From the NCBI RefSeq assembly GCF_028583425.1, contig NC_072796.1, positions 141,555,464 to 141,619,463 on the forward strand: a DNA stretch of 64,000 nt, written 5' to 3'. This document shows positions 1 to 64,000 of the stretch, piece by piece; position 1 is the stretch's first letter, and every line of letters starts with the position of its first letter. A program made the translations under genes and the position numbers. Below the pieces are notes generated by a model, which worked only from the letters and a program-made list of their open reading frames with translations, was not told the origin of the DNA and made no database searches. Origin of the DNA: Eublepharis macularius (Eukaryota > Chordata > Lepidosauria > Squamata > Eublepharidae).

Positions 1-151
1 GTGTGGAAACGGCCCTGTTGTTATTCCAGGAGATCTCCAGCTACCACCTGGAGATGGCCTGTAAACAAACAAATGAATAAATAAACCCTGCCTTTCCCAA
101 GCTCAGCTTCCAAACCTCCAGGAATTTCTCAACCTGGAGTTGGCAAACCTA
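1..151 (-). repeat. TIR-bearing interspersed repeat, cut by the window edge
   Basis: This stretch has the same ends as copies at 22687-22905, 25014-25234 and 25315-25510. The ends are inverted versions of each other (CCTGGAGTTGGCAA-type), and internal text about 'ggagatctcc' recurs. The inverted ends suggest a short non-autonomous DNA transposon. I cannot name the family. Confidence 0.6.
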
Positions 152-1839
152 GCAGCTACTGGGGTGATATAGGTAGTAAACCAGCCCTGCAAACGCTGCA
201 GCCTGGGGAGATGGAGTCACCCACCTCATGCCCTCTTCTGGTGCCCTCAGCTGAAGGCCCCACAGGGCAACTGGAGAGTGGTCCCTGCCTGGCAACCGTC
301 ATGCCCCATTCCCTATTAACAACCCTCATCCACGTGTATAAATGCAGTTCCTTCCCCATGAAGTTGACACCGTTAAAGGAAAGGAGTGGGAAGGGGAGAA
401 GACGGGATGCTTCTGGCTGCTCTGCTTTCGGTTTCAGGGCTCTGTAGTTTGCTGCATGACCCTGAGCCCTCGGTCTCCAGTGCAGCCTCCATCTCCCTCC
501 TGCAAGTGAATCAGCCATGCAGTAACACAAGCGCGCATCGCCTCCTGCGTGCCCTGGGAAGCGGGGGTTGCTATATCTGCAGCTTGGAGACCGAGAAACC
601 AGTATTTGAGGACAGCCCCTTCAAGAGAAAGAGATGCTTGGACGTTCCTGATGAGCCATGTCTTAAATTATAAACTTGTTATATTAAAAGGCTTTGTATG
701 GTAGCACAGTATTCATGTCGTCCTCTTTTTATGAACATGGCTAACCTTTAACATGTGGGTGTCTTTTGCATTAGCTTCTGTGTTCACGAGGATACAGGTT
801 GAGCCGGTAGCCAACAAGGTGGTTTCTCCCCATTTTTCTCTGGATTGCTGTTTAGAATTTGAGTGGAGAGATGATCTATTTTCCCATAAATTTTATTTAA
901 AGCATCTACGATAAGAAAAGTTTCTGATGCTAGCAGATTCGATATTGAGTTCTTGGGGATCTCAGATTGACCGAACCTGTTCTGCAGATCATTTGAATTT
1001 GTGGTTGCCTCTTTAGTTGATGATTGTTAGCATTATTCACATTTGTGTTATTTAATGGGGGAAGATAATCTGTGGTTAGTTGTAAAGCCTCAAAACTATT
1101 TTCAAAATTATAGTGGTGTCTAAGAGGATCTTCTGCCCTACTTTGTTCAACTTCTGTTGTTCTCTATCTGTCAGACTATAATATAACCCAAAGAGTGCAT
1201 CAGTTTGCATGATAAAATATAACCTGACATCAAATCTGTGCTATCTCAGTGAAAAACCTTCCAAACGGCAAAATGAGTGTGTGGGTCGCTGAATGTCTAT
1301 TTCGCTCATGTCTGTGCCCTCAGCTATGTCGGTGACACATCTTTCCAGGCCTGTTAACAGCGGCCAAATCCACATTACTTCTTTTTTTCCGCGTTTTCCC
1401 CACATTCTCCCCGGAATCCCGAGTGCCGGTCACATTACCTCATTAAACAGACGCATTTCATTCGCATTTCTCCCACATATGTGGTCACAGGTTTTCAACG
1501 GGAGTTTCACGGTGGCCGTGAACGGGCCAATGCGCAATTTACGCGTTTTTTTTAAAAACCACCCCCCTTCCTGTCTCTCCGGCCGTTCCGAGAGTTCCTA
1601 TTGGCTGATTCAACTTGCAAGTGCTGCGTAGTCTGCAAAAGACTGTTTTTGACTTCATAGCATTGGATTTATTGATTATGCTGTTTCTGAATCAAATCTG
1701 GTAGTTTGAAAAATCATTTTGGGGTGAATCCATCCTCAGAACGGACTCGCGAAACTTCCTTTTTAACTGTTTTTTATTTTTTTATTTTATAATACTGTAA
1801 TATCGAAATTACAGTGAATCAATCATTCAAAATAAAGAA
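152..1839. other. Intergenic DNA, no gene recognised
   Basis: Only short unconserved frames are present. Around 1260-1640 there is a moderately GC-rich patch with an open frame of 112 codons, but it lacks recognisable domains, splice context or codon character, so I do not call it a gene. 660-1250 is AT-rich and featureless by eye. Confidence 0.5.
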
Positions 1840-2500
1840 AACAGTCGCTGCCGAGGGCCGCCCCAGCGGCGGGGCTGGAGGCGCTGGGAAGCCGGCGGGC
1901 TCATCACTCGCCTCCTCTCCCGCCGGGGTCAAGAAGGTGCCCAGCAGACTGAGTCGAAGCCCAGGCACAGCTGGAGGCTCCCGGCTCAGAGCGGAGAAGG
2001 GACTGGCCAAGGCATCCCCGGCTGAGCCGAACGGCGGGGCTTGCGGGGGCTGCCGGGACAGCAAAGGTGGCTTGGCCCATGGGCTGGCACATCCGCGGAG
2101 GGGGGCTGAAGACGAACAGGGATTTTAAAAACTGCTGCCCCGGCGGCGGGCCGGGGATGCCGGCCGAGGAGACAGCCGCGTCCCTCCAAGCCTCTCTCTG
2201 CAGTGAGCCAGTGCTGCGCTGCCGGGGGGCGAGGATGCGCTGCGCTGCGAGGCGCCCTCTCCACTGTGGGCGCTCCGGCTCAGGCGCTCGCCACGCAAAG
2301 GCCCAGCTCGCGGGGCGCCTGCCCCTGCGAGGTCGCCCATCAGCGCGGCGGTCCGCGGGAGGGGAGGGGGGCGCAGCCTTCCCCCCTTGGGGTAAACGGC
2401 CCTCTGGCCACCAAGCCGGCTTGACCCCGCAGGCGCTGCCGCTCCAGTCTTGGAGAGGGGGGAAGGGGGAGCGGACGGCTGGGTGGCGTCTCGGCACGCT
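1840..2500. promoter_or_regulatory. CpG-island-like GC-rich block
   Basis: Sequence between 1840 and 2500 is very GC-rich with frequent CG dinucleotides, flanked on both sides by AT-rich DNA. Several overlapping frames are open on both strands, as expected of stop-poor GC-rich DNA, so none is called as coding. It could be the promoter or first exon of an unrecognised transcript. No TATA box or known coding exon was seen. Confidence 0.5.
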
Positions 2501-2522
2501 CCACTCGCACAGACATGCAACC

Positions 2523-2583
2523 CGCACCTTTCAAACAAGCCTTTCAAACTGCACCTTTCAAACCACCTTTCAAACCAGCCTCT
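2523..2583 (+). repeat. Short tandem repeat of a CCTTTCAAAC-like unit
   Basis: The motif 'cctttcaaac' with small variants occurs about five times in a row at the downstream edge of the GC-rich block. It is a simple minisatellite-like array. Confidence 0.7.
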
Positions 2584-2589
2584 TCATCC

Positions 2590-4449
2590 AAAGTGACTGA
2601 CCGGCCTGAACCCGCCCAAAGCTTGGCTTTGTGAAACTTCAGTAAAATTTGAGCACTGAACTGTCCTGCATAGGAAATGCCCACGAAAGCTTCCCGCATG
2701 CTTCAAAATTTCCAAAAAAGAAACGGAAGAGCCATCAGTGCTGTCAGTGGGGGAAAGAGAGGCATCATTATCTTCAATGATGTTTCTTTATAACACAAGA
2801 TCGAAATAACGGAAAAGTGAGCTCAAAAATTTTTTTAAAAAATGGGCGGGGAAAAAAGGTCCCGCCCAAAAAAGCAGTTTTCGAGCAGCCGTGTGACCGG
2901 AGGGGCGCGCGAGAAAGGCGGATTGGAAGCAGGGATGTGAACGAAGAGGAAAAAATCACGGATTGGAGGCAAACGGAAGATATCCGATAAACATGCGGGT
3001 AATGGGTGAATGTGGATTCGACCAGCGTCTCAGTCCTCAGCTTTTAATAAACTTTTTGGTTAGTTTGGCAGGCTCCTATCTGCTTCTCTTTCTAGTTTGT
3101 GCCTCTCTGTTTACTGATCTGTGAATGTGGAGTTCTAGCACTGTGTAGACAAACCTTCCTTGATTGGACTCCCCTGCAGGGGGATCAAATTTTTCTATTG
3201 CAGGAAAGAACAAAATGAATCTTTTTAGTACTTTAAAGAAGAACAGATTTATTGAATGTTACTTATTGCCTTTCCTGTATATAGTCGAAGGCAGCGTCGA
3301 CCACAGGCAATAGAGCACAATTAAAAACAACTTACACGTATCGACTGAGTAATAGATTGATTGATTGGTTGATTGATAGATATCTCAAAGACAGCAAAGC
3401 TCTCAAAGGAAAGTAACAACTATAAATAGGGTCAGTGATTTACCAGGGAAAAGTAACAGAAGAAGGCCTGACTTGGTAAAAAGGAATTTCATGTCTGAGT
3501 TCGTTGTATAATTGCTTCTCTGAGCTGGCAGGTGGATGAATGGGATCCATCTTTCAGTCTAGCTGAGCACCCGTTGGACTGACTGGAGCCACAAAAGTTC
3601 GGTGTGCTTCCTAACTCTCAAGTGTCTTTATGAAGTGCAAGTTGGCAAGCAGGAATGGGGAAAACAGAACCTGCTGCTCTGCCCCTTTCTTGCACAACTG
3701 TGAAAGGAACAATTTGGGTGCCCCATCGTTCTCCTGCGCCACTGGTCACTCTAGTGGGAGCGTGCAGCTCAAGCACCAACTCCTTTGTTCCAGATCTGCA
3801 GTTCCCAGCAAATGTAAGACATAATTTTCAGAAAAATGGTATTCCTGTGTTCTTGAAAATTAAAAGTTACAAAAAGTGAAAAAACCAAACAAACAAATCA
3901 GCTACGCTGGGAACTCTAAACACAGAGCTCACCTGGGAGAAAGGCCTTTTGTCTGGCCACAGCAACTACGAATAACACTGCTGATCCTGCTATTTCCATC
4001 CTTTTGCCGCAAAAAAGATCTTCAAGGAGTTATTCTGCCATAAAATCAGGATGCTTACTGAGAAATGAAGTAATTCTTCCTGTCCAGATTATATGTAGCT
4101 TTGTTTCCAGTAAGAGGTATTTTCAACGGACGTTCTCTACCACCCAAGAGAGGCCCCATTCCCTTGGGCATCTGCTCTTGAATTGCGGCTGATATCAGTA
4201 AAAACAAACCAATTTCAAACTTTGGCCATTTCCATACGGCCTTAATGGGACAGCCTACCAATGGTACTCTGCTAACAATATGTGGGCTCCTTCCATGCAA
4301 ACCAGTAACAATGAAGGGAAAAGACCCTCCTCCGAAGGGAAAAATATTATTGTGATTCTACAGAGTACACTAATAAATAATTGTGTGTGTGTGAGTGTGT
4401 GTATAACTTACCATAATATTGTAACATTGATTGTATGTGATGACAGGAA
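2590..4449. other. Intergenic DNA, no gene recognised
   Basis: This mostly AT-rich stretch has no domain-bearing frame. A run of GATT-type repeats occurs near 3350-3380. Nothing else supports a feature. Confidence 0.5.
4380..4402 (+). repeat. (GT)n microsatellite
   Basis: An imperfect TG/GT run. Confidence 0.8.
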
Positions 4450-4454
4450 GGATT

Positions 4455-4790
4455 GTTACATAGTCTTCTTATATAAGGTATTATAATTATAATTGGCTTT
4501 TTTCTGGGAAAAGAGGTGGTGGAACTCAGTGGGTTGCCAGCACGGGGGGCAACTCTTGGCGGGAGGTGGTGCCCCTGGTACCACATGTGCGTGCGCGCTG
4601 GAGTGGCGCGGAGGGCCATCTAAACTCCCCTCTGTCTGGAGATCAGGGGGCGGGGCCACCAGCCATGTGACCATTTTCAAGAGATTCCGGAACTCTGTTC
4701 CACTGCGTTCCAGCTGAAAAAAAGCCCTGATTATAATGATAATAATACCTTATATAATTATTATAATTATAGGTTTTCCTGTTAATTGAT
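4455..4790. mobile_element. Possible DNA transposon with AT-rich inverted flanks
   Basis: A GC-richer core at about 4495-4725 is bracketed by inverted AT-rich ends: 'ttatataaggtatta' on the left and 'aataccttatataa' on the right. The core carries its own inverted words ('ggcttttttctgg' against 'gctgaaaaaaagcc'). The arrangement looks like a non-autonomous DNA transposon inserted in or carrying AT-rich ends. The family is not identified. Confidence 0.4.
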
Positions 4791-5428
4791 TATTACATTG
4801 CACATTTCAGCACTTTGCACTTTCTAAAACAAATATATATATATGTATATACCCATACAAAATTATTTATTAATCTACTACCAAAGGTACTCTGGTAGGT
4901 TATCTCACTCATTGCACCTCATCATTTCCCATGTGTGAATGGGTCGTTAGGTTTCCGATTTTTAAGCGTTTTTTTTTTTTTAGACTGGTTTTGGTTCATG
5001 TTTAGTTTTGATGCAGGTTTTCCATGCAATTATCCTACTGTATCAATGCATGCGGAGGCTTTTTTGCACGTCAGAAAAGCCCTCCCACAAATCTCCAACC
5101 CCTCCTCTCGCCATTACCCCTCCTTTAAACATCATGTATGCATCTGGCTTGCATGTGCGATCGCATAATTCTCCCCCCTAAACATTTTTTAACGGTTACT
5201 GCGCTATTACAGTATCTACATATACAAATGGAATCTACTGCAGTGCTTGCTACATTGGATCACTCAACAATTGGAATATCAGTCTAGGAACAACACTGAG
5301 AACGAAATGCCATTTCTGATTTTATTTTAAATATGGAATTTCGCTTTGGAATACTGTTCGCATATTTATTAAACAGTGTTGCCTTTAAAACTTTGAGCGG
5401 GAAATTAACGGTAGAGAACAGAGAGCCA

Positions 5429-5690
5429 GTTTGGTGTAGCGGTTAAGACATCGGGACTCTAATCTGGAGAACCGGGTTTGATTCCCCACTTCTCCACTTG
5501 AAGCCAGCTGGGTGACCTTGGGTCAGTCTCAGCTCTCTCAGAGCTCTCTCAGCCCCACCCACCTCACAGGGTGATTGTTGTTGTGAGGATAATTATAGCA
5601 CACTTTGTAAACTGCTCTGAGTGGGCATGAAGCTGTCCTGAAGGGCAGTATATAAATCAAATGTTGTTGTTGTTGTTATTATTACACGCA
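5429..5690 (+). mobile_element. tRNA-derived SINE
   Basis: The head has a box-A-like start (GAGCCAGTTTGGTGTAG) and a box-B-like GGGTTTGATTCCC, followed by a conserved body and a (GTT/ATT)n tail. Copies in the same layout lie at 37068-37345, 41350-41620 and 52198-52455, so it is a repeat family transcribed by Pol III type promoters. Confidence 0.85.
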
Positions 5691-6247
5691 TGTGCAGGTT
5701 CTACCAAAGCTGAAAGACAGGACAACGGTATAGCACAATCCTGCATGTACTCAAAAAAAAAGAAAGTTGGGTGGGAATGCGCCAACGTCATTTATGATAG
5801 GGTGCAGATAAAGAACACGTTTTCTATTTTGGACCTTTTTTTTTCATGACAAACACCCACAGAACATGCATGAGAATGATGTGTGTGCAAGGGGAATTCT
5901 CAAAGTAGATCAAGAAGATGCGATTTTGGGACTGGGACCCCCCCCCCTTCCCGCCAAATTGGAACATGTGAAAGCGGCCTTTGTTTGCCAAGGGAAAACA
6001 TCCTCTTTTCCGAAGAGTTAAGACAGCAAATGTTTCCCAAGCAGCAGCAACTTCCCTTTAGCCACGCAAAGAGTGCCTAACAAAACTGGTTCTTCCAGCA
6101 GTATTGATGGTACAGGAGCCTTTCATTTCTGTGCACATGACGTGCTGATTCTATCCCATGACTATGGTGGCCAATGTTTCTACTAGTCACTGTATTGCGC
6201 CTTTAATAGTAAAAGGGTACACAATGAATAATTAATGAGGCAATATT

Positions 6248-6268
6248 ACGTCACCAGAGGTGACGTAA
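6248..6268. promoter_or_regulatory. Perfect near-terminal palindrome, left copy
   Basis: The 21-bp site TACGTCACC-AGA-GGTGACGTA is a perfect inverted repeat with a 3-bp centre, about 40 bp from the element end. Each arm carries a CRE half-site (ACGTCA). The equal copy in the right TIR is at 21338-21358. It could bind an ATF/CREB-type factor or act in replication or end recognition; the function is inferred. Confidence 0.6.
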
Positions 6269-6660
6269 GCAATGGCGCCCCCCTGTGACGTCACCGGAAA
6301 TGACGCCATCAAGCCCCGCCGCGGGAAATGATGCCATCAAGCCACGCCACCGGAAATGATGTGAGCAAGCTGCGCCGCATCCCCTGACGCCATCGGAAGT
6401 GACGCCAGCAGACCACTCCCCCTGCCACATCACCAGAATTGGCGTAAGCTGGCCACCCCCACCCATGACATCATCGGAAGTGACGGGTATACCATGCATA
6501 TTAATTAGGCATTTTGCATATTTGCTGTATCATAGGAAGTGACGTGTGCAGGCCACCCCCTCCCCTATTACCTCAGCGGAAGTGACATGGGAAGGCCACA
6601 ACCCCTGCAACGTAACTGGATCCCCTTTCTCAAACACCACCCACTTCCACGTCAGTGAAC
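6248..6660 (+). promoter_or_regulatory. CRE/ETS-like site array in the left TIR
   Basis: Degenerate units of about 30-35 bp repeat a GACGTCA-type CRE core beside a CCGGAA(A/G)TGACG-type ETS/CRE composite. A consensus TGACGTCA lies at 6286-6293. More than ten related units can be counted by eye. The array precedes CCAAT boxes and the left early ATG at 6858, so it is the likely early promoter/enhancer. The mirrored array in the right TIR would serve the right early gene. Confidence 0.6.
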
Positions 6661-6699
6661 TTCCGCCTGCTGCACCCCACCCCGGAAATGGGGTAACCA

Positions 6700-6857
6700 T
6701 CACAGGTATTGGCTGAGTATGGCCGTGTGACCCCTCTATCAACACGCCCGTTCACCCCCAACCAATAGGATGCTCTTAGACACACCCACACAAGGTGGTT
6801 TTTAGGAAAGAAGCCATTTTGCGCTAGCAGACACGCGGCTGGGCTCTTGCTGATAAC
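6700..6857 (+). promoter_or_regulatory. Proximal early promoter and leader (left)
   Basis: The inner TIR carries ATTGG (near 6708) and CCAAT (near 6760) boxes with no obvious TATA box, then a leader to the ATG at 6858. The right TIR has the same layout reading leftward to the ATG at 20776. Confidence 0.5.
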
Positions 6858-7985
6858 ATGGATACTCCTGTGAGGCCCCTGGAACTTATCAGCCCACCCC
6901 CGGTGGTGAAGCCTAAATTCAAAAGACGTTATATTAGCACCAGCTCTGATGACGATAGAGAGCTGGTACCGTGCAAGCTTCAGTTTTCCGCACCTGTTCA
7001 CGACGAGGAGACTCGAACATCTGCGGACATGACTGACAGTGAAATGGTCCAAATATTGAATGAGCTGATGGAAGTGTCCCCAGAATTCCCAGAACTGATT
7101 TCACAAGTGAACTCTCAAACACAGGTAATTTGAATGAGGGAAGGAGAAGGGGTAGCGGGGTCAAAAGAGGTACTGAATGTAAATGGCGCAGAGAGCTGTT
7201 AAGAAAAAAATAAAAGGTGATCTTTACTGTTTTATAGGGGCCCTCCTTCAATGTTCTGGAACTTCCTGAATTGACTTCCACTGTGCCTTTGGGTAACCAA
7301 GAAACACAATTTAACTTCAGCAGAGAATACCCAGGTAAGGCATGGAATCTTTAGTTTTTTTGGGGGGGGTATCTGGGGGGTCAATTATGTTGCTATAATT
7401 TGGAAAAAACCCTAAAATGCATTTAAACCTTCTTTATAGGCCACATCTGCAGGAGCAGGGGGAATGATAACCTCACATGAAAGGCTCAGGTCTATGAGAA
7501 GCCTTCTTCAGCTGAATATTGACCGGGATATTGACTTTATTCCACCACGCCAGCGCAAATCCGCCATGAGGAGTATTGTAAGAGCAGCAGTTTATGGCAT
7601 TCTGAGCCACTGTATAAATGGATATTTATTTGAATCTTGCGAGGGCTGCACGAATGACGCCCCGGGCCAGAGAGACCACGAATGCCTAATATGGACTGAA
7701 AATGAGCTGGACAGGAAAGTTAAATTTGTCTGTGATGAAATATGTGCGAGCTCTGCTCTGTTAATTATAAGTTCACTTGCCTATTGTCTACAATGCTTGG
7801 TTTTCACTCAGGAAAATATGGATGAAGTTTACTCCTTAATAGCCCAAGTTGGCAATGCAGTAAATTCCCAAAATGCCCTTGAAAATTTTTTGAAAGATTC
7901 TGATAAGAGAATGTTGCAGCACATTGAATGCTTAATCAAGGGAAGGTATTTCAGAACTTTTTTTGCCCGTCAACAAATGAAATAA
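6858..7985 (+). CDS. Left early gene, three exons, Cys/His motif protein
   Basis: Exons read as 6858-7124, 7238-7334 and 7453-7985. Exon 1 ends CAG/GTAATT in phase 0, exon 2 is preceded by TTTTATAG and ends CCAG/GTAAGG in phase 1, and the CAG at 7450-7452 is the acceptor that keeps frame into the long last exon. The product would be about 298 residues. The N-terminal part is acidic and starts with the TIR-encoded MDTPVRP; a basic FKRRY stretch and a Ser/Asp patch follow. The last exon has a C-x2-C...H-x-C motif (CEGC...HEC) that could bind zinc, within a helical-looking domain. I do not recognise a named family. Position next to the TIR promoter suggests an early regulatory or host-modifying role (inference). 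The upstream TATAG at 7439 is an alternative acceptor but breaks frame. Confidence 0.65.
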
Positions 7986-8400
7986 ACAGTGTTAGATCAT
8001 ATTCACAACCTGATATTCAAGTCAAGACATTGACTTGGGGGGGGGGGGGCTAATTAAATCAAGACTGGAATCCTTTTCAGAAAAGCGTGGCTGGAAGGGG
8101 GGGGCGGGTGAGGTAGTTTCCTTCAGCCATATGGTTTCCCCATTGTGCTGAGGGACCACCTGATGGACACAGCCAATCGCAGAGGAGTCTTATTGAACCA
8201 TTTTTGAAATTCATTGGTCCTTAGTTACCTACAACTTGTCTGGGAGGCGGGCAATTCAATCCAGCCTACAACATGTGCTTTCAGAAAAGCATGATTGGAA
8301 TGTCTGGAGGGGACACACCTTCAGGCACATGGTTTCCCCATTGTACTGAGGTCCACCTGAATGCCACAGCCAATCACAGAGGTGCTTTACACACAATGAA
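7986..8400 (+). promoter_or_regulatory. Repeated CCAAT-bearing block upstream of gene 2
   Basis: Two diverged copies of a ~120-bp block lie at about 8075-8200 and 8279-8395. Each has a 'ttcagaaaagc' start, 'tggtttccccattgt' middle and an 'agccaatc' CCAAT box. A partial third copy is in an intron near 9395-9450. A GC-box-like 'gggaggcggg' is near 8240. Together with the downstream noncoding exon this looks like the promoter of the second gene. Confidence 0.45.
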
Positions 8401-8481
8401 GCCAAGGTTTCATAAAGACCGGGCTAGGTTAGTCTTGCTCTCTTTTTCCTGGAACTCAAGACAGAGCCTGACCATACCCAG
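8400..8481 (+). other. Probable 5' noncoding exon of gene 2
   Basis: A consensus splice donor (CCCAG/GTGAGT) ends at 8481. Plausible acceptors before the ATG at 8963 are at about 8900 (CTCCATAG) and 8925 (TTTTACAG). The exon start is a guess, placed below the CCAAT-rich block. Confidence 0.4.
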
Positions 8482-8962
8482 GTGAGTTGACCCCCCCCCC
8501 CCCCGCTAGACAACCTTCTTTCTTTGGGAGAATGTGGAAAAATGGGGGGGGGCTACTAGTTTTTCTCTATTACTTGCTGCATTTTGGGTGGTAGTTGGTA
8601 ACTTAAATTGGGGCAGATGAGGCTTTTTAAAAAAATTGCCATTTTGTGGGAGAAAACCACCTTAATGTTTCTATATGCTGCTATTTGAGGTGGAGATTTA
8701 CCATGTGTTCTTGGAAGTTTGAAACCTGTGCCCTGGGTTTTAAGATTTAGATTGCTATGTTAGTGGAGAAATTAAAGCCACATTTCTACAATTTTTCTTT
8801 TGGGGTGTTAATTATTTAGATTGTGATGTAGGGTTTGAAGGTTTCTGGCGAGGAAAGCTTTTACTTCTAAAATGAATTGTCCCTCCATAGATAGTGAAGG
8901 CCTTCCCAGCATCTTGAATTTTACAGCCTCACTAATAAGTTCACTGGAAAAAGAGACCAGCT

Positions 8963-10645
8963 ATGGCCAATCCAAATGATGGTAAATATGCATACTCTTA
9001 TAAATACTTTTTTTTAAAAAAAAAGGTTTTTATAACTTAGCACGAAAGAAATTTTCTATGGTTTGTTGTCTCCTGTTTAGTTCAGCATAGCCATCCTGAA
9101 AGTGGAAGAGATGATGATGGGGCATCGAAGCCATGCTTGTGCAGAAATTCTAAAGAAAAAAATACAGCTCCACAGCTGACTCTTTGGGGTGCTATGAAAC
9201 ATAAAAAACCACAAGCAGGTATATTTTATTATTTGTGGCGCACTATGGTTTGCGGTGTTTTTGACAAACTAGCACATTATGGATGAGGAAATGGTTTAAA
9301 ATAAAATGGAGCTTTTTCCCTTACTGGGGCATGTCTGGGCATGTCTTGGAGGGGGGGGGGGAGTGGAATGAGTGGTATTCACGTCATGCCTGAAGGCCAT
9401 GTGCTTTCATAAAGCAATGGCTGAGTATGGGGAAGTTTTTTCCTTGGGCTGGGGCAGGGGTAAATATGCGTGCTCTTATAAATACTTGTTTTTTAAAAAA
9501 GGTTTTTTTATAACTTAGCACGAAAGAAATTTTCTATGGTTTGATGTCTCCTGTTTAGTTCAGCATAGCCATCCTGAAAGTGGAAGAGATGATGAGGGGC
9601 CATCGAAGCCATGCTTGTGCTGCAATTCTAAAGAAAAAAATTTAGCTCCACAGCTGACTCTTTGGAGCACTATGAAACATAAAAAACCACAAGCAGGTAT
9701 ATTTAATTATTCACAATGATCACAATTTTGAGGCTTTTTGACAAACTAGGGGGCTTCATGAAATGCTATTCTCAAGGTTTACTGAAGTTATCTTTTGTTT
9801 TCCATACAGACCGTGACTCTCCTAAAAGGTCCTCAAACCAGAGCTCCCCGTTGCAGCGCACAAATGTGACCCGGCAGCAGAAACCCGCCAGCAGGCTTTC
9901 AAACCCGCACACCATACAGCAAACCTGCAAGAAAGGATTGGCAAACCCAACCAAGCCAGAAGCATGCGGTAAATCAAAAAGAAAACACGCACACCAAACT
10001 GACTTTAAACAGACACAAAAGGGTGGGTCTTCAATGCCACCCTGCAAGAAACCAAAAATTGACATTTCTGATACTACTGCAGCTGTTAAAGCTATATGTG
10101 ATAGGATTGCACTGTTACATGGTAATTTGGATAGGCTAGGTTATAAAGATATCAAGGCACTGACTACCGCAGTTGAAAATGTAGTAAATCTAAAAATCTC
10201 TGATACTACTGCGGCTGTTAAAGCTATATGTGATAGCATTACACTGTTACATGGTAATTTGGATAGGCTAGGTTATAAAGATATCAAGGCACTGACTACC
10301 GCAGTTGACAATTTATTAAATCTAAAAATCTCAAATCTAAATGTGCAGCGAGGGGGATTCAAGCAAAAAGGGGCAGGCCGGGTCAATGCTCACCTGACCC
10401 CATACCGGAGGAAAAGCAAATCTTTGAAATTCAAAAACTTATGGAAAAGAGTGATACTTAAACTCCTAAATAATGCTAAACATATTAATTCCCGGCCAAA
10501 ACGCAGTGCTTCCATTTTAAAGCTGATAAGTAAAAGACAGAGGGCTAAAGAGCCAAATCAACACATGGCTGGTGGTTGTCGCCTCATCTCAGAGGAGGCG
10601 CCAACTACCCCCCCATTCAGCAAATGGAACTACAGCACCCCCTAA
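8963..10645 (+). CDS. Second spliced gene, basic protein with duplicated exon and repeat
   Basis: Exons are 8963-8981, 9081-9218, 9559-9696 and 9810-10645. All junctions are phase 1, so the frame holds throughout and gives about 376 residues. Exons 2 and 3 are copies of each other (138 nt each), both encoding SHPESGRDD and PQLTLW. The last exon encodes a Lys/Arg/Pro-rich region with a nuclear-signal-like PPCKKPK. Next comes a 44-residue unit (ISDTTAAVKAIC...) repeated twice in tandem at 10064-10195 and 10196-10327, then a very basic C-terminus. The family is not recognised. Overlap with the polymerase frame and the basic, probably nuclear character suggest a DNA-binding or replication accessory role, for example a terminal-protein-like factor (inference). 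Confidence 0.65.
10064..10327 (+). repeat. 132-bp in-frame tandem repeat, two copies
   Basis: Units 10064-10195 and 10196-10327 differ at only a few bases and encode 44 residues each. A remnant of a third unit starts at 10328 (ATCTCAAATC). The unit looks helical, so the duplication doubles a small domain. Confidence 0.9.
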
Positions 10646-13600
10646 AGAAAACACGCTAGAATTACCTCCACAAGAATCCCCACCAGCCACCCCCCATTCA
10701 TCAATTGACACTGCAGCTAGCCCTATATGGGCCACCCCTGAAGAATACTCTCAGGAATTACTTACGCAAGAAAACCACCCATCTATCGCCCAACTGGCAA
10801 ATGACAGTGCTGCTGTCTCCATTGATGAAAGCCCCCAAGAATTGTCCCCCAACAATGATTCACCCAAAGTTTACTTAGAAAGGGTGGGGCAGTGGGAACG
10901 ACAATTGTGGCGCTTGCCAATGGATCAATATGTAGAACTTTTCAGATTTGTAAACTTGGAACAGTTAAACCACCCAGTACTTGTGCAGGAGGCAATTCGT
11001 CAATCCATTCAGGGGCTTCTTGATGAGATGAGGGCTAGAGTCCAGGAGGGTGATTTAGTACAGCTCCATCTTGAGGGTGGGGGGTTAAGTAATCCTCTTC
11101 GCTCAGTGAGAAGGCCGGTTGGAGACTTCCCTGCCGAGGAATTCATAAGCCAGATGTCCAGTCTTATGCAAAGTAATGCGGAAATCCACCTTCATGGAAG
11201 CCTGCAGCTAGTCATGACAGTAATTAGAAACAGGGGTGGGAGGGGAAGGCGGGTAATAAGCACTATCCTCTATAGTGAGGTAATCCATAAGAAAAAACAG
11301 CACTTAGTTGATCTAAGCAACACTGATAGTAACTTGTGCTTTGGGGGTAGTCTCTTGGCGGTTATGTCAGAGAGGATGCTCACCATTCCGGAATTATCAG
11401 AAAGAGCCCGCAATTTGTATAGAGAACTAGGTATTTCAGAGGATAAAAAAATATTATTATCTGATGTGGTCACGTTTGAGAAACATTTAAAGGTAAATAT
11501 AGGAGTAGTTATCAATGGGGGCAAAGGTTGGGAAATCTTTAGAAGTGGGGATCCCATACATCCTGAAACATACTTTGTACTGCTTTATGAAAATCACTTC
11601 TATGGCACTAGGAACATAAAGGGATTCTTTGGCCAGAGAAATTATTGCTCTGTTTGTGGTAATGTTTATAGCCACTCACACACCTGCAAGTATCGGTGCC
11701 GCTTATGTTTGGAGCCAAAATGTGTTGTTCAGCAGGAGGAAAGGTGCCCTACTTGTAAAATATATTGCAAATCAAGGTCCTGTTTGGAAAGGCACATGAA
11801 TTTGGCAACATGCGCAGCTAAAATATTTTGCAATTCATGCCGCGCCTATGCTCCAAAGAAGCACACATGCAGGGTGCGGTGGTGTAAGCAGTGCAAAGAG
11901 CCCATTGGGGACATAAACAGCCACCGCTGCTACATGCCCCCAATTAAAGAAACTAAAATAACAAGCAAATATATATTTTATGATTTTGAATGTACACAGG
12001 AATCCGGAATACATATCGCAAATTACATTTTCGCTATGGGGCTAGAGGAATGTGATTCTTGGGAATTTAAGGGTGGAAAGTGCGTTTCAGACTTTGTTAA
12101 AAAATTCATCAACAAAAAGTACAAGGATTACACTTTTCTAGCCCATAACGCAAAAGGATATGATAGTTACTTTATTGTTAGGCAGTTGTTGGTTGAAAAG
12201 GTGGATGTAGACCTCATTACACAAGGGGGAAAACTGATGTGTGTGACTGCAAAAAAGTTTGGCATTAGGTTTATAGACAGTTTAAACTTCTTACCTATGA
12301 AGCTTGCAAAATTGCCACAAGCCTTGGGCTTTGAGGGGTGCAAGGGCTTCTTCCCCCATTTCTTTAACACTGCCGCAAATTGGGGGTATGTCGGCCCCAT
12401 GCCTAGGGTGGAGGATTATGGCATTGATAATATAATGCCAGGTGAGAGAGCGGAATTTCTGTCCTGGTACCAGGATAACCAAGACAGTGTTTTCAACTTG
12501 CAAAAAGAGTTGTCTTATTATTGCCAGCAGGATGTTAAAATCCTGAGAAAGGCCTGCCTCCTATACAGGGAAGAAATTATTTCCATCTCAAAAATTGACC
12601 CTTTCCAATATATTACTCTCGCTGGTGTTTGCATGGCCATGTTCAGACACATGTTTTTAAAACCAGACACAATTGCACTGCTGCCACATGACAATTACCA
12701 CAGACAGACCAAAAGATTTTCCACCCCATCTATACAGTGGATCCTGTATGTCCAGCATAAAGAAGGTATCGAGATACAGCATGCTCTGAAAGGTGGAGAG
12801 TTAAAAGTAGGACCTTATTTTCTTGACGGTTTTGCAGAAGTTGGTGGGGCCCCCACAGCCTTTGAGTTTAATGGGTGTTTTTTCCACGGCTGCCCCATCT
12901 GCTTCAGCCCAACTGACAGAAATCCGCTGACTGATTCTACGTTTGGCAAGTTATACCACCGCACACAGATGAAGGCCAGTTTTCTGAAAAGCCAGGGGTT
13001 TGCAGTTAGGACCCTGTGGGAGCATGAGTGGAGGGAGATGATGGAGGATGACAAGGATCTTGGTGCTTTTCTAAGGGAAAAGAAACTGCCCTCACCTCTA
13101 TGCCCTAGAGATGCCCTTTTTGGCGGGAGGACAAATGCCGTCTGTTTGTATTACAAGCCCCAGGCTGGTGAAAAAATACACTATTATGACTTCACCAGCC
13201 TGTACCCTTTCGTAAACAAGACAAAGAAATACCCTATTGGTCACCCAATCATTCTTTATAAGGACTTTGCCCCTCTCTCTGAATATTTTGGCCTTGCCAA
13301 AGTTAAGGTGCATCCACCTCGAGGGCTCCTTTACCCTGTTTTACCCTTCAAGGTGGATAGCAAACTTCTGTTCCCACTGTGCTGCACATGTGCAGAGGCA
13401 AAACTGAAAGTGCGCTGCGCTCATTCAGCTGAGGAAAGGGCCCTAGAAGGGACCTGGTGTACCATAGAGCTACTTAAGGCTATAGAAAAGGGGTACAGTG
13501 TGATGTCTATTAGTGAAGTGTGGCATTTTGAAGAAAGCTCTGAGGAACTGTTCTCAGAATATATTAAAATGCACCTCTGGCAAAAACAAGAAGCGTCTGG

Positions 13601-14435
13601 GTACCCTAACTGGTGTACAGATGAGGAAAAAAGGGAGAAATATATTAAGGATTACCTAGAGAAAGAAGGTGTTCAGTTGCGCGCTGAACACATAGCTAAG
13701 AACCCTGCAAAGAGGCAAATTGCAAAATTATTTTTGAACTCTTTGTGGGGCAAGTTTGGCCAGAGGTCAAACTTGGTGAACACTAGCATTGTGAGGGACC
13801 CAACCAAACTTTTAGAGTATGCATTTTCTCCAGCATATGAAGTTTCCAGCTTTGATGTAATTGATGACGAGACAGCAAGCGTGTCCTGGAAGCACGCTAA
13901 AGACAGGCACACATTATCAGGGAATACTAATGTAATGATTGCCTGTTTTACAACTGCATACGCAAGGCTGGAACTTTATGAGCTGCTAGATAAATTGCAA
14001 GATTGTTGTTTGTATCATGATACCGATTCTGTCATATTTGTGAGTCGAGACGGGGACTGGAATCCCCCTTTAGGAGACTACTTAGGTGACCTCACAAGTG
14101 AGATCCCACCAGATCAATATATTACAGAATTCACATCGGCTGGGCCAAAGACATACGGCTACAGATTATCTGGGGGAAAGGTGTGTATGAAAGCCAAGGG
14201 GATTACTCTTAATGTTTCCAATTCTGTAAAAATAAACTTTGACACGCTGAAGGACCTGGTGCTAGACTACGGCTCAGAGCAGACTACTAAAGAGATCCGA
14301 GTCCAGCAGCCCTCCATCATAAGAGACAAAAATCAGTGGCTCATTCATACAGGGCCACTGGAAAAAACATTGAAAGTCGTTTATGATAAGAGGGTCCTAG
14401 TGGAAGATTTCAAAACTTTACCATACGGTTTTTAA
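10530..14435 (+). CDS. Protein-primed-type family B DNA polymerase
   Basis: The open frame runs from 10530 to the stop at 14435, about 1,290-1,300 codons, with no ATG until LPMDQY near 10917. The true N-terminus may come from an upstream exon, as for adenovirus polymerase, or from a non-AUG start (GTG at 10572). From the N-terminus there is a Pro/Ser/Thr-rich tail, an unassigned domain, and Cys/His clusters at about 11650-11930 (CSVC, CRLC, CPTC). The exonuclease motifs follow: YDFECT (~11975), HNAKGYD (~12145) and YYCQQD (~12520). The polymerase motifs are DFTSLYP (~13185), KLFLNSLWGKFG (~13725) and YHDTDS (~14015). All catalytic acidic residues are present, so the enzyme looks intact. It would copy the linear genome from its ends. 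It overlaps the preceding gene by about 115 nt and is followed one base later by the ATPase ATG. Confidence 0.92.
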   Translation, partial: VKDRGLKSQINTWLVVVASSQRRRQLPPHSANGTTAPPKENTLELPPQESPPATPHSSIDTAASPIWATPEEYSQELLTQENHPSIAQLANDSAAVSIDESPQELSPNNDSPKVYLERVGQWERQLWRLPMDQYVELFRFVNLEQLNHPVLVQEAIRQSIQGLLDEMRARVQEGDLVQLHLEGGGLSNPLRSVRRPVGDFPAEEFISQMSSLMQSNAEIHLHGSLQLVMTVIRNRGGRGRRVISTILYSEVIHKKKQHLVDLSNTDSNLCFGGSLLAVMSERMLTIPELSERARNLYRELGISEDKKILLSDVVTFEKHLKVNIGVVINGGKGWEIFRSGDPIHPETYFVLLYENHFYGTRNIKGFFGQRNYCSVCGNVYSHSHTCKYRCRLCLEPKCVVQQEERCPTCKIYCKSRSCLERHMNLATCAAKIFCNSCRAYAPKKHTCRVRWCKQCKEPIGDINSHRCYMPPIKETKITSKYIFYDFECTQESGIHIANYIFAMGLEECDSWEFKGGKCVSDFVKKFINKKYKDYTFLAHNAKGYDSYFIVRQLLVEKVDVDLITQGGKLMCVTAKKFGIRFIDSLNFLPMKLAKLPQALGFEGCKGFFPHFFNTAANWGYVGPMPRVEDYGIDNIMPGERAEFLSWYQDNQDSVFNLQKELSYYCQQDVKILRKACLLYREEIISISKIDPFQYITLAGVCMAMFRHMFLKPDTIALLPHDNYHRQTKRFSTPSIQWILYVQHKEGIEIQHALKGGELKVGPYFLDGFAEVGGAPTAFEFNGCFFHGCPICFSPTDRNPLTDSTFGKLYHRTQMKASFLKSQGFAVRTLWEHEWREMMEDDKDLGAFLREKKLPSPLCPRDALFGGRTNAVCLYYKPQAGEKIHYYDFTSLYPFVNKTKKYPIGHPIILYKDFAPLSEYFGLAKVKVHPPRGLLYPVLPFKVDSKLLFPLCCTCAEAKLKVRCAHSAEERALEGTWCTIELLKAIEKGYSVMSISEVWHFEESSEELFSEYIKMHLWQKQEASGYPNWCTDEEKREKYIKDYLEKEGVQLRAEHIAKNPAKRQIAKLFLNSLWGKFGQRSNLVNTSIVRDPTKLLEYAFSPAYEVSSFDVIDDETASVSWKHAKDRHTLSGNTNVMIACFTTAYARLELYELLDKLQDCCLYHDTDSVIFVSRDGDWNPPLGDYLGDLTSEIPPDQYITEFTSAGPKTYGYRLSGGKVCMKAKGITLNVSNSVKINFDTLKDLVLDYGSEQTTKEIRVQQPSIIRDKNQWLIHTGPLEKTLKVVYDKRVLVEDFKTLPYGF

Positions 14436-14436
14436 T

Positions 14437-15126
14437 ATGGATGTACGCTGGAAACATCCATTTTCCGCAGTAGTGGCTGGTCCTAGCAACTGTGGGAAAA
14501 GTTTTTTTGTAAAAAACATTTTGGAAAATGCCCAACATGTACTGTCTGTCATGCCTGAAAATATTGTGTGGTTTTATAGCTGCTGGCAGAATCTGTATGA
14601 TGAAATCCTCTGTAAATACCCCTTTGTAAAATTTGTGGAAGGACTGCCTGAAACTCTTAATGATGATCAACTTCTCCCCACCAATAAAGTAAATCTTATC
14701 ATAGTTGATGATTTGATGAACTCAGCTTGTGAAAATCCAGAAATTGAGAAAGCCTTTACCAAATACGTGCATCATCGGAATCTGAGTATCTTATTTATCA
14801 CTCAGAATATTTTCTTTCGTGGGAAAAGCAACAGAACCATCAGTTTAAATACCAAATATCTAGTGTTGTTTAAAAACCCCAGAGACAAGTTACAGATTGC
14901 AACACTGGCCCGTCAAATGTACCCGGGGAAGTCCCAGTTCTTTCTGGAGGCCTTTGAGGATGCCACACAAAACCCTTATGGGTATTTGGTTGTAGATTTA
15001 AATGCCTCTACACCAGATTCTCACAGGTTAAGAACAGGACTTTTCCCACCAGAGTGGCCTGCAGTGTATGTCTTAAAAACAAAACCGGCTTCCTCTGGGT
15101 ACAAAAGAAAGCAGCCTGCGCTCTAA
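14437..15126 (+). CDS. A32/FtsK-HerA-type genome packaging ATPase
   Basis: The 229-residue protein has a Walker A loop GPSNCGKS near residues 15-22 and a Walker B segment NLIIVDD near residues 84-92, followed by a sensor-like ITQN. This is the pattern of poxvirus A32-type and Polinton packaging ATPases, which pump DNA into preformed capsids. The ATG lies one base after the polymerase stop, so the two may share an mRNA. No disabling change is seen. Known from the family: the role in packaging. Seen here: the motifs, length and gene position. Confidence 0.9.
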   Translation: MDVRWKHPFSAVVAGPSNCGKSFFVKNILENAQHVLSVMPENIVWFYSCWQNLYDEILCKYPFVKFVEGLPETLNDDQLLPTNKVNLIIVDDLMNSACENPEIEKAFTKYVHHRNLSILFITQNIFFRGKSNRTISLNTKYLVLFKNPRDKLQIATLARQMYPGKSQFFLEAFEDATQNPYGYLVVDLNASTPDSHRLRTGLFPPEWPAVYVLKTKPASSGYKRKQPAL

Positions 15127-15236
15127 CCCCCCTGTTGTCCCCGTGGCCTTCAAAGGACAACATGTCCAGGCGTATAAAGAGAAATTTGGCACTCCTAAAA
15201 CTACTCATTAAAGCTACTCCACAGCAGAGGAAAGCC

Positions 15237-15501
15237 ATTTTATGTTCATAGATCCAGAGGAGTTAGCCGTGTTAGTCTGTAGTAGCAAAATCAAAAAGAG
15301 TCCAGTAGCACCTTTAAGACTAACCAATTTTATTTTATTTTAGCATAAGCTTTTGAGAATCAAGTTCTCTTCATCAGATGCCTGATCAGTTCAGATCAGG
15401 CATCTGATGAAGAGAACTTGATTCTCGAAAGCTTATGCTACAATAAAATAAAATTGGTTAGTCTTAAAGGTGCTACTGGACTCTTTTTGATTTTATGTTC
15501 A
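15237..15501. mobile_element. Palindromic Penelope-like tail insertion with 12-bp TSD
   Basis: Two tail copies face each other around the centre near 15390 to form a 241-bp hairpin-capable insert at 15249-15489. It is flanked by the direct repeat ATTTTATGTTCA (15237-15248 and 15490-15501). The same tail text (GAGTCCAGTAGCACC...) is found many times in the window. The insertion postdates the virus. Confidence 0.85.
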
Positions 15502-15570
15502 GCATCAGATGATCTGGTCGCGGCTATCTCAGAAATCGCCCTCAACACTTTAAAAGGCAACATCCCTCTA

Positions 15571-16606
15571 TCATAAGAACATAAGAACATAAGCAAAGCC
15601 ATGTTGGATCAGGCCAGTGGCCCATCCAGTCCAACATTCTGTCACACACAGTGGCTAGAAATCCAGTGCCATCTAAAGGACTGTCAGTGAGGCCAGGACA
15701 CCAGAAGCCCTCCCACTGCCTTCCTTCCAGCACCAAGACAACAGAGCACCACCTCCCCACAAAGAGAATACCATCTATCTCCTGTGGCTAATAGCCACTG
15801 ATGGACCTCTGCTCCATATATTTGTCCAGTCCCCTCTTGAAGCTGGCAATGCTTGTAGCTGCCACCACCTCCTGTGGCAACGAATTCCATGTGTTTATCA
15901 CCCTTTGTGTAAAGTAGTATTTTCTTCTATCTGTTCTAACCCGACTGCTCAATAATTTCATAGAGTGCCCACGAGTTCTTGTATTGTGAGAAAGGGAGAA
16001 AAACACATCTTTCTCTACCTTCTCTAACCCGTGCATTATCTTGTAAACCTCTATCATGTCTCCCCTCAGTCGTCTTTTCTCCAGGCTAAAGAGCCCCAAG
16101 CGCCTCAATCTTTCCTCATAGGGAAAGTGTTCCAACCCTTTAATCATTTTAGTTGCCCTTCTCTGTACTTTTTCCAGTGCTATGATATCTTTTTTAAGGT
16201 GTGGCAACCAGAACTGTACACAGTATTCCAAATGAGGCCTCACCATCGATTTATACAGAGGCATTATGATACCGGCTGATTTGTTTTCAATCCCTTTCCT
16301 AATAACCCCTAGCATAGCATTAGCTTTTTTTATGGCAGTCGCACACTGTGCTGACGTTTTTAGTGAGTTATCTATCATGACTCCAAGATCTCTCTCTTGG
16401 TCAGTCTCCGCCAGTTCAGACCCCATCAACTTGTATTTATATTTTGGATTTTTGGTTCCAATGTGCATTACTTTGCACTTGGCTACATTGAACCTCATTT
16501 GCCACATGGATGCCCACTCTTCTAGCCTCGAAAGATCCCTTTGGAGTACCTCACAATCCTCTCTGGCTTTCACCACCCTGAACAATTTCCTCGGCAGATA
16601 TGCATA
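15571..16606 (-). mobile_element. CR1/L2-type LINE 3' fragment
   Basis: On the - strand a 265-residue open segment (16585 to 15788) carries the C-terminal reverse-transcriptase region and conserved tail of CR1-like LINEs (KVQRRATKMI, LRRLGLFSLEKRRLRGD, NSLPQEVV). The 3' end has repeated TTATGTTC units near 15571-15592. It is 5'-truncated and sits inside the viral core-type ORF. No clear target duplication was seen. Confidence 0.85.
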
Positions 16607-16758
16607 CTGAGGAAAAGGCGAAGTTTCATCAAGAACCTGAGTAACAAAAGAGTATCTCTAAAAAGGAAGAAGCAGTTGGTGAAACAGTCTGGTGGGTTTA
16701 TTGCCCCTCTGTTAAGCTTCGCTATTCCTCTCTTAACAGGGCTTTTAACAAGTCAGTA

Positions 16759-17460
16759 ATGGAATATGCAGAAAAAATGTATTTGGTTCCTAGCCAGCAG
16801 TTAGCACAATTAAGGGCCCCCCCTCCTCCTAAGGAGGAAAACATCAGAACTGCCACAATGTATTCCTTAGATGCCGAAATGAAGGGGATTCTTCAAAGGC
16901 GTGACTTGACAGAATATGAGAAGGCCAAGCATTACGATGCCCTGCTTCAAAAATTTTTAACACATGTGAAACAGGGGGAAAGTGAAAAATCTAAACTGAG
17001 CCTGTTTCTGCCTCAGCCAGAGGATTCTTCTGTAGAAACCCCTAAAATTCCTGATGCGATCTTCCAAGAAATAATAGACACTTTGCCTGTTAGATATAAG
17101 AAACATGCAAAAGTGCTGTTAAACAAAATGAGACAAAACAAAAGTGTTTCTTCTTGGGATGACCGTGGAGTCTTTGTGTACAAAGGAGAAAATATCCAAG
17201 GCTCCAATATGCTGGACTTGGTGAAGGGGGTTACTCAAACACACACCCTGCCTAGCCATCGCATACCCACAGGCTGGGATGCTTTCATGAAGGCCATGGC
17301 TGAGCTGAATGTTCCATCTTCTGTGGTGGGAAACCCGATTAATCGCCAAGCTTTCGAGCATCTAAAGAACCCGGTCTCCTCCAAAGAGATGCCGGCCCAT
17401 TTTCGTAGAGCTTCTACAAAACGAAGAGGCAGCTTGCCAGCTGCATGGATAAATTTGTAA
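16759..17460 (+). CDS. Conserved-type Polinton late/virion protein, function unknown
   Basis: The 233-residue protein starts at an ATG overlapping the previous stop (TAATG). It has an N-terminal PSQQLAQLRAPPPPKEE region, a predicted helical middle, and a Ser/Arg-rich C-terminus (STKRRGSLP). Helical segments such as YEKAKHYDALLQKFL suggest a structural or scaffolding role. Its place between the core-type ORF and the convergent capsid genes fits a virion-associated protein. The frame is intact. An AATAAA-type signal follows at about 17468-17475. Confidence 0.7.
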   Translation: MEYAEKMYLVPSQQLAQLRAPPPPKEENIRTATMYSLDAEMKGILQRRDLTEYEKAKHYDALLQKFLTHVKQGESEKSKLSLFLPQPEDSSVETPKIPDAIFQEIIDTLPVRYKKHAKVLLNKMRQNKSVSSWDDRGVFVYKGENIQGSNMLDLVKGVTQTHTLPSHRIPTGWDAFMKAMAELNVPSSVVGNPINRQAFEHLKNPVSSKEMPAHFRRASTKRRGSLPAAWINL

Positions 17461-17467
17461 TGCTTTA

Positions 17468-17475
17468 AAATAAAA
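17468..17475 (+). terminator. Poly(A) signal of the rightward genes
   Basis: AATAAA lies just downstream of the stop at 17460, in the short gap between the convergent gene sets. Confidence 0.6.
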
Positions 17476-17538
17476 ATTTTCCTTTTAAAATTTATACCGT
17501 GTTTGTTTGTTTGTTTAAACAAAACAGACAGACAAAAA

Positions 17539-18105
17539 TCACATTTTAAGCCCACATGGGGACGCTTTATTGAAATTCAATATTGTTGTGGAATTCGTTG
17601 CAAGATACACATGCACAAAGAGGTTTGGAACAAGTTTGGGCATGCCCTTCTTTTTTGCAAACTCTTCCACCATTAGATCATTTTGAGCTAGGTCATCAGA
17701 ATACAGTTCTTGGATCTGATCAAAGGAAAGTCCTTTATTGCGCAGCTGTAGAAAAAATATGCAGTGATAGCCACAGACCACTGAGTCGTCCGCCTGTAGC
17801 TGTCTGGGTTGGAACGCAGTCCTGTTGGCATTTTTTCGCAAAAAATTCACAATGGTTTTGGGAAACAGGGGGCTGTCGGGAGGATGTCCATAAGAGTCAA
17901 AAAATTCACCACACCCATCCAGTGTCAAGTATATGGCAAGCCAGTGTTCTCCAGGGAGGTTGTGGGGGTGGGTATTCACCACTAGGCTCACAGGCCTTCG
18001 ATGCAGTCTCTGTTTGGGGAGCCAGTCAGCTGGAAACACTCCAAGGAAAGTCTTTTTGGTGTGAGGGCTTGTAGATAACACAGATGTCAGCTGTAGGGTA
18101 TCCAT
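17539..18105 (-). CDS. Adenain-type cysteine protease (C5-like)
   Basis: The 188-residue product starts at ATG 18105 (MDTLQ); an ATG five codons upstream would overlap the capsid stop and is less likely. The catalytic pattern is in order: His in GEHWLAI, Asp in FFDSYG, Gln in LQADD and Cys in CGYHC, matching the His-acidic-Gln-Cys layout of adenovirus protease. It would cleave virion precursors during maturation, and a matching site (MYGAG) lies in the neighbouring pVI-like protein. The length is near that of adenain (about 200). The frame and catalytic residues look intact. An AATAAA sits within the last codons on this strand (near 17570), so the poly(A) signal overlaps the coding end. Confidence 0.9.
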   Translation of the reverse strand: MDTLQLTSVLSTSPHTKKTFLGVFPADWLPKQRLHRRPVSLVVNTHPHNLPGEHWLAIYLTLDGCGEFFDSYGHPPDSPLFPKTIVNFLRKNANRTAFQPRQLQADDSVVCGYHCIFFLQLRNKGLSFDQIQELYSDDLAQNDLMVEEFAKKKGMPKLVPNLFVHVYLATNSTTILNFNKASPCGLKM

Positions 18106-18106
18106 G

Positions 18107-19412
18107 TTACATATAGTCAAATAAAACGCTTCTTCTATGATTTATCTCAATAACGTTGTCAAAAACCCCATAGACAATCATGTTAACGGTGTTAGGCAGT
18201 GCATTGGCAAAACGTATTTCAGCACGCAGATTACCGGTTTTAATCAAGGAGTAGTGGTCCGCACATTCCTGATCTGGAGACAGGTCAAATGCAAACAGCG
18301 TGTAGCCCTGAGCAAACTCCTCACGGTTAACTAACAAAGATCTGTCTTTCATATGTTTACCAGCCGCCTGAACCAGATGCATGTATTCCCGCACACAGTT
18401 TCCATCTTCAAAGTTGGGTTGTAGAGGTTTAGCAGGTACTTGCTCGCCGTCCAGGTACAGTGCCACAAAATTGATGTCATAATGCTTAAAGTTAAATGGG
18501 TTTTTATTATGGGCTCCGCTGAAGGAATCGTTATCTACCAGTCCTATAACTAAAAGCTTGGGTAATTGCCCCAAAAACAAATTCTCTTGGTTGCTGACAC
18601 GGCTCCCTGCGGGGATGCTAAACACTTTCATGCCCACGCGATCCACAGGGTATTTGGCATTAGCTGTAAAGAGCGCCTCTGCGTGGCCTAAACGGACACC
18701 AGGAGCTACTCTTACTTTTTTCACAAAAAGGGAAGCAGACAAGATTTGTAATTTGCACCCCCTATTTGGACCGTCTGTCATGAGGCAAAAGGCATCTCTG
18801 CTGCGTGTCAGTTTAATTTTGACATCAACTCCATTTACCAGCAGCTTCTCTTGAAAAAACAGATCACTGTGGAGGCGCCCCAGCAGGTCTATTTTTCTGC
18901 TTTCAGCAGTCAGGGCTGCTCTTTTAACAAACCCTTTGTTATCTCCATCCAGGGCAGTTGATTCATGATGTCCAGGTGTATCTTTGTAAAACAGGCCTGC
19001 AGAGAATTGGGTGGATAGTGTGTCTTCACTATAATTGAGCACTGATTCTATAAAGGCTCTGTAAGGATAGCAGTTGTTACTCTGGCTGATGAGGCGGTCT
19101 CCCAGAGTCACGTCCAGCTGGCTAAAGATAGAGGCAATCGGGTAGTTCACCAAACTTACCCTTGCATTTCTGTCAAGGTCTGTACCATCATCTTTCACGA
19201 TTCTGCAACACAGGTAGAGTGTTGTTTAAATCCATGTAGTCTTCGCCATTTCCCGCGATGAAAAAGTCCAGTGGTGCTGATTCTGACAAAGCCGCCAGGG
19301 GTGGGACTTTAATAAATAGACACCTCTCGATGCTCGTTTGCGTAGGGGCTATTTGGAACAGGTCTAGTTCTGATTTGGTGCATTCTTCTGAGCCGCTGTG
19401 AATAAAAGCCAT
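18107..19412 (-). pseudogene. Major capsid protein (hexon-like), frameshifted
   Basis: An N-terminal part of about 70 codons starts at ATG 19412 (MAFIHSG) and reads to a stop at 19188. The rest, about 363 codons, lies in another frame from about 19217 to 18107. The two parts are collinear: the first contains SELDLF and GNGEDYMDL, and the second opens with DDGTDLDRN and SQLDVTLGD. These are hallmarks of the Polinton/adintovirus double-jelly-roll capsid protein. The break lies near 19210-19225 and fits loss of one base. Otherwise the gene is full length and open. It ends one base before the protease ATG. As it stands it could not give a whole capsid subunit. Confidence 0.88.
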
Positions 19413-19418
19413 TGCTGC

Positions 19419-19883
19419 TTAAAATATGTCTCCAGGGCTCGGAGGCTGTCTCCCTGCGCTTCTCTTTGCCTTCCGCTTCTGAGGCCCGCGGCGCTTCACA
19501 GCTTTTCTTTTAAAGGGGTGTGGAGGGCCAGTTAATGGAACACGTGATGCTTTTCTTTTAAGCCCTCGTTGCCTTTTAAGATGCATGAGGCCTGACCCCT
19601 CTTGCGGTGTAAGTGGGCTCATTTTATTCAGAACTGCTTCAGAAACATGCCCCACTACATCTTTAGCAATATTTCGAGCTGCATTTTTTACATGGGGCTT
19701 TATGAGCTCAAATCCTCTTCTCAAAAGAGGGGCGGCTTTCCGGAAAAGGCTCCGGAATATGCCCCCAACACCTGCCCCATACATAACAGGGGCTCCTTGG
19801 AATCCAGGAAGGGCGTTTCCAGCTTGGTTCCTGTAGTAATGCCTGTAAACATCTGGGTCGCCATAGCTTTTTAAGATGACCAT
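19419..19883 (-). CDS. pVI-like membrane-active / virion protein
   Basis: The 154-residue protein has a short N-terminal segment, then MYGAG (residues 34-38), which fits the adenain cleavage pattern (M/I/L)-x-G-x-G. Next comes an amphipathic-looking basic helix (GIFRSLFRKAAPLLRRG), then a Lys/Arg-rich C-terminus. Adenovirus pVI has the same plan: cleaved by the viral protease to expose a membrane-lytic helix. The gene lies between the penton remnant (stop at 19894) and the capsid gene (ATG at 19412), in the usual late cluster. The frame is intact. The pVI link rests on architecture, not on alignment. Confidence 0.7.
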   Translation of the reverse strand: MVILKSYGDPDVYRHYYRNQAGNALPGFQGAPVMYGAGVGGIFRSLFRKAAPLLRRGFELIKPHVKNAARNIAKDVVGHVSEAVLNKMSPLTPQEGSGLMHLKRQRGLKRKASRVPLTGPPHPFKRKAVKRRGPQKRKAKRSAGRQPPSPGDIF

Positions 19884-19893
19884 CTTTATGTGC

Positions 19894-20109
19894 TTAAAAG
19901 ACCAGGGCTTTCCGAGGACGAAAGTGAAGCTTCACGATCACCTTACCCAGACGAAATGGCACGTTCTTGTTCTGATCCGTCTTAATTTCAATAGTGATAG
20001 TGTCTATGTGGTGCTTACTGACAGGTACGTAATGAGGCTTGTCATAAGTAATGGTAATACGCTCATTGCTTTCTCCACGAACTGGGACACACCGGAGTAG
20101 GGTGTGTTT
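19894..20109 (-). pseudogene. Penton-type minor capsid protein, C-terminal remnant
   Basis: A 71-codon open stretch ends at TAA 19894-19896. It has the C-terminal signature of the Polinton minor capsid (penton-type) protein: VPVRG, DKPHYVPV, IDTITIEI and VPF..GKVIVKLHF. There is no start codon, and an in-frame stop (20110-20112) lies directly upstream, with no splice acceptor nearby. The family protein is several hundred residues long, so the N-terminal majority is missing. Only 26-28 bp separate the remnant from the poly(A) signal of the upstream gene, which suggests an internal deletion joined them. Confidence 0.75.
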
Positions 20110-20137
20110 TTACCATTCAAGGTAAAAAATAAAATGT

Positions 20138-20143
20138 TTTATT
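20138..20143 (-). terminator. Poly(A) signal of the right early gene
   Basis: AATAAA on the - strand lies about 20 bp past the stop of the right early gene. An opposite-strand AATAAA overlaps the region (20128-20133). Confidence 0.65.
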
Positions 20144-20163
20144 GTGACAAACTAACTCCTCTT

Positions 20164-20776
20164 CTACTCTTCACTCTGATTAAGGCTGGGGCAAAAGCAT
20201 GACACGCAGGAGATGTTCATATCCACATGGCTGCCGATGTGCAGATTCTCAAAAGCTTGGATAACGTCCTCATCAAACTGGTGTAACAGAATGAAAAAAA
20301 AGGCATAGTTCAGTGAAAAGGCCCCTCAGAGGCCACCCCCAACTTCATTAGCCACCCCATTCACAAACACAAATATTGTTTTACCTCATAACCTGTGAGT
20401 GTTGAACTGTGCTTTCTATGTCCATAGATTCATTTAAAGGTCCATCCTCCTCCTGGTCCTCTGCCACATCCTCAAACTCCTCAGCAGGGGTCCGGAAAAC
20501 ACACCAGAGAGGGTTGGGTATCCCCAAATCCATTTCATCTGCAGGGGGGCCGGTTAACTCCGTTTGTATTCCATGCTGGTTTCCCCATGTTTGTAGCATT
20601 GGATTTTCTATGTTAGCGGGGGGAATTAGATCCAGCTCCGGAGACTTGGCCTGCTCACCTGCCTCAATCTTCCCGTTGCGAATCCGGTAAGTACAATACA
20701 TAGGGAGGAGCTCTCCAAAGTACATCTTAGATGCCAACGGTGTCTTAAATTCCTGGGGCCTCACAGGAGTATCCAT
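20164..20776 (-). CDS. Right early gene, two exons, TIR-encoded start
   Basis: Exon 1 is 20776-20393 (128 codons, ending CAG/GTTATG). Exon 2 is 20277-20164, after a strong pyrimidine-rich acceptor (TTCTGTTACACCAG). Both junctions are phase 0 and give about 165 residues. A better-looking donor nearby (GAG/GTAAAA at about 20383) would break frame. The protein starts MDTPVRP like the left early gene because both starts are inside the TIRs. It has a Pro-rich middle, an LWCVF segment followed by a strongly acidic stretch (EEFEDVAEDQEED), and a C-terminal CVSCFC cluster. No family is recognised. By position and promoter it is an early gene; the acidic and Cys motifs suggest protein-protein contacts (inference). 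Confidence 0.65.
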
Positions 20777-21398
20777 GTTATCAGCAAGAGCCCAGCCGCG
20801 TGTCTGCTAGCGCAAAATGGCTTCTTTCCTAAAAACCACCTTGTATGGGTGTGTCTAAGAGCATCCTATTGGTTGGGGGTGAACGGGCGTGTTGATAGAG
20901 GGGTCACACGGCCATACTCAGCCAATAGCTGTGATGGTTACCCCATTTCCGGGGTGGGGTGCAGCAGGCGGAAGTTCACTGACGTGGAAGTGGGTGGTGT
21001 TTGAGAAAGGGGATCCAGTTACGTTGCAGGGGTTGTGGCCTTCCCATGTCACTTCCGCTGAGGTAATAGGGGAGGGGGTGGCCTGCACACGTCACTTCCT
21101 ATGATACAGCAAATATGCAAAATGCCTAATTAATATGCATGGTATACCCGTCACTTCCGATGATGTCATGGGTGGGGGTGGCCAGCTTACGCCAATTCCG
21201 GTGATGTGGCAGGGGGAGTGGTCTGCTGGCGTCACTTCCGATGACGTCAGGGGATGCAGCACAGCTTGCTCACGTCATTTCCGGTGGCGTGGCTTGATGG
21301 CGTCATTTCTGGTGACGTCACAGGGGGCGCCATTGCTTACGTCACCTCTGGTGACGTAATATTGCCTCATTAATTATTCATTGTGTACCCTTTTACTA
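20747..21398 (-). repeat. Right terminal inverted repeat
   Basis: This is the reverse-complement partner of 6207-6887. It contains the start codon and first residues (MDTPVRP) of the right early gene. The near-identity of the two arms suggests a young insertion or arm-to-arm correction. Confidence 0.92.
21338..21358. promoter_or_regulatory. Perfect near-terminal palindrome, right copy
   Basis: This is the mirror of the site at 6248-6268, again about 40 bp from the outer end. Its conservation in both arms follows from the TIR identity. Confidence 0.6.
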
Positions 21399-22686
21399 CT
21401 ACAGTGGCCTGATGTGTAGACATTTGTTGGCAATTCTGTCTACATTCATGCTCTAATAAACTTTGACTGCCCTTAAAGACACAGCCAGACAGGTTCCCTC
21501 CACCCACATGCTTCAGTTGGCAACATTCCCTCTATCTAGCCTTACCTGTACGTTGTGTCCCTGCGATTTCGTTTGTCGCTTGTACATATTGTAAATAAAT
21601 AGATTCCCACCAAACTGGCTTAAAACATTGGTTCTTTTACTTTCTCAGGGAAGGAGGAGAACATCTGTGTGTTGGGTGTTCCTCAGAAATACCTACTCCT
21701 GCAAAATTTCTCGTGAATTGACTTCAAACAAAAAGAAATCCTGATGTTATTTGCAGCTGGCTCCCAAATGCATCTCTCCCACCCCCCCTCCATTATCCAC
21801 TGGCTCAGCAGTTCTCAAAGTTGAGCATTTTTGCCTTTCTCAGCACTTTTTTCACAAGCCACTGAGAGATTCCTCCAGTCTGAACCCGAACGGATAAGGG
21901 TCTGATTTCAAATGTGTGAACCAGTTAATTGGGTCCTGGCGCGTGCTTTTTGCAAGATTCATGGTTCTGGGTGAGGCTGAAATCATTAGATATGCTTATC
22001 CCAAGCTGAATTAGACAATTTAATTGTCCTTAAGCATGCCACCCTCCCTAGGATATGTTCTCACACACAGCCTCCCTGCCAACACAGTGTCAAAAGCCTT
22101 GATTTGCTTTTAAAATCTCGACCCGCCCCCCGCCGAATTAAACTCACAAAACAAGTGTCGTCACAACAACCACAGTGTTAGTGGAAGATTGCAAGTGTCT
22201 TTGAATTCTTGGAAGGTTTGAAATGAGTGTGTGGTTTGTTAACGTTCACTGAAAATGGATGCTGAATGTTTCATGGTACCCAACAAGACACAGATTAAAT
22301 GGCTGAAGGAGAGCAAAGCAGGAACCGATGTTTCTTTTACATAAAATAAAAAGTATACAGATTAAAACAAGCATGTTTTCAAAAGCATTAAAAAGTAAAT
22401 TTAAAAAAATAATAACATATGGCATAACCCTTAGTATTGCACTGTGCTTATGAGTGTACCGATACAGATCCAGAGAGAAAAAAACCCAAAAGATTTTAAT
22501 CAAAACTGAAATGGTGTGATTGTATATGTGTGGGCTTACCATATAATTCAAAATTTCTGAGCCTGCACGTATCAGGCAATGATGGAAACTGAGATTTTTG
22601 TTTGATTTAGAATTGTACACTATGTTACTTACACTGAAGAAGCAAGACTTACATATTCAGAGGGGTAGCTGTGTCTCTCTCTTCTG
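21399..22686. other. Intergenic DNA, no gene recognised
   Basis: AT-rich right flank of the viral element. No coding or clear repeat signal was seen by eye. Confidence 0.5.
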
Positions 22687-22905
22687 TTTAGGGTTACCAG
22701 CCTCCAGTTAGTGACTGGAGATCTCCCGGAATTACAACTGGTCTCCAGGCCACAGAGATCAATTCACCTGGAAAAAATGGCTACTTTGGGGGGTGGACCA
22801 TGCCAAGGTCCTTTTCCTCCCCAAACCCCACTTTCTCCAGGTTTCTCCAGGTTTCATCCCCCAGATCTCCAGGGATTTCCCAACTTGGAGCTGGCAACCC
22901 TACTT
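22687..22905 (+). repeat. TIR-bearing interspersed repeat
   Basis: A full copy of the family seen at position 1, starting GGGTTACCAGCCTCCAG and ending GAGCTGGCAACCCT, that is, with inverted ends. Probably a short non-autonomous DNA transposon. Confidence 0.7.
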
Positions 22906-23929
22906 CTGTTGGTCATCTTCAAGCCACAAAGGCCTAACAGGAACTCTGTCTTGACCACACGTCTAGGGACAATGGGAGAAATCCCAGCTCTGAGAACTTA
23001 GGATGGACTTTTAAATGCTGCAGCATCAAGGATTACTCTCCTATCCTGGGAACAACATTGTTAGGATAAGTGTAGAGTTTAGGGTTTAGACAACTGGGTG
23101 TTTTCACCATTCTTGACATCTTTGCTCAGCCTGATGCTTGAACAGACCACGTATACTCTTTGAACTTGCTTATATTTTGAACAGTCGAAGCTTGATCTCT
23201 GTAACACACCATGCCTATTCGGTCCCACTTTCCAAAGAGGGGGAAACGGGAGGAACAGAGGTTGAGCTCGCCATTCCTAAAGTGCGATACCGTGATACAT
23301 CTTCTCCACGCAAGCTAGCACGAGGGATGCTGCAGACACAGCAACTCGGCAGAGACTTTAAATGGCAACACGGATACAGAGTGCTATAAAGACGAATCCA
23401 GTTAGCAGGAGAAACTCTTTCAGATTTGCTGGTGGCAGCAGTTACTACCAAGAGAGTAGTTGTCCCCCCACCTCTGGGAGTAAGATAAAGGGGTAGTTTT
23501 GCCAGGCGGAGATCTGGGACAGCAATGGGGCTTTCCTGAGCTCCCAGGACCTGATGGAACAGGGCTTGTAAGTCCAACACCTGGTTTTTATTCCAGGAGA
23601 AGTTTTGGGGTACTAGTATCCACTGTAAGCTGTGTGACATGCGCCTGATCAAGTGGGCGCTATTCCATGAAAACTTAAAAACTAAACACTTGTTAGCCTG
23701 CAAGATGCCACACGACTCATGTTTTTCTTTATTTAAAAACAAGCTGGGGACCTGTGAGGCTTATGGGGGACTGACAGGAGTTATGAAGTCACACAAACAG
23801 CTTGAAACCACTGAGCCGGACAAGATGCTGCTGCCCTGAATCTTCTGGAAGTGTATTATACGGCTTTATTGCATTGCTTTCTGATTTTTATCACCCACTT
23901 TTATCGCGTTTATTTGTATGCGTTGCAGT
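22906..23929. other. Intergenic DNA, no gene recognised
   Basis: The open frames at 23215-23742 and elsewhere lack domain or splice support. Nothing else was seen. Confidence 0.5.
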
Positions 23930-23934
23930 GTTTT

Positions 23935-24055
23935 GTGTGGTGTAGTGGCAACTAGAGTCTGGGAGGCACGGGTTCAAATCTTTATTCTACCATGGAAGCT
24001 TGTTGAGGGAACTTGGGCCAGCCACACCCGCTCAGCCTAACCTACCTCACGCATG
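23935..24055 (+). mobile_element. Degenerate tRNA-derived SINE
   Basis: A box-A-like 'gtgtggtgtagtggcaac' and box-B-like GGTTCAAATC are followed by 'cttgggccagccac' and 'cctacctcac', as in the other SINE copies but diverged. Confidence 0.6.
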
Positions 24056-24136
24056 CAAAGCCCCATTGCAGAGAAGCAAGCAAGCAGGCAAGCAAAATCT
24101 AGAGTTTGAACAGGAAGTGAGTGGAATAGCGGAGGA

Positions 24137-24580
24137 GCGAACTGAGTCTTTCTACATGAGAGATCTGACATGTGAAGAACATGTGTTGGGAGAAGCAATG
24201 TTAGCTGGGAAGGGTAGTTTAAAAAGACAGAGCCGGTGGCAGGGCAAAGGCTTTGCTATGCACTGGAGCCATGTGAAGGGGCTGTGAAATGCCAGGAGGG
24301 AAAGTTCAGCCCATGATAACCTCTCCTGGTCCAAGCCCGGCTCTGGAAGGCAGCTCCAGCCCATTTCCATTCCTTGCTGCCCTCTGGTAGCGATCCCAGT
24401 CTTAGACTGGAGAGGTGAAATTGACAGAGCCTTTGAGGGGTGAAGATGAAATTAACAAACCCTCTGAGGAGCGATCTCCTCCTGCTCTGTCTTTTAAAAC
24501 TATGCTTCCTTGCTAACATTGAGTCTCCTTACACTTGATGAACATGTGCTGAGGAATCTTGTGTAGACAGACTCTCAGAG
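24137..24580. mobile_element. Foldback (MITE-like) element with ~95-bp inverted arms
   Basis: The left arm (about 24137-24240) is the diverged reverse complement of the right arm (about 24484-24580): for example 'gttagctggg...aaaaagacagagc' against 'gctctgtctttt...gctaacat'. The ends read 'ctgagtctttctacatg' and 'gtgtagacagactctcag'. Non-autonomous, family unknown. Confidence 0.6.
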
Positions 24581-25013
24581 GGACCATGTATTTATGGTAA
24601 AATACTTACTTTGCATATAGAAGGCTGGGGTTCATTTCTTGACATCTCCAGTTTCAGGGTCTCCGATGGAGTGTCATGGTCAATGCACAGGGGCAATACA
24701 CTATGCAGTTTTATTCTGTGGCATAAGCTTTCGTGTTTTCTTCTGCCACTTCTTATGTTGTGTTCACTTATTATTATGTCCGAATAAATCTGTAAAGTCT
24801 TTCAAGTCAGGTGTCTCAAAACTCTGCCGCTTTTCTGGCAGCAAGATAACCCTGGCTGCATTTGTCACCTTAGAAAACATTGGATTTAGGAACCGACAGT
24901 AGTTTATTGTCATCAGTTCAATACGGATAAATGTTTGATGAAACAGTCAGTTGGGGTGTTTTTAAAACAATACAAAGGTTGGACTTGCAGGAAAAGGGGC
25001 GGCTGCTGGTCAC

Positions 25014-25234
25014 TGGGGTTGCCAGTCTCCAGGTGGGGTCTGGAGATCTCCTCAAATTACAACTGAGCTCCAGAGAACAGAGATCAGTTGCCCTGGAGAA
25101 AACGGCTGCTTTGGAGGACGGACTTTATGGCACCGTGTCCCTGATGAAGTTCCTGCCTTCCCCAAACCCTGCTTTTCCCAGGCTCTACCCCCAAATCTCC
25201 AGGAATTTCCCAACCCAGAGTTGGCAACCCTACC
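25014..25234 (+). repeat. TIR-bearing interspersed repeat
   Basis: Another copy of the family at 22687-22905, starting GGGGTTGCCAGTCTCCAG and ending GAGTTGGCAACCCT. Confidence 0.7.
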
Positions 25235-25314
25235 ATTCATGTTGCCTACTCTGCCCGGCCCAAAGGGCTGTAGCCAAGGTGGGGCCAGCAGTCAGTACAT
25301 CATTATTGTCTACG

Positions 25315-25510
25315 GATGCCAATTCTAGATTGGGAAATTCCTGGAGATTTGGGTGTTGAGGCTGTGGAAGAGACTTCAGTGGGGTATAATTCCGAGGAGC
25401 CTGCCCTCCAAAGCAGCCATTTTCTTCAGGGGAACTGTTCCCTGCCATCTGCAGTTCAGCTGTAAATCCAGGAGATCTCCAGACCCCACCTGGAGGTTGG
25501 CGACTGTATG
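25315..25510 (-). repeat. TIR-bearing interspersed repeat, inverted copy
   Basis: The same family in reverse orientation, less than 100 bp from the 25014-25234 copy, so the pair forms a large inverted arrangement. Confidence 0.7.
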
Positions 25511-25559
25511 ATGTCACTTCATCTGGCACACTAGTTTGCCCCACCTAGTGATGGAGGCT

Positions 25560-25860
25560 GTGTTTCTGCAAGCAATGCAAAACTGAATTATTCAAGAGGG
25601 CTTTTTACTCAGATAGGAAGGCTGTACTGTAAGGAAGTGGTCCCAAAGAAATGCACTGGTAAAAGGGACAGGGACTATAGTCAATACTACTACATACTAT
25701 CTGTTGCTGTAAGTATGAATCTGCTGGGTAGTTTCTGTAGATAGGGACTATAAACTTTACTTCTGTGTACTGTCTTGCTATACGTATGAGCCTTCTGGGT
25801 AGTTTCTGTGTTGTTTAATATCATAGAATCATAGAATCTTAGAATTGCTTATGCTCTGTT
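25560..25860 (+). mobile_element. LINE tail fragment
   Basis: 'gcaaaactgaattattcaag' onward is collinear with 47360-47590: an ORF2 C-terminal remnant and its 3' untranslated region. Confidence 0.6.
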
Positions 25861-25865
25861 TGTGC

Positions 25866-26050
25866 AGTGGGGAGTGCCCTCAAGTCATAGGTGACTTATG
25901 GCGACCCCTAGTGGCGTTTTCATTGTAATAGACTAATGCAAGTGGTTTGCCCTTGCCTGCCTCTGCAGTCCTGCACTTGAGGTCTCCCATCTAACTACTA
26001 ACCAAGACTGACTTTGCTTAGCTTTGGGTTCTCCTAGGCTATACAAGTCA
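25866..26050 (-). mobile_element. 5S rRNA-derived SINE
   Basis: Read on the - strand, the sequence contains the 5S rRNA internal control region pattern (TAGTTAGATGGGAGACC), with a BovB/Sauria-type 'cttatggcgacc' tail. A second copy lies at 34655-34840. Confidence 0.7.
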
Positions 26051-26074
26051 GGGCATTCTTGGTTTAGCATTTCT

Positions 26075-26420
26075 TCAATTTATTTTATTTTATTTTATTT
26101 ACATCCTTTATAGTCCACCTTTCTCACTGAGACTCAAGGCAGATTACACAGTGTGAGATTAGTATAGTCGGTATCAAGGACGCTTCTATAAATAAATATA
26201 TATAAGTTTACAAGACATAGTGTTAGCAAGAATCCAATACAGAGTTGAAGAAATGCTGTATTGTTCTGTACTGGATTTCTGCTGGTTTTAAACCCTTGCA
26301 AATTTGCATGTACATACTCTATTCCAATGTTTATTGAAGCATCTTTGAAATGACAGTGATGACGGACACTGTGTAATCCACCTTGAGTCTCAGTGAGAAA
26401 AGCGGTCTACAAATAACACA
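26075..26420. mobile_element. LINE 3' end fragments
   Basis: The motif 'cctttctcactgagactcaaggc' appears on + at about 26115 and as its reverse complement near 26380. This is the 3' end of the LINE that recurs at 43010, 43820, 47740, 50420, 58380 and 62190, here in opposing orientation. Confidence 0.65.
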
Positions 26421-26589
26421 AATCAGTCTATCAAATATAATTGATCCAGGGTATCTCCCCCAAATATAACCCTGCTGTAAGAGAATGCCCTTCATGCATC
26501 TCGTCCGTAAGAAAACATAAGCTGGTAGAGTCGCTCCTTGCCCTCTTGGTCTCCCCCTGGAGCTCATACTCCAGTTTGCTTTATGATTT

Positions 26590-26725
26590 GAAATAGATCC
26601 TGAGGAGTTAGCCATGTTAGTCTGTAGTTGCAAAATAGTAAAGAGTCCAGTAGCATCTTTAAGACGAACCAACTTGAGCATAAGCTTATGAGAACCACAG
26701 CTCTCTTCATCAGATGCAGGGCTTG
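26590..26725 (-). mobile_element. Penelope-like element tail
   Basis: 'gagttagccatgttagtctg ... agtccagtagcatctttaagac ... ttcatcagatgca' is the recurrent tail whose - strand encodes a short ending like DEENCDSRKL. Confidence 0.75.
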
Positions 26726-26914
26726 AAATAGTGAACCCGAAGGTGATATTTTTGCATTTTACTTACCACTAATATCAACGGGGGATTAATTTTGCGGTCT
26801 TTCTTGCTAAATAGTCTGGATTAATTTAGTAGACATTTGATTGATGTATAAAAACTAACTTTTGATTGATGTGTAAAAACTAACTTTCTCCTTTCTCCTA
26901 ACAGGAAAGTTAGT

Positions 26915-27370
26915 AAAGAGTCCAGTAGCACCGTTAAGACTAACCAACTTTATTGCAGCATAAGCTTTTGAGTACCACACCTCTCTTCGTCAGATGCATT
27001 GTCAGCTTTCGAGAACCACAGTTCACTTCATCAGATGCAACTTTATTGTAGTATAAGCTTTCGAGAACCACAGTTCTCTTCATCAGATGCAACTTTATTG
27101 TGGTATAAGCTTTCGAGAACCACAGCTGTCTTCGTCAGATGCATTGTCAGCTTTCGAGAACCACAGTTCTCTTTGTCAGACGCAACTTCATTGTAGTATA
27201 AGCTTTCGAGAACCACAGCTCTCTTTGTCAGATGCATCTGACAATGAGACCTGTGGTTCTTGAAAGCCTATGCTACAATAAAGTTGGTTAGTCTTAAAGG
27301 TGCTACTGGACTCTTTACTATTTTGCAACTATACACGAACGAGGCTAACGCCTCTGGATCTATAACCAGA
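26915..27370 (-). repeat. Tandem array of Penelope-like tail units
   Basis: A ~58-bp unit (actttattgtagtataagctttcgagaaccacag...tcagatgc) repeats about five times between 26940 and 27240, followed by an inverted tail copy to about 27310. This is a minisatellite grown from a retroelement end. Confidence 0.8.
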
Positions 27371-27539
27371 AAGTTGGCTTTATTATCGTATCAATAGGGA
27401 ACTTACTTTGTTAGCTCCTTAGGAGAAACATATTTATGCCATGGTTTCGATATGAAAATAAGGTAGTATTTGGTCGTCGACTCTATTTCAGTTTCTAGTA
27501 TTACTTTGGGTTGGGTACAGAGAACTGGGAGCAAATAGT

Positions 27540-27792
27540 TCACGCTGTTCCTTCTATTGCCGCCTTCGCATGGAACCCTCAGGTGTAATCCGGACGCTCA
27601 AAGCGCTTTCCCTCTTTGGACTAGCCAGCTGGACAGTCTCCTTGGCGACGGGCGCGCGGTGATGACGTTTACGGAAGTGGGGCGACTGGGGCAGCCGAGG
27701 CTCCCCTCTTTGGTTGTGGGCGCGGGATTGTAACGTCAGGCTGAGGCAGGCAGACGGTTGCCGGCTGAAGAGGAGGCGAAAATACAAGCGGG
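27540..27792 (+). promoter_or_regulatory. ZC3H3 promoter and 5' leader
   Basis: GC-rich TATA-less sequence precedes the ZC3H3 ATG. It has a CRE-like TGATGACGTTT joined to an ETS-like ACGGAAGTG at about 27660-27680, plus further CG-rich motifs. The transcription start is not resolved. Confidence 0.6.
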
Positions 27793-27838
27793 ATGGAAGA
27801 GAACGAGCAGCTGAGGCGCCAGATCCGCCTGCTGCAAG
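27793..27838 (+). CDS. ZC3H3 exon 1 (coding part)
   Basis: The ATG at 27793 opens MEENEQLRRQIRLLQ, the conserved N-terminus of ZC3H3 (CCCH zinc-finger protein 3, also Smicl), ending in phase 1 at CAAG/GTGAGG. ZC3H3 is a nuclear protein linked to the CPSF polyadenylation machinery and to poly(A)+ mRNA export. The phase fits exon 2 at 30440. The CCCH fingers are encoded by later exons outside this window. Confidence 0.9.
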
Positions 27839-28190
27839 GTGAGGCGTCCGGGGGAGGGGGCTCAGGGGGGCTCAGCCTCAGGAAGGATGAAGGGGGGGGG
27901 TTGTTTGTGTGAGAGGGACCCAGGCGTCCGGGCGAGGCCCATTGGGCCCCTGCTGTGCTACTGAAAGGTTGTGGCCTGTGCGGGGGTGGGGGTGGGGGTC
28001 AGATACGGATTTGGGCTGCATATTTATTGACTTAGAAATTCTTTTTCTGCCGCCTGTCCAGAAACATAAACATATTTTTTACAACATGAAAAAATAAATG
28101 AATAGAAAGCGTTAAAATATTTTTTAAATTTTATTTATGTCATTTATGGTTCTGAACGCATATTGTTCCCTAGTGGAGCTTTGGGTTGTT
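27839..28190 (+). other. ZC3H3 intron 1, start
   Basis: GC-rich intron start, then an AT-rich stretch. No other feature was seen before the CR1 fragment. The intron runs to 30439. Confidence 0.7.
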
Positions 28191-28194
28191 ACAA

Positions 28195-28560
28195 CGACCC
28201 AGTCAAGTAAAAGGAGCACCTTAGAAGGGGCCTCCAGGGTCATCTAGCCCAACCCCCTGCCCGATGCAGAAAATTCACAACTACCTGCTCCCCCCACCCC
28301 CAATGACCCCTGCTCCATGCCCTGAAGATGGCAAAACACCTGGGGAAATTGCTACCTGACCCCAAGGTGGCGATTGGCCTTAGCCTGGGCGTGTAAGAAG
28401 GGGCCATGGGAGCTAAGCACTGATGGAGCCCTTCCTGCCCTCCCTCTCAGGATCTGTCCAGGTTCACAGAATCAGCATTGCTGTCAGGTGGCCATCCAGC
28501 CTCTGCTTAAAAACCTCAGTGGAAGCTTGTTCCACTGAGAGACTGCTCTAACTGTCAGGA
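28195..28560 (+). mobile_element. CR1-type LINE 3' fragment
   Basis: 'cagggtcatctagcccaaccccctgc' and 'gcaaaacacctggggaaattgctacctgacccc' match the copy at 55700-56500. This is the typical CR1 3' region. Confidence 0.75.
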
Positions 28561-28736
28561 AGGTGTATTATATGCCTTAAAGAACATAATGTGTGAAGTA
28601 GCCCACTTGGTGGCTGTTTTAGGTTGAAATGGGAGTGTGGAGGGAGAGAAATGCTGAAATATCACAGCTGGCTTGGAGAAAACTGCTTCCTGGCCTGCTT
28701 CCTGAACTTAAAGACCAACTGAATTTCCTGGGCATA

Positions 28737-29310
28737 GATCCAGAGGAGTTAGCCATGTTAGTCTGTAGTAGCAAAATTGAAGAGTCCTGTAGCACCTTTA
28801 AGACTAACCAACTTTACTGTAGCATAAGTTTTCGAGAATCACAGTTCTCTTCGTCAGATGCATGGAGGGTAAGAAGAAACGGGTCAGATATATAGGTGGA
28901 GAGGGGAGGGGGGAGTAGATGCAATCAGTAGCTTCTGATAATGGGGTCAGTTGGCTTCTGATAATGAAATCAGTTACCTCTGATAATGTGATAACCATTC
29001 ATAGTCCCTATTCAGTCCCAGCTTGACAGAGTCAAATTTGCATATGAATTCCAATTCAGCAGCTTCCGGTTGGATTTTGTTTTTGAAAGGTTTCTGTTGA
29101 ACCACAGCGACCTTTAAGTCTTTGATGGAATGTCCTGGTAGATTGAAGTGTTCTCCCACTGGTTTTTGGACGTTTCCATTTCTAATGTCAGATTTGTGTC
29201 CATTTATTCTTTTGCGTAGAGGTTGGCTGGTTTGTCCAATGTACAGAGCAGAGGGACATTGTTGGCACATGAGGGCATATATCACGTTGGAGGATGAGCA
29301 GCTGTAAGAG
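28737..29310 (-). mobile_element. Penelope-like element with GIY-YIG endonuclease remnant
   Basis: The - strand frame 29285-28974 encodes a GIY-YIG-type domain: CQQCPSALYIGQTSQPLRKRINGH is the YIG...R core, preceded by a CxxC pair. Downstream lies the tail (DEENC-like region and GAGTCCTGTAGCACC). This ties the many short tails in the window to a Penelope-like retroelement. It is 5'-truncated, with no reverse-transcriptase domain. Confidence 0.85.
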
Positions 29311-30020
29311 CCAGAGAGAGTGTAGTTGATGCATAGTTGAATTTCCTGGGTAGGAGCATGGCATAGCAGTTAGAGGCTCAGACTGGGACCTGAGACAATG
29401 GCGGGGGTGTTGTTCAGAAAAAGTGCAGGAGGGGAAAGCAAAGGGTTGAGCCACTTTGTGTGGCCCCCTGGGAAGAAAAGCAGCAGGTAAATAAACAAAT
29501 CAGCAGTGGTCTTGGGGGAGGTTGTTTTTGTCTCTCTGTGTCCACGGGTAGCCTGAATTGCAACAGCAGCTTCACATGTCATAATTTCCCTAGGAAAGTT
29601 ACATCACTTATATTTTCATATTGGGGGAGAGAAATCTACAGACCACTGTGGGCAATGAATTCACTCCCTTGTTGGTTTAATTGGATGAATACAGGCTGGG
29701 AATGGCCTTCCTGTTGTGTGTTCATAGCAGTGCGATAGTGTTGTGTTTGCTGTGTGTGGCACCCTGTACTCCCCTAGCTACTTCCCTGGCTAGAAGTGCA
29801 TTCTGCATGGGTGCCTGGTCCAGAGAACAAAGTTGTCATGGTAGCTAGCTTTTGGGTCCAAGGAAAAGTTGAGAGAGGTTGAATTGCAGTGTAAGCCGAT
29901 GGGATGTTACTGGTTTTAGAATGGAATGTATTGTCGAAGGCAATGGAATGGAATGTTTTAATGACATTTTACAAGCTTTCTATACATTTTCAATGAACAG
30001 GGCCACATTCCATATGGTGT
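29311..30020. other. ZC3H3 intron 1, unassigned
   Basis: No recognisable feature between the Penelope fragment and the GT repeat. Confidence 0.5.
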
Positions 30021-30025
30021 TAAAG

Positions 30026-30310
30026 TGTGTGTGTGTGTGTGTGTGTTATGTGCTGTCAAATTGCCTTCGACCTATGGCAACCCTATGAATGAAAGACCTC
30101 CAAAACATTCTATCATTAACAGACTTGCTCAGATCCTGCCAACTTGAGGACGTGGCATCTTTTATTGAGTCCAGCCATCTCGTTTTAGGTCTTCCTCTTT
30201 TCCTGCTGCCTTCCGCTTTTCCTAGCATTAATTGACTTTTCCAGAGAATCTTTGTCTTCTCATGATGTGACCAAAGTACGATAGCCTCAGTTTTGTCATT
30301 TTAACTTCTA
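30026..30310 (-). mobile_element. BovB/RTE-type LINE 3' fragment with (GT)n
   Basis: A (GT)n run at 30026-30047 borders 'cttcgacctatggcaaccctatgaatgaaagacctcc'. The - strand frame 30228-30046 (GRPKTRWLDSI...MFWRSFIHRV) is the C-terminal tail common to RTE/BovB-type ORF2. Confidence 0.7.
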
Positions 30311-30439
30311 GGGTATTAAAATATGGATACACTATTGATCTATATAGGATATACCATAATCCGAAGGAAAATTTAGTTTACTCCTAGAATGGTGTTCGAC
30401 TGTATGGCTAATCCAAGCCCTGTCTTCCTTTCATTTTAG

Positions 30440-31820
30440 GGCTTATCGATGACCATAAAAACGTCCATGGGAATGCACCGGTCCCCCAGCCGCCTGTTCC
30501 AGTGCCCAGGTGGGGGAATCCCCGGCCACCTGCTTTTAACAACCAAACTGCGTTCTCTGCTAGATATTCCCAGCAAACCCAAAGGGATTTTCAGCCTCCC
30601 CAACGCAATTCCTGGAGGAAGAAATACTCTCTTGTCAATGTGCCACCTCGACCTGCGCTCAATCCCAGCATCAGAGCGTCAGCCAGTGATTCTCAGGTTG
30701 TCCTCAGCCAAGGAAACAGCAGGGCGGCCGAACGACAACTGATGCTTTCAGAAAGAAGAGTGGGCATCAGTGCAGATGGTAACATAACGGTTGGGCTGCA
30801 GACGAGCTTGGTTGCCCCAGGGTCCCAGCGGGGCCCTTCAGCAGCAGCAGAGGGCCCATCTACATCCAGGAGATGTGAAATCTCTGCTTCAGCTCCGAAT
30901 GTTGCCTTCAAAGAGAGCAAACAGAAGCATCTCTCAGTCTTGCCGCACTCGTTGCATCACCGGACAGTTGGTAGGGATAATACTCCTTCAGTGTGTCTCA
31001 AGGGGTCTGAGCCCTCAAGTGTAGTTCAGCGTGCATCTGAATTGGCCCCAGATTCCTACAGGACAATCAGTGAGCGTGCCATTGCTCTGAAAACTGCCCC
31101 GCAACAGCCCCTCACCTTGCCTGGTCGTGAATCAGGGTTTCTCTCAGCAAGGCAGAAACCAGCACCACACACTCCAGCTCTGCATGGTTCACGGCGCGTC
31201 CCTGTGGCAGTGGATAAACTGAACACTGTGCGGGTGACGGAGACACCTGGTTTACATGCTAATTCAGCTCCGGAAGCTCCTTTAGCTGTTGAAATGACTC
31301 TTTCCAAGAACAAGCATTCTCTGCCTGCTCTCCAGACTGCTCCCACCTTGCCGGCCCCAACCAAATCTCCCAAGTTCAGGAAAACCAGCTACACATGGGT
31401 GGCAAACCCAGGTAAATGTTCCCGTGCTTCAAAAAGATGGACTGCTTCCAGAACCCCTGAAGGCACCCGGAAATTGGCTGGGGGAGCAGAGAGAACCTCT
31501 AAGTTAGCACCAAGGGGGGACTCTGGAGCAAAGCAAAAGAAGTCCAGCCCGCATTCAAAGCCGGGGGTGTCCTCTAGCAAGTACAAGTGGAAGGCATCCA
31601 GCCTCCAGCTTTTCCCTTCCACGTCTGCATTCACGTGGCAGCGTGAGGAACATGGTCGGCCTGGCGTTGCCCACCTCTCAGGGGGTAGCTCTTCCCTGCC
31701 AGCTGTGAGCCGAGTGCCTTTTGGTCACGGCAGTCCAAAACCAACCTTTGGGAATACCAGCTTTTTAAATTACAAGTTAAAGAGCCGGACTAAAATCATC
31801 AAAAGAAGGGGAAATGCCAG
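30440..31820 (+). CDS. ZC3H3 exon 2
   Basis: The large exon follows a TTTTAG acceptor and continues exon 1 in frame (G/LIDDHKNVHGNAP). Conserved blocks are FSARY, SWRKKYSLVN, PKFRKTSYTWVANP, SKYKWKASS and KSRTKIIKRRG. It ends in phase 2 at GCCAG/GTAAGT. The region is low-complexity, Ser/Pro/Lys-rich and probably disordered, as in ZC3H3 orthologues. It encodes about 460 residues, with no stop or frameshift seen. Confidence 0.92.
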
Positions 31821-33107
31821 GTAAGTTGTTGCAGCTTTTCTAGAGTGATGGGCACTAACCTAGTTTTGCAGCTGGAATGAGCTAGGCACTTCGCCTTTAC
31901 TGGAGTTGCAGAGTTTGTGTGAGTCATAGGAAGTGTTCAAAATTCAGTGAGTCTGGGGAAGAAGTTCAGAATGGTAGGTCATTGGTGTATGCTTGGGACT
32001 CCATTGTAACCCAATGTAATCCTGTGAGGGAGACCTGAAAAGCTGTGGCAGCAATGAGGCTGTCCAGTGGAACTGGAAAGGAAATCTTTGTACGTCTGAT
32101 TCAGACTTTTACATGATCAGGTGACGCCTGTGACTTTTCTAGATCTGAGACTGCTTCTGGAACTGCACCGCTTCAGTGTGCCGGTTTGCAGTTGTTATGT
32201 CTGAATGCTTCCCGTGTCACATGCGTTCCTTCCTTTGGAAAAGCCGGCATGTCACGGTGAAGGTTTCTAGTCCAGACTGTACCTCTCCATGTGTGCCATG
32301 TTTCAATGGGCTTGTCTTCTGTGAACCTATGGATAAGCAATTCTTGGTCTGCCTTGTAAAATGTGACATTTGGGGCAGTCAGGTGTCTGCCGTAGTCGTA
32401 GCTGATAGTTCTTTCCTTAGCCCCTTCCTCGACCTCCATGCACTTCGCTCCCTTGCTGGATGTTCTCTGATTCCAACTTGAATGCATTAAACGGTAGATC
32501 AAGATTGGCTCAGTTGATTTTTGCTCCAGAAAGCAGGCTGCCTTCGGTCAGCCGTTGCAAATTGGCTTCATCTGTTGCAAGCTGCAGAGCAGGAGGGTTT
32601 CTTTTTCATCCAGCATTGTAGAGATGTAGCAATATCTGGGCTCCCCCTGCATATTTCTGCAGCTTGTTGCTATGCTGCTTATTCCTTAGCACTGAGAGAA
32701 GACCGCTGAAAACAGGACTATGCATCTGGCTGACCAGAATGGCTGGTTATGAACGGATAAGGCTGGAGCAGGGGGTCAAACAAGGGCAGGCAGGGCAGCT
32801 TTGAGGAGGCACATGTCAAATGAGGAGGACGCTTTCCATTGGAAGAACCATTTTTCTTGGTAGCAGAGAGCGAGAGCTGCTTATTCATACCCGTGGCACC
32901 GTTTTCCCTGTTCGTCCTTGCTTCATGTGGCTTGAGAATTGTCTGAATCTGCTTTCTGCCCAGTGCCTCCAGCTGTGAAGACTGTGTGGCCATGACTGTT
33001 GTTGGCAGCCATGCCCTGTGGGTGTGTTCAAACTGGCTCGCAGTCCAGAGGTTTTATGACGAACAACTGCGGTTGCACTTCTCTGAGTGCCTGTTTTGTC
33101 CTTCCAG
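31821..33107 (+). other. ZC3H3 intron 2
   Basis: Intron of about 1.29 kb between good donor and acceptor sites. No repeat or RNA gene was recognised inside. Confidence 0.8.
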
Positions 33108-33307
33108 TGCTCCAGCTGAGAAGAGGAGCCCTTCCTTCTCCACACTGCTTCTGAAAAGCCGTTATTCTCTCAGGAAGAGGAACTCCCCCCGGGGGAAGGC
33201 CTCCTCTCCCACTGCCAGGAAGGCCGGGGCCAAGGGTCTGGTACAAATTGGCAAGCACCGGCTGCGCAGGCTGCCCGTGCCCAGGCTCCACGTGGCTGTC
33301 AAAGAAG
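33108..33307 (+). CDS. ZC3H3 exon 3
   Basis: The acceptor TCCTTCCAG leads into an exon that completes a Ser codon and reads SAPAEKRSPSF, then SRYSLRKRN and GLVQIGKHRLRRLP, conserved in ZC3H3. It ends in phase 1 at GAAG/GTGAGT. No later ZC3H3 exon was found before the window end, so intron 3 is longer than 30 kb. Confidence 0.9.
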
Positions 33308-33419
33308 GTGAGTGCAGACCTGGAAATGTTCGCTTTGTTTATGAGCAGTGGCCTCTGGCCCTCTGGGGGAGACTCTCACGTGTCGGTCTGAGGAGGAGAG
33401 GCAATCTCAGAAGGTGAAC

Positions 33420-33590
33420 TGATGTGGTATACTAGTTAGAGCATAGGGCTAGCACCTGGGTTCAAATCCCCACTCGGTCTGGGTTAACCTTGGGCCAGTC
33501 ACTGTCTCTCGGCCTTGCCTACCTCACAGGGTTGTTGTGAAGTTAAAATGGGGAAGGGAGAACCAGTCATGCCTCTCTGAGCCTCCCAGG
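33420..33590 (+). mobile_element. Degenerate tRNA-derived SINE
   Basis: 'ggtatactagttagagc', GGGTTCAAATCCCC, 'ccttgggccagtcactg' and 'cctacctcacagggttgttgtg' follow the SINE order seen elsewhere in the window. Confidence 0.65.
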
Positions 33591-34650
33591 GGAAGGGAAG
33601 GTTACAGAATCCGCAAGATAAGTTGAGATTCTGCCTTTTCATTGGGCCAGCTCCAGTTATTGGACTGTTCACCAGGCTCTTTCAGTAGTCATGGTTTCCT
33701 CAACGGGTTATGCTTATACCCATAGCTGTACCTACAACTACCTACCAGGTGGTTTGGCCCACAGGAGTTCTGGGAGGTCAGTCATCTAAGTAGAAGACGA
33801 TGCCTGAAATCTTGCTGCCTGACCTCCTTTCTGTTCTGCTTCAGCCTAACTGAGCGAAGCATGTGCTGCGTCTGCTCACCAGTGTATTGTTTTGGCAAGC
33901 CTGTAGGTTTGGTGTGTCTGTTGAGCTGACTTTGTCCGTGGAATACGTTTTATTAGGGATTATCCGAGGATCCTGTCGCTCAGATAGCTGCCTTTTCTCC
34001 AAGAGTTCTGTGTAATGGATGTTGTGTTGCTAACTAAGTGCATGAAAGACTTGCTCAGGGTGGAGGCGAGGCAGGGTCTCAGGACCGAAAGCCTCTCCGT
34101 TGACAGGTCCTTCAAAGCAAAGGAACCTAAAATACTTCTGCTAGTTGGGGAAATGTAAGTCATGGTTCGGAAAGCTTGGTGGGGGTGTGTTCCTAAGAGA
34201 GAAGTTCTTATAATAATTCCGTTGTGCCCTGTATGTGTGTTTTTAAAAAATACCCTGCCTTTCCACAAAGCTCAAGGCAGCTGACATAAGGTATATTGCC
34301 TCTGTAGTTTTTTAATGTGCATCTTGATTGGATCCGCTTTTTTTTTGGTTGTCTCTTCTCTCACCTCCAAAGATGGGGGTTCACGGAGCAGTTGCTTTGC
34401 AGAAGATTTTATTATTTATTTAAAACATTTCTGTTGTGCTTTCTCTCCGTGCACTCAGGATCTTAAGGACTAGGCTGGAATCCTGAATATGCGCTCTTAA
34501 CTTTGCAAACTTAAAAACGTGTCCAGAAAAGTGGACCGTGCAAGAGTGCCCACCCCAGCTGTATAATGCTTTTCACGCTACCTTCTGTTTTGATGTGCAT
34601 ACGGACTTTAAAACATTGATTTTGATTCATTTGACTGCTAAGACGTTGCG
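33591..34650 (+). other. ZC3H3 intron 3, unassigned
   Basis: No gene or clear repeat was recognised. Confidence 0.5.
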
Positions 34651-34654
34651 TTTG

Positions 34655-34840
34655 TAAAGTGCTGTTAAATCCCTATGAGGGTTTCAAGGCAGGAGATGAG
34701 CAGAGGTGGTTTGCCATTGCCTGCCTTTGCAGAGCAACCCCCGTCTTCCTTGGTGGTCTCCCATCCAACTACTAACCAGGGCTGAGCCTGCTTAGCTCCA
34801 GCGACTGAGAAGATCAATCTAGCCTGGGCTGTCCAGGCCA
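34655..34840 (-). mobile_element. 5S rRNA-derived SINE
   Basis: Read on -, it contains 'ctaagcaggctcagccctgg' and 'agttggatgggagaccacc', close to the 5S rRNA internal promoter region. It has the same layout as 25866-26050. Confidence 0.75.
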
Positions 34841-35630
34841 GGCAGCTGACACCTTGCCAATCTGTATGGTTGTAAAGCACCTTGAGGTCAGAGAGAGCCT
34901 GCGCTGCGTGGCAGCCAAGAACGCTGGTCTGTGGGGCCTAGGAAGCAAAGCTGTGGCGCTTGGGAGCACCTGTGCTGTTGGCGGAGAAGGTCAGGCGGGG
35001 GGCCAGATTCTCAGAACTGGCCAAGGGGAGTTGGTGGGAGGTGCCTGCTGCCCTGTTGCTGTATTGCAAGGATCCTGCTGGAACCTGTGAGTAATTCCCA
35101 GTTGGGAGAGGTCAGCATGGGGTGGCACCATATTGCATCTTACTGAATTATAAACGGCCTCAAGCACAGATGTGTAAAGTAATACACCAAATCCACTAAT
35201 AATGACTACAAAGCCTGGCAGGGGTAGGGGGACGGGCGTTTTGCTGTCTCGCTCTAACCTGCCAGCCCAGGCATGGACCAGTTTGCCTGCTAGTGGAGAC
35301 GGCTAGAGAATGTTCCTGGTTGCCCCAGGAAAGAGCTCCTTTTTTGGTACGTTAAGCCACGAAAAGTTGTAAAGCCATGAAAAGTTGTCAAGCCAAGTGT
35401 ATTCCCCCTTTTTCTAAAGCAAGTCAAAGTACATCATTATTTTAAGTCAAGAAACTTGGAGGAAAAGGATCTCTTTTAAAAAAAAGAACTGAATACATCG
35501 TCTCCTTTATGTATACTGTGCCTTTTGGTGTGCTCCATGTTCTACTTAATAATAATACTCGGTATCATTAATACAGATGATTATTAACTGTAATAACACA
35601 AAAATTACTAAAGCACTATCTATGTCCTTA
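34841..35630 (+). other. ZC3H3 intron 3, unassigned
   Basis: No feature recognised. Confidence 0.5.
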
Positions 35631-35634
35631 TTAT

Positions 35635-36265
35635 GTATTGTCGAAGGCTTTCACAGCTGGAGAACGATGGTTGTTGTGGGTTTTCCGGGCTGTATTGCCG
35701 TGGTCTTGGCATTGTAGTTCCTGACGTTTCACCGGCAGCTGTTGCTGGCATCTTCAGAGGTGTAGCACCAAAAGACAGAGATCTCTCAGTGTCACAGTGT
35801 GGAAAAGATGTTGGCAGGTCATTTATATCTACTCAGGAGGGGTGGGGTTGGGCTGAGTCATCCTGTAAGAGTTTCCCAGGGTGTGGAATGCTGATGGCGG
35901 GAGGCTTCACTGTATCCTGAGGAGGTTCTTTTTGCATATGGATTGGTGCTTGATGTGCTAATCTTCTCTGCAGGGCTATTATCGGGTATAGAGTGTTTTG
36001 TTAGCCTGGTGTTTTTCAGAACTGGAAACCATGCTCTGTTCATTCTTAAGGTTTCTTCTTTCCTGTTGAAGTTTTGCTTATGCTTGTGCATTTCAATGGC
36101 TTCCCTGTGCAGTCTGACAAAGTAGTTGGAAGTGTTGTCCAGTATTTTGGTGTCCTGGAATAAGATACTGTGTCCTGTTTGAGTTAGGCTATGTTCAGCC
36201 ACTGCTGATTTTTCAGGTTGTCCAAGTCTGCAGTGTCTTTCATGTTCTTTTATTCTTGTCTGGAT
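35635..36265 (-). mobile_element. Second Penelope-like family, 3' portion
   Basis: The - strand frame 36202-35858 has the region downstream of GIY-YIG (TQTGHSILFQDTKIL, YFVRLHREAIEMHKH, NFNRKEETLRMN). The tail 'tattgtcgaaggctttcac...ctgtattgccgtgg' recurs in reverse at 58745-58838. This family is distinct from the one at 28737. Confidence 0.8.
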
Positions 36266-36462
36266 TAATTTGTCCTTATTAATTTATCAATAATTAAGTG
36301 CAGTCCATCAAACAGAGATTGGATCTGTGTAATAGGGTGGGAATCTCTTTGAATCTCTCAGCAAATGAGTAGTTTTATTAATATTTCTTACTTATAAAGT
36401 TCCAAATAAGTAGCTAGGTGCTGAATACTTGTAACCCAAGTAACTTGAGAGCCAGTTTGGTG

Positions 36463-37065
36463 TGAGATGCAGAGGAGTTAGCTGTCTTAGTCTGTGGTAG
36501 CAAAATCAAAAAGAGTCCAGTAGCACCTTTAAGACTAACCAATTTTATTGTAGCATAAGCTTTCGAGAATCAAGTTATCTTCGTCAGATGCATGGAACAG
36601 AAAGTGGTCAAATATAGAAAAGGAGGGGGGGAGGGGAGGAGAGAGAAGATGCAATTAGGGGGGGAGAGGAAGGGTGCAACCAAAACATTCCTTCGATAAC
36701 CACAGTTCTCTTTGTCAGATGCATCTGATGGGGAGAGCTGTGGTTATCGAAGGCTTATACTGCATTGGAATTGGATGGTCTAGCTGTTTTGCTGCTACAA
36801 ACTAACACAGCAAACTTCTTTGAAGCCAACTGATCCCCACTCCGAAAGGAGCTGTTTACATTTACTAGCAAAGGAATGTTTTGGTTGCATCCTCCCTCTC
36901 CCCGCCTAACTGCATCTTCTCTCTCCTCCCCTCCTCCCCCCTCCTCTTCTATATTTGACCAGTTTCTTTTCCATGCATCTGACGAAGAGAACTTGATTCT
37001 CGAAAGCTTATGCTACAATAAAATTGGTTAGTCTTAAAGGTGCTACTGGACTCTTTTTGAGTTTG
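36463..37065. mobile_element. Inverted pair of Penelope-like tails
   Basis: A - oriented tail (36463-36665) is followed after a short spacer by a + oriented tail (about 36890-37065). Each includes the 'tctcctcccctcctcc' tract and the CAGATGCAT word, so the pair can fold back on itself. A third short unit lies at 36690-36770. Confidence 0.8.
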
Positions 37066-37067
37066 GT

Positions 37068-37306
37068 GTGAGAGCCAGTTTGGTGTAGTGGTTATGAGCG
37101 GCAGGACTCTAATCTGGAAAACCGGGTTTGATTCCCCACTCCTCCGCTTGAAGCCAGCTGGGTGACCTTGGGTCAATCACAGCTCTCTCAGAGCTCTCTC
37201 AGCCCCACCCACCTCACAGGGTGTTTTGTTGTGGGGATAATAATGACATACTTTGTAAACCGCTCTGAGTGGGCATTAAGTTGTCCTGAAGGGTGGTATA
37301 TAAATC

Positions 37307-37344
<38 letters not shown>

Positions 37345-37345
37345 A
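37068..37345 (+). mobile_element. tRNA-derived SINE with (ATT)n tail
   Basis: Full-length SINE of the 5429 type, ending in (TTA)n at about 37305-37342. Confidence 0.85.
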
Positions 37346-37609
37346 ACCCATTGACAGTTTCATGTGCTGGATTTCTGCTGGCCCAGCATCTTCAAAACCT
37401 GCTCCAGCATAGCATGAGTCTGTGAACGGAGACATGAAGAAGGGTCAGAAGACCTCCCCTCCCCATTTTTCCAAGGACTTTTTCAATGGAAAAATTGAAA
37501 TTTGCGAAAGCAGTGGAAAAAAATCATATGAAATATTTTCTTTTTTTTTGAATTGCTTAAATGTGAGTTTTACTCAAAAGTTTTGAGTAAACAAAAAATA
37601 GAAAAGACT

Positions 37610-37740
37610 CTTTTCTATTTTGCTTCTACAGACTAACACGGCTAACTCCTCTGGATCTATGACCATATTATTTCTAGTTCACCTTTCTCACTGAGACTCA
37701 AGTCGGGTTACACAATGTAGGCAGATTACAACATTTACCA
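37610..37740. mobile_element. Short Penelope tail end and LINE tail piece
   Basis: 'gactaacacggctaactcctctggatc' (37630-37658) is a Penelope-tail terminus. 'cacctttctcactgagactcaag' (37679-37702) is the LINE 3' end. Confidence 0.55.
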
Positions 37741-37832
37741 TATTGTCTGTGTTCAAGTTCTAGTTTTTCCTACCTGCAGTTTCCAGACTAAGCAACAGGT
37801 GTTGTAGGGTGCAGCATTTGGCACCGTGTGCG

Positions 37833-37835
37833 CTC

Positions 37836-37869
<34 letters not shown>

Positions 37870-37870
37870 G
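37833..37870 (+). repeat. (CT)n microsatellite
   Basis: Nearly pure CT run. Confidence 0.9.
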
Positions 37871-38759
37871 TATTGGCTACATTCACGCTTGTCGACAGTG
37901 AAGGCGTTGACGTTCTTCAGTATCATAAGCATGTCATAGTACAACTTTAAATGCTAATTAAGTTACAAAGGATGCATTTTACGATGCTAAAGCCATATGC
38001 TAAATTTAGGCTTGATAAGAATGATATGAGTTCATCCAAAATGCACCCCCCCCTTCCCATAGATTCAAAATTTCTGAAATGTTTGAATATGTTTAGTTTG
38101 AAGTGGTTGTGGGTGATCTGGGTTTGGCCGTAGGACATTGGATGAGCAGTAGTGGGAAGTTGCCAACTTTCCAGCGTTGCCTGACTTGTGCCGCAAACCT
38201 TCCGGGTCTGGGTGATTTTGTGCCCTGTGTTCTGGAGTGAATGTTTTAATGGCAGCCTCCCTCTCTCCTACCATTCTCCGCCAGCTGCCAAATAATACGT
38301 CAGGAGGCCCCTTTAAGAGCAGCTCCTTCCTTCGCTACTGACCAGGTGTGTTCTGATTGTCTTCTGTAAGAATTGTCCGGGTCTTCCGCAAACTGGACCT
38401 CTGTTTACTCTTAAGCACTGAGTAAACTTGATAGCCAGCCTCAACTTCAAAGCATGCTCTAAAGAAACTTTAAATTCTCTGAAAATGAATGGGCAAGGTC
38501 TGGTGAGTGTTTTTTGGGAGTTGTTTATGGGCTGGATCTTACACGTCAGATGCATGAGAACTAAATCCAGAATGGTGCACAGGAATCTTGGGGCAAAGGT
38601 ACTTTTTGTGCTGCATGGAAAGCTGATCACGGAGAGCCAGATCTTGCATGGTACTGAACACCCTCTCTGGCAGTGGAAGATTCAAGCCCTTCAGGGTGTT
38701 TTGTTCCTTAATGAAAGGGGAGGGAGGGAGGGAGAACGTTCACGCAGCCGGGGATTGTG

Positions 38760-40200
38760 AACCTTTCCTCACCCCTGTAAAATCAATGCTGTTACATTCC
38801 CCCTGCTTCCCTGAGCAGCTGTGATCCCTATGCAAGAGTCTGCTTTGCTGATAACTGCCCAGTATGGGAGCGGTGCCTGAGTCTTGGCTTGGTTTTAATA
38901 ACAGGTAAAGCGCATTATTTAACAAGGCGTCCTCCCTCCTTTCTCTAGCTGCACAGGCCCAGGGCATCCCAGCTAGCTGCTGTTCACAGCATGTCTCAAA
39001 CAGCCCCATGTGGGCGTGGGTGGCCCCCCGCGTGGCACGATTCCAGATGCTAGGCAAGCAGCCAGCGAGGCAGGACTGGCCCTCGTCCCTGCACAGGCTC
39101 ACGTGGTGCCACCTCCTCTCTGACCTGCAGAGGGCAGTCTTGCCCCTTGCATTCTCCCTCATCCACCTTTTTCTGGTAATTGATTGCCTAATTTCCTCTT
39201 TATGTGAAAGAAAGCAGATATCAAGTAATTTGCAGCAATAACCTGCTAATGCTGGGCCAGTATCAAAACTCCCATGTTCATTTCAAGTGGCAGATAAAAC
39301 ACTAATATATAATTATCCTTGCAAATTGGATTGTTTTAAATAACCAAAAGACTATGGCCAGGAGAAAACTATCCCATTTCCCTTGAGTTAGTATTGCGGC
39401 ATAATTGCTGCGTTCAATCAATTTCCTTGGCATTAGAAATTCCATCACAATCAACATTAAGCTATATTCATTGTGATGGCTTAAGAGCCGGGCCATTTCT
39501 CCTCTTTTCCTTAACTGGCAAAATTAATCAGGGAAAAGATTTTAAACATTTACCCGTGCGAAAGAGGTCAGCTCTGCCACTATATTGCTCAGCAGATAAG
39601 GGGGCTAATAAAAAGAAAATTGAATTACTAATGATCGCCAGGAACCGAGTATATAAAACCTGGCAATCGCCCGCTTCAGGAGAAAAGGAGAATCAATTTT
39701 CTTCGGACAAGGTGCGCTCATTTTTTATTTTGGCGCATATTATCAGCAATTTAATTTGAAAGCGCATAAACAGGAGGAAACAGTTAGGAAATAATGAGCC
39801 TGAAGGTGTAAAGTGCTACAGGATGTATGCTGTACACAATTTATTTGGCACAACAGATAATCACTTTAATTGAATTCAAAACTGCATTGTTCAGCACTGT
39901 GGCTGCCTCTTTGTAGCCCGTGGGGATTGCAGAATATTACAAAGGTGCAGAAAGAGCAGTGTGTTTGTGTTTGTGTGTGCGCGTCCCTTCTTTGTAATGT
40001 CCCCCGCAAGGCACGGCTCGCTCCACTTTGTTCATGCGTGGATGGAGGCCATTGATGGTGTAATATTTAAAAGGCAATAGAACCCTCTTCTGCCTCCCGG
40101 GCCCTGCCTCCCTCCTTAGGAAGCAGCCGATAGGCAGGGATGTCATCGAATCGTCGCCACATATCTGTTTTTTGCCTTGATTGATAACTTGAGTTCCACA
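38760..40200 (+). promoter_or_regulatory. Candidate conserved noncoding block in intron 3
   Basis: This stretch is unusual here: no repeat family was recognised, and 39170-39830 is AT-rich with many homeodomain-type TAAT/ATTA words and clusters such as 'gcaatttaatttg'. It reads like developmental enhancer DNA. Conservation cannot be tested from one sequence. Confidence 0.3.
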
Positions 40201-41345
40201 CGGGACGGCTTCTGGCTGCGCAGTGAGAGTGTTCTCTCCCCTTCCCCCCGCCTCATCCTGCCCGACTTGCATGGCGGCATGAAGAATGCTGAACTTGCTA
40301 TCTTTCCAGCTGGGCTCTGCTTCGTGACTGGCAGCTTTCTGCCCTCATTGTGTTGTTAGAATCTGGCATCCAGAATCCGGGCGGGCTTCCCCCCTTCTTG
40401 CCACCGGACCGTCTTGTCGAACCGTATGGGATAAGGTGGTTCTACTGACCTTCTGTTCCAAATGAATCTAATTTCCTGGCTTCTCTGTGTAGTTCGGCGT
40501 AACCCTGGATAAGCCATGCTCCCACTTCAGCTGAACCAGCAGTTATTCAAGTGTTTGCCTTCTCTCTTCCCCCGCCCCCACTTAGATAAACTAGATTGCT
40601 TTGTGTGTATGCTGCTAACTGAATGCAAGTATATATAGGAGCACATAAAATATAATGTGTACAGTTGGGTTTTTTTTGCAGTGTGCCAAGAGATCCCAGC
40701 TGGGCACTGAGATGCTAGGAGGGGTGGTTGAAGGTCTGGAGGTGAAAATGCCGAAGGAGAGCGAGGGGAAAGGAGGCTTGTTCAGGGAAGCCTTTGTCAG
40801 AGCTTATGACCAGATGTTTGCAACTCGTAGGGAAGTGGTTGGATCACAGGCCCGTGGCTGTTTTCATGTGGCGAGTCATTCTTAAAGAAAGTTGAGGATA
40901 AAGAACTCTGCTGGCCGAGGCACACGGAACAGGAATTGTCACGGAGCACAGCTGTGTGTGTTGCATCTCTTTTTTTTTCCAGTGGGCGTTGCAGGGGAGA
41001 TGAATTGTGCTCCGTGTGTCAGTATTGTTAATTTCTGAAGTGTGTGCTTCCTCTCTGGAGATACGTAGCAAAGTGAGGATTGCTGTGCTTAGGTAATTAC
41101 AGTTTCATGCTCGGATTTCTAAACCTAGGGGTTGAAAGAGTGGAACGGCAAGATTGCCAGGGAAATTTCTTAAAGTGACGAGGCTTGGTATGTGCCTATA
41201 GGAAATAAAATATTATATTAAAGTGTGCACTGCTGGCTTACCCAAGAAACAGATGGCAAGTCTGAATTCTGCACTCAGTATTTTTTAAAAATACTTAAAA
41301 AAAAATCTTAGCTGAGTTGAATTCCGATTCCTGCTGATCTACCAA
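40201..41345 (+). other. ZC3H3 intron 3, unassigned
   Basis: No feature recognised. Confidence 0.5.
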
Positions 41346-41349
41346 TTTA

Positions 41350-41620
41350 GAGCCAGTTTGGTGTAGTGGTTAAGAGCAGCAGGACTCTAATCTGGAGAAC
41401 CAGGTTCCATTCCCCACTCCTCCTCCACTTGAAGCCAGCTGGGTGACTTTGCATCAGTCACAGCTCTCTCGGAGCTCTCTCAGCCCTACCCACCTCACAG
41501 GGTGTTTGTTGTGGGGATAATAACAACATACTTTGTAAACTGCTCTGAGTGGGTATTATCCTGAAGGTTGATATATAAATCAGTTGTTGTTATTATTATT
41601 ATTATTATTACCTTGATCCT
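41350..41620 (+). mobile_element. tRNA-derived SINE
   Basis: Full copy of the 5429-type SINE ending in (GTT)/(ATT) repeats. Confidence 0.85.
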
Positions 41621-43000
41621 GGAAAGATTTGTTTAACCTTCATCAGTCGCTGAACGGCCTTGGTGGTATAAGGTATTCCTTACTTTTTGCTAGGATTTCT
41701 GTCAACTTGATCAAGATAAAAAAATTGGCATGCTGGGGGAAAAGCACAGTCCGGACACATTTAATTGCACTTCTAATGCAACGAGCCATGTATGAATGCC
41801 ATTTTCATGAACGTCTAGAGCGCAGTCCGGGCTGGTGTCTCTCTAGAAACTTTGAGAAGTTCAGTCGCTATGTGAAAAACTACCTTAAGCAGTAATTTTT
41901 TTTTGGCGTGGAAAGGTAGGACATAAATATTTTCCCGGGACTTGAAAACTTTATTTAGAACACAACTTTAAAATTTTAAGTTGCTCTTATGTTTACAGGC
42001 AAGTCTTTAAGTATGGCATTTGTTTAGCATTTATTTCTTCTCGCCTATTTTAAAACCCTGTTTGCACGCACACATAAAATATTTTTTCCCTGACTCTTTC
42101 TGGCTATTAGTTGGCCAATGATTGTTGGTGCATGTATATATTAGATCAGTGCCGAGACGATATTTTGTGCCAGAGTTTCTTAAATGCTAGTGAGTTCTCC
42201 CCTGCAGCAATAACTCTTACTTCTTTGTAACCCTGCAGTAGTTGCAAGGACCCACACTTAAGGAAACTCTAGCCTCAATTGTTCTGTTCATCCATTAATC
42301 GGTAAAGCCTGCATAATTGTTCGGGACTCTTCTGACTGTGTCTTGCTCCTCCTCCCAGCTTCAGAAATGCTGCGCTTTGCCTTCAGGCAAACCTGCTTTA
42401 TCAAGCTTATGAGTTGATAAAGATCCCCATGTGTGTTTCTGTTCTCTCTCGCTCCCTCTTGTCCTGTTCTCTGTCTTGTCTCCCCAGATCCTTTTTAGCT
42501 GCCTTGGAGTGTTTGTGAAGCTGGTGGGCTTAATGCGTTTACTAGCTGTGGCTGTCAGAAACTATGCAGATGGCTCTTGCTTGTAAATCATTATGTTCTC
42601 GAATCGCTCCTCTCACTTTCGTTGGTGTTTGAGGGCAGGGCAGGTTGGGGGGGGGAGCAGATGCCCAAGTCAGTGAAGCGACTCCTCGGACTCCTCTGTA
42701 ATTTCGCAAAAGTTCACATACTTGGCCGTGATCCCTAGACATTGCTAGTGACGTCAGTCTTCAGAAGTAACAGTGTTGTATTTCTCTTTGGCTCTAAAGG
42801 GACCTCCAAGTGATGATGTCTTGGAGAATCATGGCCCCAGGGGGTCCGGTATCTGATGGCCCCTTTAGGAAAAACATCTCTGTTGTTCTCTGCCTCTTTC
42901 CCCTACAAACTCCCCCCCTCGCCTTAGTAATTCCAAAGTACCAGGTATATATTTTAATACTGAAACTGTTTTCGGTCTTTGCTTTTAAATATTTCCCACC
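41621..43000 (+). other. ZC3H3 intron 3, unassigned
   Basis: No gene or repeat recognised. Confidence 0.5.
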
Positions 43001-43004
43001 TGCT

Positions 43005-43480
43005 TTTTATTTATTTATATTTATATTCTGCGTTTGTCACTGAGACAAGGCGGATTACCCTGTAAGTCACTGCAATCGATAGGATAAGGAGACATTGAAT
43101 AAGCAATGTAATAGGACTAGAATGAGAGGAATCTGGAAACAAAGCATAAAGTATTAGACAGGATATGTTAAACAACACAGAAAATGGCTTTATGTAAGTA
43201 GAAGACAACGCAATAAGAGTAGGATAATACATACAACCAACGATCAGAAAGAAATATGCTAGCAGTACAAAATGGCACACCGATATATTTACAAATTTAT
43301 AAAAACCGCATATTATATTGAGATATGTATAATGAGGAATTGACAAGCTCCAAAGACATACAACAATAAAATTACTGCAATAAAACATCTGCACTGAAGA
43401 ATTGACAAGTTGCACTGGACATGCAAGAAGACAGGATGCCGGCCACGTTCCTGTTTCGTGGTGTAAATCTTCCTCCGCCA
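43005..43480 (-). mobile_element. LINE 3' fragment
   Basis: It starts with the 'tctgcgtttgtcactgagac' form of the LINE end read in reverse and continues into diverged 3' untranslated sequence. Confidence 0.55.
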
Positions 43481-43817
43481 TGAGCAACCTTGTGCAAGAA
43501 ATCAGAGGTTCTGACCCCTTTTGTCTATACTATTATCCAAAGCTAGGAATTCACTGAGCACAGTGCAATAATGAACCACAGTTGGGACATCAGGCGAAAG
43601 AGATACAGTCGGGTATGGTAGCAGAAAATCTGGGGAGGGGCGGAAAGCAACATAAAGCCAAGCTCAGCGATGAAATCTTTCTGAAACAAAGCAAGCTAAT
43701 TTACATGGCATATTTAGCAATGCGGAAAGCTCCCTAGTAGGTTTATGTCTGTATTCAGCAGACAGTACCCAACAGAGTGGTGTATAATCTTTGTCCCCAC
43801 CAATGCATCCCTCCGAG

Positions 43818-44080
43818 CTACTTATTTTATTTTATTTTATTTATGTCATTTATAGTCCGCCTTTCTCATGGAGACTCAAGGCGGATTACACAGTGTGAGA
43901 ATATCAGGAACATTTCCGTAAACAAATGCCATAGAGTAAATAAACACAAGTTCACAACGACATAGCGTTAGCAGGAATCCAATACAACATAATGGTGAAG
44001 TCTGTAGCCCCTAACTCATTAGCAGATCATCTGAGATCCCTTCCCTATTTATTTATTAATATAATTTATAGTCCGCTCTC
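43818..44080 (-). mobile_element. LINE 3' fragment
   Basis: (TTTTA)n, 'gtcatttatagtccgcctttctcatggagactcaaggc' and 'gcgttagcaggaatccaatac' match the other LINE 3' ends. Confidence 0.7.
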
Positions 44081-44439
44081 CAGTTCTCTCCCTAAGCCTG
44101 CAAGCCTCTCTTTCCCTCTCCTCCCGGAGTACTTGCCTCTTATTCCATTTCTCTGGGCCATTCCGTGTTGGAAGAAAATATTTTGCGTGAGCCTCAAAGG
44201 AGTGTTTTATTTCCAGTTTATTTCAGTTGCAGAACTTGGATGGATTTTTGGTGGGGGTGTAGAACTCAGTGGCTCTTGGATGTGGGCAGGAGGTGCAGTC
44301 GGGGGCCTGGAGCAGAATGCGTTGAGACAATCGTTGATGCGAGTTTCTCTCGGCACTTGAATTACAGCTTAGTGATTAGTTTTCACATTTGTGTGTATGG
44401 AGGTCGTTAACAGTGTGATGAAACACACATGAGAAAATG

Positions 44440-45450
44440 CACAGAAATAATTTGCCATCTCCAGGTTTTGACTTTTTAAATTATGTACGGGATGAAAAGT
44501 TAGGCTTTCTAATCAAAAACCCTAGCAGACGCAGGGGGTGGTGATAATACTGTTCCCCAGCTTAGCCCCAAACATAATTTTCTCTTGGCTGGATTTCACC
44601 ATTGATTGGTGGTCTTAATTTAGTGACAGGCTCTAAAGCGACTTCCGTGTAATGCAGCTGTTTAGGAAGATATTAGGGAGAAAGAAATGCCCCTGTGTTT
44701 TATGTGAAAAGAGCCGCCTTATCAGCGCGAAATCAAGCGTGCAGGACTCGGCCCTGCTGGTGAGCTATTGGGGACATCACAGAGAGCGCAGGATTTACAC
44801 CTCCATCTAAGTGTTAACTGGGGTGTTTTACCATTTCTCCCCCTCTTGGTGTGCTGAGGGTGGGGTGGGGAGGCCGGTGATCCATCATTCCCGTCCTAGT
44901 GCGGTGGTGTCTGTTACATTTTACTACCCCAAACACCGTAAAAGGGCATTAGAGCAGTTAAATCCCAGAGTCCTGCTTTCCTAAGGAGAAGAGAAAATGC
45001 TGAATTAGGCAGCGAAAAAGGCAACCGCAGCGATACTTTAATCTTGCATAAATTATCAGAAGAGTCAGGGGCTTAGCTGTTTTATGTATTGTTAGAGCTG
45101 TGCTAATTAATTATTCCCGAATAATCAATGGTTTTTGACTCTCTCTTTTTGGAGTGGTAATGGACCGTGGTGTATTTACTTCCAAAATGGCAGCTGTACA
45201 CATATATAATTTTTTTTTTTAGGGAACATGACTGTGTTTTAATCGTGCCCCACATGACTGTGGGTCTAATGAGCTCGTTACGTAGCTTATAAAACTGGTG
45301 AGCGGGAGAGAGCAAAACAGTCCACAAATTAGATGGGAGTTTGTCTACATTCATCCGGTTATGTGGAATAAATACATAAGACTTCTTGAGATGCTGCACG
45401 TTCCGGGTGGCCGCTTGCATGTTTATTTGCAGAGCAGAAAATGGCAGAAG
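44440..45450 (+). promoter_or_regulatory. Second candidate conserved noncoding block
   Basis: Repeat-free, AT-rich sequence with words such as CTAATTAATTATTCC (about 45103) and ATTGATTGG (about 44605). As at 38760-40200, it resembles enhancer DNA by composition only. Confidence 0.25.
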
Positions 45451-45459
45451 CCTGGTGAA

Positions 45460-45660
45460 GGTAGGCGGCTGGCTGCCGGATACCAAGTCAGACCGTTGAT
45501 CCCGTTGTCTCTGTATTGTCTCCTCTAATGGACCGGAGGTTCTGTGGGGTCCTTCCCAACCCCTGGTACCTTTTAACCGAGGATGCCGGGAATGGAACCC
45601 AGGACCTTCTGGACACAGATCATGAGCTCTAACCCTGAGCTATGCGGTAAAGAGGGCTTG
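45460..45660 (-). mobile_element. tRNA-like SINE remnant, reverse orientation
   Basis: 'gatgccgggaatggaacccaggaccttct' and 'gagctctaaccctgagctatg' read in reverse as tRNA-like box B and box A. A related word is in the repeat at 57600-57650. Confidence 0.5.
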
Positions 45661-46179
45661 GAAAAATTCTGCAAAGATGTGCGGGGCTACACACTCAAGT
45701 AGATCTAGCAAAGAGGAATGGATCCCGTTGGGGTATCTGAGCAAATGGAACTGCCTTGTATGGTCCATCTAACTCCCTCTCTAGCTGGCACTGGCTCTCC
45801 GGGGTCTCAGAAATAGGTCTTCCAGGTCATCCACCTGCCACCACATCCTTTTAAACGTTGGAGGTGCTGCCGATTGAGCCTGGGCCCTTCTGGCCCGCAG
45901 CCGCTTCTCTTTAAACTAGATGACCATTCTCCCCAACTACATGGGCTCGTGGCTGAGCCGGTTTATTTCTGGCTTATTTATTTATAGGGACTCGTTCACA
46001 TGGATTGGAAGACACGCTTCATCGATGCTTGTCTGCTGAACGAGCAAGGAGGGCTACGCACTTGGCTCTGATTATTTTTTTTTTAGGATGAAAGAAAGCT
46101 TTTGTGCCAGTGCTGTTGCTTTTACTTATATTAAGGTGTTTATATCAATTGTATAAATTAGACAGCATTTAGATTATAT

Positions 46180-46350
46180 ACGTGGCAGTATGGTCTAGTG
46201 GTTAGGGCATGGGACTTGTGGCTGGAGATCCACTTGCATGCATGTGCGCTCTCTCTCGCGCCTTAACCTACCTCCCAGGGTGGTTGTGAAGATAAAATGG
46301 AGGATGCGAAAACCATGCACTTCACCCTGAATTCCTTGGAGGAAGGATTA
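46180..46350 (+). mobile_element. Degenerate tRNA-derived SINE
   Basis: 'ggcagtatggtctagtggttagggcatgggac' followed by 'cttaacctacctcccagggtggttgtgaagataaaatgg'. Confidence 0.6.
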
Positions 46351-47040
46351 AAATGTACTGAAATTATTTTTAATGCAGTTTAGTGAAACATTTTCTGATT
46401 CTTGTTGGATCCTGAGAGCTTCTTACCTATCTCTGGTCCTGGTGTCTTTTTCTGCACAGGGACTGACTAGTGGTGTTGTGTGACTGGAGGGGAAGGGCGG
46501 GGGTGCCTCTGGCAGTTATTGGATTCTCTGGTAGAAATTGTGCCTTGCATTTTGTTGCGTGGCTATGATTGTGCACATTTTTAGACGACTGCAGATATAT
46601 TGGGGTGCGTACACTCATTCACGCATGAAAGTTGTTAAGCGTGCTGTTAACCTTTGAAATAGTCTTGCAGCCTAGTACATGTGCAATGAAGGGCAAATGA
46701 CACCTGTGGAATAGTACTTTATAAAATGCATGCAGAAAAAATAGGGCGGCCCATTGTCATGTAAATACATCCCGCCCAGCCAAAGATATTTCTATTAACT
46801 TGGCCCATTGTGAAGAATAACAAGGATGCAAGAATGCTGGGATGCTTTTTGCACGCTGTAAAATATATGCAATCTCTCTGTGTCTCTGACTCAGGAGAGC
46901 ATGCGTTGGAGTTAAGCCGAATCTTTTCGTCCCCCCTCCATGTTCGTGTTTGTCTAAATTTCGGGGTTGTTTAAGATTTTTTTAAAAACCCCTTTTTATC
47001 ATCAATGCTAAATTTATCAGAGAATCAGTCGTGAGATTTT
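46351..47040 (+). other. ZC3H3 intron 3, unassigned
   Basis: No repeat recognised. 46720-46820 is AT-rich and could extend the candidate regulatory stretch. Confidence 0.4.
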
Positions 47041-47059
47041 AGGTCAGACCCAGAGGCCC

Positions 47060-47815
47060 ATTTCACTTGGCATATAGTCACCGGGTTGTGGCTGGTCATT
47101 CACAAGCCAGCATCAGCTTCTCAGGCATTTCCAGCAACTGGTAGTTGGAAACACACGTGGTACAGGAACTTCTTACCTGGACCTGATCAGGTTTTCTCCC
47201 CAGTTTATTTCATTTCATCTGAACAGGGTCTCTTGCAGGTGCCAACCTGCACATGGGCGAAATCAACAGCAGCCCATACACGGGCTTTCTCTGTGGTGGC
47301 CCTGACCCTGTGGAACGGCCTGCCTGAGGAGGTCAGGAGAGCCCCCACTCTCCTGGCTTTTCCGCAAACGATGCAAAACCAAATTATTCAAAAAGGCCTT
47401 TTTCTCAGCTAAGAGGGTGGTATTGTAGGAAAGGGGTCCCAGATGTTTCACCAATGAGTTAGGAACCATAGACTTCACCATTATGTTGCCTTATGTATTA
47501 TCTGTTGCTTTAAATATGTACTCCTATATACTCCCTGTGCTTCATGTTGTCTAATGTCAGTCCTAGAATTGCTCATGTTCTGTTTCAGCAATTCTTCAAC
47601 TCTGTATTGGATCCTTGCTAATGCTCTTTGTAAACTTGTATTCATTTACCCCATGACACTGTTTATGGAAATGTTCTTGACACTGTATGGAAATGCCTGC
47701 CCTTGTCCTTGCCACTGATTGTACTAATCTCACACTATGTAATCCGTCCTGAGTCTCAGTGAGAAAGGCAGAATACAAATGTCATACAATAAATAAATAA
47801 ATAAATAAATAAATA
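47060..47815 (+). mobile_element. LINE 3' end with ORF2 C-terminal remnant
   Basis: The frame 47086-47412 ends in the LINE tail motif TLWNGLPEEVRRAPTLLAF. The 3' untranslated region follows ('gtcctgagtctcagtgagaaaggc') and a (AAAT)n tail at about 47788-47813. It is the best-preserved copy of the LINE end found about nine times in the window. Confidence 0.8.
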
Positions 47816-48770
47816 GTCCACTGGCCCATACGGCACAAATCAAACGTGATCAGTCTTATAACAAAAGCAAGAAACCTTCTTGCATAGACTTAATATAATC
47901 CTTATATTTACCTAATCGTGATAAAAAAACTTTATATGTTGTCCTGAATGCCGGAGCAACCGGCTGTGCTTCTCCTGCCAGTGGCTTGCTTTCAGCGTAC
48001 TTCCTTTCACTTGAATGTTAGCTCCTGGTGGCTGTGTTAGACGGCCACAAGTGCCTTTTGTCCTCTCGTCAATCATAATTACGCAGACACCCGCTTGCTG
48101 CTCTGGGAGAGCACTTCACGTTTTATATACCTCTTGGATTGCAGCCTGTGGTCACTCAGTGCTTGTTTCAAAGCATTGGTCATAATATTGAATTCTCCCC
48201 CCTGCCATACCTTCTCTCCTTCCACTCTTTGCTTTGGAAGCACGCTAGTGAAAGACTGAGAGAGATGTTTTGTCTGAGCCTGTCTGTCTCGGTGTAGCTT
48301 CTTCACCAGGGATAATGCATTGCGAGAGTGCCCAGGACTGGTTTTGCGATGTGTGAAGTCCGTAGACTTGGGCCCATGCTGAGACCTGGATGGCAGGCAG
48401 GCAGGTTACTGTGTTTGCTGCAGGATCGTAGGGTTGAATCCTGCAAACCCTTCCACTTGCAGTGCTGCTTTCCTTTGGTGCAAGGAACCCTGTGGGATCC
48501 AGTGTGTTGAGGGGCAAATGCAGTTATGTTCTGTTACTGCTCCTCTGCAAAAATATAGCAGTTGTAGTTCAGTCCCATGCCAGGATTTCGCTCTTCCGGC
48601 TGGTAGCATTACTAGTGCCTAGATGTTATGTAGCACATTGCGAGGGTTCATAGCCTGTCCCAGACAGTACAACAACTTTTTCAAGTCGGTCATTACTGCT
48701 AGCCGGGAGGTACATAAGAAAGCCCGGGGTCTTTTATTCCTGACAGGTTTTGAACAAACTGTTTTTTCGG
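47816..48770 (+). other. ZC3H3 intron 3, unassigned
   Basis: No feature recognised. Confidence 0.5.
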
Positions 48771-48774
48771 GATG

Positions 48775-48965
48775 GGTTAGTCGGTCTGTAGCAGTAGAAA
48801 GGAGCAAGAGTCCAGTAGCACCTGTAAGTAACAAAATTTGTGGTAGGGTAGGAGCTTTCGTGAGTGACAGCTTGTATCTGAAAAAGTGAGTGGTGAGTCA
48901 CAAAAGCTCATACCCTACCACAAATTTTGTCAGTCTTGTAGGTGCTGCTGGACTCTTGCTCTTTT
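48775..48965. mobile_element. Palindromic Penelope-like tail, variant subfamily
   Basis: 'gagcaagagtccagtagcacc...acaaaatttgtggtagg' faces its reverse complement, with the arms meeting near 48880. The variant (CAAATTTTGT core) recurs at 52455-52680, 61195-61245 and 61650-61850. Confidence 0.75.
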
Positions 48966-50040
48966 CTGTTTTCTCAGGGGAACCTGTCTCCAGGTTGAGG
49001 TGTGGCTGTTCTGTTTTATGTGCTGGTGATGTCGTCCCCCCCGTTCTCCCCGGCCTTGCTTCGGGGCAGGGGGGAGCCAGTGCATTGGCCCCCCCACCTC
49101 CTAACGCTCATCTCTCCGCTGTCACTTTCTGTGTGGGGCATCCTGGCATGTGACGACTTGTATGTTCCAGCAAGGAAGAAGCTTTGTTGAAAAGCAGCTT
49201 AAACTTGATATCTTTGTTTATCGCTTAATGGCCCCGGGGCTGGCTGTCCTGAAGTCAGAAGGCAGGTGCCGGATGCCGTTCCCTGCAGCGGCTTCATCTC
49301 TTGCTGTTTGGGATCATGGAGCCGGGTGTGAAAGGGCAGCGGTCTTGCTCCTTCGTTGCCGCTGAAAGGTCAGGTGTCCCTGAGGCAGGCAGAACTTACT
49401 GGCCTCCCTGCGGAGGCCCTCAAGCGCCAGGGTCTAATGAGCTTCGTGTGTCTTCCATTGGGCCTTCTAGAAAGGCTTTGAGTTTCTCTAGTCTGCCAGA
49501 TAATTTTTACACTGCAGGAGGTTGACTGGCCACAAAGGCTGGGGATTAGACTCTGTTTCCTTGGCTACCATACCCTCCCCTGTACCAGGACCCCCCGAAA
49601 GGCCAGCGAGGATTGTCCCTTGATACTTTGGAGGCCCTCCTTGGGAACAGGCATCCGGGCTCAGTCCTTGGGATGGCTTCACAGAGCCATGCTGAGCTGG
49701 CTGCCGAAGCGGGGAGGTTGCGGCCTGTTGGATTTTGCTGCTTGTGCCAGATTTGTTCTTCTCAAGTCGTCCATGAGTGGCTGGCTGGGTCTTGACTGTG
49801 TTGGCCCTGTCCTGGGGGTGGCTGTCCTCCCCTCAGTCCTGTTGTATCCTCCTCATCTGCCAAGATGGTCAGGGTATGGCTGACAGAGTCCCATGAGCAA
49901 AGGTTGAAAGACCTGTGTTCTGCCCGGCTCTTCAAGTTCCTGAAGGGCCGTCATGTGAAGAGAGCAAAGGATGGGGAGTTGATGGGGAGCTGGGGCTAAG
50001 TCTGCTCTGCCTGCCCCTCTTTGTGGGGGTCTTGAAGCTG
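48966..50040 (+). other. ZC3H3 intron 3, unassigned
   Basis: GC-rich in part, with several short unconserved open frames. No feature recognised. Confidence 0.5.
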
Positions 50041-50044
50041 CTGT

Positions 50045-50270
50045 CGCATAGTGGTTAAGTGGCTGGGTTGCAAGTCAGCACTCTGCCAGTTCAAATCTCA
50101 TGACTGCCATGAGCTCCTCAGGCGGTCTTGGGTCAGCCACTCCTCTCAGCCCCAGCTGTATTGTGGTGATAATATTAACACTGAATTAGTTCACCTCTCA
50201 GAGTGCGGCACTGATCTGTCTAGAAGAGAGGTATATAAGCACACTGTTGTTATTGTTGTTGTTATTCAGA
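50045..50270 (+). mobile_element. Degenerate tRNA-derived SINE
   Basis: 'gtcgcatagtggttaagtggctgggttgc' and CAGTTCAAATCTC with a (GTT)n-type tail. Confidence 0.65.
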
Positions 50271-50399
50271 GCTTGCCTAAGGGTGTGAGTCAAAGGAGAT
50301 GGGCCCATAGCCTGTAGCATAGCTAGGTGGGAGAAAGAGCGTCCTAAGTGATATTGGAGGACCAGCAGCCTGAGCCAAGCTTTTACTGGTTTGTCCTTT

Positions 50400-51070
50400 T
50401 ATTAATTTTATTTATGTCATTTATAGTCCGCCTTTCTCACTGAGACTCAAGGCAGATTACACAGTTTGAGATTAGTACAATCAGTATCAAGGACATTTCC
50501 ATACAGTATCAAGGACATTTCCATAAACAATGCCACAGGGTAAATAGATACAAGTTTATAAAGACGTAGCGTTAGCAAGAATCCAATACAGAGTAGAAGA
50601 AATGCTGAAACAGAACATAATCAATTCTCAGACTGACATTAGACAGCAAGAAGCACAGGTAGTATATAGGAGTACATATTTAAAGCAACAGATAATATGT
50701 AAGACAACATAGTGGTGAAGTCTGTGGTCCCTAATTCAATAGCGAAGCATCTGAGACCCCCTCCCTGCGATACAGCCCTCCCATTTGAGTAAAAAGCCTT
50801 TTTGAATAATTCAGTTTTGCATTGTTTGCAGAAAGCCAGGAGCGTGGGGGCTCTCCTGACCTCCTTAGGCAGGCCGTTCCACAGGGTCGGGGCCAACACA
50901 GAGAAAGCCCATGAACGGGCTGCTGTTGATTTCGCCCATGTACAGGCTGGCACCTGCAAGAGATCCTGTTCAGATGAGCAAAACTTCTGCGAACAAAATG
51001 GACTCTCTTCCTTAAAGGGAAAAAAAATCTGCATTCTGTTTGGCTTTTTCTTGTTTATTTTTTAAAATTG
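50400..51070 (-). mobile_element. LINE 3' end with ORF2 remnant
   Basis: The - strand frame 51034-50639 has CTWAKSTAA and TLWNGLPKEVRRAPTLLAF. The 3' region reads toward 50400. It is the reverse-orientation sister of 47060-47815. Confidence 0.8.
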
Positions 51071-52195
51071 TGTTTATCTTATTTAAATTGTCTTTTTTGT
51101 AAGCTGCTTTGAGTTGCCACTGGGGAAGAATGTATGGTAAAAATACCTATCGGAATAGCCTTGTGGTAAGAGCACGACTAGATCACTCCCAAAGTGATTT
51201 CATTGTGCTTGTGGGGGTGCATGTGCACCCCCTCTCCCCCAAGGTAAGTGCCAGGCCCCGATCCCCCACCAGAAGGTTGAGGGGGGCAGGCAACCCTAGT
51301 TTAGGGGAGGGCAGTTGAGTTGGGGGCGTTCTTATCTCTTTGGCGCTTTCCTCTGCTTGGCCCCTCTTGCTGCTGCCTCTGTGAACAATGGCCACTCCTG
51401 GCTGTGGGAAAAAGTAGCAACACCCCCATTGCTGACTTCTTAACAGCCTTGTTTGGAGACAGTTTTGAACGAAGCAGCGTTAATCCACGTCTTAATGCTG
51501 CAGTGGACACATAAACAAGAGAGCCCTGGCTATAAAGTGCGACAAAGAATCTCAGTGTGAAATCAAGATGTTAAACTCCCACCAGTGACAGGCACTAAAT
51601 TCCCAGCCCACTGCATTCACTTTAAATCTGTGTGTGTGTGTGTGTATAAGCAGACAGCTTGTTTTATGTTCTGTCTCTCACAGCTTTGTGGAGAGAAGCA
51701 GTTCCCTCTCTGGGCTGTTCTTCTTTTCCCACATTTAGTCTGTTCTCTGAAGCAACCTAGAAATTTTTGTACTGGATTTGAAGATGGAATCTGTGGAACT
51801 TATCTAGGAACGATCTTCTGCGAAGTTCTCCCCACCTCTCGCTGCAGTGAATGGGAGAGGTGGGGAAAGCACGCTCTGCCGCACATCTCCTGTCCGTTGC
51901 GACTAGGTGTGCAAAGGAGAATTTCCTGGAGGATTGTGCTCATCGGAACAGGAAAGTTCACTTACACGTAGCCAACTCGTGCTCGGATATTCTGCCACAA
52001 AGCAAGGGGTTGAATTAAACTATCCTCAGCAAACATTTACCGTGTTTTTGTTTTTAAAAAGCCTTTTCTGGGAGAGATCGCACAGCTTCCTTTTTCATCT
52101 CTCAGATTTCAGGAGCGTGTTTCTTGTATTTAATACAGATCAGACTTAAATAATAAAATTTCCCCCTTTCTTTTACTGCCTCCCCTCAGCATCTT
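51071..52195 (+). other. ZC3H3 intron 3, unassigned
   Basis: A short (GT)n run lies near 51630-51645. No other feature. Confidence 0.5.
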
Positions 52196-52197
52196 TT

Positions 52198-52455
52198 AGA
52201 GAGCCAGTTTGGTGTAATGGTAAAGAGTAGCAGGACTCTAATCTGGAGAGCTAAGTTTGATTCCCTGCTCTTCCACTTGAAGCCAGCTGGGTGACCTTGG
52301 GTCAGTCTCAGCTCTCTCAGAGCTCTCTCAGCCCACCCAACCTCGCAGGGTGATTGTTGTGGGGATAATAATAACACACTTTGTAAACCTCTCTGAGTAG
52401 GTGTTAAGTTGTTCTGAAAGGCAGTATATAAATCGAATGTTATTGTTATTATTAT
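52198..52455 (+). mobile_element. tRNA-derived SINE
   Basis: Full copy of the 5429-type SINE. Confidence 0.85.
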
Positions 52456-52715
52456 GCAAGAGTCCAGTTGCACCTATAAGACTAACAAAATTTGTGGTAC
52501 GATATGAGCTTTCGTGAGTCACAGCTCACCTGTGGCTCACGAAACTGATCTAGGAACCTGAAGAAGTGAGCTGTGACTGATGAAAACTCATAGCCTACCA
52601 CAGTTGTTGTTAGTCTTATAGGTGCTACTGGACTCTTGCTCGTTTCTAATGCTACAGACAGACTAACATGGCTACCCAACTTGATCTGTTGTTGTTGTTG
52701 TTGTTGTTGTTATTT
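52456..52715. mobile_element. Palindromic variant Penelope-like tail and (GTT)n
   Basis: An inverted pair of tails of the 48775 type, joined directly to the SINE tail upstream and followed by a (GTT)n run at 52688-52711. Confidence 0.75.
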
Positions 52716-54240
52716 TAAAATGCCTCACAGGCGCAGGTCATCTGTTCTGGTTGCAAAAACCTGGCAGTTGGAATCTGAGCTCTGTTACTTCTCCTCTCAG
52801 GTGGAGGCTGGCATAGTTCAGTGGTCCCCCATGTACAAACATGGAAGATTTCCGACTGTAGAAAGTGAACATTTTGAAGAGAAGGGTTCTAGAAAGGTAC
52901 GGTCTGAACATGAGTTGATCACCTCCGAAGCAGAAGTTGCAAAACTGGGAGAAGTCTTGGGCCTCTTAGATATGGATGATGGCAAGCGGGGGCGGGGGGA
53001 AGCTCACAGGATGGGGCTTCTTTGCTTCTGTCCCGCCCCCTTGCAGCCCCTGAAATTCTGCTTCTAGGGGTCACTCATAAATAGCATGGGGGGCACAGTG
53101 TATAGGGATCTACAGCAGGGGTGGAAGTCAGTAGGGTCTGCTGCCATTTTGCCAGAGTACCAGCACTTATGCCACTTTCGGAGGCAGCCTTAGCAAATAC
53201 CAAGCTCTTCGTGGCCTTGGGTCCACATGCCTGCAGGACTGCTGTGCTCCACTCCTGCAAAGCCCTTTGAAGGTGCCATCCTGCCAAAGGGGTGCGGTTC
53301 GCCACTGCCCATTCACCCGCTCAGGAGGACATTTCTGTAAACGGATTAGAACTGCAATCGAATGGAACCGCACAACAGTGTGTTTTTTAAGGGGGTCGTC
53401 TGTTGCAGTGTTTCTTGCGTATTATCTTGCTTTTACTCTGTCATCTTCTACCTTTGTAACCCCCTGTCTGTTATAGTAGATCATACCTAAGGACGTTTTT
53501 TTAAATTTGCATTGATTTCTGATTTGGTAATCCTAATCCTATTGCGTTGTTTATTGTATGACGGCATTTTTAAAATATATTTTGTAATCCTGCTTGAGTC
53601 TTGGTGAGAAAAACAGGCTATAAGTGAAATAAATGTTCGTTTGGCTGGCGTTGTCCTAGGGGAGAGGCTACTTTGTCAGAGTGCATAGGCAGGAGCTTTG
53701 CTTTTTGGAACCGGTGCCATGTCTGTGGGGCAGCTCCTTACACTTGTGGTAAGACACATGGAGGGGAGCGTTTGCATTAATTCAACACTTTGGGTTTGGG
53801 ATTTTTTGTGGGGCGGTGGAGAGTGAATCAATTTTACCATCCCTGGCCACAGATTCTTGCCAGTTGTTGACTGAATCCCGCTCAATCCCGTTCTGGTTTA
53901 CTTAAAAAAAAAGCCCCCCCTCCCAGCCATTTGTGTTGAAAAAATAAAATAACCTCATAACCAGCAGTTTTAAAGCCCAGCTGCCATGTCTTATTAGCGT
54001 CCTCAGCTCCGTGTCAAGTCTTGTCTCGTCCATCTCCAGCTATTTTACTAGCAAGCATGTCTGCTTCCCTACCGTCCTCTGTTCAGTGACCCGAATGCAG
54101 AGCGAGGCCGACGGTTCAGCAGCATGGCAGGAAGTAAACCAGACAACGCACATGCCGCCCAGGGAAAGTGGCAGTCCTGGGCACTCTCCGCTGCGGCTTT
54201 AATGCGATGTGCTGTTCTCTTGCCGCCATGCGTTGCACTG
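52716..54240 (+). other. ZC3H3 intron 3, unassigned
   Basis: A degenerate LINE 3' word is possible near 53590. No gene recognised. Confidence 0.45.
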
Positions 54241-54245
54241 TGATA

Positions 54246-54490
54246 TGTTCATAGATGCAGAGGAGTTAGCCGTGTTAGTCTGTGGTAGCAAAATCAAAAA
54301 GAGTCCAGTAGCACCTTTAAGACTAACCAATTTTATTGTAGCATAAGCTTTCGAGAATCACAGTTCTCTTCGTCAGATGCCTGATACAGAGACTCTGTAT
54401 CAGGCATCTGACGAAGAGAACTTGATTCTTGAAAGCTTATGCTACAATAAAATTGGTTAGTCTTAAAGGTGCTACTGGACTCTTTTTGAC
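54246..54490. mobile_element. Palindromic Penelope-like tail
   Basis: Nearly the same structure and length as the insertion in the virus (15249-15489): two tails facing each other around 'gcctgatacagagactctgtatcaggc'. A short word (CTGTGATATGTT) precedes and follows it, consistent with a target duplication of about 11-12 bp. Confidence 0.8.
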
Positions 54491-54569
54491 TGTGATATGT
54501 TGTGTCTCTGATTTGAGTACCTTTCCCCACTTTGCAGGCTGTGATCGGTATGGAGTCGAGGGAGGGAGG

Positions 54570-54940
54570 GATGAGTACATAAGAAGAGCCCTGCTGGCTT
54601 AGACCAGTGGTCCCTTTAGTTCAGCATCCAGTCTCACGCAGTAGCCAACTAGTTACTTTGGAAAGCCAACAGCAGAACATAGAGGCAGAGACTCTGCTAT
54701 GAGGTTGCCTCCTGGCACTGGTATTCAAAGGTTTACTGCCTCTGAACGTGGAGGTTCCCTCGAGTCACCATGGCTCATAGCCACTGATAAATCTATCCTC
54801 CATGATAAATCTATCCCGATAAATCTGATAAATCTATCCTCTGATAAATCTATCCTCTAACCTCCCTTTCAAGCGATCTATTCTCATAGCTTTCGCTACT
54901 TCCACTGGCAGCGAATTCCACATTTTAATTTAATTAATGG
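54570..54940 (-). mobile_element. LINE fragment related to 15571-16606
   Basis: 'acataagaagagccctgctgg', 'ctcatagccactgataaatctatcc' and 'agcgaattccac' are collinear with the LINE in the virus. Inside, 'gataaatctatcc' is locally repeated four to five times. Confidence 0.65.
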
Positions 54941-55695
54941 AGTTTTCAAGAACATAGCCGTTCTCCTTTCACAAGCCTCCTAACATCCCACGGAAAGGCG
55001 GTTAATCTGTTAATGGACAGCTAGTCACATTTACAAATCCCAGAAGTGTTAATTTGGTATAGCAAATAATCTTGTGCTATGATGAGTTGTCATGGACTAG
55101 AGCCCATGTTGCCACGTGCAGAATATGTTACCGCCAGATACACACGCATGCATGGAGAGTGGGGTGCAAAGGCCATGAAATGCAAAATGTACAGTCTGTG
55201 AATCATAAATGCATGAGATTTAAGTATGTTGCTATGACCATTCTCAACAGCAGCAACTGGGAATGACACAAATCTTCCTATGTTCATTTAGCTGCTGGAG
55301 TGGAAGAGAAATCCTTGGGTCTTGATTAAGCCTTGAACAAGTGTTTCCTAAACAGCGGGTTGCAACGGTCACGGCGTTTTACACCTGACCACAGCATTGT
55401 GGCCTGCCCCAGTCCTGGTGGCCCCATCGCTGCCCAAAAGCCCGCTGAGCCTGGAGAAGCCTGCTGGCATGCCGAGATTGCTGCTGATTGTTTTTTGGAA
55501 TATCTGGCCAGTTGCTCGGATGGTGAGGAGGTGCAGAAGGACAGAGAGGAGGTACAGCCTGAGAGGGGAAAGGCAAACGCTGGAGTAATGTATTTGCAAG
55601 CACTGAGAGAAGTGGCCCAAGAATCAAAAAGGGCTCCAGTTCTGTCTCCAATTTTGCTAAGTTTTCCATTTCTGAAGATGCGTTGCCTCATAACA
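54941..55695 (+). other. ZC3H3 intron 3, unassigned
   Basis: Several overlapping open frames at 55326-55707 lack domains or splice support and are not called. Confidence 0.5.
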
Positions 55696-55699
55696 TTAG

Positions 55700-56500
55700 A
55701 ATCATAGAATCATAAGGTTGGAAGATACCTCCAGTGTCATCTAGTCCAACCCCCTGCACAATGCAGGAACTTCACAACTCCCTCCCTCCTCACACCCCCA
55801 GTGACCCCTGGTCCATGCCCAGAAGATCCGTCCGAGGTGCAAAACAGCACTCAAACGAAGTCAATCAAACAGCTACAGAGTCAGACCGTCCTGGGAATAT
55901 CAACATGGTGATGTGTTGTTGATTGAATTATTAGCTATATTGAAAAAATACCTATGAAGAAGTGTACGCATGAAACGGGATTGGACAACATATGCGTGTC
56001 ACCCTGTAGCACCGCAGGCACTGTAGGCAACCACACAGCGTCAGATGAATGACTCTGTAGCTGTTTGATGGACTTCGTTTGAGTGCTGTTGGGCACCTTG
56101 GATGGATTAACTGTTTTTGTATTGACTTTCTACTTTATACATTGTATGTCTTCCCACCAGTTGGATATTGTTGATATTTATATTTGTTCTTATATGGATT
56201 ATAGAACTGTTCGATATATTTATTGTAATTGATTCATGAAATTGAGCACTTTTTGAACTTTATAATATAAAATTAATCGACTTTGTAAATAGTTTTGTTT
56301 GTATACTCTGGGAAGGTTTTTTTCTTTTTGCTAGTTATCTTTAGTTCCCAGGGGAGCCCCTATTGCTTTTTGGTCCATGCCCAGAAGATGGCAAAACACC
56401 TCCAGGATCCCTAGGGAAAATTGCTACCTGACCCCAAGGTGGCGATCAGCCTTACCCTGAGCATGTAAGAAGGGGCCACGAGAACTAAGCACAGCTGTAA
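55700..56500 (+). mobile_element. CR1-type LINE 3' fragment, interrupted
   Basis: 'atagaatcataaggttggaag' and 'catctagtccaaccccctgcacaatgcagg' run to 55826. After an insertion, the same element resumes at 56391 with 'ggcaaaacacctcc' and 'gctacctgaccccaaggtggcgatc'. Confidence 0.8.
55827..56372. mobile_element. Foldback insertion with ~18-bp target duplication
   Basis: GGTCCATGCCCAGAAGAT flanks the insert on both sides (ending at 55826 and at 56390). Inside, 'gcactcaaacgaagtc...cagctacagagtca' (about 55848) is inverted at about 56048-56086. The remaining ~280 bp are AT-rich. The family is unknown. Confidence 0.7.
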
Positions 56501-57497
56501 CATTAGGCGGAAGCACAGTGCATGGATGAAGTCCGGTCAGGTTGGGTGGTTCCGAATTGGACTTAATTATTTACCTGCTGACTATACTGATAAAACATCG
56601 GACGGTTCTCCATTTGTAGGGCTCGCTCGCTCTCTCACATCTGCAAACATGCCTACTTGTTCGTTTGTAAACAAGTGTGATAACTGGGGTAAATTAAAAG
56701 CAGAAAGACTCATGATGACCACAGTGGCATGTAATGCTAACACTCTTTGGGTGTGCTAACATTAGTTCTTGAACCGTTTTCGGTTCCTTAATTTTTTCTC
56801 CTTAAAATTAAACATTAGAAGGGAAAGAGTGTGCTGTTGAGCTGCCAGCTCTTAAAATATTTACAAGCGTTCCAGTAAAAATCATTTACATTCATTTGAA
56901 TATAACATTTCAACCACTTGAGGACTGATTTATTGCATTTTTCTTAAGCAAACATTTCAGTTAAACCGCTTCTTGATATTGGAAAAACTTTTGAGATCCT
57001 TATATAGTATGTAAGGTTAACATGGTATAACTTTGAAATGTTGTTTTCTAAACACGTGAAAGATCTGAAATGAGATCTCGGTGACCAAGGGCAGGACAAA
57101 TAGGACTCATTTTTCCAGAAAGTCCTTATCGCTGGGCCCAAGAGCTCTGATTCCTACCAAAATGGGCCATCTTTTAAATTTTGCATTGAGTTGGCCTGTG
57201 GCACCCCTGCACGGCATTTCAGTAACCCTCCTGCAAGCTCAGGCCGTTTGTTTGGGATGGGGGGCTCTATGTGATCCTTTTTTTTTTTTTGGTTCCCCTT
57301 TGTTTGTTTTTTTAAAGCTTTTGTACTTGGAAGATTCCCCCGATCCATTAAGTAACGCAGCCACTCTCCTCCTATGAATATTTCAAAGAAAAAGCAAAAG
57401 TGCAGCATTAGTCATCCATTCAGGCCGGAACGGGCATCGATCCCTCCGAGTGAAGATGGTAGCAGCACTTATAAGGGCAGGCGGCTTCTTTTCCGGG
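56501..57497 (+). other. ZC3H3 intron 3, unassigned
   Basis: No feature recognised. Confidence 0.5.
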
Positions 57498-58055
57498 GTT
57501 GCAACGGGCCTTGCTTCCTCCCTTCGCTCCTCTTTGCTGTAATCGTGACTTCTCTGAGCATCCTGGTTCATAGGTTATTGTTGCTTTGGGGGCGGGGAGG
57601 GGCAGCAGAGTGGAGACCCAGGCCCTCTGGCATGCCAAGCAAGTTGCTGTACCCCTGAGCTGTGGCCCTGCAGGCTCTGCTTCTTGGGGGGGAACTACCC
57701 AGCACTGTCAAAAAGAGTCCAGTAGCACCTTTAAGACTAACCAATTTTATTGTAGCATAAGCTTTCGAGAATCAAGTTGCAACGGGCCTTGCTTCCTCCC
57801 TTCGCTCCTCTTTGCTGTAATCGTGACTTCTCTGAGCATCCTGGTTCATAGGTTATTGTTGCTTTGGGGGCGGGGAGGGGCAGCAGAGTGGAGACCCAGG
57901 CCCTCTGGCATGCCAAGCAAGTTGCTGTACCCCTGAGCTGTGGCCCTGCAGGCTCTGCTTCTTGGGGGGGAACTACCCAGCACTGTCAAAAAGAGTCCAG
58001 TAGCACCTTTAAGACTAACCAATTTTATTGTAGCATAAGCTTTCGAGAATCAAGT
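57498..58055 (+). repeat. Perfect-looking ~278-bp tandem duplication including a Penelope tail
   Basis: 57499-57776 and 57777-58054 read the same throughout by eye. Each unit is about 210 bp of local sequence followed by a 68-bp Penelope tail (GTCAAAAAGAGTCCAGTAG...GAATCAAG). Confidence 0.85.
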
Positions 58056-58369
58056 TCAGCTGTTGGCAGACTTTGGGGGAACACGAGGAAGGATTGTGGG
58101 TGGTTTGGGTGGGGTAGTAAATATGTGGAGCCTGGAACTGGAAACCCTGGGAAAGAGCAAGGACCCATCGTGCAAAAACAGCCCCTCCTCAGAGAGCCAG
58201 AAACCAACCTGGGACTGGCTTGTTTGCAAAGCTGTAGCACACTCTCTCTATCTCAAAGCGTATGTTCTCACTGCAACCGTCAGAGTAAGGAAGGCAGCCC
58301 TCCTGACGTGCCTTTAAGTTTTACTTGTAATGCGAAGGGCTAGGGCTGTACATGTAAAGTTGTTTCCTC

Positions 58370-58860
58370 AGTTTTTATTTATGTCATTTATAGTCCGCCT
58401 TTCTCACTGAGACTCAAGGTGGATTACACAGTATGAGGTTAATACAATTAGTATCAAGTAAGTACATTTCAATACAATACCATAAGGTAAACAGATACAA
58501 CTTAAAAATACATAGCATTAGCAAGGATCCAGGACAGAGTAGAAAACATACTGGAGCAAAACATAATCAGTTCTAGGACTAACATTAGACAACATGGAGC
58601 GCTGGTTGTACATAGGAGTACATAATTAAAGCAGCAGATAATATATAAGGCGAAAATAGTGATGAAGTCTATGATCCCCAACTCGTTAGCGAAGCACCTG
58701 AGACCCCATCCCTACAGTGCAGCCCTCCCATTTGAGTAAAAAGTCAGGAACTACAATGCCAAGACCACGGCAATACAGCCCGGAAAACCCACAACAACCA
58801 TCGTTCTCCGGCCGTGAAAGCCTTCGACAATACATCCTTTTTGAATAGTTTGGTTTTGCA
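58370..58860 (-). mobile_element. LINE 3' fragment carrying a Penelope tail
   Basis: The LINE 3' region (gtcatttatagtccgcc...) runs to 'gagtaaaaag' at 58744. A 94-bp reverse tail of the second Penelope family (58745-58838) follows, then the LINE continues with 'cctttttgaatag'. The intact join is seen at about 50788-50806. Confidence 0.8.
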
Positions 58861-61185
58861 TCGTTTACGGAAAGTTTTGTGGGGTCCTCCAGATTTTTAA
58901 AAATATTTGTATCCCTGGGAGGTTCTGTGTCTTTCCACAGCTCCTAGGATGCTTTGGAGGTTTTCCTGTCTGGACCGGAAGAACGGACTGTCCGTTTCCA
59001 CGGCACCTGGCAAGGCTTATAATCTGTATCATAACTGACATGTATGGGCTGAGCTCCCTTCTGTGCTGTTGATCCTCTTTTGATACTTTTCAGTCTGAGC
59101 ACTCCAAGTAATTTGTTAGGAGATCTGGGATCCAGTGCCTCATTGGCCGCTGTCTTGCTTCAAGTTGTTGGGTTAGGTCTTGCGGATCCACTCTGCCAAT
59201 GGCAGCGCTTTCACCAAGCCGAAGGAGCTTCTGTTGACGCGAGGGTTTCTTCCGCCAGTGGAAGAGCCTGTTGAGCTAGTGGAAGGCCCCTTGAACCAAG
59301 GAAGGCACTGCTGCTAGTGGAGTGCACCTGCAGAATTCAACCCATTGGATGTTGCTTTGTCTTGGGTTGTAAGCAGCTTTGCTGGCGGCTCCTTGCCTTG
59401 CCACAGAACGTCCAGCGCTGGGGAGTGGTGGACTGAGGTGTGGTTGCTTGGCTCCAACATTCGCCAAGTAGCAGAATGTGAAACAGAGGCTGTATGGCTT
59501 TGGCAGGGGGTGACGGTGGCAGAGAGAACAGGAAGAACTGTGGACCGAAGGAGAAGCAGAGGGACCAGAAGACTGGCTTTGGGCTGGATCCCCAGCTGAG
59601 GTCAAGCTTGCTCTCCAGCGGACCACAAAGGTTTGTGATAGATGTTGTCAGCCGTTGGATGTTGCTGAAGCCGTTGGATTCCATTCTGGGTTGGATGATT
59701 TCGAAGTGATTTTCTCAGCCACCCCTTTAAAAGCTCCTCGCTTTCGTTCCCCTCTCTGAGTTGAGGGGAAACTCGCTTAGCCAGCACATTGGAGGAGATG
59801 TTCCGAAGCCGCTGTGCCGGGCAATTGTTTTGGGTCTGAAATACTTACTGGGGGGGAGCGTCTCTGTGTGTCTCCTGTTGTCCTGCAAAACAGGATTGGG
59901 GCGCAGAGCTGACTGGGGGGAAGGAGGGATAGTCTTACTCAAGCAAGAGTCTTTTGCGGCACACTCATGTTTGGGTTTTACAAGCACCGAGGTGAAAGGG
60001 CAGCGGCAGCAGCAGCATCATCATCAAAAGTGTGCTTCCTTCTCTTACGCTCTGCATGCGGTAGAAATACTGTTCTCCTGATTACATCTTAGGCCTTGGT
60101 GGCAGTGAAGGCAGTTCTCTTGGACGAGCCACGTAGAGGCGAATGATAGGATCCCTTGATCGAATGCTGCCCCACCTTGTGCCCACCTGCCCCGTGAATG
60201 TCTGTAGGAGCCTGTTCGTCCCTCATTGGGGCAGATCCTGCGACGTGCCTTGGCTACCAAAGTGTTCTTGGGGCCTCTTTTTCCTGCTTGCCCTCTCGTC
60301 CACATCCCGCCCGTAAGAAGAACTTCAGAAGGATCCCGCACAGCCGGTTTTCATGGCAACACACACTGATGTCCCATGCGTGGTGTGGGGGGACAGTGCT
60401 GCCCTTCCACTACCCCGCCTGACACTGTTGGCAAGCTGTCCTTGGCTTGCCCAGCTGGTTCTTGCTCGGCTCGCACCATGTTTGATGCGCCAAGCTGAAG
60501 CTGCAGAGCAGCTGCTAATGCTTCCGGGCCATTGCTGGGCGTGTGCCTCCCCTGTCGCCTGTTTTGCCCTGCTCCGCAACTCGTGGGGCTCTCTGGTCCT
60601 TCATCTAGTTGGAAAGAGTGTTCTGTTTCTTGGGAATGCAGCCGCTCCATTCCTTGAGAATACAATTTGAGCAATGATCTAATCCCCTGTAGCAAGTGAA
60701 GAGTCATTAGCAGGTTCTTTCTTACTGCAGTTGGTGGCGGGGGAGCTGCCTGTCTCGAGATTCTGCTCATTCCTGGGCATTTTCTCATGCTTTAAAATGC
60801 CAACAGGTGGCAGCCTTGGCCGGTCACGGGGGCAGAGGGTGCCTTAAATCATTCACCATCGCACCATTGATCTCTCCCACCCTGTCATGTGTCTGAGTTG
60901 TCAGAAACCAGCAGCTTCGTAAATGAAACAGTGTGCAAAGAGAGGAGTGGGCAAACTATGGCTCTGGAAGGTTGGGGTCGGGTCGTTAAGGATTTCATCT
61001 ACTTCGCAGGGATGTTCTAGAGTAATTTCTCAAATTATGTGCGCTGCACTGGAAACCCTGCCAGTAGGTTATGCGCTCGTGTGCTCTCAGTTCTGAGACC
61101 TGATCCAATGAAGCTCATTTGGGATTCCTTGTGGGTAAAAAGATGCTCCTTTTAGGACGATAAAGTAGCAAAATGATAAGGGGTG
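58861..61185 (+). other. ZC3H3 intron 3, unassigned
   Basis: No gene, RNA or repeat recognised with confidence. Confidence 0.45.
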
Positions 61186-61189
61186 GATT

Positions 61190-61430
61190 AGAAAAGAGCA
61201 AGAGTCCAGTAGCACCTATAAGGCTAACAGCATTTGTGGTAGGGTAAAGGGTGGATTATGTGTTTGGGTGGGTAGCCTTGCTGGTCTGCAGTAGAACGGC
61301 AGGACTGGAGTCCAGCGGCGCCTTAGAGACCAAGAAGATTTTCAGGGTGTGAGCTTTCGAGAGTCAGATTCTTTAAGCTTACACCCTGACAATCTTGTTG
61401 GTCTCTGAGGTGCCACGGGACTGAAATCCT
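61190..61430. mobile_element. Variant Penelope-like tails
   Basis: A short 48775-type tail at 61195-61245 is followed by a more diverged facing pair at about 61265-61425 ('ggagtccagcggcgcc...gtgagctttcgagagtcag' and its inverse). Confidence 0.65.
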
Positions 61431-61634
61431 GGTGTAGTGTATGGACTCTGGGAGCACAGCACGTGTCCATGGTGCATCCAGAGGAGTATTGTGGCCCCAA
61501 GGGTGTGATCCTGTGAATGGAAGTTGGGCTGTCAAAGATTGTGAAGATGGGGCGTCTTGCGACTGGTCTTACAGTGTCTCTGAGTGAACTTTTCTCCCCT
61601 CCTCTTAAAGAGAGCGGCTGTCAAATATCTAGAT

Positions 61635-61855
61635 GGGTAGCTGAGTTAGGCTGTCTGTAACAGTAGAAAAGCGCAAGAGTCCAGTAGCACCTATACGACT
61701 GACCAAGTTTGTGGTAAGGTGTGAGCTTTCGTGAGCCACAGCTCACTTCTTCAGATACCTTGTAGAAGTGAGCTGTGGTTCACAAAAGCTCATACCCTAC
61801 CACAAATTTGGTAAGTCTTATAGGTGCTACTGGACTCTTGCTCTTTTCTACTGTC
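61635..61855. mobile_element. Palindromic variant Penelope-like tail
   Basis: Facing tails around 'agctcacttcttcagataccttgtagaagtgagctgtgg', with 'aagagtccagtagcacctat' at both ends in inverted order. Confidence 0.75.
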
Positions 61856-62039
61856 AAATATGTGAGATTGTTTCTTGTATAGCCTTACATGAGTAGTGAC
61901 GGGAAGGAGCCATGGACCAGAGCAGCATTTCCTTCTCCCTCTTTGTTTCTGCTGGACAGGAACTTCCTCTACTGGACAGGAAGTTCAGAATGACCCAAAG
62001 CAGGCGATTGGGCCTTGCAATTTGTGGCAAACGCTTCTC

Positions 62040-62250
62040 TTTGGGCCGTTTTGTGCTCTGTTGCAGCATTTCTTCCACTTCGTATTGAATTTTTGCTGGT
62101 TTTAAATGTTTGCAAATTTGCATTTGTATACATTGTTTATTGAAATGTCTTTGAAATTGACTGTACTGACTCACACTCTGTAATCCGCCTTGAGTCTCAG
62201 TGAGAAAGGTGGACTAGAGATACCGTAAATAAAAATAAAAATGAATAATT
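62040..62250 (+). mobile_element. LINE 3' end
   Basis: 'aatccgccttgagtctcagtgagaaaggtggac' followed by an A-rich tail, as at 47740-47815. Confidence 0.7.
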
Positions 62251-63253
62251 TTATATTCTTCCGACTTGTCACTGCAATCCCTCAGAGACCTGTTCTGTAC
62301 ACTAAAGATTATATAATCTGCCTGTCTTTCCCTCCAGATTTTGCAATTTGAATTCATTATGCAGACTGGAAAAATCTGTATGAATGCACCATCCTGTGCA
62401 TAGTCTAACCTCCAAGATGTAGGTTCCCACTCAGACCACGGGGTTTGTAGCGTGCCAGTTCCTTCAGGATCCAGGTTGCCTTGCGCTGTGAAGCAGGATT
62501 TTCTGCACACATTACCTGGGCCAGCTGTGGGTCTTGGTGGGCCTTGGAAAGGTGCTTCTGGCAGGCTTTACCAACTGGCCAGGCGGCCAAGGCCCCTGAG
62601 GCGGCCCTTGTGTATTCCTCTCTCCCTTGCAATCCAAGACCATGTTCTGCCAGAGAGGGAGTAAAGCAAAAGTATGGAGATTTATGTTAGGATTCTGTGC
62701 ATCTGCTGTGCCAGTGGGAGATACTTTCCTCCGGTGCGAGGAGCCTTCCCCAGCAGGAGAGGCCCTAGTGCAACGGATTCCTGGGAATCGACTGGAGGAG
62801 GAGATGAGTTCGAGGGGGCCAGTTGTCAGCAGAGGGAGGGAGGGAGGGGGATCGAGGACTTGCATGCAGATCTGAAAATCTGCGCTTCTCCGTGGTGGTT
62901 TTGACCACCTCTCTTGCTTTTCATGTGCTACTTGGCTCTGCCCAGGTGTTCTCTGCCATTTGTGGGTTAGAAAGGTACTGCTCTGTTTTATGTGCCCAAA
63001 CAGAACCCTTCTGCAGGACTTATTACCAGCCGCTGCAGTTCATGATCAGAGAAGTCAAACGTGGCCCTCCAGCCACGTTGGACGCTCCTTCCTGCTTCGC
63101 CGCCTGTCCCAGTCCTCCGGAGTCGTGCTCCATCCTGACCCTGCGTTTTGTCCTGCTGGCCCTTGCGCTGGCTGCTTCTGGCTACACACAGCCCTGCCTT
63201 GACACCAACCTGTGGCTGCCTCCTTTCTTGTTGTCTTGTCACCCCCCCATTAA

Positions 63254-63291
<38 letters not shown>

Positions 63292-64000
63292 AAAGCAGCA
63301 AATCCTTTCAAAGAGAGTGATGAAAATTACCAATTAACTGCCTGTGAGAAAGTGAAGCGTGCGGCAGCTGTGAGCAGGCTCTTTCTTGCCCCTGCCGTCT
63401 CCCGCAGTAACCTTATCCCTTCAGTTCCCCCTTGCAAACTTTCCATTTCAGTGTAACAAGACAAAAATGCAAGGCAGGTGTGTGTGTGTTCTTTGGAGGC
63501 CAGGAGGGAGGGCTGAGAAGGAAACCTTAGCTGCAGGTTTATTCTTGTGCTCGAGAGCTATCTTTGCGTCTCCTTTCGGCTGTGGAGAGCGCTTGCGTTC
63601 TCGAATGGCCGGCAGAAGCATCCGGCTCGGCATCTCAGTCCCGCCAGGCATGTCTCCCTCTGCACAGCCAGCTCGGGGCAGCCTTGGGTGGGAGGAGGTT
63701 CTTTCTCGGCGCAGAGATGCCATTCCAATTTTAAGGTTTGATGTGACTGGTTGGAATTCACAAATTAGATCTGTAGCAACACGCAGTGACCATAAATTAG
63801 CAAGCCCCGGCTCATCGGACATGGGAAGGCAGCAGTTCTTGGGCAGTAGACCGGTTGTTCCAGCAGGAAGGTTGTTTTGCAAATAGCTTTGTGAGTCCCG
63901 GTGAAGTGGCTCGTGTGCGTGACCCAAGACCTGGCTGTTTTGATACTAGCAGTACCCAACTAGTGCATACATGCGCACAACGAGGAAGAAACTTTAACTG
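62251..64000 (+). other. ZC3H3 intron 3, unassigned, with (GT)n
   Basis: A (GT)n microsatellite lies at about 63257-63288. No exon of ZC3H3 or other gene was recognised. Confidence 0.5.

What the first reader, a model, noticed from the sequence alone, without database searches (positions are those of the whole stretch)
6207..21398. Large endogenous adintovirus/Polinton-like element upstream of ZC3H3
A 15.2 kb TIR-bounded element keeps an open family B polymerase, packaging ATPase and adenain-type protease in a reptile-type genome, about 6.4 kb from the ZC3H3 start. In the inner stretch I compared, the TIR arms differ at two bases in about 235, pointing to a young insertion or continued correction.
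Basis: partly seen in the sequence, partly recalled or inferred. Interest (0 to 1): 0.9.

Follow-up and report, generated by a model that had tools for sequence, protein, structure and literature searches.

The report
Broken copy of a young Maverick family
The stretch is a damaged copy of a virus-like jumping DNA (Maverick/adintovirus) whose younger sister copies in the same genome are nearly identical, keep long unbroken genes, and include mirror-image copies that look like trapped replication errors.

Summary
The observation largely holds: a terminal-repeat-bounded Maverick (adintovirus, now Eupolintoviridae) lies at about 6205-21400. The copy is not intact. Its polymerase frame is broken near the N end, the capsid frame is split, the integrase and most of the minor capsid gene are deleted, a CR1 fragment and a host repeat sit inside, and no target-site duplication was found. 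Its terminal repeats differ at 8 of 643 sites plus 3 gaps, so it looks older than most sisters.

The genome holding the window carries two young coding families, A (the window's, ~15.7 kb) and B (mostly ~17.2 kb; polymerase 54% identical). Thirteen loci keep unbroken polymerase, integrase and capsid frames; a published survey found five intact elements in all tetrapods, by a stricter eight-gene test. A third, B-derived set, C, has no large frame in the parts read.

Seven loci (A 2, B 1, C 4) are mirror-image elements with seven different junctions, each with an exact 5- or 6-bp duplication. I read them as snapback products of end-primed replication that were then integrated. That step is inferred; repair after integration remains possible. 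My paper searches listed no report of such palindromic Mavericks.

The parts
6205..21400 (.). Whole Maverick element; right end ACTACT, left end AAT AGT
6208..6879 (+). Left terminal inverted repeat (about 672 nt)
20753..21397 (-). Right terminal inverted repeat (about 645 nt); 8 of 643 differences plus 3 gaps to the left arm
6858..7133 (+). Left terminal ORF, 91 aa; start and first codons (MDTPVRP) inside the TIR
7464..7985 (+). Accessory ORF, 173 aa, no Pfam match above cut-off
9707..10645 (+). N-terminal part of the polymerase gene, in a different frame from the rest
10530..14435 (+). Family B DNA polymerase, main frame of 1301 aa; strings YDFEC, DFTSLYP, NSLWGKFG, YHDTDS present (motif meaning recalled)
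14437..15126 (+). Packaging ATPase (GPSNCGKS, IIVDDL; motif meaning recalled)
15249..15489 (.). Host interspersed repeat around a local palindrome (arms 15287-15387 / 15394-15494), absent from a sister piece
15574..16588 (-). CR1-type LINE fragment (name recalled; weak RVT_1 match of ORF 15788-16657), absent from a sister piece
16759..17460 (+). PZ-position ORF, 233 aa
   Evidence: position as in PMC8097293
17539..18120 (-). Adenain-type protease
18107..19225 (-). Major capsid protein (by position), larger C-terminal part
19191..19418 (-). Major capsid protein, N-terminal piece in another frame
19419..19883 (-). PW-position protein, 154 aa
19897..20109 (-). C-terminal remnant of the minor capsid protein
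20102..20112 (.). Deletion point: about 1.67 kb with the integrase and most of the minor capsid gene, present in sister piece L069, is missing here
20381..20776 (-). Right terminal ORF, 131 aa, same first codons as the left one (MDTPVRP)

Best explanation
The window element is a dead, older member of Maverick family A. Young sisters of this family, and of a second family B, keep unbroken core frames and have recently spread through this genome by integrase-mediated insertion. They replicate as linear DNA from their terminal repeats with their own polymerase. Now and then a growing strand folds back (loops of 39-175 nt in six of seven cases), primes on itself and is copied back to the starting end. 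The result is a mirror-image molecule with the same terminus at both ends, which the integrase inserts like a normal genome. Shown: copies, frames, duplications, palindromes, loops, short microhomology at two junctions. Inferred: protein priming, snapback before integration, present activity.
For: Family A: 13 of 13 fetched pairs outside the window have exact 6-bp duplications and AGTAGT ends. Frames without stops in A and in B: polymerase 7 and 8 loci (36 of 128 candidates scored), integrase 12 and 11 (107 of 6949 scored), capsid 10 and 11 (72 of 72 scored); all three together at 7 A and 6 B loci (my intersection of the three tables). Nine young A polymerase pieces differ at 3-16 of about 4730 sites, nine B pieces at 2-28 of about 4380. 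Selection between A and B: pS 0.70-0.87 against pN 0.22-0.30 in three genes. Palindromes: A at C5:113.85 Mb, arms 0 substitutions of 5650 with 3 gap events; A at C2:47.63 Mb, 3 substitutions outside the loop, 6 gap events; C at C2:80.89 and C5:134.77, mirror-image in the end and centre pieces read; C at C6:86.5 and C2:164.3 by arm hits and centre; B at C2:216.35, left-type ends on both sides and an inverted polymerase junction. Loops 59 and 137, 154, 70, 175, 39, about 1.93 kb in B with a filler that repeats adjacent bases. Microhomology of 6 and 3 nt at the two A junctions. All seven have exact 5- or 6-bp duplications.
Against: No reads, transcripts or free DNA were seen. The capsid label rests on position: no Pfam or PDB match and both fold predictions failed. 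The B palindrome has a long loop. The two A junctions lie 35 bp apart, which random snapback does not predict. Several other A and B loci in the same tables have stops, splits or truncations. Palindromes could form after integration through the near-identical terminal repeats. Only three of eight core genes were counted genome-wide.
Confidence: 0.72

Rival explanations
1. The palindromes arose after integration: a break inside an ordinary inserted copy folded back or used the near-identical terminal repeats as template, replacing the right part by an inverted left part while keeping flanks and duplication.
For: Terminal repeats of ordinary young A copies are nearly identical, so they could pair; flanks and duplications would be kept just as seen.
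Against: Needs a separate repair event at each of seven loci with different junctions; six of seven loops are short, which joining of unrelated break ends would not favour; ends stop exactly at the terminus.
Confidence: 0.22
2. The palindromes are assembly artefacts (fold-back reads or misjoined copies).
For: Long palindromes are a known failure of long-read libraries (recalled); no reads were available.
Against: Fold-back reads would mirror the flanks too, but the flank bases shown beyond the duplication differ on the two sides at all seven loci, and a duplication is present. Some arms carry differences: 3 in the C2:47 pair, 2 and 3 per 3 kb in two C pairs.
Confidence: 0.06
3. The window element is simply a fossil Maverick in a genome with nothing unusual.
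For: The window copy is broken at several places and lacks a duplication.
Against: Nine A sisters differ by at most 0.34% over about 4.7 kb, and many loci keep unbroken frames.
Confidence: 0.05
4. TIR similarity within the window copy reflects continued gene conversion rather than age.
For: The window arms differ at 8 of 643 sites; each differs from arms of other copies at 21 or more of about 650-690 sites (which includes some bases inside the TIR edge).
Against: The same pattern follows from ordinary ageing after insertion of a molecule with equal arms; 10 of 11 other pairs show 0-3 differences.
Confidence: 0.2

Closest known systems
Vertebrate Mavericks (family Eupolintoviridae, formerly Adintoviridae; genera Alphadintovirus and Betadintovirus; genus placement not tested)
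   Same: Two inward-facing modules in the published order, (AGT)2 ends and 6-bp duplications in family A, size within the published 12.7-24.6 kb (PMC8097293, section 3 parts 1-3 of 7 read; renaming in PMC12451622, passages seen)
   Different: The window copy lacks integrase and duplication. This genome has 13 loci with three unbroken core frames, the survey five intact elements in all tetrapods (eight genes). B and C end in AGAAGA and show 5-bp (13) or 6-bp (7) duplications. Palindromic and C-type derivatives are not mentioned in the parts I read.
Terrapene box turtle adintovirus
   Same: Reptile-associated adintovirus with integrase, penton, ATPase and polymerase genes (PMC10812802, passages seen)
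   Different: Sequence not held here, so no direct comparison was made
Snapback genomes of adeno-associated virus; symmetric recombinants of adenovirus
   Same: Self-complementary defective genomes (AAV: PMC8235507, start of abstract in the listing; adenovirus case recalled)
   Different: AAV does not use protein priming (recalled); here the palindromes are integrated with target-site duplications

Membership tests
[quoted passage not shown]
   DNA_pol_B_2 E=1.1e-51, motif strings; window frame broken at the N end. Protein priming itself was not testable.
Maverick / Eupolintoviridae | Retrovirus-like integrase, in the window copy | tested here: not met
   Missing at about 20102/20112; no hit listed at the window locus
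Maverick / Eupolintoviridae | Retrovirus-like integrase, in sister copies of the same family | tested here: met
   rve E=1e-13 and Chromo E=1.2e-8; PDB integrases down to E=7.3e-8; 12 A loci unbroken
[quoted passage not shown]
   Right position and conserved between A and B (52-82%), but no Pfam or PDB match above threshold and fold models failed
Maverick / Eupolintoviridae | Packaging ATPase and adenovirus-type protease | tested here: inconclusive
   Pfam matches below cut-off; motif strings present (meaning recalled)
Maverick / Eupolintoviridae | Terminal inverted repeats with repeated short end motif | tested here: met
   left end of the window copy reads AAT AGT
Maverick / Eupolintoviridae | 6-bp target-site duplication, in the window copy | tested here: not met
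   None found
Maverick / Eupolintoviridae | 6-bp target-site duplication, in sisters | tested here: met
   Family A 13 of 13 pairs. B/C: of 22 pairs, 13 have exactly 5 bp, 7 exactly 6 bp, 2 none, so only partly met there
Maverick / Eupolintoviridae | Two-module gene order | tested here: met
   searches compared with PMC8097293
Betadintovirus (genus) | Groups with reference members in a tree | not tested
   Protein database switched off; no relatives in viral contigs
Snapback (symmetric defective) genomes | Same terminus at both ends and near-identical arms up to a short central loop | tested here: met
   Six of seven loci with loops 39-175 nt; B locus loop about 1.9 kb
Snapback (symmetric defective) genomes | Exists as free replicating DNA | not testable with these tools
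   Only an assembly was available

The most novel reading that the evidence does not exclude
A living reptile-type lineage carries at least two Maverick families young enough to be still active. Their replication errors, snapback palindromes, are themselves inserted by the integrase, and one B-derived, palindrome-prone element (C) behaves as a satellite that spreads in trans. The palindromes are then direct genomic traces of linear, end-primed DNA replication in vertebrate Mavericks.
Probability: 0.5. Interest if true: 0.85.

Novelty: new variant of a known kind. Interest (0 to 1): 0.7.

Why it matters
Mavericks are thought to be viruses that replicate as linear DNA by protein priming, but no virions have been observed and nearly all tetrapod copies in the published survey are fossils (PMC8097293). 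A genome with many near-identical coding copies, and with inserted mirror-image replication errors, would let that replication model be tested in a vertebrate. It also suggests how non-autonomous Maverick satellites arise.

Tried and rejected
Relatives of the polymerase in viral contigs: none. The 101-nt hairpin at 15287-15494 looked like a replication structure but matches repeats elsewhere in the window. A full-length inverted dimer at C2:216 was expected to hold a second polymerase at 216353300-216357600; it does not, and a strand-switch junction was found instead. The 98.8% BLAST identity of the C2:47 arms at first suggested age; most differences lie in the loop. While checking this report I dropped my earlier reading that B and C always make 5-bp duplications: the table shows true 5-bp and true 6-bp cases. 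Ectopic recombination as cause of the missing duplication in the window copy was considered; loss of the left duplication with two terminal bases is simpler; neither was tested. The depth of the inverted arms in the four C copies that share a non-palindromic centre could not be measured (search did not complete). Species was not identified; gecko-like from assembly size is only a guess.
Full report
1. The element in the window. Two inverted arms bound a region of about 15.2 kb. The right end is (ACT)2 and the left end AAT AGT; the commonest published vertebrate motif is (AGT)2//(ACT)2, with 6-bp duplications in intact elements (PMC8097293, section 3, parts 1-3 of 7 read). The window copy has no duplication. 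Gene order is left terminal ORF, accessory ORF, polymerase, ATPase, PZ on the plus strand, and protease, major capsid, PW, minor capsid remnant, right terminal ORF on the minus strand. This is the published two-module order without integrase. Both terminal ORFs begin with the same codons because the start lies inside the terminal repeats.

2. Damage. The N-terminal part of the polymerase is in a different frame, while seven unbroken A sisters run 1521-1563 aa. The capsid frame is split. Compared with sister piece L069, about 1.67 kb is missing at about 20102/20112; that stretch holds a 383-aa integrase with rve and chromo domains and most of the minor capsid gene. A host repeat and a CR1 fragment between ATPase and PZ are absent from sister piece L115. 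TIR arms differ at 8 of 643 sites plus 3 gaps.

3. Sisters in the same genome. The TIR search gave 42 matches, 40 of 62 candidates scored. I fetched ends of 13 pairs outside the window, one divergent pair and 8 single ends. All 13 pairs have exact 6-bp duplications; 11 are non-palindromic and show 0, 0, 0, 0, 1, 1, 1, 1, 1, 3 and 19 differences over 662-664 TIR sites. Eight pairs span 15,711-15,722 bp (from the coordinates). Of ten A polymerase pieces compared, nine differ from each other at 3-16 of about 4730 sites, the tenth (L053) from them at 63-72, and the window from all at 82-93. With an assumed neutral rate of 1e-9 per site per year (not from a call) the nine would have separated within about 2 million years.

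4. Two more sets. Polymerase matches at 55-56% fall at 9 loci with frames of about 1420 aa, 8 without stops. The TIR search of this family B (40 of 94 candidates scored) gave 11 paired elements, 8 of them 17.19-17.25 kb. Nine B polymerase pieces differ at 2-28 of about 4380 sites. B and C termini read AGAAGA. Of 22 B/C-type pairs examined, 13 have an exact duplication of 5 bp and 7 of 6 bp; two pairs at C1:241 Mb have none and share one inverted flank. Family A gave 6 bp in 13 of 13. Set C matches the B terminus at 92% over 93 bp and 85% over 239 bp and, near the C2:80 centre, the left region of B at 82-90%. The parts of C scanned for frames hold none over 143 aa; about 2 kb of its arm was not read.

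5. Coding state. Loci with unbroken frames: integrase 12 A and 11 B or B-like, capsid 10 A and 11 B or B-like, polymerase 7 A and 8 B. The three coincide at 7 A and 6 B loci. Other loci in the same tables have stops, splits or truncations. The published survey counted 134 intact elements, five of them in tetrapods, by eight genes, TIRs and duplications (PMC8097293). My test covers three genes, so the comparison is indicative only. Between A and B synonymous sites are near saturation (pS 0.70-0.87) with pN 0.22-0.30. Within A, the main polymerase part gives dN/dS of 0.13-0.54 against one reference copy, on few changes, and the N-terminal part up to 0.59; within B changes are too few to judge.

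6. Palindromes. Two 11.4-kb A elements carry the left end twice in mirror image: arms with 0 substitutions of 5650 (3 gaps), and 3 substitutions outside the loop (6 gaps). Both switch strand in the polymerase gene, at sites 35 bp apart on the forward strand, with 6-nt and 3-nt exact microhomology and loops of 137 and 59 nt (143 and 78 if imperfect matches are not counted). One B element (C2:216) has left-type ends on both sides and a strand switch in the polymerase with a loop of about 1.93 kb and a filler repeating adjacent bases; one arm holds roughly 18 kb of extra DNA in at least three stretches. The C-arm search (40 of 2875 scored) found the arm as an inverted pair at 8 loci: four have palindromic centres with loops of 154, 70, 175 and 39 nt at different axes, and four share one non-palindromic centre at 99.3-100%. 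A further C piece at C4:186 Mb lies head to head. All seven palindromes and the four other C loci have exact 5- or 6-bp duplications.

7. Mechanism. In end-primed strand-displacement replication (established for adenovirus, recalled; expected for Mavericks in PMC8097293) a single strand is exposed. A 3' end that folds back on a short inverted match primes synthesis back to the starting terminus. Copying this hairpin from its end yields a palindrome with two identical termini, a fit substrate for the integrase. This predicts same-type ends, near-identical arms, short loops, small microhomology and normal duplications. These were seen, except for the long loop in B; microhomology was measured at the two A junctions only. 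The model does not by itself predict the 35-bp clustering in A; a pause site or size selection might. Repair inside integrated copies is the main rival.

8. Limits. The capsid label rests on position. No external Maverick sequence was reachable, so there is no tree. No reads, no other individuals, no relatives. Counts are lower bounds where not all candidates were scored. Searches for prior reports were judged from listings; besides PMC8097293 I saw passages of PMC12451622, PMC10812802 and PMC6431247 and the abstract of PMC9683012. None of this showed palindromic Maverick insertions or a recent multi-copy Maverick burst in a reptile. The library holds open-licence papers only, and the paper that named adintoviruses is not held.

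Noticed in passing
G000 C8:35218676 (locus L114, 2608-3901): An A copy runs forward from its left end, then continues in reverse from a more inner point; an inversion that is not a simple snapback.
   Followed up: partly
G000 C1:241494975-241513959 and C1:241672735-241683196 (L103-L106): Two diverged B-like elements whose four ends share the same flank in inverted orientation, as if inside a segmental inverted duplication.
   Followed up: no
G000 C4:186476969-186480884: Two C arms head to head with little room for the terminal repeats between them.
   Followed up: no
B and C ends, L072-L107 and L130-L138: Target-site duplications are a mixture of 5 bp (13 of 20) and 6 bp (7 of 20), while family A gives 6 bp in 13 of 13; integrase spacing may be looser in B.
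   Followed up: partly
window 10067-10332: 132-bp tandem duplication inside the N-terminal polymerase region, also present in sister copies such as L065.
   Followed up: partly
window about 8980-9270 and 9460-9750: Spaced direct repeat of about 290 bp in the accessory region, also seen in sisters at about 88%.
   Followed up: no
G000 C16:4.50 Mb, C6:29.8 Mb, C11:17.7 Mb, C3:6.74 Mb, C4:164.6 Mb and others: Older, broken Maverick lineages coexist with the young ones.
   Followed up: no
L108 (C arm) 2170-2900: Part of the C arm is about 75-87% like many dispersed repeats, so C arms seem to have taken up host repeat DNA.
   Followed up: partly
window 30412-31824: 470-aa open stretch that may be a ZC3H3 exon (recall only; no Pfam match).
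   Followed up: partly
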